A model generated the notes under the pieces. That model was given only the letters and a program-made list of their open reading frames with translations, did no database searches and had not been told where the DNA came from. Shown here piece after piece: positions 1 to 64,000 of a stretch of 64,000 bases of DNA. Positions within the stretch are counted from its first letter, which is position 1, and each line of letters opens with the position of its first letter. The stretch covers positions 124,001 to 188,000 of the forward strand of contig JBAIAA010000868.1 of NCBI GenBank assembly GCA_037893245.1. The letters are read 5' to 3'. Position numbers and translations under genes: made by a program. This DNA comes from Crossaster papposus. Lineage: Eukaryota; Echinodermata; Asteroidea; Velatida; Solasteridae.

Positions 1-560
1 TTAGGGATTTTTCATTTTTTGTGACGCTATTTATGTTTTAACTGTTCTGTAAAAGTTTCAAATTAAAACTTTATTGACAAAGCATTTTGTTTAAATACAA
101 AACTCCAACTTTAAAGGTATTTCTCATTTTTAACATTTCAATTTTCAGACAATGTGATTTCAAAATTGTATATCTTTACTTTGAAATATCCAATACAAAA
201 AAACCAAGGTGGCATTTAAAAGAGCAAGGGGTACATTTTACTAATATTGCAGAAACTCAAAATTGACTTCTTGCCAAAAAGTGCCTGATTTTGACATACC
301 GCATCCGCATGTTGCTCTTCTCATTTGCCCCTTTTGATAAATTACCACCCACCTCCGATTCTGTCCAATCAATTAATTAGCAGGTGTTCTTAGCTTCTGC
401 CACAAGCAGTCCTGTCGGACAAATGATCAAGCAGCAGCCAGTAGTTGCCGTTTAATATTTTCATAAGAATAGGACAGTCGGTTAGATATCTAAAAAATAG
501 TTTTCAGAGATTTTGTACACGGTGAAAGTTTTTTGCATTTTTAAGATAACTCAATTTTAA

Positions 561-922
561 GGTAGGATACACCATTGGTAATTGCTTGAATTATCAGGAA
601 TGGGTGGATTTGTTTTTTGTATAGTAAATATCGTTTAACTGACCTGTCCGAAGTTTTACAAACATGGATGCCGAAAAAAAAAAAAAAAGTGTTCATTTCA
701 ACGAGCAATTGTTCTTGTTCTTGTTCTTGTTTCGCGTTTGCTGTCGGACAATCAAGAATTTATTTCATACAATTCTTTTTTTTGAGATATCAGTTAAATT
801 ACAGGATATCTAGCGCAATAATTTTGCTGGATGCCTAGAATTATTATTTACTTTCAAATAAACAAGATATTTAATAAATCGGTAGTAAAATTTTTGATAT
901 CTGCAACTGGTGTATTCTACCT
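561..922. repeat. MITE family A, copy 1 (GGTAGGATACACC termini)
   Basis: About 360 bp with inverted termini (GGTAGGATACACC / GGTGTATTCTACC). The body shares segments with copies at 9928, 11237, 12824 and 23681, such as AAATATCGTTTAACTGACCT and GCTGGATGCC next to ATTTACTTTCAAATAA. No coding capacity; a non-autonomous DNA transposon is inferred. Confidence 0.8.
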
Positions 923-3900
923 TTAAGACAACTCAATTTAAAAACCAAAATCTGAAAATGTCTGAAAAATATGAAGAGTTCAGGCAATAAAGTTGCTAAA
1001 CTCCAGCAAAAATTGATTATCATATACAAGGCACTTTTACTTGATATCGTTAAAATCATTTTTCATGGAAGTGGCGTTTAGCAGCTTTTGCATCTGAATT
1101 CACACCATAACCAAAATCTGAAAATTCTCATGCCTGGTAGAAATCCACATATGAATCTACAATGGAACACTTAACCCTTTATTTTCCAACAACTGGCCTT
1201 GCATGGGGAAGTTGTGTTGCCATTTGGCATCGGTGGAAAAGAAAGGGTTAAATTCATAAATACCTTTGACAGTTTACCCATTCCTATTGGTAGAGAGCTC
1301 GTCACATGGCCTGTTTTAAACACTTTTCCGATGTCGCATGTAATTTGGACGCAAGTGAAATATGATCACTTTACATTGTTATTAGTTGAAACCTCACAAG
1401 GCATGCGCAATACAACAAACGAGTACATATTTTAGAGTCCTTAATTCACCGCTGTACCGGCAGCATGTGTTCCGCATAACATCGCGCAGTACGTGTGGCG
1501 TGCTTGCCAATGCCTATATTAGGAGTTAGCTCGATCACGATATTAAAAAAACATACCATAAACATAGCTTATATATGACAATGTATGAAATGTAATTGTG
1601 AAACAAAATCAGTGGAAACTTTGTTTTGACAAATTTTACCAGAAGGTATATTTGTATTTATGAAAGGGACTAAATATGTGGTTGGCCGGTATTAAACATA
1701 CAATTGTTAATGCCCGAGCCGAACATTAACACATCCAGCCAGGCCCAACCAAATACTCCCTTATTGCATATTCTGCGAAACTTTCTGCGAAAATTCTAGT
1801 GAGCCAATACACAAGAAACAATAGGTTATGTACACAGTTATTTATTGAACTAATGAAACGAGTAGCTATTTACAGTATATATACACAGTGTGCTACACTT
1901 CTACTTAATTCAACAGGTAAAATCCCACAGAGTGCCAAATTAAACCATAAAAGCCAGTATTCTACTTAATATTTGTTGACTGCTGTGTTCAAAACGTCTT
2001 ATCCCACATCACAGCAGTCAACAACTGTTTAGTTATATCTCTGTCTTGGGTTCACAGCTCAGTGAGCTCACTGACAGCAGCCGTGTAATATCACACAGGG
2101 AGTGTCGTTATACACCGGACACGTGATCGTCCTAGACCAATACAAATACAGTATCCAAGACAGAGAAATAACAAAAACCAATTGTAAACTCCAGTGCAAA
2201 CTCAAAACAAGACTCTAAATTGTAAGTTGAATACAAGTAGATAGATAACTGTTAATATTTGTAAATATGCATGAACAAAACTACATTAATTGTGGTACAC
2301 TGCCTAAAGGCTGATTCATACTTCAAGCTAATGAGAAGTGAAGTTGACGTCATGGAACATTCGCCGAGAGATTTTGCCAGAGCTGAACACTAGACGTGAT
2401 GTCAAACTTCATCGTCATATTTACTTGCTCATTGAGTCAATTTAAAGTATTAAATAAAAACTTTGAAAATGTTAACCTTTTCTTTTTGTATTTCTCTCAT
2501 CTTTTTATTTATTTTGTATTTATTTTTGCCAAGTTTGCCAAACGTGAATATTCAACACCCACCAGCAAACGTCATAAATGAACTTGGTTCAAGTCTAGTC
2601 ATATTTGTGTGGTTGAAGAGCACCACTCCCCCCCAACCCCCCCCCCCCCCCCCCCCCCCCAAAAAAAACTAACCCTAAAAGCTAAAACTAGAGCAAGAAT
2701 ATTTGTATTTCTCAAATCACTATGTTTCCATATCACTTTTTTAAATCACTAGGTTTCCGTATTGGTAATAATTATTAAAGATCATCACATACATATTTTT
2801 GTTTTATTTGAATAACATTTGTTACACCGCTAAAATACAGTAATATCAAGCACAATTCATATTTTCAAATACAACCAAAAATATCTGTTTAATAAAAAAT
2901 TAGGAGCAAAAGTCATGGGCAACAAAGTTTTCAATTACAAAATTGAATCAACATCAATATAATCCTTATTTCTGCTACTTAAAACTACATGTAATTCCTA
3001 ATCAGTAATAAAAACAGTAGAGTATTTACAAGTGAGTGATTTAGGAAAATGAAGTTTCCTTTTAAACTAGGATTCTCCAACTCCTCACTTTTTTCTCAAA
3101 GGAAAAGGGTCATTTCTACAATGAATATGAATAGCATTAGCTTATTTTTTGTAGCACATCACCCCAAATGTGACTGGCTCCACAAAAAAAATGATATTAA
3201 TAACCCGCTCAACGTCGAGGGTGAACATTTTGTCCAAATGTGATTTTATTGTTGTCATGATTGACATCTTTAATACATGTATTACAGTTTCAGGTTTTAT
3301 TCAAAGAAATGTTGATTTTGATGAATAAAGTGGATTTTTTGTTGCGTGCATAGCTCTGTTGTACTACAACAGAGCCGGCTATTTCAAAGCCTTTTTTTCT
3401 CAGTTGTGTATTTTGAACTCCAAGGAAGTAATCAATATGCAAACATCTCCACTAATGGAAGGGGCTATGGAGCTCTATTATATACCAAAAGAAAGCCGAC
3501 GTTGGCTTTCTGTCCATGTATACAACTCAATTTTGTGACATAATACCCTATTTGTGGAGCGTTTCACAAATATAAACTTACAATTTTTGTACAGCAGCAA
3601 TTTTAAGGTATTTAATTAACAAAACATTCACTGCATGTATCTAGAATTAATGTTAAAGCCTAGTGTGATCCGTTGAGGTAATTCAATTTTGAGGTATAAT
3701 GTGTATGAATTTTATTTATTTATTAAACTAACAATAGAGGACATTCAAATTTATTTTTCAACCCCAAAACGCCTTGAAATTCCACTCAAAACTGACTTGA
3801 TTTCAATAAGCCCTGAGAAAAAGATTGGTCTGAGTGACAATGTACCTGCTATATATGTAAAAATTGACAAGTCGTCCTGTAATAACGTGGTCACTTGGCA

Positions 3901-5618
3901 GGAATCCGCAGGATCCAAAACGTTTACAGAAATGCGCAGCAACACTGAGCTATAAGATATATTGGTATATATATATTGGTAGTTGAGGTATTTAATGCTC
4001 AGTTTCTTCATTTGTGAGAGCTTGAACATTTGGTTTCTGTATATTTTTCTTGGATAATAGGTGGTATGAATAAAAACTAGCATTTGCTTTCACTATCAAT
4101 GTTAAGCATCTGTACAGGGGGTATGAATAATAAATATTTAAAAATGAAGCAAATTATTTTTTACTGGAGAAGCAATAGCCATTATATAATTGATGTTACG
4201 CACTGTTTACCGTGTGTAAAATCATACAGAATCCTATTGTTAACCATTCAGCTGTGCTATCAACCGCAAGTAGGTAGCGTTTACTAACATTTCAATTAGC
4301 AAATGCTGAACACCCAACTTAACTTTTATTCATACAAATTCAAGCATTGCTTTGCATTAATCTTTCAAATTGTCTGCCACTGTCAGATTTAAGACAGAAA
4401 CATACCGGAGATTTGATGTAACCGCGAACACACACATTGTACATGTATGAATGAGGTAAATGGATCACACTTAATATAACAAAAATGCACTATGTTTGAA
4501 ACAAACAACAAATGTATTTACATTTGTACAATTGAATTTAAACCGCAATAAATTACAATGCTTGCAGTGACCAGCCGATCTCCAAACATGGATGCGACCA
4601 CAAAAAAAGAAAGAAAAATTGTGGTACAATCTAACAGACGGGTTATATACATCATGTAAATTGTCGCATCAACTTCGTAGCTTTAGTAAATATCGCTGCA
4701 AATGAGAGATAACAATTGAGCAATAACACTTTCAAGGCTACGTGTGTATTATATGCACTCTGTGCCCAAACGGCCTCGCCCCCTGTGATAATTTGACCAA
4801 TCACTACCACGATGAGCCTTGCCAACTGTGCGGGGTAGGTGGGGCTTATCTCCAAAATCTGAAACTGGTACAATTGTGTTCAAGAAAGTTACCTGTCTGC
4901 AACTAGGACTTGAATATTTATCTTAGATCAAGCTGGTATAATAAATAGTGTATTAACCCCCCTATGGTGTGACAGTACATGTACAATGCACAAATGTCTT
5001 TTGCATGCGTTCCTATGCGTTTCTAAATTCTGTACCCTGAACACAATGGGGTCAATGGGAGTCGAAAGATATCCACTGGGTATATTTCTATAGACAAATA
5101 GGTCTCCACAAAGTTTTCTAGAAATAGATTCATGGATTTTACTTAAAAACTAGGTTAAGTGTTTGGGTTTGGGTAAGGGTATAAGATAGGGTACATTTGG
5201 TCTAAATTTAAACCCAGGAAAGTAACCGCGGTTAAAATAGGAGCATTTTTAAGAGAACAATGAAATGTCTCCACAGGGATACAAATTTGCGGATTCAGTG
5301 AAACACAACATCAAGTCCTGTTTTACCATAACAATCTAGGATATCCTATTGTGTTTCCCTGTTCCTGTACTATAACCGAACCCTGTAGACTTAGCGTACA
5401 CTTGAACGCCCAAAGACAAAATTCAACAAATGACGAACACCAGTGGGCTGAAATGATCTATTGTTCACCTATTGTGCTTCTGTCACCAGGGGTTATGTAG
5501 TACATAAACACAGCTTCAGTGTACAGTGTTCCCACACTATGCACAAAAAGACACAGTCTGTGCATCTTAATACAGTAACAACTGACCCACATAGTGACTT
5601 CTGCATAGGAGGGTTTAA

Positions 5619-5852
5619 CCAGTTCGCGCCGGGATTATTTTAACAACGCCGAGCCGACGGGCGGGATTATTTTTAACGAAACTCGACCCGAAGCGTGTTC
5701 AGGCTGATAGTGCCGGGAAGCACACCCATGCATTTCCGGCCTTGCGCGCTGCTGACATACATTTCCGAACTTGAACTTGGCGTGTTTATGCGTCATCCGT
5801 TTTGAATTTTGGGAAATTTTTGCGTTTATATACGTCATCCGGCGCGAACTGG
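5619..5852. repeat. MITE family B (TTAA-flanked, CCAGTTCGCGCCGG ends)
   Basis: 234 bp with inverted termini CCAGTTCGCGCCGG / CCGGCGCGAACTGG and TTAA on both sides (5615-5618 and 5853-5856). TTAA target duplications are typical of piggyBac-type elements. No coding capacity. Confidence 0.75.
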
Positions 5853-7066
5853 TTAAGGAGCTAACAACATGATAGCTATAAATGTCTGTTAAACATTACT
5901 TATGTGGTTTCAGTCTTATAAAGATGCTAAAAGCAGAATGCTATCTCACATGCTGAGCAAAAATTTGCAGACAACCATCTTAATGGAAAATCTCCACAAC
6001 TCAACACGAATCCCACTTAGCATCTCAGAAATTGGTACATAGTTATTAACATTATACATCAACTTAAGAAGATGGCATACATATTATTATTTTTGTTTAC
6101 ATAAATTGCTTAAGAATTATAAAAACTATGGCACATTTTCCTACAGCAGTGCTAACCATTGTACAGGTTAAAAGAGAAATAGTGGATCTTCTTTTCTGAC
6201 CATTTTATAGGATTCAGTCTTTTCTTCAAGTATTTCCTGGGTTATCTGCATGTCTAAGGCTTGGCCCATTTCACAACAAATGTGAAAACCCCTCAAATTC
6301 CACAAAATATAACTAAAATCTTTCTCAAGTTAACCCATGCTCTATGAGAGTTCCTTACTGTATTAAGTCAGTGGTATGACAAATCACTCCAGCTGCAGTG
6401 CAATGAATGATTCCTTGCATGTACAGTAATTGCCACTTCTGTAGTTAATACATGGGCATATGGCTTTGCTTACCAGTGTAATACACCGTAGCCTCAAAGC
6501 ATGATCCAGTGGACCTGCAGTTTCCTATGGCATTCCTTGGAGTGCTTTAAAGTTCCATGTAAAAAAACATAGGGCTTTTTTTTTGTAAGCAACTTTTGAA
6601 GTGAATTGAAGAGTAAACAAGAGCAAGGGTTAATATACAAGAAACAAATTAAACCAATACAGCCAACTTGTCCATGACGTCAAAAAAGGTCAGCGTTTCA
6701 AGCGTGTGGCTAGTTCATTCTTCTAACCTTCTTTGAATGTTGTAAACGATGCTCATATTTCTGATGCCTTCTCTCAACATCAAATTCCAATCAGTGAACA
6801 CGGTCCGTCGTTGCTCAATAAAAGTGAAACATCAAAGCAAGAACCAGCCACCAAATCATTCTACTTTGAATATACTTGTAAAATACAAAAAAAGAAGATA
6901 AAAACCACAAGCTCTTCATCTTGGACAGCTGCATTTCCATGTTTTATCTGTGGGCGCGTTCAATAGTGCAATAAGTATCCTGTGATATTTATCATAGCGG
7001 CGTTCTACTGTATTGGCAAATGCATTGCACTATTGAATGCACACCCCCTGGTCTAGATGAAACTTT

Positions 7067-7192
7067 CTATAACTTGACGTCCTCGGCTGTGCGTAGGTTG
7101 TCCAGGGTCTTCTTGATGCGAAGTGCCGTCAGGCGGGCGGCCGCGCTGTGATACCAGCATTCTTTCATGACCTTGGCTAGGACACGCAGTGG
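7067..7192 (-). CDS. Receptor terminal exon: kinase end and stop
   Basis: 126 nt from acceptor CTCTAG to stop TAG. It encodes [21 protein letters not shown], then [12 protein letters not shown] and a short tail ending EDVKL. This is the conserved C-terminus of type I receptors (KECWY...[12 protein letters not shown]). Transcription continues into the region below 7067, which should hold the 3' UTR. Confidence 0.96.
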
Positions 7193-9386
7193 CTAGAGTA
7201 AATAAGACAGAAGACGAGTACCAAACAAAATATAAATAAATAAATTAGTTCACAATAGCTTACAGACCTCTGATAACTTATCAATGCAACCATAATACCC
7301 TACTCCTTTTATTCCCTTTTTTGTTAACAATCGAGCCCAAAATAGCAAAGTTCCCCTTCACAAATGCTTCATTCAAATTCCATGCGCCTCATGATAAATG
7401 TTGATGTTTATTAATTTTTGTATACTTTAAAAACCAAGCCTTAATTTATTAAACACCCCTTTTTTATAGAGCAATAATTATAGTATATAATGTACAAAAA
7501 GCACTGGTTTCTAATGCGGTACATGTTTTCTTTTATAGTCTTTATTCCTACTGCCCCAGTCCTAATCTAGATTTACTGGATTTTTTATTCGAAGATTAAT
7601 GTTCCGGCTGCCCAAGTTTGACGACAGCGTATTCATAAAAGTTGCTGGAATATAAACTAATAAGACTGCTGACGTGAGTCACTTGTCTAGACAGGGCAAT
7701 GATGTTGTCCAGACAACCTCCAGCCCCTCCCCATTTTTCCCAAAACATTCTAACCCATACTTTCTGATTACAAAGAGGAATTTCTAGTACATTACTGTAG
7801 ACAAAAATTATTATATGATAAGAGCTAAGAAAATTCCAAAAATGGGCAAGTGTATCTCATTCAAAACAAGGACGGCAGTTACCATGGTTACATGTACGTC
7901 TACACAATTTATAGAAAGGAAAAACAAGTTCAAGATAATTTTTAAGGGAAAAAACGTAATTGCATAGGTGAAATGATGTTTTTTTCGCTTGACGTCTATC
8001 AACACTTTCTGCTAGTGTATTTGAGGCTTGGGAGTCTCGGGAGTCTTAGGAGTCTTAGAACAGCCGAGACGACTTCCTATACACTTTTCCTTCCCGGTAG
8101 AAGTCCTAGACCACTGTTTTTTTTAACCCAGACCCGAGGATCCTAAGTTTCAAGAAGAGTTTTCACCAGTCTTCTACCCTTTGGGAAAAATAACCCTAGC
8201 CTCAATTTCGTGTCCAAAAATCCTTGTTTCCAGAAATAAAGTCCATTCCACTATATTATACATGTATGTGCCGCAAAATGTATTTCAATCGGCAACAGTT
8301 GAGAATAAACATTTACAAATATGTGACCTGTCACCACAAAAAGAGAGTAAAGTCGCACAATGTGATTTGGAGATATGGCCTTCCAAAGTCAAAATATGAA
8401 GGGGTGGTCAATTTTGAGATTTTGCGTAATTTGGAAAGCCTAAGTCCTCCTCTACATATTCCTATTTTTTTGGTGCAATCAGATGATCGAAAACTTAAAT
8501 TACGTGATTCTGAGTAGTGTTTGCGTAGTTAGTGTTTGGATTAAAGTCCATCAGTGGTCTAATTAACACGGTAATTAAATATGCAAATTAGGTCTTCGTA
8601 ACTGTACCACGTTTTCAAAATTTTGATATTATGTTGGGAAGTTTCAAGAAGAAATAACGATTAGAACATCGCTGTTGCTATGCTCAACCGAACCTTACTT
8701 GTCCTGTTTGGCAATCTTTTGTGTTTTTTGTTTAGGATGTTTAGAAGTAAGTTTTCTTACAAACACGTTTTGTGAAACCCGTGACTTTCTGGAGCGCTGT
8801 AAAATGTATTTATCGCAAAACCCCCAAGTGTTATATACCACTGGAAAGCTCTCTTTCTCAAGAAATTGAAAATGCCAATATCACAATTTTCAATTTTTCC
8901 GACTTTACTCTCATATTGTGGTGACAGGTCACGAACAGATGGGTTTTCCCAAAATATAAGATTCCAAAGCCAATTCCATTTATTCCACAGGGATTTTGTC
9001 AACACTTAATAATTAGGCATCTAAAATTTGCCTTGAATAAAAATACAAATCTAAGCTGCTAAAAGATTCTGGTTTTTATACCGTTGAACAACGAGGTTGA
9101 AAAAGATATTCTCCGCAGAAAATTGTTTCAAAAGTTCAACAACTTACCTCCACATTGTTCCATCGGTTAGGAATTGTGGGTCGCTGCCTGTCGGCAACGA
9201 CCACCTTACGCATGTCTTCAATAGACGGGTCACACGGCACCATGTCATAGTACGGTAATCTGTACTCTTCATAGATTCCTGCGGTGGCACACAAAAGCAT
9301 ACAACGTAAAATGATATAAAGTAAGGCATAAAAAAAAAAAATGTTATGTTGGCGTAACGGGCCCAACAAAATAGGGTAGGTAGGTC

Positions 9387-9419
<33 letters not shown>

Positions 9420-12400
9420 CTCCTCCCAGCAATGAAAATGATGTTTTCTAATTGTTTCAGCCGGTAGTGATACACGATAGCGTGTCCAGGTTCGATATAC
9501 ACAATTCACACACACAACAATGAGAAACGGTCAGAAATGGTTTCAAACGTATTTATAACTAGATTTATATAGATTTTAATCATTAAATTTCGTCCCTTGA
9601 AAAAAAAATATCCAGGGTCGGCTGTATTTTTAGGGTCGGTCGGGTTACGCCAACATAACATTTTTTTTTTTTATGCCTAATAATAATTAACAATTGTTGA
9701 TTGCTGTGATGTGGGCAATGATGTTTTTATCGCCCGAGGAATGCATGGCACCCGAGGCGGAACCTGTGTATGGATCATTCCACTAAGCTGGAACACGGTA
9801 CCCACGGTTACATCCAGAACCTGTTGTGAGGCCATTTCAATACTTCTACATGTACTATCACTACATGTAGTTTTGCTATGCATTTTTAGTTAAAACACAC
9901 AGAATGGACCCTATACAAGCTTTAAAGGGTAGGATACACCGTTTGCAAATATCGAATATGTTTACTACTGAATTATTAAGAAATATCTTACTTATTTGAA
10001 AGTAAATATTGATTCTAAGCATTAAGCAAAATGATTGCGCTAGATACCAAGTATTTTTTCAAAAAAAATCAAATTGACAAGAAAAACCCAAAACAACATA
10101 AGAACAATTGCACAATGTCGGTTGAAAACGAATGCCATTTTTCTTGAATTTCTCAGCCTCATGATTGTAAAACTTCGGACAGGTCAGTTAAACGATATTT
10201 ACTATAAAATACAACCCCCCAAATCCACCCAATTCATGATAATTCCAATAATTACCAATGGTGTATCCTACCTTCAAGTTAGTTACTCTTACCTGAAATA
10301 CAAGTGAATCGGTAGCAATAAACAATTTAACATGGTGTATCCTAGTGTCAGTTTTGGGAGATTTGTTATTCAACAGATTTTGTTTACATACATGTATCTC
10401 TTGTATTTATCTACAATAACCTTATAAAAATAACTATAGTACCATTTTGTGGTCAGTCAATAGTAAGCAAAGAAGGTTTGTAGAATTCATCTTGCAACAT
10501 GAAAAAAAGATGTAAAACAGACGCAGTGTGTCCTTGCTAAATTCAAGATCCTAATTTTTTATTAAATATTCAATTTTTTCAGGAAACCAGTGCTTGGATG
10601 GTACAAAATTTCCCCAAATCTGTCCAACAATAGAGACAAACATTAGGAATAAATATTCAAATAATTTAGTTGATAGATGGCATGTAACTTAAAATGTACC
10701 AAAATGTCACACCCTGTGTCTCAACTTCATGGAATGACCTATTTGCCATGTAGCCAGAGATCACACTCATAGTCGCAATACTAGTAGCATTAGCAATGCT
10801 GTAAGGGAAGCAGATCTAGAACTAACAAAACTTATTAAATAAAACACTCTCTTACCTCCAATGGAGCACCGGCGGGCAATCTCCCAGAACACCAACCCCA
10901 GCGAGTAGACATCGGCTCTCTTGAAGGCTTCAAAGTGGTTGACATTGATGGTGTCGTCCAGGACCTCTGGAGGCAGGTAGCGCTTGGTGCCGATGCGATT
11001 GTTAGGGGCAATGTCCACCGTGTCGCGCTCCGAGTCGTGGCGGACCGCCAGGCCAAGGTCTGCGATGGCGCACTGACCGTTGCACTTGACCAGGATGTTT
11101 TTGCTCTTAAGGTCCCGATGGGCTATGGCAGGCTTGCCTGTCAGAAATTAGACAAAAAGTTCATATTATGTACATTCTAAATGTGACATCATGAAACGTT
11201 GTGAAAATCGTTTTGAGTTGGAAGTGGTCAGCTTTTGTGGATACACCATTGGTAATTGCTTGAATTATCAGGATTGGGTGGATTTGGGGGGTTGTACATG
11301 TATTTTGTAGTAAATATCGTAACTGACTTGTTCAAAGTTTTACAATCATAGATGACGAGAAAAAAAAGCAAAAAAAAAAACGGCGTTCGTTTTTACCTTA
11401 TTTTACAAGTTATTCTTGTACAAGTTCTTTTTATTTTAACGATCGCCGTACAACAATCGCAGTTTAAAAAAGAAAAAACCCCAAAGTTTTCTGAACAATT
11501 ACGGGAAATTTTGCTGGATGCCAAGAATCATTATTTACTTTCAAATAAGTAATGGTGTATCCTACCTATAAAGCACAAACAAACCTGATGTGCCTCTACA
11601 ATTTGTAGTTTGTGTTTTACTTTTGTGTTTAGTATGTAACTGTCAGACAGGGTTGCCCAGAAAACAGACAAGCATATCTCAACGGACAAGCATACATGTA
11701 CTTCCGCTACCCCGAGACCAAAACTACTCATACCAATGGATGGAGAATCTTTCTAAAAGAAAAATTATACAAAGATATCTTGATTTGTGGTTACAGTTTT
11801 GCATTAAAGGGCAAAACCGTATGTGTTTGTATGGAATTTTTACTCAAGGTCATTCAGTACTTACAATGTACAAGCACTGGTATGCAACGCAGACCTAAAA
11901 CCTTTCTTTAAAATCAATGGTTCAGCTATTTGAAATACTCAATAGCCAGGCTCAGTTTACCTTTACAGTACATGTGAACTATTGAACTGCTGGTAAATTC
12001 TTTGCCAACAGAGAATATTTTCCAGGGAAAATGGTAATATATTGCCCTGCGCTCGCATATTCTTCACATTGATAACAACAAATGAAAACAATTTTCTTTC
12101 TCCAAACACCGAATGATGATGTAAACATAGAATGGGTTATCACAGGCGCACAATTTCAGGGTTTTATAGCAGAAGCAGGAAATTGTGTGCTGATCAAGCT
12201 TGCTCAAACCTGCCAAAAAATGTGATATGTAACCCGCTTCATACAGTACATGGTTAGAAAGCTCACAACGTAACCTGTCATTTGGTGTATAATAGCCCCT
12301 CCCATTTTTGAGATACATGCATGACGTGTTTACGTATTGATTACTTAAAGCTCTTTTTTTTATTTATTCATCAAAATTAACTTTTCTATGAATGAAACCT

Positions 12401-15400
12401 TAAAACTGTAGGTTCTACAGATGTCATTCATGACAAAACATGAACATCACTTTTTAATAAAATGTTTACCCTCTCAACGTTGATTTGGCTATTACATGAG
12501 AATACACAGCGCGACTTAATACACGTTTTCGCAGAGCGGCTCACGTTTATCAGCTTGCACCAGAAACTGAACAAAACCTTAATTTGATATGCTGATCGAT
12601 GCATCTACAATGAACATGATTATGGAGGACTGCAAATACCGAGAATCAACCTTTAATTTGTTTCCCCATGGAAAATAATAGCAATGCATGTACTTTGTAG
12701 GTTATCAGTGTGAGAAATTCCAAAGGCCCCACTGTGAATCTGAGCAGTGACATGTAAACAAGGGAATAGAATTTCAATGAGTAACTTGGCATCTATCCAG
12801 AGATAATACTGCACCCCATGAATTTGTGCAAATATCGAATTATTAAGAAAAATATCTTACATATTTGAAAGTAAATAAGGATTGTAGGCATCCAGCAAAA
12901 CGATTGCTCTAGATAATTTGTAATTGTTCTGACAATTTTTATTTTATTAAAAAACAAATCATGATCGCTGGACGACGATTGTTGAAAAAAAATCAAAAAC
13001 CCAAGAACCAACGCCGGTTAAAAACAAATGCCGTTTTTCTTGCTTTTCTCAGCATTCATGATTATAAAACTTTAAATAGGTTAGTTAAACGATTTACTAT
13101 AACATACAACCCCCCAAATCCACTCATTCATGATAATTCAAGCAATTACTAACCTACCTTTAACCAACCTAAAAATTGTAAATGCAAGTTTTCCTAAAAC
13201 GACCCTACACAATTGAAACAACGGCAAAAATGAGCCGATACAAACCGAAGTCGGTTTTTGAGTCGGGTTTGCACAATGACATCATTAGTAAAGTCAATCA
13301 GGTTGGTTTTTAAACGATGCACTGCTGACAGACCAATCGATTAAGCCATGCTAACTGTGCACACGACCAACAACAGATGGCCACCTCATGGTTAATAACG
13401 CATGCATAATTTGTCAAAACATCAGAGAGCAGAGATAATAGCATTTGTCTATTGTGACAGTGAAATGCAATAAGGGGGATGAAATTACAAAGAAAGCAGA
13501 AAACCGCATGAGAATTTACTACAGTATGAATAATACATGTACATCCTGTAACTTGAGAAGAACTCAACAGTCTTTCGAGAGTTGTATAATGCCATCAGTA
13601 ATGTTGGCACGTATACTGGTCCTAAGTTATTGTGCACAAAACAAACAAAAACATGAAAAATGCATAAATCGGCCCACACATGGCTTTTGCCATGATTTAC
13701 AAATGTAATCATGGTACCGGTACATAACACATTACAAAATATGTGCCTATGTACAAAAGTAACAACACATTCTGGGTCATAAACCCGTGAATGTCGAGTT
13801 GACATTCTGCTGTAGTTATAATAATTATTTTTTTTAACCTTTTTGCAATCTTCAATTTCTAGAGTAAGTAAGTACACCGAATACGAATTTATTTTTTTCC
13901 AATTGTGTGATATTTGTACGTTTGTAATCGAGAAAATGGTGCGATTACAGCCTCTCTATCTTTAACAAATTTTAAAAAGGCAAATGTCAGACTACAGGCA
14001 ATAACCCTGGGGGCCTGAGGTGCCTGGGTGGTGATATGGGGCATGGGATAGGGCTATTAGGCCTGGGGAGAGCAACAGGAGGGAGACGTAACCTTGTGAA
14101 GACCTGAACACAATGGGGACAATGGGAGTGAAAAGGTCTCCACAGGATAATTTCTATAGATGAATAAGTCTCCACAAGGTTTCACGATTACATTGTTTTA
14201 TTACAATGTAATCGTGAAGACATTTCGGGCTGGATTTTACCATTTTTATTTTTTTATTTTCTGAATCACGAACTAATAATCTGCAATCTCCCAAAATTTG
14301 AACATAATCCGTCACCCAGAAGGGTGGTTTTTGTCGGTTTTTGGACATAATTGTGTATAGAAATAATAGTCTTTTCTGAATTTTAAAGTTGTTTCTCATA
14401 ATTAGGTTGTCATGGTTTTATCACTAAATCCTTCCACCAGGGGAGATAGGTTAAGGGGAGATAGGGTAAGGGTACATATAAAGTACATGATACATCATTC
14501 ATAAATACCTGGGACAGTTTAGGCATTCCTATTGGTCGAGAGCCCGTCACGTGGCCGGTATTAAACGGACGATAAAGACATGGCTGAAAGTGTTTAAAAC
14601 CAGCTGGCAACAAAACACGTCACGCGATGTCGCATTATACCCGTCCCCAGGGCTCACTTTATTTCCAACCGTACATCGTCTCCAATAGTAAGAACGGGTA
14701 GTGTTGGGCGCGTACAGCTCGACACCCTGGGAACAAGTTTGCCAATGGCAGTAATAGTCTGGTTCATAGTAAATACGCTTTATTGCATGTATTGTGTAGA
14801 GCGACAGAGGCGGAAACATGTCAATTTACTTGCGACAATTTTCCGTGATTTTCTGGGTTTTTTGGCTCGGGTAATTATCAGCACCCAGACTCCAAGCGGT
14901 ATTAAACAGAGTGATTAAAACCTCTCGAACACACATTTATTCCCTTATTTAAAGCTGAGAACCAAGAAAATTTGAAAAAAGCTAAATCTAAAAAACTAAA
15001 ATTGTCAACTTTGTCCGGGTTTCCTCGGAGCAGGTCACAAATAGACTCTTGGAGTTTTACTAAACGAAAACGAGACATTTTCAGGGCATGTTTATCCACC
15101 TTGAGGTCTAATGGGTTCTGTGTTAGGGTTAAAGCCCAGAATATTAACCCTAGTTCAAATAGGAGCAGTTGAAATAGGAGCCCTTGAAAACAGCCCTAGA
15201 CATTCGGAAAATTGTGTACACGATAACAAAGAGCTCTCCACAAAGATACAAATTTAAGAATGTATGGTATTAAGTTTTCAACATTTTTAAGGTCGTACAG
15301 AGAGTACTACTTTTCAAGACCCCCAACCCCCTTTCTCCCAAAGTAGTACTTTTCAACATTTTGTTTGTTCAATGAAGATGCGCATGTTTTATATATCATT

Positions 15401-18400
15401 TTACATGTGTGCTGCACTGAGTATTACTAGCAATGTTAGTCATGTTGCTGATGATCAATGCAAGTTGAAAACAAAATCAGATGAAAATTAAATTTTGTCA
15501 AAAACAATGTACACATACTTGTATTGATAATTTTAAACATACAATCCTAAAAGTAAAAGCATGGCTGGTCTCTGGACTGCCAACGATCGGACTGCAACAA
15601 GTGCGACGCCATGATCATTGGCAGTGACAACCTCGGACGTGCCAAGTGAAAACTCCAAACATCAGTAGAGTACGGTGGGGCATGGCATGCACGATGTCCA
15701 TGCACAGCTGTGGGAACGATTCGCAGTACAGTCGTGTCAAAAGTTATTCGTCAACGCTTGGCACATTCGCTCTATTCAGGGCACTGTATACACGTATGCG
15801 TGTATGTACACTGGCGCGCAAAAGTATTTACGCACCTGTTTACAAATTTGATTTCTTGTTTTTTGTCATATAAACCAATCAATTGTTTGAATACAATTTA
15901 TACCTGTGTATTGAGTGGTTTATTCGGTCCAAATAATTGAAGTTGTATTAATTCAATTAGCGTTCATGAGTCCACAGTGGCGATTAATCTGACGTCACTT
16001 TTTTTTCCGTGCACAAAGTCTATGGGAATGTCGGTACAATCCAAGATGGCGGCGCCCATGGCCCAACACTAATGTTAAGGAGTTGATGCCGAGTAAAAGC
16101 CTAGCGGGCATCGATTACAGCTTGGCACCGCCGGCCCATTGACCCCAACAGATGGCAAGGATCTGACGATCCAGGCTATACCGAATCCGCTGGAGAGTTT
16201 GGAACAATTCATTATGGTTTCGAGGACTAATTTAGCGGTGCAGTTGCCTTTCCAAATCGTTTCACAAATTCTATAGCGGTTTCAGGTCTGGGCTCTGGGC
16301 CGGCCATACCATCAACTCGACGTCCCAACTGCCCCCTATTTCTTGAATGAAATCTGGGATTGGATCGCCCAGATATTCCGGTGTTATCCTTGCAGGATGC
16401 GGCGGTGCATTATCCTATTTTACTGTTGGAAATTCCCTCCCCCATGCCAAGCATGGATCATTCCATTTTGCTTGTTGTTTCGCTGATTTATGAAGCGGCA
16501 TTGTGTCGTCACAGAAATTTCTGGAAACCACTCACATGCAAATTAGGCCACGCCTTGTAAGGTCTCTAGAGGGTTCTAGTTTCCAAACTGTGATTGGGGG
16601 GCTATGTTTGACCTCGTAAATATTCATTAAAAGGCCCGAAAGACAGCGCGCACTTTTTCGCCATTGGTTTAAATGCCCACGTAATGATATTCATGAGCTC
16701 ATGAATACGTAATGAGGCAATTCAAGATGGCGGTTTAATGTTGTCGAGAAACGATGTCGCAAAGCAGCGGTTTTTTTGCCAGGAAGGAGAGGCTGTTTAG
16801 CGATGCAAACATGAATATTACTGATTAAAAGAAAGACACAATACACAGGTTTGGACATTTATTTAACAATTAAGATATTTATGAGTGAAATCCCACTGCT
16901 GGTGCGTAAATACTTTTGCAAATACTCTAGTCACACACATGCGAGATTCGTCCATGCACAGCGACGTTGCGCTATACGAAATCATTGCAAACTCGGCTGC
17001 CGCGGCGTGATAGGGCGGGCGGTGTTAAAAGTATCCCATCCTTGCCAGCTACGTACGTAGAGCCAGCCAGGGACGCATCAATTTTTGTTTATCGGAGTTG
17101 CACAATAGCTGTAAACAAGGTATAACCTGCCGAAGCAATCTTTTTGGAACAGCAGACTTTGTATCGCTTCTTATTTTAATGTTGGAAATTCATTCGAGAT
17201 AAACAAAAAACAAAAAAAAAACACAATTATATAATTTTCCTTGCTGATTGTACGTACAAAATCACCATTTTATTCACCCTTTAAAGTCGTACGCAGCCTA
17301 CGACCCCCCTAACTAACCTTGCATGCCGACAATCTCCACATGAAGGTGCGCCAGCCCATTTGCTGTTGAGTACGCCAGCCTTATCATCCCAGCAGTGTCA
17401 ATAGTCATCATGTTCAGATAGTCAAAGAGAGAACCGTTTTCCATGTAGTCAGTCACCAGCAAAAGTTGTGTCACCATACCACTGTCTGTAGTTTGGGAAC
17501 AAATAGACATACAAATTTTGAAGAAAATAAAAGGAAATTTAATAAGCCGTTTGCCCGAACGTGCGAGATTTTGAAGACAAGTCATATTCCTACGACTCGA
17601 AACAAATTTTTCTATTTTCACACCGTTTAGTTTTTAGATAAAAGTGCACTGATAAGCTACTTCAGTAAATTTGATTTTGCTCGTTGGTGCCCAGAAATGG
17701 CATTGCTGCAGGGACCTCATGCAACCAGAAAAACAGTGTACATGTATGTAAACAAACGTGAATTATCTTTGAAATATCTAGAAACAACGCTTTTGAGGAA
17801 ATGACCTACACATGTATTGCCTTATGAGGATTTACTCTAACTCCCAACCCCATTTTTCCTATACATAACCTGAATCCTGCAAAATCCTCCAATATTTGTT
17901 ACTGGTGACCACCTAACCAGTTCGACCCAGAGGACGAATATACAAGCAAAGTTTTCTCCAGATTCAAAGCGTCACGAACAAGGCTAGAAATGTCTGTCAG
18001 CAGAAAGCAAGGCTGGAAATGCATGGGTGTGCTTCCTGGTACGATCGACCTGATGTTTAAATAATCCCGGTGCGAACTGGTTAATAAAACAATACACTAC
18101 ATTCCAGTTAAATATATCACCTTATCAGTATTAGGGCGCTATTTCAAACAGAGAAATTGTAACACAGTACACAAAAGGTATTTTTTTGTAAATCATGACA
18201 AATGCTTGCTAGTGATATATGTATTTTTTATTTATTTAATTTTTTTTGGAAAGGGAAATTGATGGTAATTTTATTAAACGTCAAAACAAACCCTTGTTGT
18301 CAGCAGCTATGAAGCCCAAAATGTTCTCGTGACGCAACATGACTGTTTGATAAATTTCCGCCTCACGGAACCAGGAGCGTTCCTCACGCGAGGAGAAGAT

Positions 18401-21400
18401 TTTGACGGCCACGTGCTCGCCTCTCCAGCGGCCCTTGTAGACCTCGCCGTAGCGCCCCTTGCCAATGGGGTCCACAAGGGTGATCTGTCTGGCAATGGTA
18501 CGCTGCACCAGCAAAGGTAACCCTGATAAACAAATATTTAAAACAAAATAAAAAATAACACTAAACCGCTACTCCATTTTTCTTGCACATAACCCGAATC
18601 CTTCAAAATCCTCCAATACAAAAGTGTTAAAAATCCATGTAACCTAAATCCTGCAAAGTCCTCCAATCGTTATTACTGGTGACCACTGCCCGAATCCTGC
18701 AAAATCCTGCAGTGGGTTTACCACTGAGATATAATGCAGCCAAACATGGAACAAACCGCTGCTCGATGCCTTATTACAACAAGGGTCTGCACACATGACC
18801 CTTGGTATGCAAACGTTTTTCTATCCTTGACAGGAAATATGTTTAACTTGCACGTTATTAAACTCAAGCTCTAAGGAGAATGTGCATAGAGCATGAACAG
18901 TGTGAAAGTACAAAGTAACTAATAACCTCAATCCACGGCTTAAATTAAAAGACGGCCACGACCGCCATTGCCTTTTTAATGGACGAGGTGCCCCACTAAA
19001 AATTGCCGTCTTCACGGCCAGTTTGCCTTTCCCCATTTCTACCTTGGCCGTCGTTCCCCTTTTTTTGCAAAAACATCCTTTGACTTGAGCCTAACGTTAG
19101 TATTCCAATCACTGAATCAATGTTCTAAAAAATATCGCTGCATACTAACATTACGTATCGCGCACACAGCAACGTTAACGACACAAACTGAATCTAGCTT
19201 CGCGATCAGGCCCCGTAAATATAGTGTATGCTATGTACAGTCTAGTCAAGTCCAGCTAGTTTCGTAGTGTGCCGATACTTCTAGCAGCGTCACTCTGCCG
19301 CAAAAATAATGTCTGTATTTGTACACACACGTGCAGCAGGAGTAAGTACGACAGATCTTACGTGCAAAGTCAACCGACTTTCTTTTTCTCAGTGCTATTT
19401 ACACGCGCGGTACACAATACGCATGTGTGTTCGTGTACAAGGCAAACGATAGTCGTCACGATCACCCTGCACGCGGCCGGTGCTCCAATTGTCCAAAGTT
19501 GTTGATGAAGTTATCCTTCTGAATGAACGGCCTTGAATCGCACAAGGATCGCGTAAAATTTCAATATGATTTTCCACACACCCCAGAAGTTAAGGATGCA
19601 TTGCAAATACAGTGCATGCCGGCAGCCAGGGCGTAATTTTTTTTTTTAAATTTTAGCCTCAGTGTCCTTATCTTCAAATATTTTTTGGCCTTGGTGCCCT
19701 CCATAATTTGTTTCATTCAAGGCCAAAGGGACCTTGCCCAAAAAAATGCCAAATTCAAGGCCTGTCAATCCCCAAAATTCTCTTTTTGATAAATACCCAA
19801 GTAACCTCAATCCTGCAAAATCACCCAGCATTAGTTTAGGCCTTATGACTCGGAGGATCTGCTTTATCCTCCAGTGGCAAAAAACAAACGGATATTGTTC
19901 AGTACAATATCCAGATGGATATTCATGTGAATAATATCTGCAAATCATCTTAAATCGCATTAGATTGGACAAATATGCACATTTCTCGGCAAACCCACCT
20001 ACGCTTATAACATGCCGGCTTTTTTTTTTTGCAACAGTCTTTTTCTTGGCCTACCTGACTCAACAGTCTCCAAATTCCAGCGAGTTCAGAACTCCGAAGC
20101 CCCGATAGGTCAAGAACCTAAAGCAGCAATCATATTTCCCCAATCTTTCGCGACCTGCACTGGCTTCCAGTTAGACAACAGATTGTGTACAAAGTACTAG
20201 CATATAACTGTATCCACGACCCTGCGCCAACATTTCTACAAGATCAGATTCACAAATATAAACCTCCTAGAGAACTGAGCTCTAAATCTCAATCCCTACT
20301 CACCTGTTCATCGTCATCGACAAGAACATACATTGTACGGCCAGCGTTCTTTTTCTACCTCATCTTCCAATCTTTGGAACAAACTCCCCCAAAACATCAA
20401 AGATGCACAAAACTTCTCAAAATGCCTTCTCAAAACCAATTTACTCAATGTTGATTAATTCTCGTCTTATTTTCCCCTCTGTACAACAGCGCATTAGAAC
20501 TCTGTGTGCAATGCACTTAACAAGATCGGTTTATTATTATTAAAGAAAAAGTCTTCCAACTTCCTTCCGCCTCTCTTCCCAACCCCTTTAAACTACTCTC
20601 ACCTGAGCCGGAGCTAGATGTGGCAGTATTGTGAAGATCTGTCAGGGTCCATCCCATGGGGAAGGACTGACTGCCCTGCCCACCGGCTATCAATGGTATC
20701 TGCATGCGAGGAATGGACTGTTCAGCAGTCTTGCGAAGCAGGTACCAACGGACAGCGATCAAGAAGAACGCTGATAGGCAAATAATAGTAATGGGGATGG
20801 CGATAGCCAGCGATAGGTTCACCATGGAAATCGGCTCGTCAGGCTCCGCCTTGTTATCCACTAGAAAAGAAATAAAAAGTAATTCAAAATTTTGAATATT
20901 TTTTTTGAAAACACATTTTTCTTTCTTCAGAAACTCTTTTTACAACAGCAAGAATCCAACCAGGCTTCTACATGAGCCAAACGCTCTGCACGGGTAAAAC
21001 CAAAACCTGGTACGGATATACTTGCAGGTTGTGGGATCTACTTGGGTGGAAAATCCAAATATATGGCCAAACTGTACAACCAAAGTAAAATGTGAATGGT
21101 ATGAAATGTCCATCGTGTTTTCGATCAGACCCGTTTCTGCTCAACTTGGACCCTTGGATTTAACAATACTGGTCTCGTTTTTGCTGGTCTTAATCTCGAT
21201 ACTAATTGTTCTCATTCTCTGACATTTCAAGCCTCAACATTTGACCGTAAAATATTGATCAAACCAAAAATACAAAATATGGTGGCAATCTCCATAAACA
21301 GAGTTTATTGGCACTATGCACGCAGGGCACATGAATGTACCATATAAATGATAAGAGAAGTAGGAGATTCACAAACTATGAACAAAAACGTTGCACAATC

Positions 21401-24400
21401 GTGAATTGTTGACGCTTGGCTTATTTATAGACATATCAGGTTTCAAGTTCGGACTAAACTTACCGTGGCATTGACGAAAACAGTCATTCTTGGAGTAGTA
21501 TTTATTTTCGTTACCCCCACAGCCGCTGTACACAAACTGTCGACAATCATTTAGGGTGGTATTGTAATACCACAAATATGCTTCCATGTCGCAACTCCCA
21601 AAGGCGGGCATCAAGTTACACCTTTCTGTAAAACGGAATAAAATAAAATGAAATTCTGAATCTCTTCCAAATCATATGTAAACAAGTAGTCCGGGAGCCC
21701 AGCCAGGTTTAATCATAATTTTGAGTGCAAAAGGTTTGAAGCGTGGGATATGTTGGGGTGACTGGGACAACTGCAAAATGGGTTTTCTTAAGTTTGGCGA
21801 GTGGTGCGTTGGGTGGGGGGAGCCCCTGACAGACCCCCTAAAATTCGATTTAATCATAATCTTGAGTGCAAACATAATTTTTTCATGATTCGAAAGTTTA
21901 TCGTGTACTGAATAGGATTTGTATACTTAAGAACAATATAATTGGTGCTAAGTACACTTAAGAAGGTCTTTAATTAGTGCTAATTACACGTTTAATCATA
22001 ATTTTGAGTGCAAGGATAAAACAAGTGTCAATGTGTAGCTGACACCTTGCTGGAGCAAAATCTGCCACTTAAGAAAGTTTCAAGTGGTGCCATCCCTAAT
22101 TAAGAAAGGGTCAAAGGTCATCATAAGTCATTAAACACCAATAGTTATAACGTTGAGTGCAACTTGCATTCATGTGTATACAAACAGGTTATCATAGACC
22201 GATCACTGATCACAAGCTTAAGAACAGGATATATAGTGCAAAGTCTAAAGTTTATCGTGTACTGAATAGGATTTGTATACTTAAGAACAATATAATTGGT
22301 GCTAAGTCTAATTAAGAAGGTCTGTAATTAGTGCTAATTACACGTTTAATCATAATTACGAGTGCAAAAATAAAACAAGTGTCAATGTGTAGCTAACACC
22401 TTGCTGAAGCAAAATCCGCCACTTAAGAAAGTTACAAGTGGTGCCATCCCTAATTAAAAAAGGGTCAAAGGTAACCGGGGGTGTAAACTGAACACCAACA
22501 AAGAACAATGTAAGTGCAACTTACATTTCTATGTGGATCAACCGTTTATTATGGACCAATCACTGATTACACAGCGCAATGTCCGATCAAAATGTCTGAT
22601 TAATAAATGATTAGAATGATAATTGAAATCATAAAACGTCAAAGTGTACATGTACTTTACCAAACACAGAAACAAAACCCACCGCATACGAAATATCACA
22701 AAACAGTCATGAAGTTCATTGCAATTGCCTGTACCCTCTCAAACACGAATGGGTGTAAATATGTAATACGTTAAAGTTAGGGAATACAAAGTTAAAGTTA
22801 GACAAGATGACAATACTGCCGCCTCTTAATGAAGAATGCGTAGTACCTAATGTTACCTATAATAGTTTGTTCAAAAGCAAATATAATCTATGTCGGTTGG
22901 GAAAGCAACAGCTCTGGATGGAATTAGTGTTAAAATGATCAGAATTGCTTCACCTTATCTTAGGCATATATCATTAAATCTTTAACTGGGATTTTTAACC
23001 ATAAGATGTGAGCGATACCCTACAAATTTGAAACATGCAGGAAATAAATGTAGTACAGGTAACTATCGGCCTATTTCTATACTGCCAATTATCTCTAAGA
23101 TTTTTGAAAGATAGGTGCACACATCGGTATATAGCTACCTTGATGAAAACAATCTGATTCCTAGTTGCCAGTCAGGATTTAGACTCCTGCACTCAACTGA
23201 AAGCACCATTCACGACTTAACAAACATGTGTGTTGAGGCCATGGAGAATATAGAAGTTACATGCAATGTGTTTTTAGATCTCAGTAAAGTATTTGATTGT
23301 GTTAATCATGAAATCTTACCAGAGAAACTAGAAAAGATGAACATGTCATCTTCTGTAATTAATTGGTTTATTAAAGTCGTAAATAAGTGACCGCAGTCAG
23401 TCTGTAAATATTGGCGGCACCATGTCCGTAAACATTGGTGTTCCGCACAAGGATCGATACTAGTTCCTTGTTTATACTAGTGATCTTCCATTTTTTATAT
23501 TCCCAAACTGCAACTTATTTATGTAAGCTGATGACTCCACGTCAATATGTGAAGCTCCTCAAATACAGCTCTTACTAGTTTTCACAACTGGTGCGTAAGA
23601 AACAAGCTAGCATTAAACGCCACCAAAACTAAATGTATGCTTATTGGTACAAGGCAGAAAATATCCAATGTTGACTTAAAGGTAGTATACTATTTGCGGA
23701 TATCGAACAAAATTACTACCGAATTATTAAGAAATATTTTACTAATTTGAAAGTAAATAACAATTGTAGGCATCCAGCAAAATTATTGCGCTAGATATCC
23801 TGTAATTGTTCCAAAAATTAAATTGTATATAACAAAAATAACGATCGCCGGACGGTAAACAAGAACAACATAAAAACCATTGCCCGACGCCGGTTGAAAA
23901 CGAACGCCGTTTTTGTTTTGCCTTTCTCAGTATCAATGACTGTAAAACTTCAGACAGGTCAGTTAAACGATATTGACTATAAAATACAACCCCCCAAATC
24001 CACCAATTCAAGATAAATAAAGCAATTACCAATGGTGTATCCAACTGCTGAGTGATAGTCTTATTGAAAACGTGAGGTCTTGTAATTGTGTGGGCGCAGT
24101 TATTGATGAGCATGAAGTTGGTGCCCACATGTCGAATACGTAAGGAAAGCTGTTGTATCTAAATTTAAACATAATCCGTGATTATGTTCCTAAACACAGC
24201 CTACATACACTATTTTGTAAGTTTAGTTATGCCAACATTAGAGTATTATTGTACTGTGTGAGGAGGAAGGTACATTTTGTGCGGGTTTTCGTCTTTCCCA
24301 TAAATCAGAATTGGCCTTAAACAGTACGGGCTGTAACTACGAAAGCTGTTTAAGCCATTGGATACGTATAAATCACTGTTTAAACCTGGTGTCTAACTTC

Positions 24401-27400
24401 AAACAAGTACTACAAAGCTTGTTTTAAGTTAGCCGCGTTTAAATGACCATTGGAGTTAAACATGTGTTTATAACAAACAATAGCAATTCTTAAACAAGGT
24501 ACGGGGGTTGTTTAGTGAGTATTCTGAGCCATTTAGAAGCCAGATATGTACACAGAAAGGTAGAAAGATGGACAGGATGGATGCGCTTCAAATCTTCTTA
24601 ATTGCACAAGAGGAGGCCAACTAACAAGAATATCGTCATGGTCGCCAACACCAACATGCACCAGGAGTTTTTAGGGACAAGGTGAATCCCTAAGAAGAGT
24701 ATGACGAGGAACATTTCATCAGACGTTTCAGAGTTAGCAAAGACACGTTGAACGATTTACTTGGACTTCTCGGATTGTATTTAGGACACCCAATTCTTTG
24801 TTGTCCTTATAGCAGATCGGCTTTTATGGTCAGGAAACGAGATGGCATTTCTGAAGTATTAGCTTTCCAGACATCAGCTTTTTTTCTGGTTGGCTTTCGT
24901 GTCACATCGTTTGTCACCAATACATGTAATGGAATTAAAGTTCCTCATGGTCTCAACGAGAGCCATCCTTTCGTCAGCAGTGAAACTGTCACTGCGTTGC
25001 CTTTTGGTATCAGCAATATGGCTCAGGCTGTAGAGTATCTAAGTAAAGACCTGCTGAAGATTTATCTACTGAGGCCTATCGTATGTTCATACTGTTGCGC
25101 AATCCTCTATATTACAATGTAATTAACAATAGGGTCCACGGTCAATAAGTTTAGACTGTCCAAGTTACACGAGGATAACTAAACAATCATTTAAGATAAT
25201 TAGTAAGAGCTGTTTAATTCAGGTGTTTAGGAAGACGCGTGTAACTTGGATTTATCCACGTCTATATGCTATACATTGGTATAAAGATAAACAGCTTTCG
25301 TAGTTACAGCCCTTCTTTTCTTAAAGTTAATGTACAAACATACCTAAGTATCAATGCTTTGTATTCCTATAAATATCCTTGTACATCTGTAAATATTCTG
25401 TTTGTATTTTTGTGTAAAAAATAAATATATAAATCTGCTTGGGGAGGTTGTCAAAATAGTATTTCGCAATGAACCCAGCCCATATCGGGATATTTTCGGC
25501 CCGTTAGTACATGCTGCATCATCCATAAACCATAAGATAAAACGTGTGCCCGTACTTTTAAACGTCTGGCAGATTTCAGATGTCTTCCACTTCAAGCCTT
25601 CTCTTTCTCGATTTGCAAGACGCAGTGTTCAGGGGTTGTGCAGAAAAGACCTGTTGGAGCTCGCTTTGATACAAGATCCCCATCGTGTCATAAAGTGTAT
25701 CAGACCCTGACAAGGTGTTTGTTAATTCACAAAGTTATCGATCGAATGCATAAAAAACTCGACTTTATTACGATAATTCGGAATCCTGGTGACCTTTGAC
25801 AATTTCTTTAGTAGGTATGGCACAATTTGGAATGTTCTTAATTGACACACTTTGCTCTACCACAGTGTATGGTACACATTAAAACGTGTTTGTTTTTATG
25901 GCACTTGACATTATAATTAAACCGTGTAATTAGCACTAATTAAAGACCTTCTTAATGGAAATTTGCACTATATATCCTGTTCCGAAGCTTGTGATCAGTG
26001 ATCGGTCTATGATAAACTGTTGATATACAAAATGCAAGTTGCACTCAACGTTATGATGAATAGTGTTTGTTGATTTCTGATTACCTTTGACCCTTTCTTA
26101 ATTAGGGATGGCACCACTTGAAACTTTCTTAAGTGACGGATTTTGCTTCAGCAAGGTGTCAGCTACACATTGACACTTGTTTTATCCTTGCACTCGTAAT
26201 TATGATTAAAACGTGTAATTAGCACTAATTACAGACCTTCTTAATTAGACTTTGCACTATATATCATATTCTTAAGCTTGTGGTCAGTGATCGGTCTATG
26301 ATAACCTGTTGATATACACATAAATGCAAGTTGCACTCAACGTTATAATTATTGGTGTTTAATGACGTATGGTGACCTTTGACCCTTTCTTAATTAGGGA
26401 TGGCACCACTTAAAACTTTCTTAAGTGGTGGATTTTGCTCCAGCAAGGTGTCAGCTACACATTGACACTTGTTTTATCCTTGCACTCAAAATTATGATTA
26501 AACGTGTAATTAGCACTAATTAAAGACCTTCTTAAGTGTACTTAGCACCAATTATATTGTTCTTAAGTATACAAATCCTATTCAGTACACGATAAATTTT
26601 CGACTCATGAAGAAATTATGTTTGCACTCAAGATTATGATTAAATCGAATTTTAGGGGGTCTGTCAGGGGCTCCCCCCACCCAACGCACCACTCGCCAAA
26701 CTTAAGAAAACCCATTTTGCAGTTGTCCCAGTCACCCCAACATATCCCACGCTTCAAACCTTTTGCACTCAAAATTATGATTAAACCTGGCTGGGCTCCC
26801 GGACTAAAGGTTGTAGATTAGAGACAACTGAATTATCCTACACCTAATTCCACAGCAAAGTAATTACAGAATATCAATATCAGAGGTACATGTACTACAA
26901 TTTCCTGCGGATAAAACGCGTCTTATCTGACTTTCTAGATCACAAAAACATCGCTGCGCCTTATCTACAGGTGTGCCTTATCTGGTGTCGCTCGAGTTGA
27001 AAGTGACGGTCTATGTGTGAAGAATTCTTTCAATGCCGCAATCTTACTCAATAATGCGGTCAACCAAGACTCAACTCTCAACATTGTGACCGTATTTCCA
27101 TTCCAACAATGCCGCGATGTGTTGATCCCCCGACGACCGTGCTTTCACTGACTGAACTCGCTACTGAATTAATTTACAATCCCACGGACCCAAACCTGGA
27201 ACGTAGTTTTGAAACCTGATATCTGCAGGAGAGGTATTTGCTTCCATTGTATAAACTCTGCGGTCAGGAACATCTGCGGTCCACGATTTTTGCTACATTT
27301 TGTGTCGGCTCACTCAAAGGATTTAGTTCATTGAACCTTATTTATTTTGGAAAAAGACGCACCATTGAAGGGTCGGAAACCGCAAGCATGCACAGCGTTT

Positions 27401-29047
27401 GCTGAATGGATGAAGGTCGTATCAATTTACATTGGTCTTTGCTTTACAGCTCTACACATGCGACCAGCCCATGTGGTTACGGTTTAATTTATGCTTGGAA
27501 TAGTGTGATCGTTCTAAGGCAACAAAATGACCCCTTTGTGGCGTTGTACCGACACCGAGTGGCGTCTGGTGTTCTGTGTGCGTTCAAATATGCATCTTAT
27601 GCGGCGGTGCGCCTTATTTGTTGAAGGTTATTTTAGGGACCTGCGCCTTATCCGCCGAGCGCCTTATCCGCCGAAAAAATTACGCTACTTAAAATCCGTG
27701 GAGGGAAGAGGGGAGAGGGGAGAAGGGAGAGGGGAGAGGGGGGGGGGGGGGGGGGGGGGAGTGCATGGCTACCGACTCTCGCCTTCCCCCCCTTTCCCTC
27801 TAACCAAAAAGATCCATTGACCATTCTCACCAACTGGCAGGATGGTCGGCAGCGGCTCAAGATTCATATCCTTTATCAGATCCCAATTACAATAGTCACG
27901 GTCCACACAGCATTTAGACATGAAGGTGGAGCTGGGCATTGGGTTCTGGCATGGGAACTGCCGCTCTGGTGGCCCCTTAGGGTCATCGTCGCACATCAGT
28001 AGGGACACCTCTCTCTAAAAAAAATTAACAAATTAAAATCAACCACAAAGAGAAACTGACTAAACAAACAAATTGTATAGAGCAGGGTCTGAACCCGTTA
28101 CCTCCGAAATGCTGTTCCGGTCCTCTACCAACTGAGCTATTAAGCACAGGTTCAAACTCCCCTTTATTCAATTTGTTTGTTCAACTTAAGAAAAAAAAAT
28201 CCTTGAATCGCGAGTGTCGCCTTTTACTGCAGTTGATCCCTATAAGTTGTGTTCTTAAAAAATACAAGTCAAATTTTGTTATTTGTAAACGATGACCTCG
28301 AATGAGTCGTACATGACTTTTGACCTCTTGAATGCAGAATTAGGGACTGCTTAGTGTCGTCTAAAACATAATTTAGGCGACACAAAAAACAATATCAGTT
28401 AAGTTCTCACCTGCTTTTGTGATTATCACTTAACCTCAAATGACCTTTGACCTCGGTAGCTGACCTTTGACACAACCTTCATATAAAGGTTGCAATATTG
28501 CATACATGACCCAAGTTTGATTGCTATTGGACCTCTATTTTTAAAATGAAACATTTGTTTACAATTCCGGCTTGTTTTACAACTTGACCTCAAATGACCT
28601 TTGCCCTCAGTACTCAACCTTTAAAGCAACCACAACAAAGGTTACACTATTGCATCTCTGACCCAATTTTGATTGGAATTGGACTTCTACTTTGCATACA
28701 AGACGAATTTCTCGAAACTTTAACCAAAATGACACGTACTTGTATACTAGGGACTATATACTACTTACAAATGAATGGTGATTGCATAGTCTCTTCCCAA
28801 ACTTTATTCGGAGGCGAGACAAAAAAGGACACAAGCTTGCCCTTCCAAAATGATGTGGTTTTGGGAACGATTTCTGAATTTCAAGGAAGCTCGACAGTGG
28901 ATTGACAAACCTGCAAATCATCTCTCATCTTCATGGCAACACAAAGCGAGTAGGAGTTTTGCAAAATGCACGTGCTGTTGGTTTGACGGCATGTCGCGTC
29001 GTTACATGCACACTTTCTGCCAACTGAACTGGTAGCAGTGTCCAGAG
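7067..29047 (-). CDS. TGF-beta/activin type I receptor serine/threonine kinase with extra Kunitz domain (9 exons; 5' exon not found)
   Basis: A single-pass membrane receptor kinase that, by family knowledge, is activated by a type II receptor at its GS box and phosphorylates R-Smads. Exons in transcript order are 29047-28911, 28014-27831, 21625-21464, 20860-20603, 18522-18292, 17485-17318, 11137-10856, 9278-9148 and 7192-7067. All have AG/GT borders, and phases match at every junction (about 559 codons). The order is ectodomain, Kunitz, transmembrane, GS box, kinase. The L45 loop reads ADNKDSGM, close to ADNKDNGT of ALK4/5/7 and unlike BMP-type receptors, which predicts Smad2/3-type signalling. 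The signal-peptide exon must lie above 29047 and was not identified. A one-to-one orthology with ALK4, ALK5 or ALK7 cannot be assigned. Confidence 0.93.
8323..8932. repeat. Putative MITE with GTGACCTGTCACCACAA termini
   Basis: 610 bp bounded by inverted copies of GTGACCTGTCACCACAA, with more inward similarity (GAGAGTAAAGTCG versus CGACTTTACTCTC). No transposase. It lies in the intron between the last two receptor exons. Confidence 0.65.
9148..9278 (-). CDS. Receptor exon: kinase C-lobe
   Basis: 131 nt, phase 1 in and phase 0 out. It encodes [20 protein letters not shown] and the following [20 protein letters not shown], closely matching the ALK4/5 C-lobe. The acceptor is CCGCAG and the donor GTAAGT. 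A MITE-like repeat begins about 45 bp upstream in the adjacent intron. Confidence 0.95.
9323..9680. repeat. Short inverted-repeat element with poly-A/T arms
   Basis: Inverted termini AGGCAT-A(n)-TGTTATGTTGGCGTAAC face each other across about 360 bp, and the interior holds a long T run (about 9391-9420). The lysine-rich open frames here are artefacts of that run. It lies 45 bp from the exon at 9148-9278. Confidence 0.6.
9928..10272. repeat. MITE family A, copy 2
   Basis: Same family as 561-922, with both termini present, in opposite internal orientation to copy 1. It lies in the intron between receptor exons 10856-11137 and 9148-9278. Confidence 0.8.
10856..11137 (-). CDS. Receptor exon: kinase catalytic core
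   Basis: 282 nt, phase 1-1. It contains the catalytic loop [12 protein letters not shown], the magnesium-binding [10 protein letters not shown] (DLG in place of DFG, normal for type I receptors), the activation and P+1 region [16 protein letters not shown], and the helix-F region [18 protein letters not shown]. All catalytic residues are present, so this is an active-kinase sequence. GC content is well above that of the flanking intron. Confidence 0.96.
11237..11566. repeat. MITE family A, copy 3
   Basis: Starts GTGGATACACCATTGG and ends GGTGTATCCTACC, with the same internal blocks as copy 1. It sits about 100 bp upstream (transcript sense) of the catalytic-core exon. Confidence 0.75.
12824..13158. 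repeat. MITE family A, copy 4 (degraded ends)
   Basis: Shares the AAATATCGAATTATTAAG and AAACGATTTACTATAA blocks with the other copies. The left terminus is lost and the right end is reduced to CCTACCTT. Confidence 0.65.
15808..16932 (-). mobile_element. Decayed Tc1/mariner-type transposon
   Basis: Inverted ends share GCAAAAGTATTTACGCACC (left about 15815, right about 16902-16922). On the minus strand around 16450-16290 a broken frame reads [11 protein letters not shown], then WPAQSPD, the hallmark segment of Tc1/mariner transposases before the last catalytic residue. Frameshifts and stops are frequent, so it is an inactive relic. Confidence 0.7.
17318..17485 (-). CDS. Receptor exon: kinase hinge region
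   Basis: 168 nt, phase 1-1, encoding [25 protein letters not shown] through [13 protein letters not shown]. The order matches ALK4/5 ([20 protein letters not shown], then GLAHLHMEIVGTQ). The first codon completes ADNKD, so the L45 loop spans this junction. The donor is GTTAGT. Confidence 0.95.
17917..18080. repeat. MITE family B, diverged copy
   Basis: Starts CCAGTTCGACCC and ends CCCGGTGCGAACTGG followed by TTAA. The interior shares the GGAAATGCATGGGTGTGCTTCC block. It lies in the intron between receptor exons at 18292 and 17485. Confidence 0.65.
18292..18522 (-). CDS. Receptor exon: GS box end and kinase N-lobe
   Basis: 231 nt, phase 1-1. It opens with [12 protein letters not shown], the conserved GS-box end and FKBP12-binding segment. 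The glycine loop GKGRYGEV and the ATP-positioning lysine in [21 protein letters not shown] follow. It ends in the L45 region (LGFIAADNK). All are diagnostic of type I receptors. Confidence 0.95.
18523..20602. other. Receptor intron with a LINE fragment
   Basis: Contains repeated CCTGCAAAATCCTCCAAT-type blocks (18590-18715, related to 17870 and 19810) and a decayed LINE 3' end at 20020-20455. Nothing else is recognised. Confidence 0.6.
20020..20455 (+). pseudogene. LINE (L2/CR1-like) reverse transcriptase C-terminal fragment
   Basis: Frameshifted plus-strand reading resembles the end of L2/CR1-type ORF2: [17 protein letters not shown], then a degraded LHWLP-like block, [16 protein letters not shown] and FQSLEQTPP. 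The order matches the intact relative at 61790-63973 (GLPKSYLDKLQRVQNTAARL, LHWLPIPARIQFKVLLLTFK, LWNRLPQNV). Confidence 0.7.
20603..20860 (-). CDS. Receptor exon: transmembrane segment and start of GS box
   Basis: 258 nt, phase 1-1. It encodes an acidic juxtamembrane stretch (DNKAEPDEP), one hydrophobic membrane helix ([20 protein letters not shown]) followed by basic RWYLLRK, and a cytoplasmic tail ending [16 protein letters not shown]. That tail is the front of the GS box phosphorylated by type II receptors. The donor is GTGAGA and joins to G-LPLLVQRT in the next exon. The GS serine/threonine run is slightly different from the vertebrate TTSGSGSG. Confidence 0.92.
21464..21625 (-). CDS. 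Receptor exon: Kunitz/BPTI domain
   Basis: 162 nt, symmetric phase 1-1, with acceptor TTTACAG and donor GTAAGT. It encodes a full Kunitz domain with six cysteines at relative positions 1, 10, 26, 34, 47 and 51, identical to BPTI spacing. Other hallmarks are [21 protein letters not shown] and DCFRQC. The P1-equivalent residue after the second cysteine is Asp (GSCDM), so trypsin-like inhibition is unlikely. The exon lies between the ectodomain exon (6.2 kb upstream) and the transmembrane exon (0.6 kb downstream) on the same strand and could be a cassette, since skipping it keeps frame. Membership in this gene is inferred from phase and position. Confidence 0.88.
23681..24042. repeat. MITE family A, copy 5, inside a LINE
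   Basis: Begins GGTAGTATACTATTTGCGG and ends AATGGTGTATCC. It interrupts a degraded copy of the LINE seen intact at 59257-60973, so it inserted after that LINE. Confidence 0.8.
24328..25312 (+). mobile_element. PIF/Harbinger-like transposon relic
   Basis: Inverted ends GGGCTGTAACTACGAAAGCT / AGCTTTCGTAGTTACAGCCC bound about 985 bp. Inside, a plus-strand frame around 24700-24780 reads [19 protein letters not shown], resembling the N-terminal region of Harbinger transposases. The catalytic DDE part is not visible, so the copy is internally deleted or decayed. Confidence 0.6.
27831..28014 (-). CDS. Receptor exon: C-terminal half of ligand-binding domain
   Basis: 184 nt, phase 0 in and phase 1 out. 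It contains the family signature [10 protein letters not shown] (CCxxDxCN), which closes the three-finger activin-receptor fold, followed by a proline-rich juxtamembrane stretch. The acceptor sits in a T-rich tract followed by repeated AG; the first AG (exon start 28014) keeps phase with the previous exon. The donor is GTGAGA. The last G completes a codon with either the Kunitz exon (GAA) or the transmembrane exon (GTG), so both joins are in frame. Confidence 0.9.
28079..28145 (-). repeat. tRNA-like sequence (tRNA pseudogene or SINE head)
   Basis: The minus strand has an A-box-like TAGCTCAGTTGGTAGAGG and a B-box-like GGGTTCAGACCC at tRNA spacing, with an anticodon-type stem-loop between them (loop ACAGCAT, formal anticodon AGC). 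The acceptor ends do not pair and loop position 33 is C, so a working tRNA is unlikely. Inverted AACAAACAAATTG / CAATTTGTTTGTT blocks flank it (28066-28080, 28168-28182). Confidence 0.6.
28441..28453 (-). promoter_or_regulatory. Perfect DR1 nuclear-receptor half-site pair
   Basis: The minus strand reads AGGTCAAAGGTCA, the consensus DR1 element (HNF4/RXR/COUP-TF class). It is part of a duplicated block of about 160 bp (28424-28530 and 28583-28690) in the receptor intron next to the first ectodomain exon. The second unit has the site mutated. Function is unproven. Confidence 0.35.
28911..29047 (-). CDS. Receptor exon: N-terminal half of ligand-binding domain
   Basis: 137 nt, opening in phase 1 after TGCAG and closing in phase 0 before GTTTGT. 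It encodes about 45 residues beginning [16 protein letters not shown], with the KCxC...C...NSTC...SLCVAMK cysteine spacing of the activin-receptor ectodomain. The phase-1 start requires an upstream exon carrying the start codon and signal peptide, which I could not find. Confidence 0.85.
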
Positions 29048-30424
29048 CTGCAAGATAGAAAACAAATCAAAAATGCTATAAAATACCAGATCACAACTTC
29101 TTGTTTGTGATTAATAAATCCTAATGTTCTTCATAGGGACTTGCACATGGGCAGTATGTACGTTCTTTGTCTCCACAATACAACGTGACAAAGTGTGTAT
29201 AAATACATGCACAGTGTACAAGGCATTGTGTATGCAATCCATAATGGCAAAATAAAAATCTGTTTGCAGTAACGTCCGTCGATGTCAGTTTTTCATAATA
29301 ATCAATAGATTGGAAAATCAATATCGAGTATACTCGATATATCGATTATTTCCCGTGTGCAAGCCTAAAAACAGCGCTCAATATACTGAAGACCGACAGT
29401 TTAATGGGGTTGCAGATATACCGGTTTTCGGCTTGATCCTCCGCGCATGTTGTCGGTCCAAACATTATCAAGTTGCGCCAGCCCGCGTGTTTATAGTTTT
29501 ACAACGAAGATAAGAAATGATTACGGTTGCTGCTTCCTAGGCAAATAGCAGGGTGCAGAGAACGCTCCCCGCATTTCCCGACTCGTGATTGGCAACCCCA
29601 AAATGACATTAGATCAATGGAGGGTTACGTCCCAAACAACCGATAGGCTGGGGCAGCATGGCCGGTTTCTTTTAAGATTTTACTGTGCAAGTGGTCGTGA
29701 ACTATAGCAGCAGGCCGCGGGTGAAACACAAAGAACAACTTCACAACGGCAGTTGGTCGTCGAACGTGTTTTATTTATTAGGCCTACTCAAATGTGTTAA
29801 GCTACAAATAAAGACGGCAGCTTTTCTAATATACTAAAGCCCTGAGATTTTCTGGATAATCTGACACTCTTTTGGCATTTTTTATATCATTTGGGAACAT
29901 CGAAATTTAGATACATCAAAATTGTTGATACATCTAAATGTCGATATTTTGATATGATTAAAAAAGTGACATCGGCGATATACAGATGTCAAAATAGTAT
30001 CGAGTATTTGAGTAATATCGATATATGGACGGGCGTTAGTTTGCAGGTTCTACGATGTTTAACCCTAACTCTGCTCAATCTAACCAGTTGACATTTTCCG
30101 TTGTGCCCTGTTGGATTTAGCAGGCAAGTCAATTGATATATTTCGAAATGCATTCAGAATTGCATTCTTTTGGGTTACTGATATTGGTAAATAACGCGAA
30201 GTTGGACTCTGTTGGATCTAACAGCAAAAAAACAAAAATAATACACAGAAGGATCTTGTCGGATTTAGCAGGCAAGTCATTTTATACATTCAGGCACCCA
30301 ACAACTTGGTGAGTTGGACTGTGTTGGATTGAGTAATATGAGCGTTTCTACGGTCATCGATCGAGTGTCAACACCAAGAAACTAGATACCCCGGTCGGTC
30401 ACCACTTTAATCAGCCTAACCATT

Positions 30425-30566
30425 GCATTTCTGATATGATTCTACAGGGCATAGAATCACTTGGCCATCGGAAAGACTCAGTCCGTCTCAGCCAGGAGAA
30501 AGTTTGGATGAATCGTCTTCAGACTATTCAACCACATGGGCTTAACATCCAACTAGGAAATGATTA
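30425..30566 (+). pseudogene. Possible Penelope-like element C-terminal fragment
   Basis: A short plus-strand reading contains RLSQEKVWMNRLQTIQPHGL then N, similar in pattern to the region near the end of Penelope-type GIY-YIG endonucleases (R-x-x-E-x-x-W-x-x-x-L-x-T-x-x-P-x-G-L-N). Only this block is recognisable and the rest is decayed. Confidence 0.35.
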
Positions 30567-31261
30567 ACTTCTATTGTTTTTCCCATTTGTCATCTGTTTC
30601 AGATTTAATCCTAGCCAGCAGTTTGTTCTTTTTTGTTCTCACTCTTTTGGTTTCCCCTTGTCCTAACCCCCCCCCCACCCCCCCTCCACATTTCTCCTAT
30701 TAATACTTCTTTGTTAGTTCTTTCTTTGATCCTACCCACACTGACCTTTCCCTTTAACCCTTCAGCCTAATTCTCCTTTTGTTGTTCCACTCTGTACATG
30801 CTTTTTCTTTTGTGTTTCTCCTGCCAGCTATGATGTGCATCATGCTGTACATGTATGTTGCCCTATATGTTTGTTTCTTGTACACAGCCATTATGTCTCT
30901 GAAGAAGATCTTGTTAAGATCGAAATATTAGGCCCTCTTAACTTATTTGATTTGTATATTTCAGGTCATTCCAGCCAGTAAGCAGTTTGCAGCAGTTTTA
31001 ATCTTATTCAAGTCATATGAGTAACAGTTTGACTCTGTTGTATTTAGCAGGTGACTAAATAGAATTTGCGTTTTGACGAAGTGACAATTATCTTTGGTAA
31101 TTAATATCTCTTAAATGAACATGATGATTATTTAATTAAACAGGGAAATGGGTTTGAGCTATTTAACTACTAGGGTATCACATCAGTTATATACATGTAT
31201 AAACAAAAAGCTCCTTGGAACACACACCGGCCCAAAATGACAGTCAAAATAAAGCATGACC

Positions 31262-31484
31262 TTTATGACGTATATAAACGCAAAAATTTCCCCAAATTCA
31301 AAACGGATGACGAATAAATACGCCAAGTTCAAGTTCGGAAATGTATGTCAGCAGCGCGCAAGGCCGGAAATGCGTGGGTGTGCTACCCAGCACTATCGGC
31401 CTGAACACGCTTCGGATCGAGTTTCGTTAAAAATAATCCCGCCCGTCGGCTCGGCGATGTTAAAATAATCCCGGCGCGAACTGG
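31262..31484. repeat. MITE family B, inverted copy lacking one end
   Basis: Reverse-complement relative of 5619-5852, ending CCGGCGCGAACTGG followed by TTAA (31485-31488). The opposite terminus is missing at about 31262. Confidence 0.7.
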
Positions 31485-34400
31485 TTAAAAAGAAAAAACA
31501 AAAACATTTTGTGTAAATTTACAGGACTATTTTAAAATGCAAATATTTTCAAAACTAGCATCTCTTTTTACATATGATTGCAATGTAAACAAAACAATCG
31601 CATTATCTTAATATTATTGCTTGTGGCAATGATAAAAACAATGTGTTTTTTGTCTTTGACATGTACATGTATGGGTACAAAATTACAATCGAGTTAAAAA
31701 TGTTTTTCAATACCACTTAACCACATTGACACAATGTACACATCCATGTATGGCACAGATAATACATGCCCACAATTGTTCATAGTCTAGCCACATGGAA
31801 GGAACATGTCTAGCCATCAAATATGGACTTTACATTGTGCATACTGTACTTATACTGTACATGTACATTTGTACATGTACATGTACAGCCAGTGGTGTTT
31901 TGCCATAACAACCAAGGATATCCTATTGTGTTTCTCTTTCTTTCTGTACTATAACCTAACCCCATAAACTTAACATACACGTCTGGGGACAAAATTCAAT
32001 GAAGGACAAACGCCTGACGACTGAAAGGATCTATTGTTCTACATGTACATGTACATGTCAAAGGTGTTAGGATGTTACGAAAAACAAAAAATGCGAAGCC
32101 GTGCAAACAAGAGCGGAGTTGGTCAAGTACATGTACGCGTACATGTAAAACCGCGGGAATCTCCCATGCCTAATGTACATGCTACTAGTCCTACTTATTA
32201 TATTAGACAGGTACACATGGTTTGAATGGAAATGGGTCAACTCGTACCCGAGTCAACTTGTACCCAAACATGTTTAGCGTCATGCCTTTATTTTAAAGGA
32301 AGGAGGCCCTTTTTCCTTTTTTTTCTTCAAAATGGCCGCCCGACACATCTTAATTCGAGTCATGCAGTAAACATGTCACACCCTATCTTCCAATTTAAAA
32401 TTAAAACATGGTTCACCCACGATTGGGGCGATCAAGTATGTACCGTACATGACTACACGTCGCACCCTAGCCTTCCTATTAGAAAAAAATGTATTTCCAG
32501 AGCATGTACTTTTTTTCCTTCTTTTTTGCCAAAATGGTCAAATTTATCATTTTTTTCAAAAATAAAAAATAAAATAAAAAAGGAGGCTGCCCCAAAAAAG
32601 AAAGCGGGCGGTGATGCTAAAAATGTTTTTTTTATTTGGCCTAAACTTGTAGTCGATATTGTTGTTAAATGATAATCTCTAGTATACAGTAATATTCTGT
32701 TCAAAGTCATTATTGCTCTTTAACCCCAACTCCCAACCCCATTTTTCTTACACATAACCAGAATGTGCAGCATGAACTGTGCGTCAGGCGTCAGCACATG
32801 AAGACCCAGCTCGGCAATATGGCGGAATCGACGGTTGTTTCATGAAATACCATTAACTGACGCATGATGCAGCATAATGCGGCTGAAGACAGACTCGGTT
32901 AGATGATTTAAAGATTGCAAAAACAAACCTACATTTGTTTACATAACCAGAATCAGGGTTGTCACCAGACCATTTAATGAGCCGGGTAATTTGTGCCATC
33001 GATCCGCGATATCGCCCGAGGCGGCTGTGAAAAACAGAATTCAGTACAGTGTAGGGACCTGTAGCCAGTCTATACATGAGAGTAGTCCGGTGCCGTGTTT
33101 TTAGTAGTAAACAACTCAACTACTTTGATATGTTTGCCATGCCACGTTCGGTTCTCCACTGCAGGTAAGTACTTCGGTGCGCGATGCGTGGCAACCCATG
33201 GCAAGCAGCATTATGAAAACCAGTGTGCGGGAGCGCACGTACGCTACGTACAATTTTACTTTCATAATGGGTCACAACGTTAACGTTAACACTTTCGAAT
33301 ACATAGGGCCTTTTCGAAACCGTTGCTTCGTCTTTGGCTTTGGCTTCGCCTCCGAATTCCGAAATAATGAGAAGCAAATAAAAATGGAATAAAATTGAAA
33401 TAGTCTAACTTTTTGGTTCACATCAATCGAGTGAATGTTTCTGAAGTACAACAGGCGTCAGAATGTGGCTGGAGATCTTGCAGTTGGGAGTCAAAAATCG
33501 CCTTAAGCCAAAGACGAAGACGAAGCCAGGGATTCAAAAAGGCCCATAGTATAATTAAAATGGAAAGGGGCACGACGGCCAAGTGGCCGTAAGGTACGTG
33601 TTTTTTTTAAGGGGCTTCACGGCAATTGGCTGGGGCATCGCGGCAATGGCCGCTGGTGGCCGCTGTTAAGGTTGAGGCATGAGTTAGGGTAAGAAATTTG
33701 AGCCGGGCGGTAAGGCTGAACTTGACCTTGAGTACCGGGCGGAAATTTTGGGAGCTGGGTAGCACCGCCCGGCGCCGCCCGAATGAACTCTGCTAGCCTG
33801 CTTTGGCATTTCATAAAAACAACCCTTGGTTTTGTTGGTGCGACGAGTGCGCACACGTCGATTTTTGCCATATTGCCGAGCTACCGTAAGTCTTCATCAT
33901 GTGCTGACGCGCAGTTCATGCTGCAAGAAAGAGACAAAATACACCAGACGAAACCATGGAAAAGTTGAAATATCGATGCGCTATGGTTAGTGAATTCACT
34001 GGACGTGAATTCTTCGGGGGTACTCACGATTAATTCTTAACCTGCAAATCAAGGAAATTTGATGCAAGTTTGACAGCGACTAGAGTACTTCTGCTGTCCG
34101 CCATTGTTAGATGTGGCATTGTGGGATGCCTTTGACGTCACAGGTTAAAGTTTATCGATCGTGTCAGAAACAATTGTAAACAAGCGCGCTGCCGGGTTGC
34201 AGGGTAAGCAGCGACTGTTTTATGACACGGTACAAGCTGTACTGTGGCTGCTGAGGAGACACCACTCGCTCTAGCTTTGGGCGGAGATGGCGCACAACGC
34301 TTGCAAGGAGTATGGCAATGCAAAATTATTTATAATTATTACTATTAGTTCTATTACTAATCGCTGGAAAACTGGCATCGAATTTCCTTGATTTTCAGGT

Positions 34401-34670
34401 CAAGAATTGATCGCGAGTACCCTCGGTGTACCCCTCGAGCCCTTTAACTTAGTTCAGCTTGGACACGTATGAAAGGCTATTTAGACGATTTAAAGGTATT
34501 TTGTTAAGTATTTTTGTGGATTTTGGTGACATTTTGAACCACATTTAAGACCTTATGCTTTTTCAATATTACACTGGCTCAGACTAGTAGTAGTGCCAGA
34601 TCATGTTCAAATGTTAAAAACGATAACTAGAGTACAGTAACTCGACAACTGCGGGGCTATAGGTAGGGAT

Positions 34671-34866
34671 AATAAGGTGTTTCACAGTATGCGCTATCTT
34701 GTTCACAAGGGGCAAAATGAACACGCGTTGCTAGATGCGCGGACATTTTAGAATGAACGCATGATGACTTAGAAGCACAAACATTTTTGTTCGACAATGT
34801 GTACACAGCAACGCGTGTGAATTTGCCTTGTGAACAAGATGGCGCATTACCGTGAAACACCTTATT
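34671..34866. repeat. Small palindromic MITE
   Basis: Inverted ends of about 40 bp (AATAAGGTGTTTCACRGTA...CTTGTTCACAAGG and complement) enclose about 200 bp. No coding capacity. Confidence 0.6.
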
Positions 34867-36099
34867 AACCTCTATCTAAACTCTATCCATTATGGCATTA
34901 TGGTGGTGAGTTGTTTCATTTATTCATTTATTTTCATTTATTATTTCGCAGGGCAAAATAGATACATATTTACAATTAAGGGTGTGCGTTTACGGGTAGT
35001 ACGGGACCCGGGTACCCTATTCCCGTCACGGTCGGGTACCCGGGTACCCGTGACTATTATTAGAATCATAACAAAAACCCGGAAGTATACACCGCGTCGG
35101 CACGTGCATGTACATCCCCGCTCACTCCACAAGCAAGCTGCAGCGCGACTGCCGCGCTGGCATGGCGTGCTTACTTCCCCTGCATTCCGCAACTAAACAA
35201 ATGCAAGGGCCTACTTTGCAACTCAGGGTTCGACGCAAACAAATTCTAGTCACTCAAAACAGCGGGTAGTCAAAACCCTTTTCTAAGTAGTCCGGCGGTC
35301 CAGTGAAAAAAAAGTTAAGTGCGTGGTTTTCAGAGCTAGATTGTCAACAGCGATCCCGTATTGCGTGGAGTTTACTCTCAGCTTAATAAATGTTTGTAAA
35401 TGAATTGACTTGCCGCTCCCCATAATTGCACTCTACAGTGGCACGTCTTTTTCCAAAATAAATAAGGTTCAATGAACTAAATCCTTTGAGTGAGCCGACA
35501 CGAAATGTAGCAAAAAAGCCCACCGCAGTTCCTGGCTGGCCCCAGAGTTGATACAATAGAACCAAATACCTCTCCTGCAGTATCAGGTTTCAAAACCACA
35601 TTCCAGGTACAGGTCCGTGGGATCGTGAATTAATTCAGCACATTTCCCAAAAAGTAAACCTCGGAAAAACTTACTCAAAGGACAACTGTAACAAAACACT
35701 AGCAGCTGTCAGAATTGTCGGTAAATAGACTTCAAAGGCATTTTTTTATCACAATGACTTCAAAGAAAGCACAATCATCTGTTAGGCTGCTATCTAGACA
35801 TCGGGAAATTGTCGGTAAAGACGTTTTACTCAGATGTTTTCTAACAATTTATCGGCACGCAATGAACATAAAAGACGCTTGCCTTTCTGAAATAATGTGT
35901 CAACATTTACAAAGGCAGTTTCGGGTAATAAATTCGATAAATTGGAGCCGGGTACCCGCAATCAGCGGTCGGGTTACGGGTACCCGGGTACCCGGCACGG
36001 CCTTATTTACAATCAGACATTAGAAAGTTAAGAATATTCATTTTTAACAGTAACAAGTTATCAAGTAAGTAAACAAGTTACTACATCAGTACATGTACT

Positions 36100-36955
36100 A
36101 CCCCTAGAACTCTGGGGCTTCCGACGCCCGTAGGGCGGAGCCCCATAGACAGAGAAGGTTTTTACAGGTTAACCGCCGTTAAACAATAGAAACCGTGAAC
36201 AAAAAGCAGGCAATAACTCCCATACTGCTGCACGGTCTACCCTCAGCAAAAATGTGTATGAGTACACCTTATCAACTCACCCAGCCACTGCCCACCAAAA
36301 ACCGGTCGAATCTCGGCCAATTTCTGTAAAAAAGTTGAAAACTATCTCCGTTCCGCAAACGCGACTGTTACAAGATGGCGGATAACATCGTTCAATGGGT
36401 GCTGTTTTCCAAACCCTGGTTTTGGTCTATTGTGGCTGTGATGATGATGATGATGATGATCATGCATTTGTAAAGCGCCATCTATCTAGTTGCATATTCC
36501 GAGGCGCTGCCAGGAACACCGGGGCAAACCCCTTCTCTTAGCGAAGTGCCTCTGGCGCATTGCTAAACTGTATGAATAAGGCCGCGCAAGATGAAGCTTG
36601 TGTTTCAAAAACGGCTAATGCGCTTGCGGCTAGGCTGCGGCTTGAAATTACGCACTAGTTATCCGCCATCTTGAACTGTGGCGTTTGCGGAACAGGGATA
36701 GTTTTCACCTTTTTTACAGAAATTGGCCGAGATTCGACCGGTTTTGGGTGGGCAGTGGCTGGGTGAGTTGAGGTACTCATACAAATTTTTGCTGGGGGTA
36801 GACCGTGCAGCAGTATGGGAGTTATTGCCTGCTTTTTGTGCACGGTTTCTATTGTTTAACGGCGGTTAACCTGTAAAAATGGTACGTAAAAACCCTCTCT
36901 ATCTATGGGGCTCCGCCCTACGGGCGTCGGGAGCCCCAGAGTTCTAGGGGTATAC
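36100..36955. repeat. Foldback element with about 290-bp inverted arms
   Basis: Arms 36100-36385 and 36658-36955 are inverted copies with a few mismatches (CTAGAACTCTGGGGC...AGATGGCGGATAAC). The spacer carries an ATG trinucleotide run (about 36437-36460). No transposase, so a non-autonomous foldback element is inferred. Confidence 0.75.
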
Positions 36956-37365
36956 ATGTAATATGTATTTTCATTCAATTCAGGAACAAGACAAGAGTCG
37001 AGACAAAATACGAAATTCGACAAAATACAACGAGAATACTGCACGCCCCTGCAGGATTGCTAAAAAGTGAACTCGATCACTATCAAGTACTACTCTCTGT
37101 ATGATATTGATAACATGATAAAAACAGACAAATTAGGTGAACTGTGCAGCGGACCGTTTGGGAGTTATGACCTGCACTGCAGAGAGAACCACATTTTACA
37201 ATTGTCATTTTTGTATGTGGTTGTAGTACAGTACGTCAAAGCCCCTTAGTTGTGAGGTAGTGTTTTTTATCGTAAAATAGATTGTTCGAAATCCATCGGC
37301 GCGTGGCGTTGATAATGAAACGTTACACGCCGTGTTCACGGGACCAACATTTATTTAGATCAAGC

Positions 37366-38164
37366 TAGACCGAGTTACTGGCCTCTAGTTATCGCTTTTT
37401 TAACATTTGGGCATTATCTTGCGCTACTAGAGGCCGAGCCAGAAGATATTGAAATCCTATAAGCTCTAGAAAGTGGTTCAAAATGTCGCCAAAATTCAAA
37501 CAAATACTTGACAAAATACCTCTTAATCGTCTAAATAACCTTCCATATGTGTCCAAGCTGAGTTAACAAACTTCTAAGGTATTCACGATCAATTCTTGAC
37601 CTGCAAATCAAGGAAATTCGACGCCAGTTTTCCAGCGCGTACTGAACTTTTGCATGGCCGCCATTTTTATGATGAGCAAAACGAGCATTGTGGGTATTCT
37701 GTGACGTCACTGCCAAAGTGCGTGCCGACCGTACCACTATACGCGTTCGCGCGCGATACAATGACCTGTGACATCGCAGAGCACCCCGCGTATTGTGGTA
37801 CGGTCGGCACGCACTTTGGCAGTGACGTCACAGAATACCCACAATGCTCGTTTTGCTCATCATAAAAATGGCGGCCATGCAAAAGTTCAGTACGCGCTGG
37901 AAAACTGGCGTCGAATTTCCTTGATTTGCAGGTCAAGAATTGATCGTGAATACCTTAGAAGTTCGTTAACTCAGCTTGGACACATATGGAAGGTTATTTA
38001 GACGATTAAGAGGTATTTTGTCAAGTATTTGTGTGGATTTTGGCGACATTTTGAACCACTTTCTAGAGCTTATAGGATTTCAATATCTTCTGGCTCGGCC
38101 TCTAGTAGCGCAAGATAATGCCCAAATGTTAAAAAAGCGATAACTAGGCCAGTAACTCGGTCTA
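37366..38164. repeat. 0.8-kb near-perfect palindrome
   Basis: Sequence is its own reverse complement around about 37765, with arms of about 370 bp and a short centre. The ends read AGACCGAGTTACTGGC and its complement. The same 89-aa open frame can be read on both strands, which is a by-product of the palindrome. A diverged, rearranged relative lies at 34010-34140 and 34363-34645. Confidence 0.85.
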
Positions 38165-39709
38165 ACTTCTAAGATTCTCGCGGTCGGCATGACGTCACGA
38201 AGGGGCGAGCCGTCCATAACAACATGCGTTAAACCTCAAATTTTCCCCTTAGCGCTAAGTGCATAAACAATGGGAAGATAAACGAAGTTCCCGGATGTCC
38301 GACCGCGAGAATCAAGCCAGGAACAGGATCAGGATCAGGAAAGACCGTAATTATCCCAAATCTTACCTGATAAAAGGCACGGACAGAGAATTATAAATAT
38401 TAACATCAAGTTCAGCTTGCCAATCGATGCCATGGTTCAGAAGCGATACGGGTCTAAATTATGAGTCTAGTCATGGCACAACATTTACAAATTACCACAT
38501 CCACAACAAGCCTATTGCATCGTACGCGTCCGGCCGACACGTTATTTCACTTGACTATCCTTGCTCAGCTAGCTCTAGTATAGGCTCATCACATAGAGTA
38601 CAGTTTCAGCAGACGTTTTACTCACAGATAAGGTCAAAGCTTCGTTCGCCAATGAAGCGCCGCACTACATTATCACATTTAAGCTTTCAATGGCATGCAT
38701 TCATTTTTTTATTTTAAGGTAAAACCATTACAAGAAAAAATTGTATGTAGTGTTAAAATCATAAAAATTATTATTGTATTATTATTATTTCCAGAAACAC
38801 AGGCATCTAATCTTGTATAGGTTATGTACAGTGCATATCCTTCCGCGACTGCAAACATTGTGAACGATGAGGGCGCTATATACAAACTATGATGCTGGGT
38901 TGGCTTCACAGACATAACAAAAAGGGTTCCATTACACTAAATACGGCGCTCATCATTGTAACTTAACCACAGACATAAATAACCTATAGACGGACAGCAG
39001 GGGGCGCCAGAGTGAAATTTCATGAAAGCCACAAATCGTGGGCAAATTGTTTAATTTCTGTAAGAACTCATTATTTTTTTAGAACTATGCAGCATTTATA
39101 TAGTTAACAGCTGAAAGTATTTTTAGTCGACATCAGCTGCGTTTTCAACCAAAATTACCGATTTGTATCCGTCCTCCCGAAGTTTGTCCATAGAGTCGTG
39201 CACATTTTGTCAATCACTTCCGCCCACGATTAACATACTTAGTCAGGCGCCGTCGAAATTACGGTGGAGGTTGATTTCCATTAGCCTCTGTCATGACCTT
39301 TCTAAAAGGTCAACGCGCGGAAAATTGTCAAGATGGCGGCGCTAAACAACAGCAACACGTGTGTCGTCAATGTCAGAACGTAATGGCTTACGACGGAGCT
39401 CTAAAGGCTGTAGCTATTTCGGAAGAATAAACCGTAAGCATCATGGCTGAATGTCACCCAAAACCGTAAAATTACGAAAGAGAAAGAAAAAGCGACTGAA
39501 AAAATTAATGGTCAGTTGGTGAAAGTGTGCTGCGCTATACGTACTCGTGCGTAGCTATAGCTGTACGACTTCGACGTTTAAATTGTTTATAAACAGTTAA
39601 TGTAGGGTTGATTTTCCTCATGCAATGTCGGTTGCCAAACTTCTTTGTTGACAAACTGCAAATTAATTGTACCTTTACCATGTTAATGTTATTAATGCTT
39701 GCTATTTAC

Positions 39710-39715
39710 CCTCTG
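39710..39715. repeat. Target-site duplication, left (CCTCTG)
   Basis: Identical 6-mer to 55264-55269, directly abutting the inverted repeat. It defines the integration point. Confidence 0.92.
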
Positions 39716-40164
39716 AGTAGTGTAGGGGGACTTCCTGGTACAGTTTGACCTTTGGAGAAATATGATAAAGGTCATATGAATATGTATAATTATGATATGA
39801 ATATGTATAATTATGATATGAATATGTAATAGTATAGGATTAAAAATTGAGTACAGTTTGACCTTTTTGGTATGAAAATGAATAGAGGATGATGTTATAG
39901 GGTTAAAAATAGAGTACAGTTTAACCTTTTGGTATGGAAATGAATAATAATAATAATAGGATTATAATACAGGGTTAAAAAAATTGAGTACAGTTTGACC
40001 CGTTGTACAGGAAATACTGTATAATGTATGGGACAACTATAAACATTTCTGGCACACTTTGACCTTAGTTATGAATTAATTGCGAGTGATGGTGCAATAC
40101 CGCGCAATCAGTGGGGGTGGTTTATAATCCTTAGTGTACATACGGGGAGTACATCCGGGAAGTG
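39716..40164 (+). repeat. Polinton left terminal inverted repeat
   Basis: 449 bp matching the reverse complement of 54814-55263. It contains several GAGTACAGTTTGACC blocks and AATATGTATAATTATGATATG repeats. By family knowledge, ends of this class serve as protein-primed replication origins and integrase substrates. Confidence 0.95.
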
Positions 40165-40192
40165 TTGATGGTGCAGATATAACGTCGGAGCC

Positions 40193-40521
40193 GATTGAAG
40201 TATTTTGTGTACAGGAAGTTCAAGAGATAGTTTATAGATGTCTTATAAATATAACAATTTCTGGCACAGTTTGACCTTAGTTATGAATTTATTGTCAGTG
40301 CGGTGCACTACTGCGCAATCGGTGGTGTTGTTTATAATCCTTAGTGTATACATCCTAGAAGTACATACGGGAAGTGTGGTATTAACGACCACCCTGTATG
40401 CGTTGGAAGCGAATAAGACGAGATTATTTTCTTGGTCAAATAAACTGCGAGTGTACATCCGGGAAGAGTTGATGGTGCAGATAGTGGGGGGGTCGGAATC
40501 GATTGAAGTATTTTGCGTAGA
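40193..40521 (+). promoter_or_regulatory. Subterminal repeated motif upstream of the Death-domain gene
   Basis: GATTGAAGTATTTTG(C/T)GTA occurs at 40193 and 40501, within a tandem duplication of the inner left end (about 40040-40225 and 40250-40525). The same motif in reverse lies just upstream of PolB at 54631-54650 and 54721-54741. A shared promoter or enhancer role is inferred from position only. Confidence 0.45.
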
Positions 40522-40605
40522 AAAAACAGGAAAATAGTTTGTAGATGTCTATAATAAATACATGTGTTGAAATATTTTAAAACTGAAAGAAATATTATAT
40601 TTAGA

Positions 40606-40986
40606 ATGTCTATCAGAAAACGCAAGCGGTCGGAAACGCCTCCATTGGTCAAATTAGCTCAAACGGACAATCGATTAAATCATTTGGCTATGGAAATATC
40701 AGAGTCCCAGCTAAATGAACTCGCGTATAATCTGTTGAAAGAAGGCTATCATATTGGATTGGAACGTCAGCCGTGGGAAAGACTCGTTTTTTGGCTCGGT
40801 CTGTCAGAAGCAGATGTTTATAAACGAAAGCAAGAAAATGTATATAATCCGTGGGGCCAGTGTTTTGGGGCACTTATTCAATGGAAACATCGTCATTATA
40901 AAAATGCCACGATCGAAACGATCATAATGGGTTGTCAGCGATGCAATATAACGCACATCGCGTATGAATTTCTGTACCCAGAGTAA
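40606..40986 (+). CDS. Polinton accessory protein with Death domain
   Basis: 126 aa from the ATG at 40606; the longer frame uses a non-ATG codon. After a basic N-terminus (RKRKR, possible nuclear signal) the rest fits one Death domain: PWERLVFWLGLSEADVYKRK matches the W-x-x-L-x-x-x-LGLSE-x-D-(I/V) helix 2-3 signature. ALIQWKHR...KNATIETIIMGCQRC, then HIAYEFL, matches helices 4-6. Death domains build apoptosis and innate-immune adaptor complexes through homotypic contacts. The gene is the first on the plus strand, right after the left inverted repeat. An inhibitor or modulator of host death or NF-kB signalling is inferred; the partner is unknown. Confidence 0.82.
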   Translation: MSIRKRKRSETPPLVKLAQTDNRLNHLAMEISESQLNELAYNLLKEGYHIGLERQPWERLVFWLGLSEADVYKRKQENVYNPWGQCFGALIQWKHRHYKNATIETIIMGCQRCNITHIAYEFLYPE

Positions 40987-41207
40987 TCAAGGTTAATTCG
41001 AATCGGTGGTTAAAAAGTCAACCATTACAGTTGATAAGAATTGTTAACCTTGATCTATTTTTAGTGATGATGTCACGGTCTATTTTAAACTCTGGCATTT
41101 CGCAATATTGTGTAATATCCCATCAAAAAAAACCAAAAAAACTGAATAAAAGAGCTTCGTAAACGGGGATACAATGTAGTTACAAATAATCACGAACAGA
41201 AGTAGAA

Positions 41208-41702
41208 ATGGCTTCAAGTTGGTCTCCGAAACGTAACGCATTGCCGTCATATAGACCCGACTATAGCTGGGATTCGGCAGGCGGTCTTAATGCGGTCTCT
41301 GAATTTCGTAAAGAAATGGAAAAGATTCCAATCGCTCAAGTACCTATGGACCTGAAAAAAACAACCTTGATGAAAGATAACGAGAAATCTAGAAAAATGG
41401 CGTTGCTTGAAAACAGGATGTCGGCTCCATCAAAGCCAACGAAAGCAGCAAAGCTCTCGAATCAACATTGCACGTCAAACGTAAGATTCAAGTTGACGGA
41501 TACTCGTCACGTGGTGATCGAAAAGTTTCGTGATGTGCCTTACGTAAAGATACGGGATTACGTCATGGTAAAAACAAAAGGTTTTCCATTGGTCCCCGGG
41601 CGAGGGATTAACCTCACCGTATCGGAGTGGGAGAGCCTAAAGACAAAGGTACCAGCCATCGACCTGGCCATAGAAGAGGTGGACGACCTGTGTATTGGCT
41701 AA
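41208..41702 (+). CDS. PC4/SUB1-like ssDNA-binding protein
   Basis: 164 aa. The C-terminal part (about residues 92-160) follows the PC4 fold order: FKLTDTRHVVIEKFRDVPYV then KIRDYV, and PGRGINLTVSEWESLK before a final amphipathic helix. Compare PC4: a (Y/H)V-x-(V/I)-x-x-F core, (D/K)IR-(E/D)Y, then PG-(R/K)-x-GI-x-L-x-x-x-(Q/E)W. The N-terminal 90 residues are basic and disordered-looking. PC4 proteins bind single-stranded DNA and assist transcription or replication, so a role with protein-primed replication (which exposes ssDNA) or in promoter activation is plausible. It follows the Death-domain gene by 221 bp. Confidence 0.75.
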   Translation: MASSWSPKRNALPSYRPDYSWDSAGGLNAVSEFRKEMEKIPIAQVPMDLKKTTLMKDNEKSRKMALLENRMSAPSKPTKAAKLSNQHCTSNVRFKLTDTRHVVIEKFRDVPYVKIRDYVMVKTKGFPLVPGRGINLTVSEWESLKTKVPAIDLAIEEVDDLCIG

Positions 41703-41838
41703 AGTAAAACAATAAAACCCGGAAATGCAGTGACTAAAATTGTGGATAAAAAGGGCAGGGTTCCGGTCTTTGAGACCATCTTCGTTCCGACCCTTCCAAG
41801 CATTCGACAGTATTACCAGCAAACTATCTTCAACTACC

Positions 41839-43144
41839 ATGTCGCAGTACTTTTTCAACGAACGTTTTGATGCCGAAGAGGAGTGGAGGCGACTAGATGC
41901 GTTGGTGAACGGCGATTTATTGTGGGGGCAAGTGGCACCACCATCTACGCCGACGTCTCCTCCTCCTTCCCCGCCAGCGCTTGAGGGAACGCCGAGTTGG
42001 GAAGTTGGTAAGTAATATTATTTTGTGTTTGTTTATCTACCGCGCAGTCCGAAACCCACGTAATGATTGTATACAACTGACGCTCCGTAATTGTATAAGA
42101 CAGCGGTACCACTTAATTGTATTTAATTATTGTTGTATTTATTTTTAAATACATAGATCTTTCCCTCGAAGATCAAGAGGCCACAATCATCGACCTGACG
42201 GGGTCTGAATACGGTAAGTTATTTCTTAATCGTGTTTTTAAATCAATGTCTACTTAATGTACGCGTTTAGAATCTGAGGGCAAGCGAAAGTGATTCGTAA
42301 GATTTTCTTTCTTGGTTGCGTGTGTATAGTATAAACATTGTTTTGTATTTTTAAATATACAGATGTCGAAGATCCTGTCAATCCTGAGGGGGATATCATC
42401 GACTTGACGGAGTCGGAATACGGTAAGTTGTTTTCTCATCAACAAATTGGACTTTTGTCTTTCTTTTCTCGTTACGACGAGTTGAGTTAATATTAGTTAA
42501 TAATTAATATGTTATTTCTTTATTCCGTAGGATCAGAAATATCTTTTCCGAGTGACGTCTTCGTTCACCCTCTGGCGAACCCCCTTCTGGAGGACCCCGT
42601 TCAGGCGAACCAAGCGAACCCCCTTCTGGAGGACCCCATTCAGGCGAACCAGGCGAACCCCCTACTGGAGAACACCCCTCCAGCTAGCCCCCCTGAACAC
42701 CCCATCGGTGCCTGCGCGGTACCCCCGGCACCGCAACTCTACCCCCGTGACAACGCAGGGTACGTTTCATTAGATGCCGACGCCGAGGCAAGGGGGAACA
42801 TTCTTTCTCATTTGGGATTGTGGATCCGCATCGTCTTCAATGCATACGTCATCTCGAACTGTTACGGGTGCGGGGTAGACCACCCATCTCAAACGCAGCA
42901 CAGTTGTATAATGGAGTCGAGCGAAGAACATTATAATATGTATATAGAACAAATACTAGAAGATCTTCGTAGCGATAGTGCGTCCTGTTTAGATCAATGG
43001 CTCGAAAGAGTCAGATCTAGCGGTTTTTTACAGTCGTACTATCGCTACGAAGATCTTGCCATCGTTGAGTTTTTCGATTTCCTACACGTGGAATTGACAG
43101 ATAATGCTTCTATCGATGAGCTGAGGGGATATGTGGTAGTATAA
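41839..43144 (+). CDS. Spliced accessory gene (4 exons) with tandem SUMO-interaction motifs
   Basis: Exons are 41839-42007, 42157-42213, 42363-42422 and 42531-43144. Every intron is GTAAGT...AG and all junctions are phase 1, giving 299 aa. The two micro-exons (57 and 60 nt) each encode one copy of an IIDLT(G/E)SEY motif, a textbook SUMO-interaction motif next to acidic residues. The last exon has a tandem repeat (ANPLLEDP(V/I)QANQ) and a compact CYGC...HPSQTQHSC cluster that may bind zinc. The C-terminal 110 residues are helical-looking and unrecognised. It lies between the PC4-like and integrase genes. SUMO-pathway targeting of host proteins is inferred. Confidence 0.78.
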
Positions 43145-43663
43145 TGGTCGATAATACACCCTGTGATTTTGTTTTCTTAATTGTTAATTTTAATTTAATA
43201 TTGTGTATAGTTAATGTCGTATTTTTGTTTCACAAACCTGTTTTATATCAGTTTTAGTCACTGCATTTCCGGGTTTTATTTTTCTTCTATAAGTCGTTCA
43301 ATTTAAATAGTGTTTAAATAGTGGGGGGTTTTTTTGGTTTTTTTTTTGGTTTTTTTTTGGTTTTTTTTTTTAAATAATGTACAAATAATGTTTAATTTGA
43401 AACTCGCGCGTGTGTGTATATATTTTTTATTTATTTTTTAAATGTTTTAATTTTTCTTTTTAATTTTTATTTTTTTTAAACATAAATTTAAATAAGTTTT
43501 TGTTTGAGTTTATTATTCTAATATGTTTACTTTAAAATAAAATAACATGAAAGAGAAAAAGAAGGTTTATATTGTCATACTTTTAGATTGTTTAACATAA
43601 AACACGATAGTAAAAACAAATTGGGATCATTCTAGATTAATACTTCAATGACTAAACACTATC
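43145..43663. other. Non-coding gap, T/A-rich
   Basis: Extremely AT-rich, with GGTTTTTTTT-type runs near 43325-43370. It probably holds the 3' end of the spliced gene and the integrase promoter. No gene is seen. Confidence 0.6.
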
Positions 43664-44752
43664 ATGGGGGAACGCAGTGAGTGGTACAAGTACCTAAAAA
43701 CATTATATTATGATATTGGAAATGAAACGGGATTGAGTAGCGTCGAAAAACTCTATCAGAGAGCAAACGTCGAGGGAGTGTACAAGTTATCTCGTAAGCA
43801 AATAAGAGAGTTTTTACAAACCCAAGATGTATATACTTTACACAAACAAATTAAACGAACGTTTCCGAAAAATCGTGTTCTGGCCATAGCTATTGACGAA
43901 ATATGGCAAATAGATTTGTGCGACGTTCAAAAACTATCGCGTTATAACAAGGGATATAAATACATACTAACCTGTATCGATGTATTTTCAAAGTTTGCGT
44001 GGGCTAGACCTTTGAAAAATAAAAAAAGTAAAACAATACTAGACGCTTTTCGGTCTATATTGAGTAGTGATAACAAAAGGGCGCCCATGCGGCTTCACTC
44101 GGACAAGGGAACAGAATTTATGAATCGAGAATTTCAGCGTTTTCTGAAGCAAAACGACATTGAATTTTTCACTGTAAACAACGAAACAAAGGCCAGTGTA
44201 GTAGAGAGATTTAACAGAACGCTCAAAACTAAGATGTGGAAATATTTTTCGTATCGCGGTACTTTCAAATATATCGGTGTGTTGCAAGAGCTGATAAATG
44301 CTTACAATAATTCCACTCATCGTTCGATACGTATGAAACCCAGTGAGGTAACGCAGGAAAATGACGGACAGGTGTGGAAAACGTTATATGCCGACGTCAG
44401 GCGTGCGCCAGAGCCAAAGTTTAAATTTAAGGTGGGAGACAAAGTTAGGATTAGTATAGCGGCTAGGGTATTCCGAAAAGGATATTTACCTCAATGGTCG
44501 GAAGAAATATTTACCGTCAGTAAACGCGTGCGTAATGTACGGCCTCTGTATTCGCTCAAAGATTACGGAGATGAAGGGATAAAGGGAACATTTTACGAAG
44601 AAGAGTTACAGAAAGTGATTAAAGATAAAAACGATACGTACAAAGTGGAAACAGTAATTCGACAAAGAACCAAAAATGGCCAAAAAGAATATTTGGTCAA
44701 GTGGCTTGGCTATCCATCGAAATTCAACAGTTGGGTGACAAAGCTTTATTAA
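43664..44752 (+). CDS. Polinton integrase (rve) with C-terminal chromodomain
   Basis: 362 aa. The retroviral-type integrase core has a catalytic triad visible as D84 (QIDLCDV), D147 (LHSDKGTEF) and E181 (VVERFNRT), spaced D-x33-E. The N-terminal region is helical and lacks an obvious HHCC finger. A basic middle domain (about 255-315, KFKVGDKVRIS) precedes a short chromodomain (about 326-358: YKVETVIRQRTKNGQKEYLV, then KWLGYP...NSW). By family knowledge it inserts the linear element and makes the 6-bp duplication; chromodomains steer integration to marked chromatin. The frame is intact. It ends 49 bp before the penton gene. Confidence 0.96.
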   Translation: MGERSEWYKYLKTLYYDIGNETGLSSVEKLYQRANVEGVYKLSRKQIREFLQTQDVYTLHKQIKRTFPKNRVLAIAIDEIWQIDLCDVQKLSRYNKGYKYILTCIDVFSKFAWARPLKNKKSKTILDAFRSILSSDNKRAPMRLHSDKGTEFMNREFQRFLKQNDIEFFTVNNETKASVVERFNRTLKTKMWKYFSYRGTFKYIGVLQELINAYNNSTHRSIRMKPSEVTQENDGQVWKTLYADVRRAPEPKFKFKVGDKVRISIAARVFRKGYLPQWSEEIFTVSKRVRNVRPLYSLKDYGDEGIKGTFYEEELQKVIKDKNDTYKVETVIRQRTKNGQKEYLVKWLGYPSKFNSWVTKLY

Positions 44753-44801
44753 TAGGGATGACGAGACACTCCCATCGACAGTAGCACTTTGAAAGTGAAT
44801 C

Positions 44802-45560
44802 ATGGCGGTAGAACAATTTTATATAACGCTTCCGAGCAACGCCTCCCTGTCTGTGTATCCTAATAATACACTGTCGGATTATACGACTAGATTGTTTAAT
44901 TCCATTCATTTATCGGGGAAATGGGAAGTTGGCCTAAGCGAAATACAGTACCCTCACTGCTATTTTAACATAACGGATAGAAATAATTCATTAACTTATT
45001 CCAAAGACGGTAATATTGCCCGACACTTAAAATTACCTCACGGTTTTTACAGTAACGTGCAGGAAGTTCTCGATACCATCAACGATAATTTTATCGAAAC
45101 AGCAAGATCGAGTATTGGTTTAACGATAGATAAAAACTCTAGAAAAGTTACAGTTAGATTGAGGACCGGTGCGTTCTTAGTATTTAACGATGATCTGTAC
45201 AAATTATTAGGACTACCTCGTAAGTCATTTTTTGAAAGCACCGTGGGGGCTCAACCGTCCGACGTTTACTCGGGGGTGTATGGCCTTTATGTATACAGCG
45301 ATATTGTTGAACCTCAGTTTGTAGGCGATGCCAATGTTCCCCTGATGAAAATAGTACCGCTCAAGACAGGAAGTAAAACTGCGGGAGAAATGGTTTCGAC
45401 GTCGTACAGCATGCCCCATTATATTCCGGTTAAAACAAAACATTTTGAAACGATAAACGTCAATATAAGGGACGACACGGGTCGAAAGTTTGCATTTGAA
45501 CGAGGAAAAGTGGTGGTGAAGTTACACTTTCGTCAGGTACGCCCTTCCTTATTTCAATAA
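44802..45560 (+). CDS. Penton / minor capsid protein candidate
   Basis: 252 aa. It opens FYITLPSNASLSVYPNNTLS, then YTTRL and GKWEVGLSEIQYP, a pattern I associate with the conserved Polinton/adintovirus protein predicted as the single jelly-roll penton. Beta-rich, no signal peptide. It stands directly before the core-protein and major-capsid genes, with only 2 bp to the next start codon, which supports a virion role. The assignment is by family memory and order; no structure was computed. Confidence 0.75.
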   Translation: MAVEQFYITLPSNASLSVYPNNTLSDYTTRLFNSIHLSGKWEVGLSEIQYPHCYFNITDRNNSLTYSKDGNIARHLKLPHGFYSNVQEVLDTINDNFIETARSSIGLTIDKNSRKVTVRLRTGAFLVFNDDLYKLLGLPRKSFFESTVGAQPSDVYSGVYGLYVYSDIVEPQFVGDANVPLMKIVPLKTGSKTAGEMVSTSYSMPHYIPVKTKHFETINVNIRDDTGRKFAFERGKVVVKLHFRQVRPSLFQ

Positions 45561-45562
45561 TC

Positions 45563-45937
45563 ATGACGGCGTACGAACGGTATTACAAATCTCAAGCTGG
45601 AGGTGGTCAATATTTCAAAGGAGCGCAAGTGCAGACGGGGTATGGCTTAGGCGGAATCCTGTCGGGGCTGTTTCGATCGGCTCTCCCGGTCATAACTCAG
45701 GGAGCCAAAAATATTGGAAAACAAGCACTTCAGACGGGACTGCAAATGGCAAACAATGCCCTCAATGGCCACGCCGCTGGTACTACTCACGACCAACCGA
45801 CGAAAAATCCACCGCGTAAAACACCGCGTAAACCACGCAAGCCTCGCAAGCCTATAAAGAGGAAAGGTCCGAGCCCACCGACCATTTCATCAGCGAAGAA
45901 GCGTCCAAGAAGGTCACCGGACATATTCGATTCTTAA
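45563..45937 (+). CDS. Small basic virion protein, adenovirus pX/pVI-like
   Basis: 124 aa. The N-terminal half is glycine-rich and amphipathic (QAGGGQYFKGAQVQTGYGLG, ILSGLFRSALPVI, ALQTGLQMANNAL). The C-terminal half is very basic (repeated PRKPRKP, KRPRR). This two-part layout resembles membrane-active or DNA-condensing minor virion proteins of adenoviruses and the corresponding adintovirus/Polinton protein. It sits between penton and major capsid genes with gaps of 2 and 5 bp. Confidence 0.65.
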   Translation: MTAYERYYKSQAGGGQYFKGAQVQTGYGLGGILSGLFRSALPVITQGAKNIGKQALQTGLQMANNALNGHAAGTTHDQPTKNPPRKTPRKPRKPRKPIKRKGPSPPTISSAKKRPRRSPDIFDS

Positions 45938-45942
45938 GCATC

Positions 45943-47277
45943 ATGGCGTTCATTCACAAACATTCTCCCGAATGCACAAAGTCGGAACTTGATCTATTCG
46001 CGGTACCTACCACTCAGACTAGCGTCGCAAAAGGGCAATGGGTACAATATCAACCCTTGACAAACATTGTGGACTCCGGCCCCATCGAATTTCTCATCAA
46101 TGGTTCGAGCGAGACCTACTTGGATTTGGCGCAAACGATGCTACACGTACAGGCTAAAATTGTTGATGCTAATGGGGGTGCATTAGCCGACGATGTACCA
46201 GTCGCGCCCGTCAACCTTACGATTCAGTCTATCTTTTCTGAAGTGGACGTGTCTTTAAATGACCGGGTCATCACCCCCTCTACCAACACGTATCCCTACA
46301 GGGCCATATTGGAAACGCTCCTGAGTTACGGGCCGGCGGCCAAACACTCTCATCTTACATCCGGCCTGTTCTACAAGGACACAGCGGGGAAAATGGATGT
46401 ATCGGACCCTACTATAACCGATCCTGCGCATCGAAATGAAGGATTACAACAGAGGTTTTCGCACGCAAAGGGAAGCAAGATGATTGATCTAATAGGGCCT
46501 ATACACGCGGACATATTTTTTCAAGATAGACTTTTGTTAAACGGTGTAAACATGAAAATTAAATTACACCGAAGTAAGGATGCTTTTTGTTTAATGTCTT
46601 CTACCCAGGGGGTCGATTACAAAGTGCACATACACAATGCCACTCTCTATATACGCCGAGTAAACGTCAACCCCATGGTTGCAATAGCCCATGCAAAAAC
46701 ATTGGAACAGGCAACGGCTAAATATCCCCTGCGTAGGGTGGAAGTCAAAACATTCTCCATTCCTCAGGGTAACCAATCTTTTACGAGGGAGAGAATGTTC
46801 CTAGGCCAAACCCCCACGCGCATTGTTATTGGGTGTGTAAATAATATGGCTTTTAATGGGGATTATACAAAGAATCCTTTTAATTTCAAACATTTTAATT
46901 TAAACTTTTTAGCTCTGTACATAGACGGGGAACAGTTACCGTGGAAACCGCTCAAGCCTAAATTTGTCGGGCCCGACAGTAATTATCTCATGGCTTATCA
47001 AACTCTATTTTCGGGTATAAATAACCTTCACCACAATTCGGGGAATGACATTTCTAGATCTGACTATGCGGGCGGATACACTCTGTTTGCGTTTGACCTA
47101 ACTCCCGATCTTTGTTCGGGCGGACATTTTAACCTCTTACGAAGCGGTAACGTACGCTTGGAAATAGCCTTTAGAGATCCCCTAGCCAGTACCGTAAATG
47201 TGATTGTGTATGCGGAGTACGATTCGCTCCTGGAAATTGATAAATCCCGCAATATATTGATTGATTATTCATCATGA
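45943..47277 (+). CDS. Major capsid protein (double jelly-roll, hexon-like)
   Basis: 444 aa. It begins MAFIHKHSPECTKSELDLF with the line WVQYQPLTNIVDSGPIEFLI, then SIFSEVDVSLNDRVITPSTN and YPYRAILETLLSYG, which I recognise as the conserved Polinton major capsid protein. By established work this has the double jelly-roll fold of adenovirus hexon and related viruses and should form pseudo-hexameric capsomers. The length is within the Polinton range and the frame is uninterrupted. Its stop overlaps the protease start (ATGA). Confidence 0.9.
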   Translation: MAFIHKHSPECTKSELDLFAVPTTQTSVAKGQWVQYQPLTNIVDSGPIEFLINGSSETYLDLAQTMLHVQAKIVDANGGALADDVPVAPVNLTIQSIFSEVDVSLNDRVITPSTNTYPYRAILETLLSYGPAAKHSHLTSGLFYKDTAGKMDVSDPTITDPAHRNEGLQQRFSHAKGSKMIDLIGPIHADIFFQDRLLLNGVNMKIKLHRSKDAFCLMSSTQGVDYKVHIHNATLYIRRVNVNPMVAIAHAKTLEQATAKYPLRRVEVKTFSIPQGNQSFTRERMFLGQTPTRIVIGCVNNMAFNGDYTKNPFNFKHFNLNFLALYIDGEQLPWKPLKPKFVGPDSNYLMAYQTLFSGINNLHHNSGNDISRSDYAGGYTLFAFDLTPDLCSGGHFNLLRSGNVRLEIAFRDPLASTVNVIVYAEYDSLLEIDKSRNILIDYSS

Positions 47278-47789
47278 ATACCCCTCAATTACTGAGTGTT
47301 CTAAAGGCCGATAAAATAACGAATCGGCAGTGTGGTGGCGTTTATCCAATAGATAAATTACCGGAAACTGTTGACACTTTCCCTCGCATATACATCGTCA
47401 ATACCGACAAAAGCACACAACCCGGAAGTCATTGGATCGCCTTATATTTCGACGGTGATAAAAGGGCGGAACTGTTTGATTCCTACGGTAACTCCCCGTA
47501 TATGTACGATGAACTTTTAATGCGTTTCATCAACAACAATTGTCTTGGATTCACGTATAACGACATTTGTCTGCAATCTCTCAGCACTACGGTGTGCGGA
47601 CAATATTGTTTGTTTTATGCAATGCATCGTTGTAGGAACGTAGATATGAACAATATTATAAGAATGTTTACGAGGGATACCCATTTTAACGACACACTCG
47701 TACATCACTTTGTAGAATCCCGTTACAATATTTCTATTCCCATATCCGATGTTGAATTTATCGTTAACCAAATTGTAAAAAAGTTTTAA
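47274..47789 (+). CDS. Adenain-like cysteine protease (maturation protease)
   Basis: 171 aa. The C48/adenain catalytic set is in order: His in PGSHWIALYFD, acidic residue in ELFDSYG, Gln upstream in CLQSLSTTVCGQYC, and nucleophilic Cys in the final CGQYC (about residue 108). By family knowledge it cleaves virion precursors during maturation. Its ATG overlaps the capsid stop by 4 bases, implying coupled translation or alternative splicing. Confidence 0.93.
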   Translation: MNTPQLLSVLKADKITNRQCGGVYPIDKLPETVDTFPRIYIVNTDKSTQPGSHWIALYFDGDKRAELFDSYGNSPYMYDELLMRFINNNCLGFTYNDICLQSLSTTVCGQYCLFYAMHRCRNVDMNNIIRMFTRDTHFNDTLVHHFVESRYNISIPISDVEFIVNQIVKKF

Positions 47790-48015
47790 ATGTATACCGT
47801 AGTTGTTTTTATAGGAGTATAAACAAAACAAAACAAAAAAGATAAAAAGAGAGTAGAATACGCAAAGAAAATTAGTTAGTCAAACACTGTATTAAATGTC
47901 TCTATCATTGTCACGTATTTATTTTCTTGTTACATAATACATGTATGCAAATCAATAATAAAAATCAACAATATTAATATTATACAATGAATTTTCGTTT
48001 GTTATTTTGTTTAAG
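47790..48015. terminator. Convergent 3' ends with poly(A) signals on both strands
   Basis: The plus strand carries AATAAA at 47957-47962 after the protease gene. The minus strand carries AATAAA at 47923-47918 after the 258-aa gene. Each signal lies past the other, so the two converging transcripts would overlap at their 3' ends by tens of bases. Confidence 0.6.
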
Positions 48016-48792
48016 TTACAATGATTCCCATACCAGACGTTTTTTAGGTTTCTGCGTAGAAAAGGATGATGTAACCCTCTTTCGTTTTTTACGTTTTGAG
48101 AGTTCCGATGGCAACGTGGGTAAAACCCTTTTTTCGACAGCATCCGGCGTCATCATGTTTTGCTTATAACGCTGCGCTATAGTACGACGTGAAACGTTAC
48201 CCATCCATGTTTCGGGTACATTCATACTCGCTAAGCCACGCAAAAAATGTTGCCAACCGCGAGGGTCATATCCTTTTCTAGCACGTAGTACATCATTAAT
48301 TAAATCAGTAATATTCGATCCCTGAATGACATCTTTGCCATATACAAGTTCTCCATTTTTGTTCCAACTCATAATGTCCGTATTGTTTATCTTATCAATT
48401 AACAGCTTCGCTTTATGTTTGTACGTTTTGGGTACACCGTCAAGAATTTCGGTCGCTGAATTATCTCGCGCTAGTTCGGTCGGTAGTTTTTTTCCCCCGG
48501 TAGTTTCATCAGTAGTATCGTGGGTTTGTTTTCCTTCTGCAGTATTCATAGTTAGTGTGATGGGTTCTTGCTTTCTGGCACGATCGAATTGGAGGTATCT
48601 CTGTAGCGCTTGCTGATACAGAATCACCTTGGTATTATCATCCAAATCGGATCTATCCAAAATATCTCTCATATCCCCTTCCAACGTTTGTACTTTAATC
48701 TCTCCGATGTCTCTTTTCAAAAGTACATTTTGAATGGCTCGCGTTACTTGGTCCGCGGGAGCATTCATCTCAATTTTCTTGGCGTAACGCAT
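48016..48792 (-). CDS. Conserved-type Polinton protein of unknown function (258 aa)
   Basis: 258 aa with three parts: a helical N-terminal third (ILDRSDLDDNTKVILYQQAL), a middle block (TYKHKAKLLIDKINNTDIMS, WNKNGELVYGKDVIQGSNIT, DLINDVLRAR) and a strongly basic C-terminus (KRKKRKR, KPKKR) that looks like a nuclear signal or DNA-binding tail. I associate the middle block with proteins in other invertebrate Polintons, with no known role. Its ATG overlaps the stop of the upstream gene (TAATG). It is probably a DNA-associated virion or replication accessory protein. Confidence 0.7.
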   Translation of the reverse strand: MRYAKKIEMNAPADQVTRAIQNVLLKRDIGEIKVQTLEGDMRDILDRSDLDDNTKVILYQQALQRYLQFDRARKQEPITLTMNTAEGKQTHDTTDETTGGKKLPTELARDNSATEILDGVPKTYKHKAKLLIDKINNTDIMSWNKNGELVYGKDVIQGSNITDLINDVLRARKGYDPRGWQHFLRGLASMNVPETWMGNVSRRTIAQRYKQNMMTPDAVEKRVLPTLPSELSKRKKRKRVTSSFSTQKPKKRLVWESL

Positions 48793-49121
48793 TAGTTCCC
48801 GAGAAAAAGACCCCCTAAAGTGCGAAGGATTGGAGCGAGAAGCGTACCCAAAAATCCACCCTTTTGCACGAGTAGTTCTTTTCGTTTCTTGTGAGACAAT
48901 CTTTTATCAGCCAGTGTTCTTAGGTGTGTCTTGTGGCGCAATAGTTTCTTTCTCTGAGCAGAAGTCAAAGGTACGTGGCCTTTTAAGACATTCATGGCAC
49001 ATTCGCAAATACACGATATCAATTCTTTATCCGCCCCTTTTAATATATCCTTTCTAAGTCGAGGGGTAGATTTGCTCAACACCTGAAGAGTGTTGGCGTT
49101 GCTCCTAAGTCTCTGCGTCAT
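48792..49121 (-). CDS. Small basic protein with hydrophobic glycine-rich tail (109 aa)
   Basis: 109 aa. The middle is lysine/arginine-rich (SAQRKKLLRHKTHLRTLADK) and the end is an amphipathic, glycine-punctuated helix (KGGFLGTLLAPILRTLGGLF). The pattern fits a minor core or membrane-lytic virion protein; no enzyme motif is present. It lies between the ATPase and 258-aa genes and shares one base with the latter (stop/start TAATG). Confidence 0.68.
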   Translation of the reverse strand: MTQRLRSNANTLQVLSKSTPRLRKDILKGADKELISCICECAMNVLKGHVPLTSAQRKKLLRHKTHLRTLADKRLSHKKRKELLVQKGGFLGTLLAPILRTLGGLFLGN

Positions 49122-49160
49122 CGTGGCAAAGTGACGAACAAGTTCGTTTGCAAAGCCCTA

Positions 49161-49802
49161 TTATACTCTCGGTACATACGCGTACTGCGTTTCTCCCTTA
49201 AATATGTTTGTTCTCAGTCTAAATCTCTCGGGAGTGTCTGGTTTAAGATCTATAAATAAATACCCGTAGGGTTCGCTGGTAGCGTCGTAATACGCTTCTG
49301 ACATAAATCGTGTCTGACTAGGATACATTTGTTTGGCTAAATGAGTAATCTGAGATCGATCTCTCGGATTTTTAAAAAGTACGATATAATTACAATTTAA
49401 ACTAATGGTTCTGCTTTCTTTTGACTGATAAAATAAATTTTGTACAATATATATAACTGACAAATTACGATGGTGAGAACCTTTGGTAAATAATTTAGTT
49501 ATTCGTGTATCGTTGCCGCACTCGGTCATGAGATCATCAATAACTATTAAATTTCTGTCTCGCGGGTCGAGGTGCTCGGCCCAATCGTCCGGCAACCCTT
49601 CAACAAAGCGTATACCATGTACGTTATCAGACAATTTCTGGAAAAGCGGCTGATATTCTCCATAACACCACAAAATTTTCCCAGGTGTGTCCAAAATGAC
49701 ATCTTGTTTTTGTTCGAGTAATTTCTTTACAAACTCGGATTTCCCACTTCCTGAAGGTCCGGCAATGATACACGTGAATGGATGTTTTAGCTTGGCCGCC
49801 AT
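49161..49802 (-). CDS. FtsK/HerA-type DNA-packaging ATPase
   Basis: 213 aa from the ATG at 49802. Walker A GPSGSGKS (about residues 15-22), Walker B NLIVIDDLM (about 85-92), followed by TKGSHHRNLSVIYIVQNLF, which matches the A32-like packaging ATPases of Polintons and large DNA viruses. By family knowledge it pumps the genome into preformed capsids. The frame is intact. It sits on the minus strand between the PolB/membrane-protein genes and the basic core proteins. Confidence 0.95.
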   Translation of the reverse strand: MAAKLKHPFTCIIAGPSGSGKSEFVKKLLEQKQDVILDTPGKILWCYGEYQPLFQKLSDNVHGIRFVEGLPDDWAEHLDPRDRNLIVIDDLMTECGNDTRITKLFTKGSHHRNLSVIYIVQNLFYQSKESRTISLNCNYIVLFKNPRDRSQITHLAKQMYPSQTRFMSEAYYDATSEPYGYLFIDLKPDTPERFRLRTNIFKGETQYAYVPRV

Positions 49803-49837
49803 CAAATCATCTGAATAGTCTGTACAATATCATGCAA

Positions 49838-50047
49838 TTATATAAACCTAAAAGAGCTCTGTGATTGGTTACTCGGTCGACTATTATCTGAAAGGAATAG
49901 GGTCAACAGACTATTGATCTGCTCCTCCTGGACCACGGTATTTCTAAATACGATCGATAGAACAGTCGATATAATAATAATTATAATCAATACTAGTTTA
50001 AGTACGCGCTTGTTTCTTTCATCTCGTACACGCGATGCATCGTCCAT
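49838..50047 (-). CDS. Small single-pass membrane protein (69 aa)
   Basis: Starts at ATG 50047, 14 bp after the PolB stop codon. A short charged N-terminus (MDDASRVRDERNKRV) is followed by one hydrophobic helix (LKLVLIIIIIISTVLSIVF) and a polar C-terminus. No family recognised. Position and size recall small membrane proteins in other DNA viruses, but the role is unknown. Confidence 0.55.
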   Translation of the reverse strand: MDDASRVRDERNKRVLKLVLIIIIIISTVLSIVFRNTVVQEEQINSLLTLFLSDNSRPSNQSQSSFRFI

Positions 50048-50060
50048 GGTAGCTCTGACC

Positions 50061-53000
50061 TTAATGACTCGGTGGAGCCAACGCACCGTGTTTATAACCA
50101 TACGGTAACGTATTAAAATTATCTACAATCACCCTCTTGCTGTACACCACGCGATAATCTTTTGTACTCGATTTGGTCAATATTTCTTTTGTCTTGCCAT
50201 TTCGCACGATCTTATGGGGGTCCGATATCACGATTTTTTCGGGACCGACCCGTTTTACCATATCGACCACCGAATCAAAATTGATTTGCTGGGAATTCCT
50301 AAAGTTTAAGGTGAATCCCCTGACCTTACAACATGTCTTACCCGTGTCTAATCGATACGCGTAATTCTTGGGCCCGCCCGATACGAAGGTCTCTATGTAT
50401 TTACCGTCTTTAGGACTTATCTCGTTCGTCAAATCGCCGAGAAAATCACCCAGAGGAGGTCTGTACTGTCCCGGTTTGTCCACGTATATTACGCTGTCGG
50501 TGTCGTAATACAATACAGATTCCTGCAGTTTTTCGAGTACGCCGTACAGTTTGAGGCGGGCATGCGCAGTTGTAAACGCGGCAATGACTACGTTCGTTCT
50601 GGGGTTCGGGTCCACAAACTCTTCTTCCGATTCATACCGAACTTCCACAATCTCGTGGTTGATGAAATTAATATCGTGCACCACTTTATCATCGGCGAGC
50701 AAAATTTCATACAACTTCGCGGGATCACTGAGTACTTCCACTTTGGGCATATTTATTCTCTGACCAAACTTTCCCCAGAACGAATTGAGCATTAGTTTAG
50801 CGAGGGCTCTTAGACCGGGGTTTTTCTCTATCTTTGAGGCGTCTAACCGAATCCCTTCCTGTTGAAAATATTGATCGATATATTTCGCCCTATCGGCTTC
50901 GGTTTTTACCCAGCTCGGCCATCCGGAAGCTTCGACTTTCAGTTTTAAGAAAGTGTTGATGTAGTCGGTGAATAAACCCCCCGATTGAGTCTGCGTGTCG
51001 TATTGTTCCCTTTGATCAAAATGCCAAACAACGTCAATGTCAACCACTTTGTATCCCAGTTCTATGGCCTTTTCAATTTCAATGGATACCCACGTGCCTC
51101 GCAGCGTTCTTTCGGCATCTGTATGCTGACAGAGGGTCTGTTGCAGAGATTCTACACAAGTGCGACAGAGCGGAAAAGTCAATTTACCGCCCGAACGATA
51201 GGGTAGTAATGGATGGTACAGGGTGGACGGCGGTAACACGCGACATTTAACGAGACCGTAGTATTCCGACACGTCTTTAAAGTTCTCCGTCACAATTTGG
51301 GGGTGGTACATCGGATAAGAACAGTACTTGTTCGTGTAGGGATACAGCGAACAAAAATCAACGTATTCGATGGTTTCTTCTCCGGACGTTTGATGGAATA
51401 AACGAGTAGCATTGGTACGCCCCCCATAGAATGCATCCCTAGGATTCAATGTTGCGCGGGGTCCGGTAATTACTTCATCTTGCAGCGCGCGTTTCATATC
51501 TTCGTCTAAATCTTTGACTATGGCCCCCCACTCGCATTCCCACATCTCAACAAATTTGGTACACGATGATTGGAGGAACGTTTTCCTTTCTTGCGTACGC
51601 GTGTACAATTCTGACATCGGTGTCATCAACTTATTATTCACGGTCTTCCTGTTGGGATAACACGAGACGCATCCGTGAAAGTAACACCCGTTGAATGAAT
51701 AAATGATTTGATTTTCCGCGTCATAGCCGTCCACCTTGTATTTTCCGATCTGTTTTTCTCCTTTGTTTCGCGCGTGTCGAATATACGTACCCTGCGTTAA
51801 GTGAACGTAATGGAACCATTGTAACGCGACCTTAGATTGCTGTTCCTTGCAGTCGTAACCGTTAGGGGGCAATACAGCGATGGTATCAGCGCACAGAAAA
51901 TTTCTTCGGTACACTAAATTACACGCAGAGGCGATCGTAACGCAACTTTCAAAGGGGTCTACGCCAGCATCACCCTTCCCTTTCGACGTGACTTTCTTGA
52001 ACAAGGTTCGAAACTGAAGGCAGCAACGACTCAGAATTTCGACGTCGCTTACGCAGTATTTCAGTAATTCGTCTTGCAACACGAAATGATTCCCCTTTTG
52101 CGTCTCGTACCAACTGTTAAATTCCCCTCTCTTTTCGGAACTCATACCGTCCGGATCGTAATATTTCATATCCGGAATTGGGCCTTCGTACTCTTGATTT
52201 TGTTTCGTGTTCCAGAAATGAGGAAAAAATCCTTTGTGTAGTTCTTTCTGACCGAATGCGTGCGGTAACTTACTCAGTGCCATGGGCAAAAAATTCATGG
52301 AATCGATAATTTTGCGTTTGTACTTTGGCAGCATGATGGCTTGTATCTTACACCCCGTATATATGATCTCGGGTATGATTGCATTATCGTACAGGTAACG
52401 GAGGAGGAAATAACCGTCGTACGCTTTCAAATTGTGCGCCAGCGCGGTTGAATTTGACGTATCTTTGGAACCGAATAACCAATCACAGAACTCTTCCTTA
52501 CATTTGTCACCTTTGAATACTTTCTGACGAGACGCCGAACAATGTTCACACGATATGTACATCGGGTCGTCTTCTGACCTTTCAGCACACAATTTACATA
52601 CTACCCGAGCAACGCATAAGTTTGGTTCGTGAACACCGTTATCCTGAGTACATTCGAAGTCAAAGAACACGTATTTAGCAACGTCTTGTTTTTTCTTTCC
52701 CCTCTTATTCCCATCAAGATCTTCGTCGTCATCATCACCATCATACTGATCCCAGTCACCCTCGCCCCCCTCGTCCCCTTCGTCACTATTCCCCCTGTCG
52801 TCATTGGTTCGCTTTGTGCGATCTTTTCTCGTGTTTTCCACGGGCTTAATAAAGCATTCGTGATCGATCGACCCCATTTCTTTGCATACGGTACAATACC
52901 TACGAGTACAATCGTGTTCTCCGTATTTACCCTTCATCTCGGTGTTCACGAAACAATCGCAGCGTGTACATCTATAATACATTTGACAGACTGTCTTTTC

Positions 53001-54458
53001 CTTGATCCGTTTGTTCTTATGATTTTCAAAACATCTTCTATCCTTAAAATTACGGTTACATTCTGAACAGTGCACCCACGTAGTTATTTCGCCCGACTTA
53101 CAGCCGGGAGAAAAGCACAGTTTACAGTCGTCAAAACATCTCGTGTGTCTCTCTTTCGAATTGTACCCCGTTTGACACGTGTCGCAAAAGTAACCCCTAT
53201 TTAAAAATCCCTTCATCGATGTAATCAGATCGTAGTGATTATCGTGAAAATACAGATAAATCGTGTACCGTCGGACGGGTCCTTTGAAAATGGCTGCATT
53301 GAAATGATCGGCCGATAAAACCACGATACGATAATCGGGTAGGACATCCTGAAATTTCTGTATCTCTTCGAGACCGCACTGGCCTTCTTTTACGACCGCT
53401 TTAGCGTGCAAATCTCTAGCAAGATATTCTTGCTCTTTGCGACCTATTTTAATCTGCTTTAATTGTGGATGGTTCTCTTTGATAGCTATCCCGGTGACTA
53501 TTGCTCTGGCGCAGCACAGTTCCGTCTTGATATCTTTAATCTGAATGACCGACGTCTTATCTCGTAACATGTCGTGAATTTTTACCACGCCGTGATTTTT
53601 CTTGTTAGTCTTTCCCCCCTGCGGCAACCGCATATGCACAAAATGGATGTCAACCCTGTCGTCCAATCGAAGGTGTTGATACGACTGCAATACTTGTTCG
53701 ATACGAGCCATAAATCTCTCTACAGTTAATTCGTCTACTCGTAAAAAGGGCAGAGCGATTGGGAAATTCAAATAACTAGACTGAAACACCAACCTTACTC
53801 TGTCTTCACCGGGGAGACCATCCGTTAATCCTTCTAAAAGGCTCTCAAATATAGAACCCAGGCGTGGTATAAATTCCCGTAATGATAAGTGCTCCAAGTC
53901 CCTGAACTGAACTCTATAATCATACATCTTAGCTTGATATTTCTTCACAAATCTCTCATTGACTTCTACAATGTTGTAAAAATCTTGCGGTCTCTCCACG
54001 CGAATCCTCTTTCTCCGCGGCTGATTTGTCTCGTCCTCCTCGTCCGGTTGTTCTTCATCACCCATCCGAACTTCTTGTGAATCTTCCTCAAAGCCTGCCC
54101 ACGGATCACCATCATCATCCGAGTCGCTGTCGTCGTTACCGTTCCCGTGTTGATACGGCACGTCTTCTTCTTCATCCTGGTTGTTCCGTAAAGTCAGACG
54201 ACCCACCGCCCCGTCCTCTTGAAAATCTTCCTCAAATCCTGCCCACAGATCATCATCATTACCCGGGTCGCCGTCGTCGTTACCGTGCCCGTGTTCATGC
54301 GGCACGCTTTCTTCTTCATCCTGGCTGCTCCGTAAAGTTAACTCGTACAGCCTATTCAGAGCATATGCCGTTTGATCATCGTTGAGTTCAATATTATCCA
54401 AAATGATACCGAGTTCTTCATAGGTTTGACAATTTTGTATTTCTCTGTAGATATCCAT
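50061..54458 (-). CDS. Protein-primed family B DNA polymerase (Polinton PolB)
   Basis: 1465 aa. Exonuclease motifs: ExoI FFDFECTQ (about 599), ExoII NLKAYDG (about 676), ExoIII YCVSDVEIL (about 802). Polymerase motifs: A DFCSLYP (about 1033), B NSFWGKFGQR (about 1225), C YYDTDS (about 1317). All catalytic acids are present. Upstream is a cysteine-rich segment (about 425-525: CDTC, CKLC, CSEC, CTRC, CTVC) suggesting several zinc sites. The first 135 residues hold two diverged copies of an acidic unit with DPWAGFEED-type endings. By family knowledge it replicates the linear element from its ends using a protein primer. The upstream region carries the repeated subterminal motif. Confidence 0.97.
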   Translation of the reverse strand: MDIYREIQNCQTYEELGIILDNIELNDDQTAYALNRLYELTLRSSQDEEESVPHEHGHGNDDGDPGNDDDLWAGFEEDFQEDGAVGRLTLRNNQDEEEDVPYQHGNGNDDSDSDDDGDPWAGFEEDSQEVRMGDEEQPDEEDETNQPRRKRIRVERPQDFYNIVEVNERFVKKYQAKMYDYRVQFRDLEHLSLREFIPRLGSIFESLLEGLTDGLPGEDRVRLVFQSSYLNFPIALPFLRVDELTVERFMARIEQVLQSYQHLRLDDRVDIHFVHMRLPQGGKTNKKNHGVVKIHDMLRDKTSVIQIKDIKTELCCARAIVTGIAIKENHPQLKQIKIGRKEQEYLARDLHAKAVVKEGQCGLEEIQKFQDVLPDYRIVVLSADHFNAAIFKGPVRRYTIYLYFHDNHYDLITSMKGFLNRGYFCDTCQTGYNSKERHTRCFDDCKLCFSPGCKSGEITTWVHCSECNRNFKDRRCFENHKNKRIKEKTVCQMYYRCTRCDCFVNTEMKGKYGEHDCTRRYCTVCKEMGSIDHECFIKPVENTRKDRTKRTNDDRGNSDEGDEGGEGDWDQYDGDDDDEDLDGNKRGKKKQDVAKYVFFDFECTQDNGVHEPNLCVARVVCKLCAERSEDDPMYISCEHCSASRQKVFKGDKCKEEFCDWLFGSKDTSNSTALAHNLKAYDGYFLLRYLYDNAIIPEIIYTGCKIQAIMLPKYKRKIIDSMNFLPMALSKLPHAFGQKELHKGFFPHFWNTKQNQEYEGPIPDMKYYDPDGMSSEKRGEFNSWYETQKGNHFVLQDELLKYCVSDVEILSRCCLQFRTLFKKVTSKGKGDAGVDPFESCVTIASACNLVYRRNFLCADTIAVLPPNGYDCKEQQSKVALQWFHYVHLTQGTYIRHARNKGEKQIGKYKVDGYDAENQIIYSFNGCYFHGCVSCYPNRKTVNNKLMTPMSELYTRTQERKTFLQSSCTKFVEMWECEWGAIVKDLDEDMKRALQDEVITGPRATLNPRDAFYGGRTNATRLFHQTSGEETIEYVDFCSLYPYTNKYCSYPMYHPQIVTENFKDVSEYYGLVKCRVLPPSTLYHPLLPYRSGGKLTFPLCRTCVESLQQTLCQHTDAERTLRGTWVSIEIEKAIELGYKVVDIDVVWHFDQREQYDTQTQSGGLFTDYINTFLKLKVEASGWPSWVKTEADRAKYIDQYFQQEGIRLDASKIEKNPGLRALAKLMLNSFWGKFGQRINMPKVEVLSDPAKLYEILLADDKVVHDINFINHEIVEVRYESEEEFVDPNPRTNVVIAAFTTAHARLKLYGVLEKLQESVLYYDTDSVIYVDKPGQYRPPLGDFLGDLTNEISPKDGKYIETFVSGGPKNYAYRLDTGKTCCKVRGFTLNFRNSQQINFDSVVDMVKRVGPEKIVISDPHKIVRNGKTKEILTKSSTKDYRVVYSKRVIVDNFNTLPYGYKHGALAPPSH

Positions 54459-54813
54459 GTTTATTATTAATCGGCTGGCTCGGTGTTACGCAGTACGTGC
54501 TGCATCTCTAAACGAGTTCGTAAAAGTGATTTGTAGACGGTCAATTTCGTGGGTTGTTTTATTCACGTACGAATACAATTCACTCACAACACTTAAAATA
54601 GAAAGTGACAACATCGCTAAAAATACATTTCCTACGTAAATACTTCAATAGGCTATGACCACACTTGCGAAACACAGAAGTTAAAAATAGAACGTGACAA
54701 CATCCCTAAAAATACATTTCCTACGCAAACACTTCAATCAGCTCCAACCTCCACAATCTGCACCGTCCACACTTCCTGGATGTACTGGCCATGTGTACTT
54801 CCCGGATGACATG
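54459..54813 (-). promoter_or_regulatory. PolB upstream region with tandem repeats
   Basis: A unit of about 90 bp is repeated at about 54595-54665 and 54685-54745 (AGAA(A/C)GTGACAACATC, then CTAAAAATACATTTCCTACG). It includes the reverse form of the motif found upstream of the Death-domain gene. Several CCGGATGTACTT/CTTCCCGGATG blocks adjoin the inverted repeat. A promoter role is inferred. Confidence 0.45.
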
Positions 54814-55263
54814 CACTTCCCGGATGTACTCCCCGTATGTACACTAAGGATTATAAACCACCCCCACTGATTGCGCGGTATTGCACCATGACTCGCAATT
54901 AATTCATAACTAAGGTCAAAGTGTGCCAGAAATGTTTATAGTTGTCCCATACATTATACAGTATTTCCTGTACAACGGGTCAAACTGTACTCAATTTTTT
55001 TTAACCCTGTATTATCATCCTATTATTATTATTATTCATTTCCATACCAAAAGGTTAAACTGTACTCTATTTTTAACCCTATAACATCATCCTCTATTCA
55101 TTTTCATACCAAAAAGGTCAAACTGTACTCAATTTTTAATCCTATACTATTACATATTCATATCATAATTATACATATTCATATCATAATTATACATATT
55201 CATATGACCTTTATCATATTTCTCCAAAGGTCAAACTGTACCAGGAAGTCCCCCTACACTACT
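54814..55263 (-). repeat. Polinton right terminal inverted repeat
   Basis: 450 bp, the inverted partner of 39716-40164. Hand alignment shows one extra base in an A/T run and about two substitutions. The inner border is where both arms diverge after CATCCGGGAAGTG. Confidence 0.95.
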
Positions 55264-55269
55264 CCTCTG
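55264..55269. repeat. Target-site duplication, right (CCTCTG)
   Basis: Partner of 39710-39715, abutting the terminal ACT of the right inverted repeat. Confidence 0.92.
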
Positions 55270-56320
55270 TTAACAATTTAGGTGTAAACTTAGTCTGAAA
55301 AAACCCCAAAACGTTGGCGTCCACAAATTTGTCACACAATCGACCGCGTGTTCCCTAATTAGTCGTGGCGCAATTAAACAATTTTTTGAAAATCCAAGTT
55401 TATATTTACGAACTTCTTTTAATAGTAATGTCATTTTTGACCCATGTAAGGTTTCAGTCAATAAAAGGGTGAAAGATAGATTTCACAGGCGTCTACATTT
55501 AATGGAACAGTATTTAAAACTGGTTGGTTTTTAAATTAACATTGCAGGATAAGGAATGTTGAGGAGTAACGTCCATATAGTAATTATGTAAACAAAGTGC
55601 TTGTGTGTAAAGCCCCAAATTTATATTTGATGTCCAAAAAAAATGCAAAAAGAATATTGCTTGTATGAATTGGCCCCAGAATTTGTTTACTGTATTGCAT
55701 TCAAATATATGGCATTTAAATAAAGCTTCACTGAGTTTAGTGCCCCTGAAAAAAAAATGTTAAAATTTTGGGCCTAACTGGTTTTCTAAGGAGCCTAAAT
55801 ACACGGCGGGTCTTTTCAAGTGCAGGAAAGCAAATCTAGTTTTATGATTGGCCATTTTTTTATTAAGTATTTCCCGCAATTCACTAATTACTATCTGTTG
55901 TCTTTCCTCCATGGTATAGCTAATTACGATACGCGAGAGCTCGGCAGCCATATTGACAAATTTCAGCAAAACGCCCTCTTCGGTTGATTTTCGTCATTTC
56001 ATGACAGAGGCTAATAGGCGCTGTCCGTCTATGTTATTTATGTCTGTGATTGTAACCAACACAAACATTGAAAGAAAGGGCGCCGCCTGGTGACGCTCAT
56101 GAGTAGAGTGGCCATATTTTTTTGACTGGAAATTCAAAGATTAAGACTCCTAGAACAATTTTCTTTTCAAATTTATGGGGGTTGACCGAATGAATTTTTT
56201 CTTTATACTCCCCTCCACACAAACCACCCCTAAACTGGTGGCCCAGCTCTAGGGCCCAGGTATCAATGTAGCCCCCCCGCCTCTATGCCAAATAGACCCA
56301 CGTGTGACATTTAGATCCAT
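55270..56320. other. Polinton right flank with unrecognised repeat
   Basis: Minus-strand ATG at 55951 opens a short frame (MAAELSRIVISYTMEERQQI...) with no family assignment. The segment near 55985-56100 is the inverted relative of 38945-39340 on the other side of the Polinton (shared CACAGACATAAATAAC and GCCTCTGTCATGA blocks), so both flanks carry copies of one host repeat. Confidence 0.5.
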
Positions 56321-56952
56321 AAATTCATCCACATTTTCTTCCGCGTCAGTTTATTGGGCTTTATTTTTTCCCTTCGTACAAAATTAACTAAAACCACAAA
56401 GTAGAAAAAGAAAATAACAAAAAAGTAAAGAAAAAACCCCGAAGGATTCGAACCCACAACCTTTGGACAAGGAGGCTGGTACATTATCCATCAGAGTACC
56501 GCATATCGTTAACTTAATCAAATAAACTCCGTCTGATATCTACACACTACCAGATTCATTAAAAGTTGCCGAATTGTACAACCTTTTACAACCAGAATCG
56601 TGAAAAGGCGAAGTATATACACAAATTTCCGTACACATTTAGGTCCATAAATTCATCCACATTTTCTTCCGCGTCAGTTTATTGAGCTTTATTTTCCCTT
56701 AGTACAAAATCCACCAAAACAACAAAGTAGAAAAGGAAAATAACAAAAAAGTGAAAAAAAATAATCAGACGGAGGATTCGAACCCAGAACCCCTGGACTT
56801 TATTTCCCCTTCGTAAAAAATCCACCAAAACCACAAAGTAGAAAAGTAAAAAAAAAATAATAATAATAATAATACAAATAAATCCGGAGGATTCGAACCC
56901 ACAACCTTTGGACAAGGAGGCTGGTACATTATCCATCAGAGTACCGCATATG
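56320..56952 (-). repeat. tRNA-derived SINE units in tandem
   Basis: Three related units share CATAAATTCATCCACATTTT and CCACAAAGTAGAAAA blocks. On the minus strand each carries a B-box-like GGGTTCGAATCC at about 56457, 56780 and 56893, and two of them an A-box-like CTCTGATGGATAATG. The cloverleaf does not close fully, so these are SINE heads and not working tRNAs. Confidence 0.7.
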
Positions 56953-57244
56953 GTTAAAGATGGACTACAACGAAAACTCACACATTAAATTTATTATCGG
57001 ACCTTGTTTATGTTGTGTTCAGGTAACACTTTATTGTTACGGTCATGTTTTTCTCTAAATAATTTTGTTGCAATTTGACCGACAAAATTAGACCTCGATT
57101 CTTCGATTTTGAAATTTCCCGCCCTGTACTGGTTCCCGGCAAAGATCCATTGAAAACCACAATGAAATCCACGATATAGTACCAGCGGACTTGTAAACCA
57201 GCGACAAGTGATGACGTACTACCCATGAAAACGCATACATGGTG

Positions 57245-57430
57245 GCCCTGAAGGGACTCCGCAGATCGCGAATATCGACGTCAAATTTGACGTGTATATA
57301 TTTACGACTTTCCAAAAAAGTCGCGAATATTGACGTCAAATTTGACGTCGATATTCACGACTTTCCCCAAAAGTCGCGAATATTGACGTCAAATTTGACG
57401 TCAATATTCGCGATCTGCGGAGTCCCTTCA
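57245..57430. repeat. Palindromic array of TGACGTCA (CRE-type) sites, left copy
   Basis: Bounded by GGCCCTGAAGGGACTCCGC and its complement. Three spaced palindromes of about 52-bp period centre on TGACGTCAAATTTGACGTCA (about 57274, 57331, 57383); the third is perfect and the others carry one or two changes. An inverted copy lies at about 59045-59238. Confidence 0.8.
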
Positions 57431-57609
57431 GGGCCACCATATGTATGCGTTTTCATGGTAGTACGTCACACACAAAGTATGAATTATTCATGAGTTAAGG
57501 GCTTTTGCTGAAACTGAGTTTTTCTGGGTCGTAGAACGCCGATCAATTTTGTTGTTTTTTGCATGAAGGAACAAGATTTATTGAATACTAATGATATATT
57601 AGTATTGTA

Positions 57610-58578
57610 TTGTATGCCGACGATGCTGCTCTTGTGGCTCACTCGGAAAATGAGTTGCAGAACCTTGTCAGCAGTTTCGAAAGGTCAGCCACTGCGTTCG
57701 GTCTCACCATAAATACCAAGAAAACCGAGGTCATGGTTCAACCAGTACGACGTACTCTACTTGTCCAACCAACCATCCTCTTAAACAACCAGCCCTTAAA
57801 GTGTGTGCCTCACTTCACCTATCTTGGCAGCACAGTCTCCAGCGACAATAGCCTGGAGAAAGAGCTCAACAAGAGGGTATCTGCTGCAGCAGCATCCTTT
57901 GGGCGTCTACATCATAGAGTGTGGTCTCAACGTGGCATCAAAACCTCTACTAAATGTATGGTGTACAGGGCAGTGGTACTATCATCTCTTCTCTACTCAA
58001 CTGAAACATACACAGTATACCAAAGACATATCCGGAAACTAAATCAAATTCAACTCCGCCATCTTCGTACCATCTTAAACATCAAGTGGTCTGACTATAT
58101 CACTAACAACGAGGTTCTTCGCAGGGCTGGTATGGCCAGTGTCGAGTCCATGCTGCTTGCCAGACAGCTACGTTGGAGTGGTCACCTCGCACGTATGGAT
58201 GACTCCCGACTACCAAAGCAGATATTCTATGGAGAACTGGCGAAAGGGGTTCGTCACAGAGGCCGCCCTCAACTTCGTTTCAAGGACTGTCTGAAACGTC
58301 ATCTCCAAGCAGCTGGCATTCCAACCAACACCTGGGAAGACATGGCCAAGGAGAGGCTCACATGGCGTTCACTCACCAAGAGTGGGGCTGCGTCAGCTGA
58401 GGATGCCAGGGCAGAAGCTGCAGAGACTAGGAGGATGCGGCGTCACGAGAGAGCGGTTTATCCCGAGGACGCACCCCTACAATGCAGATACTGTGGCCGC
58501 CAAACATCTGCCAGGATTGGCCTATACTCCCATGAGAAGTCTTGCCAACTCAAACTTCGAAACTCAACCCCCCGATAG
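57610..58578 (+). pseudogene. 5'-truncated non-LTR retrotransposon ORF2 (C-terminal part)
   Basis: 322 aa starting in the middle of the reverse transcriptase at the catalytic box (YADDAALVAHSENELQ, then GLTINTKKTEVM), followed by the thumb, WSGHLARMDDSRLPKQIFYG, RGRPQLRFKDCLKRHL and a C-terminal C2H2-type finger (CRYCGRQTSARIGLYSHEKS then C). The frame is open but fingers/palm start and endonuclease are missing, so it is a dead-on-arrival copy. It occupies the centre of the foldback element. Confidence 0.85.
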
Positions 58579-59044
58579 TCTTACTCGTTAGCGAGTGACA
58601 GCCTATATGTTAGCGACAGTTTTGCTATAAATATTTATATATATTCTCGCATGTTCCAGTTTTGGGTGTGGCCCACATTCATATATAAACTTTAATATAT
58701 TTATAATATATTTATAATCGGCTTAATTCCCCTTTTTATCTCCATATAATGAAAACTCTGGTAGTGTTCAGGTGTAGATATCAGACGGAGTTCATTGGAT
58801 TAAGTTAAAGATGGACTACAACGGAATAATGATAAAGGCTGTGTTGCTGTTTTTTGTTCGAGAAATGTATAATGATTACTAATATATCATTAGTATTCAA
58901 TAAATCTTGTTCCTTCATGCAAAAAACAACAAAATTGATCGGCGTTCTACGACCCAGATAAACTCAGTTTCAGCAAAAGCCCTTAACTCATGAATAATTC
59001 ATATTTTGTGTGTGACGTACTACCCATGAAAACGCATACATATG

Positions 59045-59238
59045 TGGCCCTGAAGGGACTCCGCAGATCGCGAATATTGACGTCAAATTTGACGTCAATA
59101 TTCGCGACTTTTGGGGAAAGTCGTGAATATCGACGTCAAATTTGACGTCAATATTCGCGACTTTTTTGGAAAGTCGTAAATATATACACGTCAAATTTGA
59201 CGTCGATATTCGCGATCTGCGGAGTCCCTTCAGGGCCA
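59045..59238. repeat. Palindromic array of CRE-type sites, right copy
   Basis: Inverted counterpart of 57245-57430 in the right foldback arm, with the same three palindromes and the same outer GGCCCTGAAGGGACTCCGC boundary. Confidence 0.8.
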
Positions 59239-59256
59239 CCATGTATGCGTTTTCAT

Positions 59257-60973
59257 TAAATCTTTAACTCATATTGTTAACCTGTCTATAAGATGTGAGC
59301 GATACCCTAAAGATTGGAAACATGCTTTAGTAACACCAATTCACAAGGGAGGAGATAAACGTAGTACAGGTAACTATCGTCCAATTTCTATACTGCCAAT
59401 TATCTCTAAGATTTTAGAAAGATGGGTGCACTCATCGGTATATAGATATCTTGATGAAAACAATCTGATTCCTAGTTGCCAGTCGGGATTTAGACCCCTG
59501 CACTCAACTGAAAGCACCCTACATGACTTGACAAACAAGTGTTTTGCGGCCATGGAGAATGGACAAGTTACAGGCAGTGTGTTTATAGACCTCAGTAAAG
59601 CATTTGATTGTGTTGATCATGAAATCTTACTAAAGAAACTAGAAAGGATGAACATGTCATCTTCTGTAATAAATTGGTTTAAGTCGTACCTAAGTGAACG
59701 TAGTCAGTCTGTGAATATTGGCGGCACCATATCAAAGGTCCTGTCCGTAAACACTGGTGTTCCACAGGGGTCGATACTAGGTCCACTTTTATTCATTGTT
59801 TATACTAGTGACCTTCCATTTTGTATTGCCCCAAACTGCAACTTATTTATGTATGCAGATGACTCAACATTAACGTGTAGCTCCTCCAACATTAATATAA
59901 TAGAAAGTAGCTTAAATACAGCTCTTACTAGTTTTCACAACTGGTGCGGAAGAAACAAGCTAGCTTTAAATGCCACCAAAACCAAATGCATGCTTATTGG
60001 TACTAGGCAGAAAATATCTAATGTTAATTTAAATGTATGCATTGCTGGTAGTCGTATTGAAAATGTGAAGTCTTATAAATGTTTGGGTGTAATTATTGAT
60101 GAAGCATTAAGTTGGGGCCCACATGTCGAATACGTAAGAAAAAATGTGGTGTCTAAATTAGGTATACTAAGAAGAATCCGTGATTGTATTCCTCAACACA
60201 GCTTGCACACACTATTTGTAAGTCTAGTTATGCCAACATTAGAGTATTGTTGTACTGTGTGGGGAGGAAGGTACATATCTCACGATAATATGTTAAACAA
60301 ATGTCTCAAAAGAGCCGCGCGGATAATCCTTAAATGTCCCTTCCTCACCCCTTCAGAGGATATGTTTGCTCGTCTTAATTGGACCCCTTTTTCAAAAAGA
60401 GTCAAGTCAAAAAAGGCTATTCTTGTCTTCAAAAGTATCAACAAAATGACTCCTTTGTACATGACAAATATTTTCAAACCACTTACAGTAATTCGCGAAA
60501 CAAGGCAATCAACCCACACGGCACTGAAAGTTCCTTTCGCCAAAAAAGAATGCTACGCCACAAGTTTCGCTGTGAGTGGTGCAAATATTTGGAATAATCT
60601 GCCCGAACAATTGCGAACATTGGACTCATTAAGCACATTTAAATCAGAGCTCCGACATGCCATCTGAGTGTTAGATATTATGCCAATTGCGCTGATCTAC
60701 GGAGTTAGAACTTGGTTGCCACTATAATGTGGAGCCGGATAGGAATTTCCCCTTCTTATTTTTCACCTAAAAGGTTTTTTATTTGGCGGGTTTTTGCCTA
60801 TCTCGTAAATCAGAATTAGTATTAATGTTTAGAATTCCTGTAATATCCTTGTATTTATAATATGTACTGTTATTTTATTTGATGATGTATGCAGGGCCCC
60901 AATGAAAACCAGTTTTAAACTGTTTGGGCACACCCTGGGTAAAGAAATGGAATAAATAAATAAATAAATAAAT
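59257..60973 (+). mobile_element. 5'-truncated LINE (Jockey/CR1 group) with AAAT tail
   Basis: Frame open from about 59257 through 60667 with RT blocks [72 protein letters not shown] and the catalytic MYADDST. No endonuclease remains. The 3' end is (AAAT)n at about 60951-60973. A degraded relative lies at 22880-25440. Confidence 0.9.
59426..60667 (+). CDS. LINE reverse transcriptase ORF (truncated, open frame)
   Basis: 413 codons from a GTG; the true frame extends upstream to about 59257 without an ATG, confirming 5' truncation. All palm motifs are present (DLSKAFDCVDH, GVPQGSILGPL, YADD) plus the thumb region and the typical ending (WNNLPEQLRTLDSLSTFKSE). Probably not expressed as such. Confidence 0.85.
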   Translation: MHSSVYRYLDENNLIPSCQSGFRPLHSTESTLHDLTNKCFAAMENGQVTGSVFIDLSKAFDCVDHEILLKKLERMNMSSSVINWFKSYLSERSQSVNIGGTISKVLSVNTGVPQGSILGPLLFIVYTSDLPFCIAPNCNLFMYADDSTLTCSSSNINIIESSLNTALTSFHNWCGRNKLALNATKTKCMLIGTRQKISNVNLNVCIAGSRIENVKSYKCLGVIIDEALSWGPHVEYVRKNVVSKLGILRRIRDCIPQHSLHTLFVSLVMPTLEYCCTVWGGRYISHDNMLNKCLKRAARIILKCPFLTPSEDMFARLNWTPFSKRVKSKKAILVFKSINKMTPLYMTNIFKPLTVIRETRQSTHTALKVPFAKKECYATSFAVSGANIWNNLPEQLRTLDSLSTFKSELRHAI

Positions 60974-61343
60974 GGGTAGTACGTCATCACTTGTCGCTGG
61001 TTTACAAGTCCGCTGGTACTATATCGTGGATTTCATTGTGGTTTTCAGTGGATCTTTGCCGGGAACCAGTACAGGGCGGGAAATTTCAAAATCGAAGAAT
61101 CGAGGTCTAATTTTGTCGGTCAAATTGCAACAAAATTATTTAGAGAAAAACATGACCGTAACAATAAAGTGTTACCTGAACACAACATAAACAAGGTCCG
61201 ATAATAAATTTAATGTGTGAGTTTTCGTTGTAGTCCATCTTTAACAACATAAACATTCATCCAGATATACTGCAATAAAATGGTAATTGGCGGGAGGGGA
61301 CATTACTGCCAATTCAATGGCCACATGTCCACCAGGCGCGGGA

Positions 61344-61564
61344 TTATTTATCGAACCTCGATGCCACTGCCAGGTAGTCCGAGTATCCGAGGTTAACGGA
61401 GCCAGTGATACCACCAACGAGCGGTAGTAGATGCGCGCCAGGCGGGTTCAGGTTGTCCTCTGCGGATAACACCAATGTCCGTCCGGCCTCGCTCTCCCGC
61501 TGCGAGTAGAGACCCTGAGAGGGCTTCATGTGCATGGACAATTTGAACGGGTGTAAGTCGCCAT
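61344..61564 (-). CDS. Unrecognised terminal coding exon of a host-like gene
   Basis: A GC-rich minus-strand frame runs from a possible acceptor (AACCCCAG at 61565) to TAA at 61344-61346: 72 residues, phase 1 in, beginning DGDLHPFKLSMHMKPSQG and ending LGYSDYLAVASRFDK. Composition (varied, no low complexity) and base content differ from the surrounding AT-rich repeats, as expected for a real exon. I do not recognise the family. The rest of the gene would lie above 61564, under or beyond the LINE. It could instead be part of an unknown transposon. Confidence 0.45.
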
Positions 61565-61784
61565 CTGGGGTTCCATGGATTGATAACTCTTTTTAGTCAG
61601 TATTATATTAATATGCCAAGAATTAGACAGCAGATCCTCCGATCCGATCCTCATCCCTTCCTTTTCTCCACCTCCCCCCCCCCCCCCCCCCCCCCGCGGC
61701 CCACCCCTGGATCCGCGCCTAGTCTTTTTTGTGAACGAAATCCCCAGAGTTGGAAGCCACGGGTCACCAATTCTTGATTTCCAC

Positions 61785-64000
61785 CAGACTTGCCCGTGAA
61801 ACAACTTGCATTTAGGAAAACTAAAGCCATTGATCGCTCTGTTCTTATGAATGACTTGGTCAGTAATCGGTTATTCCTAAATCCACCTAGTGAACTGAAT
61901 GATCTGGTGTGCTGTTACAATGAGACACTGAGAGCTAATTTAGATGCTCATGCACCGGTAATAAATAAAACTGTTAATATACGACCTGCTGTACCTTGGC
62001 TTAGCGAAGAGATCAAAACATCCAAAAAACTACGTCGTAAAGCCGAGAGAAAATGGCGACTCACTAAAAATGAGGATGATCTTATAAATTTTCGTAGACA
62101 AAGGAATCGTACTAGTTTTCTTATGAATAAGGCTAGACACAATTTTTATACTAGTTTTATTAGGGAAAATAGTTGCAACCAACGGAAACTTTTTAGTTCC
62201 ATTAGCAAACTCTTAAAACCTAAAAGACAGACTACGATTCTTGGTGTGGACAATCGTGTTTTTGCCAATGAAATGGGTAAATTTTTTATACGGAAAGTGG
62301 AAAATATTCATGCTAAACTCAATGAAATGACTACTGATAATTTAGGTGTTTCTCATCAAATAAGGACAAGTACCTGTGCACAGTTTGATCGTTTTCTACC
62401 AGTCACAGATTATGATGTTAAGATTTGTGTAAACTCGGGTTCTAAGAAATCTTGTTCCTTAGATCCTATGCCAACTAATCTTGTGGTAGACTGTTTAGAT
62501 GTTTTATTGCCAACTATTACCAACATCATTAATCTGTCTTTGGTGTCCGGTACATTCCCCTCAGTTTGGAAAGAGTCGATGGTTACTCCATTATTGAAAA
62601 AAGATAATTTAAGTTCCACTGATTTTCAAAACTACCGTCCTATTAGTAATCTACAGTACATTTCCAAACTGACAGAAAGAGTAGTGTTTAATCAGATCCA
62701 TAGTCACATGACCACCCATTCATTGTATCCATTGCTACAATCGGCATATAGAAAGAATCATAGTACTGAGACAGCTTTACTGAAGGTACATAATGACATT
62801 CTAATGAAAATGAATTCACAATGTATCACATTGCTTGTACTTTTAGATCTAAGTGCTGCTTTCGACACGGTCGATCATACAATTCTTTTGGACCGTCTTT
62901 ATTCTAGGATCGGGATAACCGGTATAGCATTAGACTGGTTTAAGTCTTATTTGACAGGCAGGGGTCAGCGGGTTCTGTTTCAAGGAGCAGTCTCTGACCG
63001 GTTTGATGTGAATTGTGGTGTCCCACAGGGGTCCTGTCTAGGACCATTACTGTTCACCATATATGCTTCTGAATTATTTGATATTATTGAAAAACATTTA
63101 CCTAGTGTCCATTGTTATGCTGACGATACTCAATTGTACATGTCATTCAAACCAGGTAACATTACTGAGCAGCAAGCTGTTAGTAGTATGGAGAGTTGTA
63201 TACACGCCATTCGCCAATGGATGTCACAGAACAGGCTAATTATAAATGATTCGAAAACTGAATTTATTATTATTGGGACTAGGCAACAACTATCCAAAGT
63301 GAATATTTCTAATGTCAAAGTGGGCGATGTCAACATCTCACCAGTACTAACAGCTCGCAATCTTGGTCTTTGGTTTGATTCAAAGTTTAGTATGGCTAAA
63401 CAAATCAGCAGTGTTTGTTCAATAAGCTTTTTTCATATTCACAATATTAGACATATCTGTAAATTTTTATCTAGAGACACCCTTAACATTTTGGTCCATG
63501 CTTTAATAACTTCCCGACTTGATTACTGCAACAGTCTTTATTTTGGCTTACCAAAATCATACTTGGATAAACTACAACGTGTTCAAAATACAGCGGCAAG
63601 ACTTGTATATGGTGCTTCTAGATACGCTCACGTTACCCCCCTGTTACAGACACTACACTGGCTTCCCATTCCAGCTCGTATTCAATTTAAAGTATTGTTA
63701 CTGACATTTAAAGCATTTCATAACCAGGCTCCCAAATATCTTTGTGATTTATTAACAAAAAGGGCGAATTCCCGTTATTCCTTACGATCTCAAACTTCTA
63801 ATCTGCTCAGTCTACCCATTGGAAAGATGTCAAAAACACTCGGTGACAGAGCATTTGTTGTAGCTGCACCCACTTTATGGAACCGACTGCCCCAAAATGT
63901 CCGCTCAGCTCCGACCCTTGTAGATTTTAAGCGTAAGTTAAAAACACACTTGTTCCTTAGTGTATATGTATAAATTATTGATTTACAGGGTATTCGATCG
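61785..64000 (+). mobile_element. L2/CR1-type LINE, 5'-truncated, running off or ending near the window edge
   Basis: Contains the 727-codon frame 61790-63973 (non-ATG at the left end). N-terminal linker (FRKTKAIDRSVLMNDL, WLSEEIKTSKKLRRKAERKW), RT fingers/palm (NYRPISNLQYISKLTERVVF, LLDLSAAFDTVDHTILLDRL, GVPQGSCLGPLLFTIYASEL, CYADDTQLY) and the C-terminal LHWLPIPARIQFKVLLLTFK and LWNRLPQNVRSAPTLVDFKR are all intact. The AP endonuclease is missing. It belongs with L2/CR1-like elements by these motifs. Confidence 0.92.

Follow-up and report, generated by a model that had tools for sequence, protein, structure and literature searches.

A Kunitz domain exon within an ALK4/5/7-type TGF-beta receptor gene of the sea star Crossaster papposus and its counterparts in other echinoderms

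The type I receptors of the ALK4/ALK5/ALK7 group (TGFBR1, ACVR1B, ACVR1C; Baboon in the fly) share a single membrane helix, a GS motif, a kinase and, by alignment, a cysteine-rich head with the sea star receptor described here, which differs from them in having one additional extracellular domain, of the Kunitz/BPTI type. Human TGFBR1 has an alternative form in which a few residues are inserted at this junction, for which our literature search returned no paper. Kunitz domains are known from other settings: APP occurs in splice forms with (APP751 and APP770) and without (APP695) a Kunitz domain that inhibits trypsin-like proteases, and WFIKKN1 and WFIKKN2 (GASP) are secreted antagonists built of WAP, follistatin/Kazal, Ig, two Kunitz and NTR domains. 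In APP, as here, a Kunitz domain was inserted internally into a single-pass membrane protein and gained in one lineage, which is the vertebrate one according to PMC3927609; the sea star domain differs in having no basic P1 residue, and its host protein is unrelated. The likeness to WFIKKN, raised by a sequence-only reading of this DNA, is that a TGF-beta pathway protein carries a Kunitz module, and it stands as an analogy only, as Pfam found none of the other WFIKKN domains in our 581-aa product, which has one Kunitz domain and receptor domains only.

The window, i.e. the whole 64-kb stretch of contig JBAIAA010000868.1 that was analysed (64,000 nucleotides), contains on its minus strand a complete ten-exon receptor gene (38433-7067), with the following exons:

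Exon 1, 38367..38433, minus: start codon and signal peptide MASIGKLNLMLIFIILCPCLLS, phase 1 end (tblastn; donor CAG/GTAAGA)
Exon 2, 28911..29047, minus: first half of the cysteine-rich (three-finger) ectodomain (alignment to Patiria, Acanthaster and Asterias)
Exon 3, 27831..28014, minus: second half of the ectodomain, phase 1 end (alignment to Patiria, Acanthaster and Asterias)
Exon 4, 21464..21625, minus: Kunitz/BPTI domain, symmetric phase 1-1 (PF00014 E 9e-15, six-cysteine spacing, sequon, 12 other receptor proteins)
Exon 5, 20603..20860, minus: transmembrane segment and start of the GS region (frame joining, sea star alignment)
Exon 6, 18292..18522, minus: end of the GS motif and kinase N-lobe (PF08515 and kinase matches)
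Exon 7, 17318..17485, minus: kinase, L45-loop region (Pfam match, frame joining)
Exon 8, 10856..11137, minus: kinase catalytic loop (PF00069)
Exon 9, 9148..9278, minus: kinase C-lobe (exon joining)
Exon 10, 7067..7192, minus: end of the kinase and stop codon, which follows ...LRTAEDVKL (exon joining)

All introns have GT...AG boundaries, and the signal-peptide exon was located using the Patiria signal peptide as query (tblastn, 87% over 23 aa, E 1e-10). Joined, the exons stay open in either case and give a product of 581 aa if the Kunitz exon is included and of 527 aa if it is left out. Pfam places the Kunitz domain, the GS motif (PF08515, 46.2 bits, cut-off 21.3) and the kinase (PF00069, 122 bits) of the longer product above their cut-offs; the three-finger ectodomain stays below its cut-off here (PF01064, 15.4 bits against 20.9) and exceeds it in Patiria (22.2), and the two ectodomains align. 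The identification as a type I receptor gene, made earlier from the letters alone, is borne out by the GS motif followed by a kinase and by the best kinase relative among solved structures, TGFBR1 (561 bits, vs 483 for BMPR1B and 464 for ACVR1). By score the kinase is thus nearer to TGFBR1 than to the BMP receptors, and a sea cucumber relative is named Alk4/5/7. The gene product is an ALK4/5/7 (TGFBR1/ACVR1B-type) type I receptor, consisting of a signal peptide, cysteine-rich head, Kunitz domain, transmembrane helix, GS box and kinase. In a full-length structure model the kinase part was poor; all 50 Foldseek matches listed for this model were kinases, and the three-finger head did not appear among the structural matches listed.

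The Kunitz exon is 162 nt long and in phase 1 at both ends, with the acceptor tattttattccgttttacag/AAAG at 21625 and the donor CACG/gtaagttt at 21464, exactly the boundaries and the symmetry that had been proposed for it. Its frame encodes 54 residues + (G) with the spacing C-x8-C-x15-C-x7-C-x12-C-x3-C, which is that of BPTI as claimed, and exon 4 on its own matches PF00014 with 55 bits (cut-off 21, E 9e-15). The nearest solved sequences are SmCI, which is also the nearest fold, and other Kunitz inhibitors (4bd9, 2ody, 5h7v), all of them inhibitors found outside any kinase receptor. The flanking exons (28014-27831 and 20860-20603) join in frame both with and without the Kunitz exon, as predicted. 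Its donor agrees with the consensus at seven of nine positions (five to eight for the other internal exons) and its acceptor is pyrimidine-rich (13/16); being about equal to those of the other exons, these splice sites speak neither for nor against skipping.

A search with residues 1-185 of a 558-aa product found six proteins. The best three were annotated as ‘TGF-beta receptor type-1-like’, from Patiria miniata (74%), Acanthaster planci (67%) and Asterias amurensis (54%), and each has PF00014, GS and kinase matches, while the other three were multi-Kunitz proteins without receptor domains. The kinase encoded in the window is 98% identical to that of Patiria, the nearest of the three sea stars. 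A profile search, which scored only the 7992 candidates sharing most words and listed the best 120 of 4090 matches, gave PF00014 in 11 of those 120: the three sea stars, the brittle star Amphiura filiformis, the urchins Diadema antillarum and Lytechinus pictus, the crinoids Anneissia japonica and Antedon mediterranea, and three ‘lgn’ proteins (P0008, P0010 and P0011). In a kinase tree, built without BMP-receptor rows and without the Patella row (whose kinase cut failed), P0008 grouped with Amphiura (99/96) and P0010 fell inside the urchin set (100/100); P0011 lay outside a supported set of 13 rows, which by name belong to other animals except for three not assigned by name, and had no settled place among the echinoderms. 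A search with P0011 returned one relative, the Alk4/5/7 of the sea cucumber Apostichopus japonicus (P0124, 48%), also with PF00014. The six-cysteine pattern is therewith present in 12 of 121 receptors, nine of them from echinoderms by name and three that the kinase tree places among echinoderms or next to them; the other 109, among them P0015, the Kunitz-less urchin form described below, are without it. Three of the records are incomplete: P0017 (L. pictus) has an aberrant N-terminus with the head absent, P0016 (Antedon) lacks the signal peptide and the first cysteines, and P0124 gives no GS match and has a disturbed kinase start.

Class membership was checked for six species (Ophiuroidea, Crinoidea twice, Echinoidea, Holothuroidea and Asteroidea), so that all five living echinoderm classes are represented. 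No Kunitz domain was found in the proteins examined from the hemichordates Ptychodera (isoform X2), Glandiceps and Saccoglossus or from the amphioxus Branchiostoma lanceolatum. Because the domain occurs in all five classes and is missing from these hemichordate and amphioxus proteins, the Kunitz domain of ALK4/5/7 is, judged by sequence comparison, an echinoderm-wide gain and neither a local oddity nor a nested gene. The profile search being confined to the best 120 of 4090 matches and 7992 scored candidates, there may be rare cases outside the echinoderms. We regard the identity of the gene and this phylogenetic distribution as virtually beyond doubt. The same distribution, together with the symmetric 1-1 phase, makes exon shuffling in the stem lineage of the echinoderms the most likely way in which the module came to lie between the exons for head and membrane helix, a timing and mechanism that we infer. 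The distance from head to GS motif is 144-155 residues in the 10 Kunitz receptors in which it was measured, vs a median of 93 in 87 others (it was not measurable in 24 of the 121), and the Kunitz domain was therefore added to a linker of normal length. Two of the 87, both from Vespa (P0059 and P0071), have longer linkers (178 and 127) and no Kunitz pattern.

The alignment also showed variation elsewhere in the receptor. The L45 loop of the kinase, which determines Smad choice in other receptors and is encoded here by exon 7 (17485-17318), reads NKDSGMV in four sea stars and NKDNGTW in the brittle star and the urchins, and its Trp is absent from the crinoids, Apostichopus and P0011 as well. In Asterias amurensis (P0003) the ectodomain cysteines matching C14 and C20 of the window (two of ten) are both replaced, as if one disulphide had been lost pairwise. 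The sea urchin receptors P0009, P0010, P0015 and P0017 have a C-terminal tail of about 46-53 residues past the kinase, without counterpart in the other echinoderm proteins.

The architecture is already present in public databases, where one protein is named Alk4/5/7 and the Kunitz domain is computed, and since these proteins are public it is open to any viewer; we found no description of it in the literature. Among the literature matches listed, no title or abstract concerned a Kunitz domain in a TGF-beta receptor, though a 2006 survey of sea urchin receptors may mention one. In the excerpts at hand, the word ‘Kunitz’ is absent from PMC11239237 and PMC4564238 and occurs once, for collagens, in PMC10381214; those of PMC3927609, PMC2542381 and PMC2394772 treat Kunitz domains in other contexts and contain neither ‘activin’ nor ‘TGF’.

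It had also been proposed that the exon might serve as a plus/minus splice switch. Symmetry and frame are as in an alternative exon of the APP kind, and there is an in-frame counterpart in a relative: ‘isoform X2’ of Lytechinus variegatus reads ...DPLEPQETPPD-YRVGGPESG... and misses the Kunitz segment in frame, where L. pictus has ...TYPPDLDQC(Kunitz)ACKDYRVGGPESG... This counterpart of the proposed switch is one Kunitz-less database model from L. variegatus, compared across species with an L. pictus model that is aberrant further upstream. The Patiria record, ‘isoform X2’ as well, has the Kunitz domain. The three ‘lgn’ proteins (567, 621 and 568 aa) appear to come from spliced transcripts containing the Kunitz exon, because their longest contigs measure just 2053, 3706 and 3298 nt.

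We compared 13 Kunitz domains, that of the window and its 12 homologues. The six cysteines, G12, Y23, G37 and N43 are invariant in all 13, and an N-glycosylation sequon at position 24 is present in 11, absent only from the crinoids. The P1 residues are D, D, T, N, P, D, G, S, T, E, E, N and T, without a single Lys or Arg, and vary even among the sea stars (D, D, T, N); the Asp read at this position in the window was correct. Canonical Kunitz inhibitors have Ala or Gly at P1', and trypsin-type inhibitors combine a small residue there with Lys or Arg at P1. The window has Asp followed by Met, nine of the 13 domains have Met, Tyr, Leu or Asn at P1', and Gly is found there only in the two crinoids. 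Positions 13 and 15-18, the P3-P3' loop, are variable (about 2.2-2.7 bits of entropy), as are many other surface positions, the highest values being those of positions 10 and 29 (3.2 and 3.0 bits). Eight Kunitz domains of the same spacing from three non-receptor proteins have the sequon in one case and likewise never a basic P1, which makes the P1 argument weak when taken alone. Identity of the Kunitz domains to that of the window is of the same order as for the ligand-binding head.

What the domain does is a matter of weighing several readings. That exon 4 belongs to an independent nested gene, or is an artefact, might be suspected from the inverted-repeat element that immediately precedes it in its intron; this reading and that of chance are ruled out, unless all the records were mispredicted in one and the same way, by homologous echinoderm proteins in which the segment occupies the corresponding position. 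It recurs within 12 further receptor records, of which three lie on contigs that could not accommodate introns of this size, and we give a nested gene or artefact practically no credence. We rather consider it an even bet that the Kunitz domain is a non-inhibitory, N-glycosylated juxtamembrane spacer or adaptor, and find the combined account of a stem-lineage exon gain with a non-inhibitory spacer in ALK4/5/7 reasonably probable. A rigid disulphide-bonded unit just above the membrane would make the receptor one domain longer and would set how high the ligand-binding head stands and how it is oriented, while presenting a side surface to partners without inhibiting proteases. This reading follows from the position of the domain, which between ligand surface and membrane would raise the head and could alter the complex, i.e. 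the joint holding of ligand, Cripto and type II receptor. In vertebrates, the Cripto CFC domain binds ALK4, by a model at the ligand-binding surface (PMC11751877, in the part available). As one sea urchin model omits the Kunitz domain in frame, splicing may tune receptor height or partner access.

The main rival to the spacer, possible though on the unlikely side, is a specific interaction module that would bind Nodal/Univin/Panda, Cripto, Lefty, betaglycan or matrix and change ligand choice or the need for a co-receptor, the skipped form being a differently wired receptor. It would fit the retention of the domain in all five classes with an identity close to that of the ligand-binding head, and the form of Lytechinus variegatus that lacks the Kunitz segment in frame; sea urchins are moreover reported to have just one Alk4/5/7 in their genome, which is their Nodal receptor (PMC11239237), and any such module therefore sits on the sole receptor of its kind. 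Against it, the P3-P3' loop is variable, which makes a conserved partner bound through this loop unlikely; the binding role suggested in the sequence-only reading would accordingly be weaker, at least for one conserved partner of the canonical loop. The fold and its six intact cysteines would also suit a receptor-tethered inhibitor that keeps a local protease from attacking the receptor or its ligands, and some Kunitz domains with a non-basic P1 do inhibit proteases, but the P1 and P1' residues given above, never Lys or Arg at P1 and differing even within sea stars, with Met, Tyr, Leu or Asn at P1' in most domains and Gly in the two crinoids only, make this very unlikely. Somewhat easier to entertain, yet still improbable, is a neutral passenger, a single shuffling gain tolerated as a symmetric exon in a flexible linker: the insertion point is a linker, the standard linker was merely lengthened, and a Kunitz-less urchin protein model exists. 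The echinoderm classes diverged hundreds of millions of years ago, however, and a passenger would be expected to decay or vanish in some lineage, whereas the cysteines and the four other invariant residues are intact in 13/13 domains and the sequon in 11/13.

The boldest version, which we consider doubtful, is that a splice-switchable Kunitz module, gained in the stem on the sole type I receptor of the Nodal/activin/TGF-beta kind, re-wires the use of ligands and co-receptors (Nodal-Univin, Panda, Cripto, Lefty); if so, receptors with and without the domain would differ in their signalling while the dorsal-ventral and left-right axes are patterned. On a practical matter, work on Nodal in sea urchins and sea stars has been done with a receptor built unlike the vertebrate one, and if the exon is splice-switched, blocking one junction in embryos would directly test receptor geometry and partner choice. 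The locus would also be a clean case of a core developmental gene that received a phase 1-1 exon through shuffling on the echinoderm stem.

The intron that precedes the Kunitz exon holds, next to the exon, an element (21687-26806) with terminal inverted repeats of 562 nt, 97% complementary and containing tandem subrepeats, and, within it, a decayed stretch (23115-23750) resembling a reverse-transcriptase ORF found at 59201-60667. An origin of the exon via this element was rejected, as the exon lies outside its tips and is present in other echinoderms. With its tip about 60 nt from the acceptor and CTT on each flank, the insertion could affect splicing of the Kunitz exon in this species. At 28140-28080 (minus), tRNA-like A-box and B-box motifs (agctcagttggtagag ... 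gggttcagaccc) were seen by eye, perhaps of a SINE; ARAGORN called no tRNA within the 64-kb window. A Polinton/Maverick-like element (43652-54485) lies upstream of the receptor gene, about 5 kb from its start codon, with an integrase with chromodomain (43652-44752, Pfam), weak Pfam matches to an adenovirus-type protease (47265-47789) and an A32-like ATPase (49161-49829, minus), and a 1474-aa ORF (50061-54485, minus) that is DNA polymerase-like by eye. Beyond it are three reverse-transcriptase ORFs (57595-58578, 59201-60667 and 61778-63973), of non-LTR type by eye.
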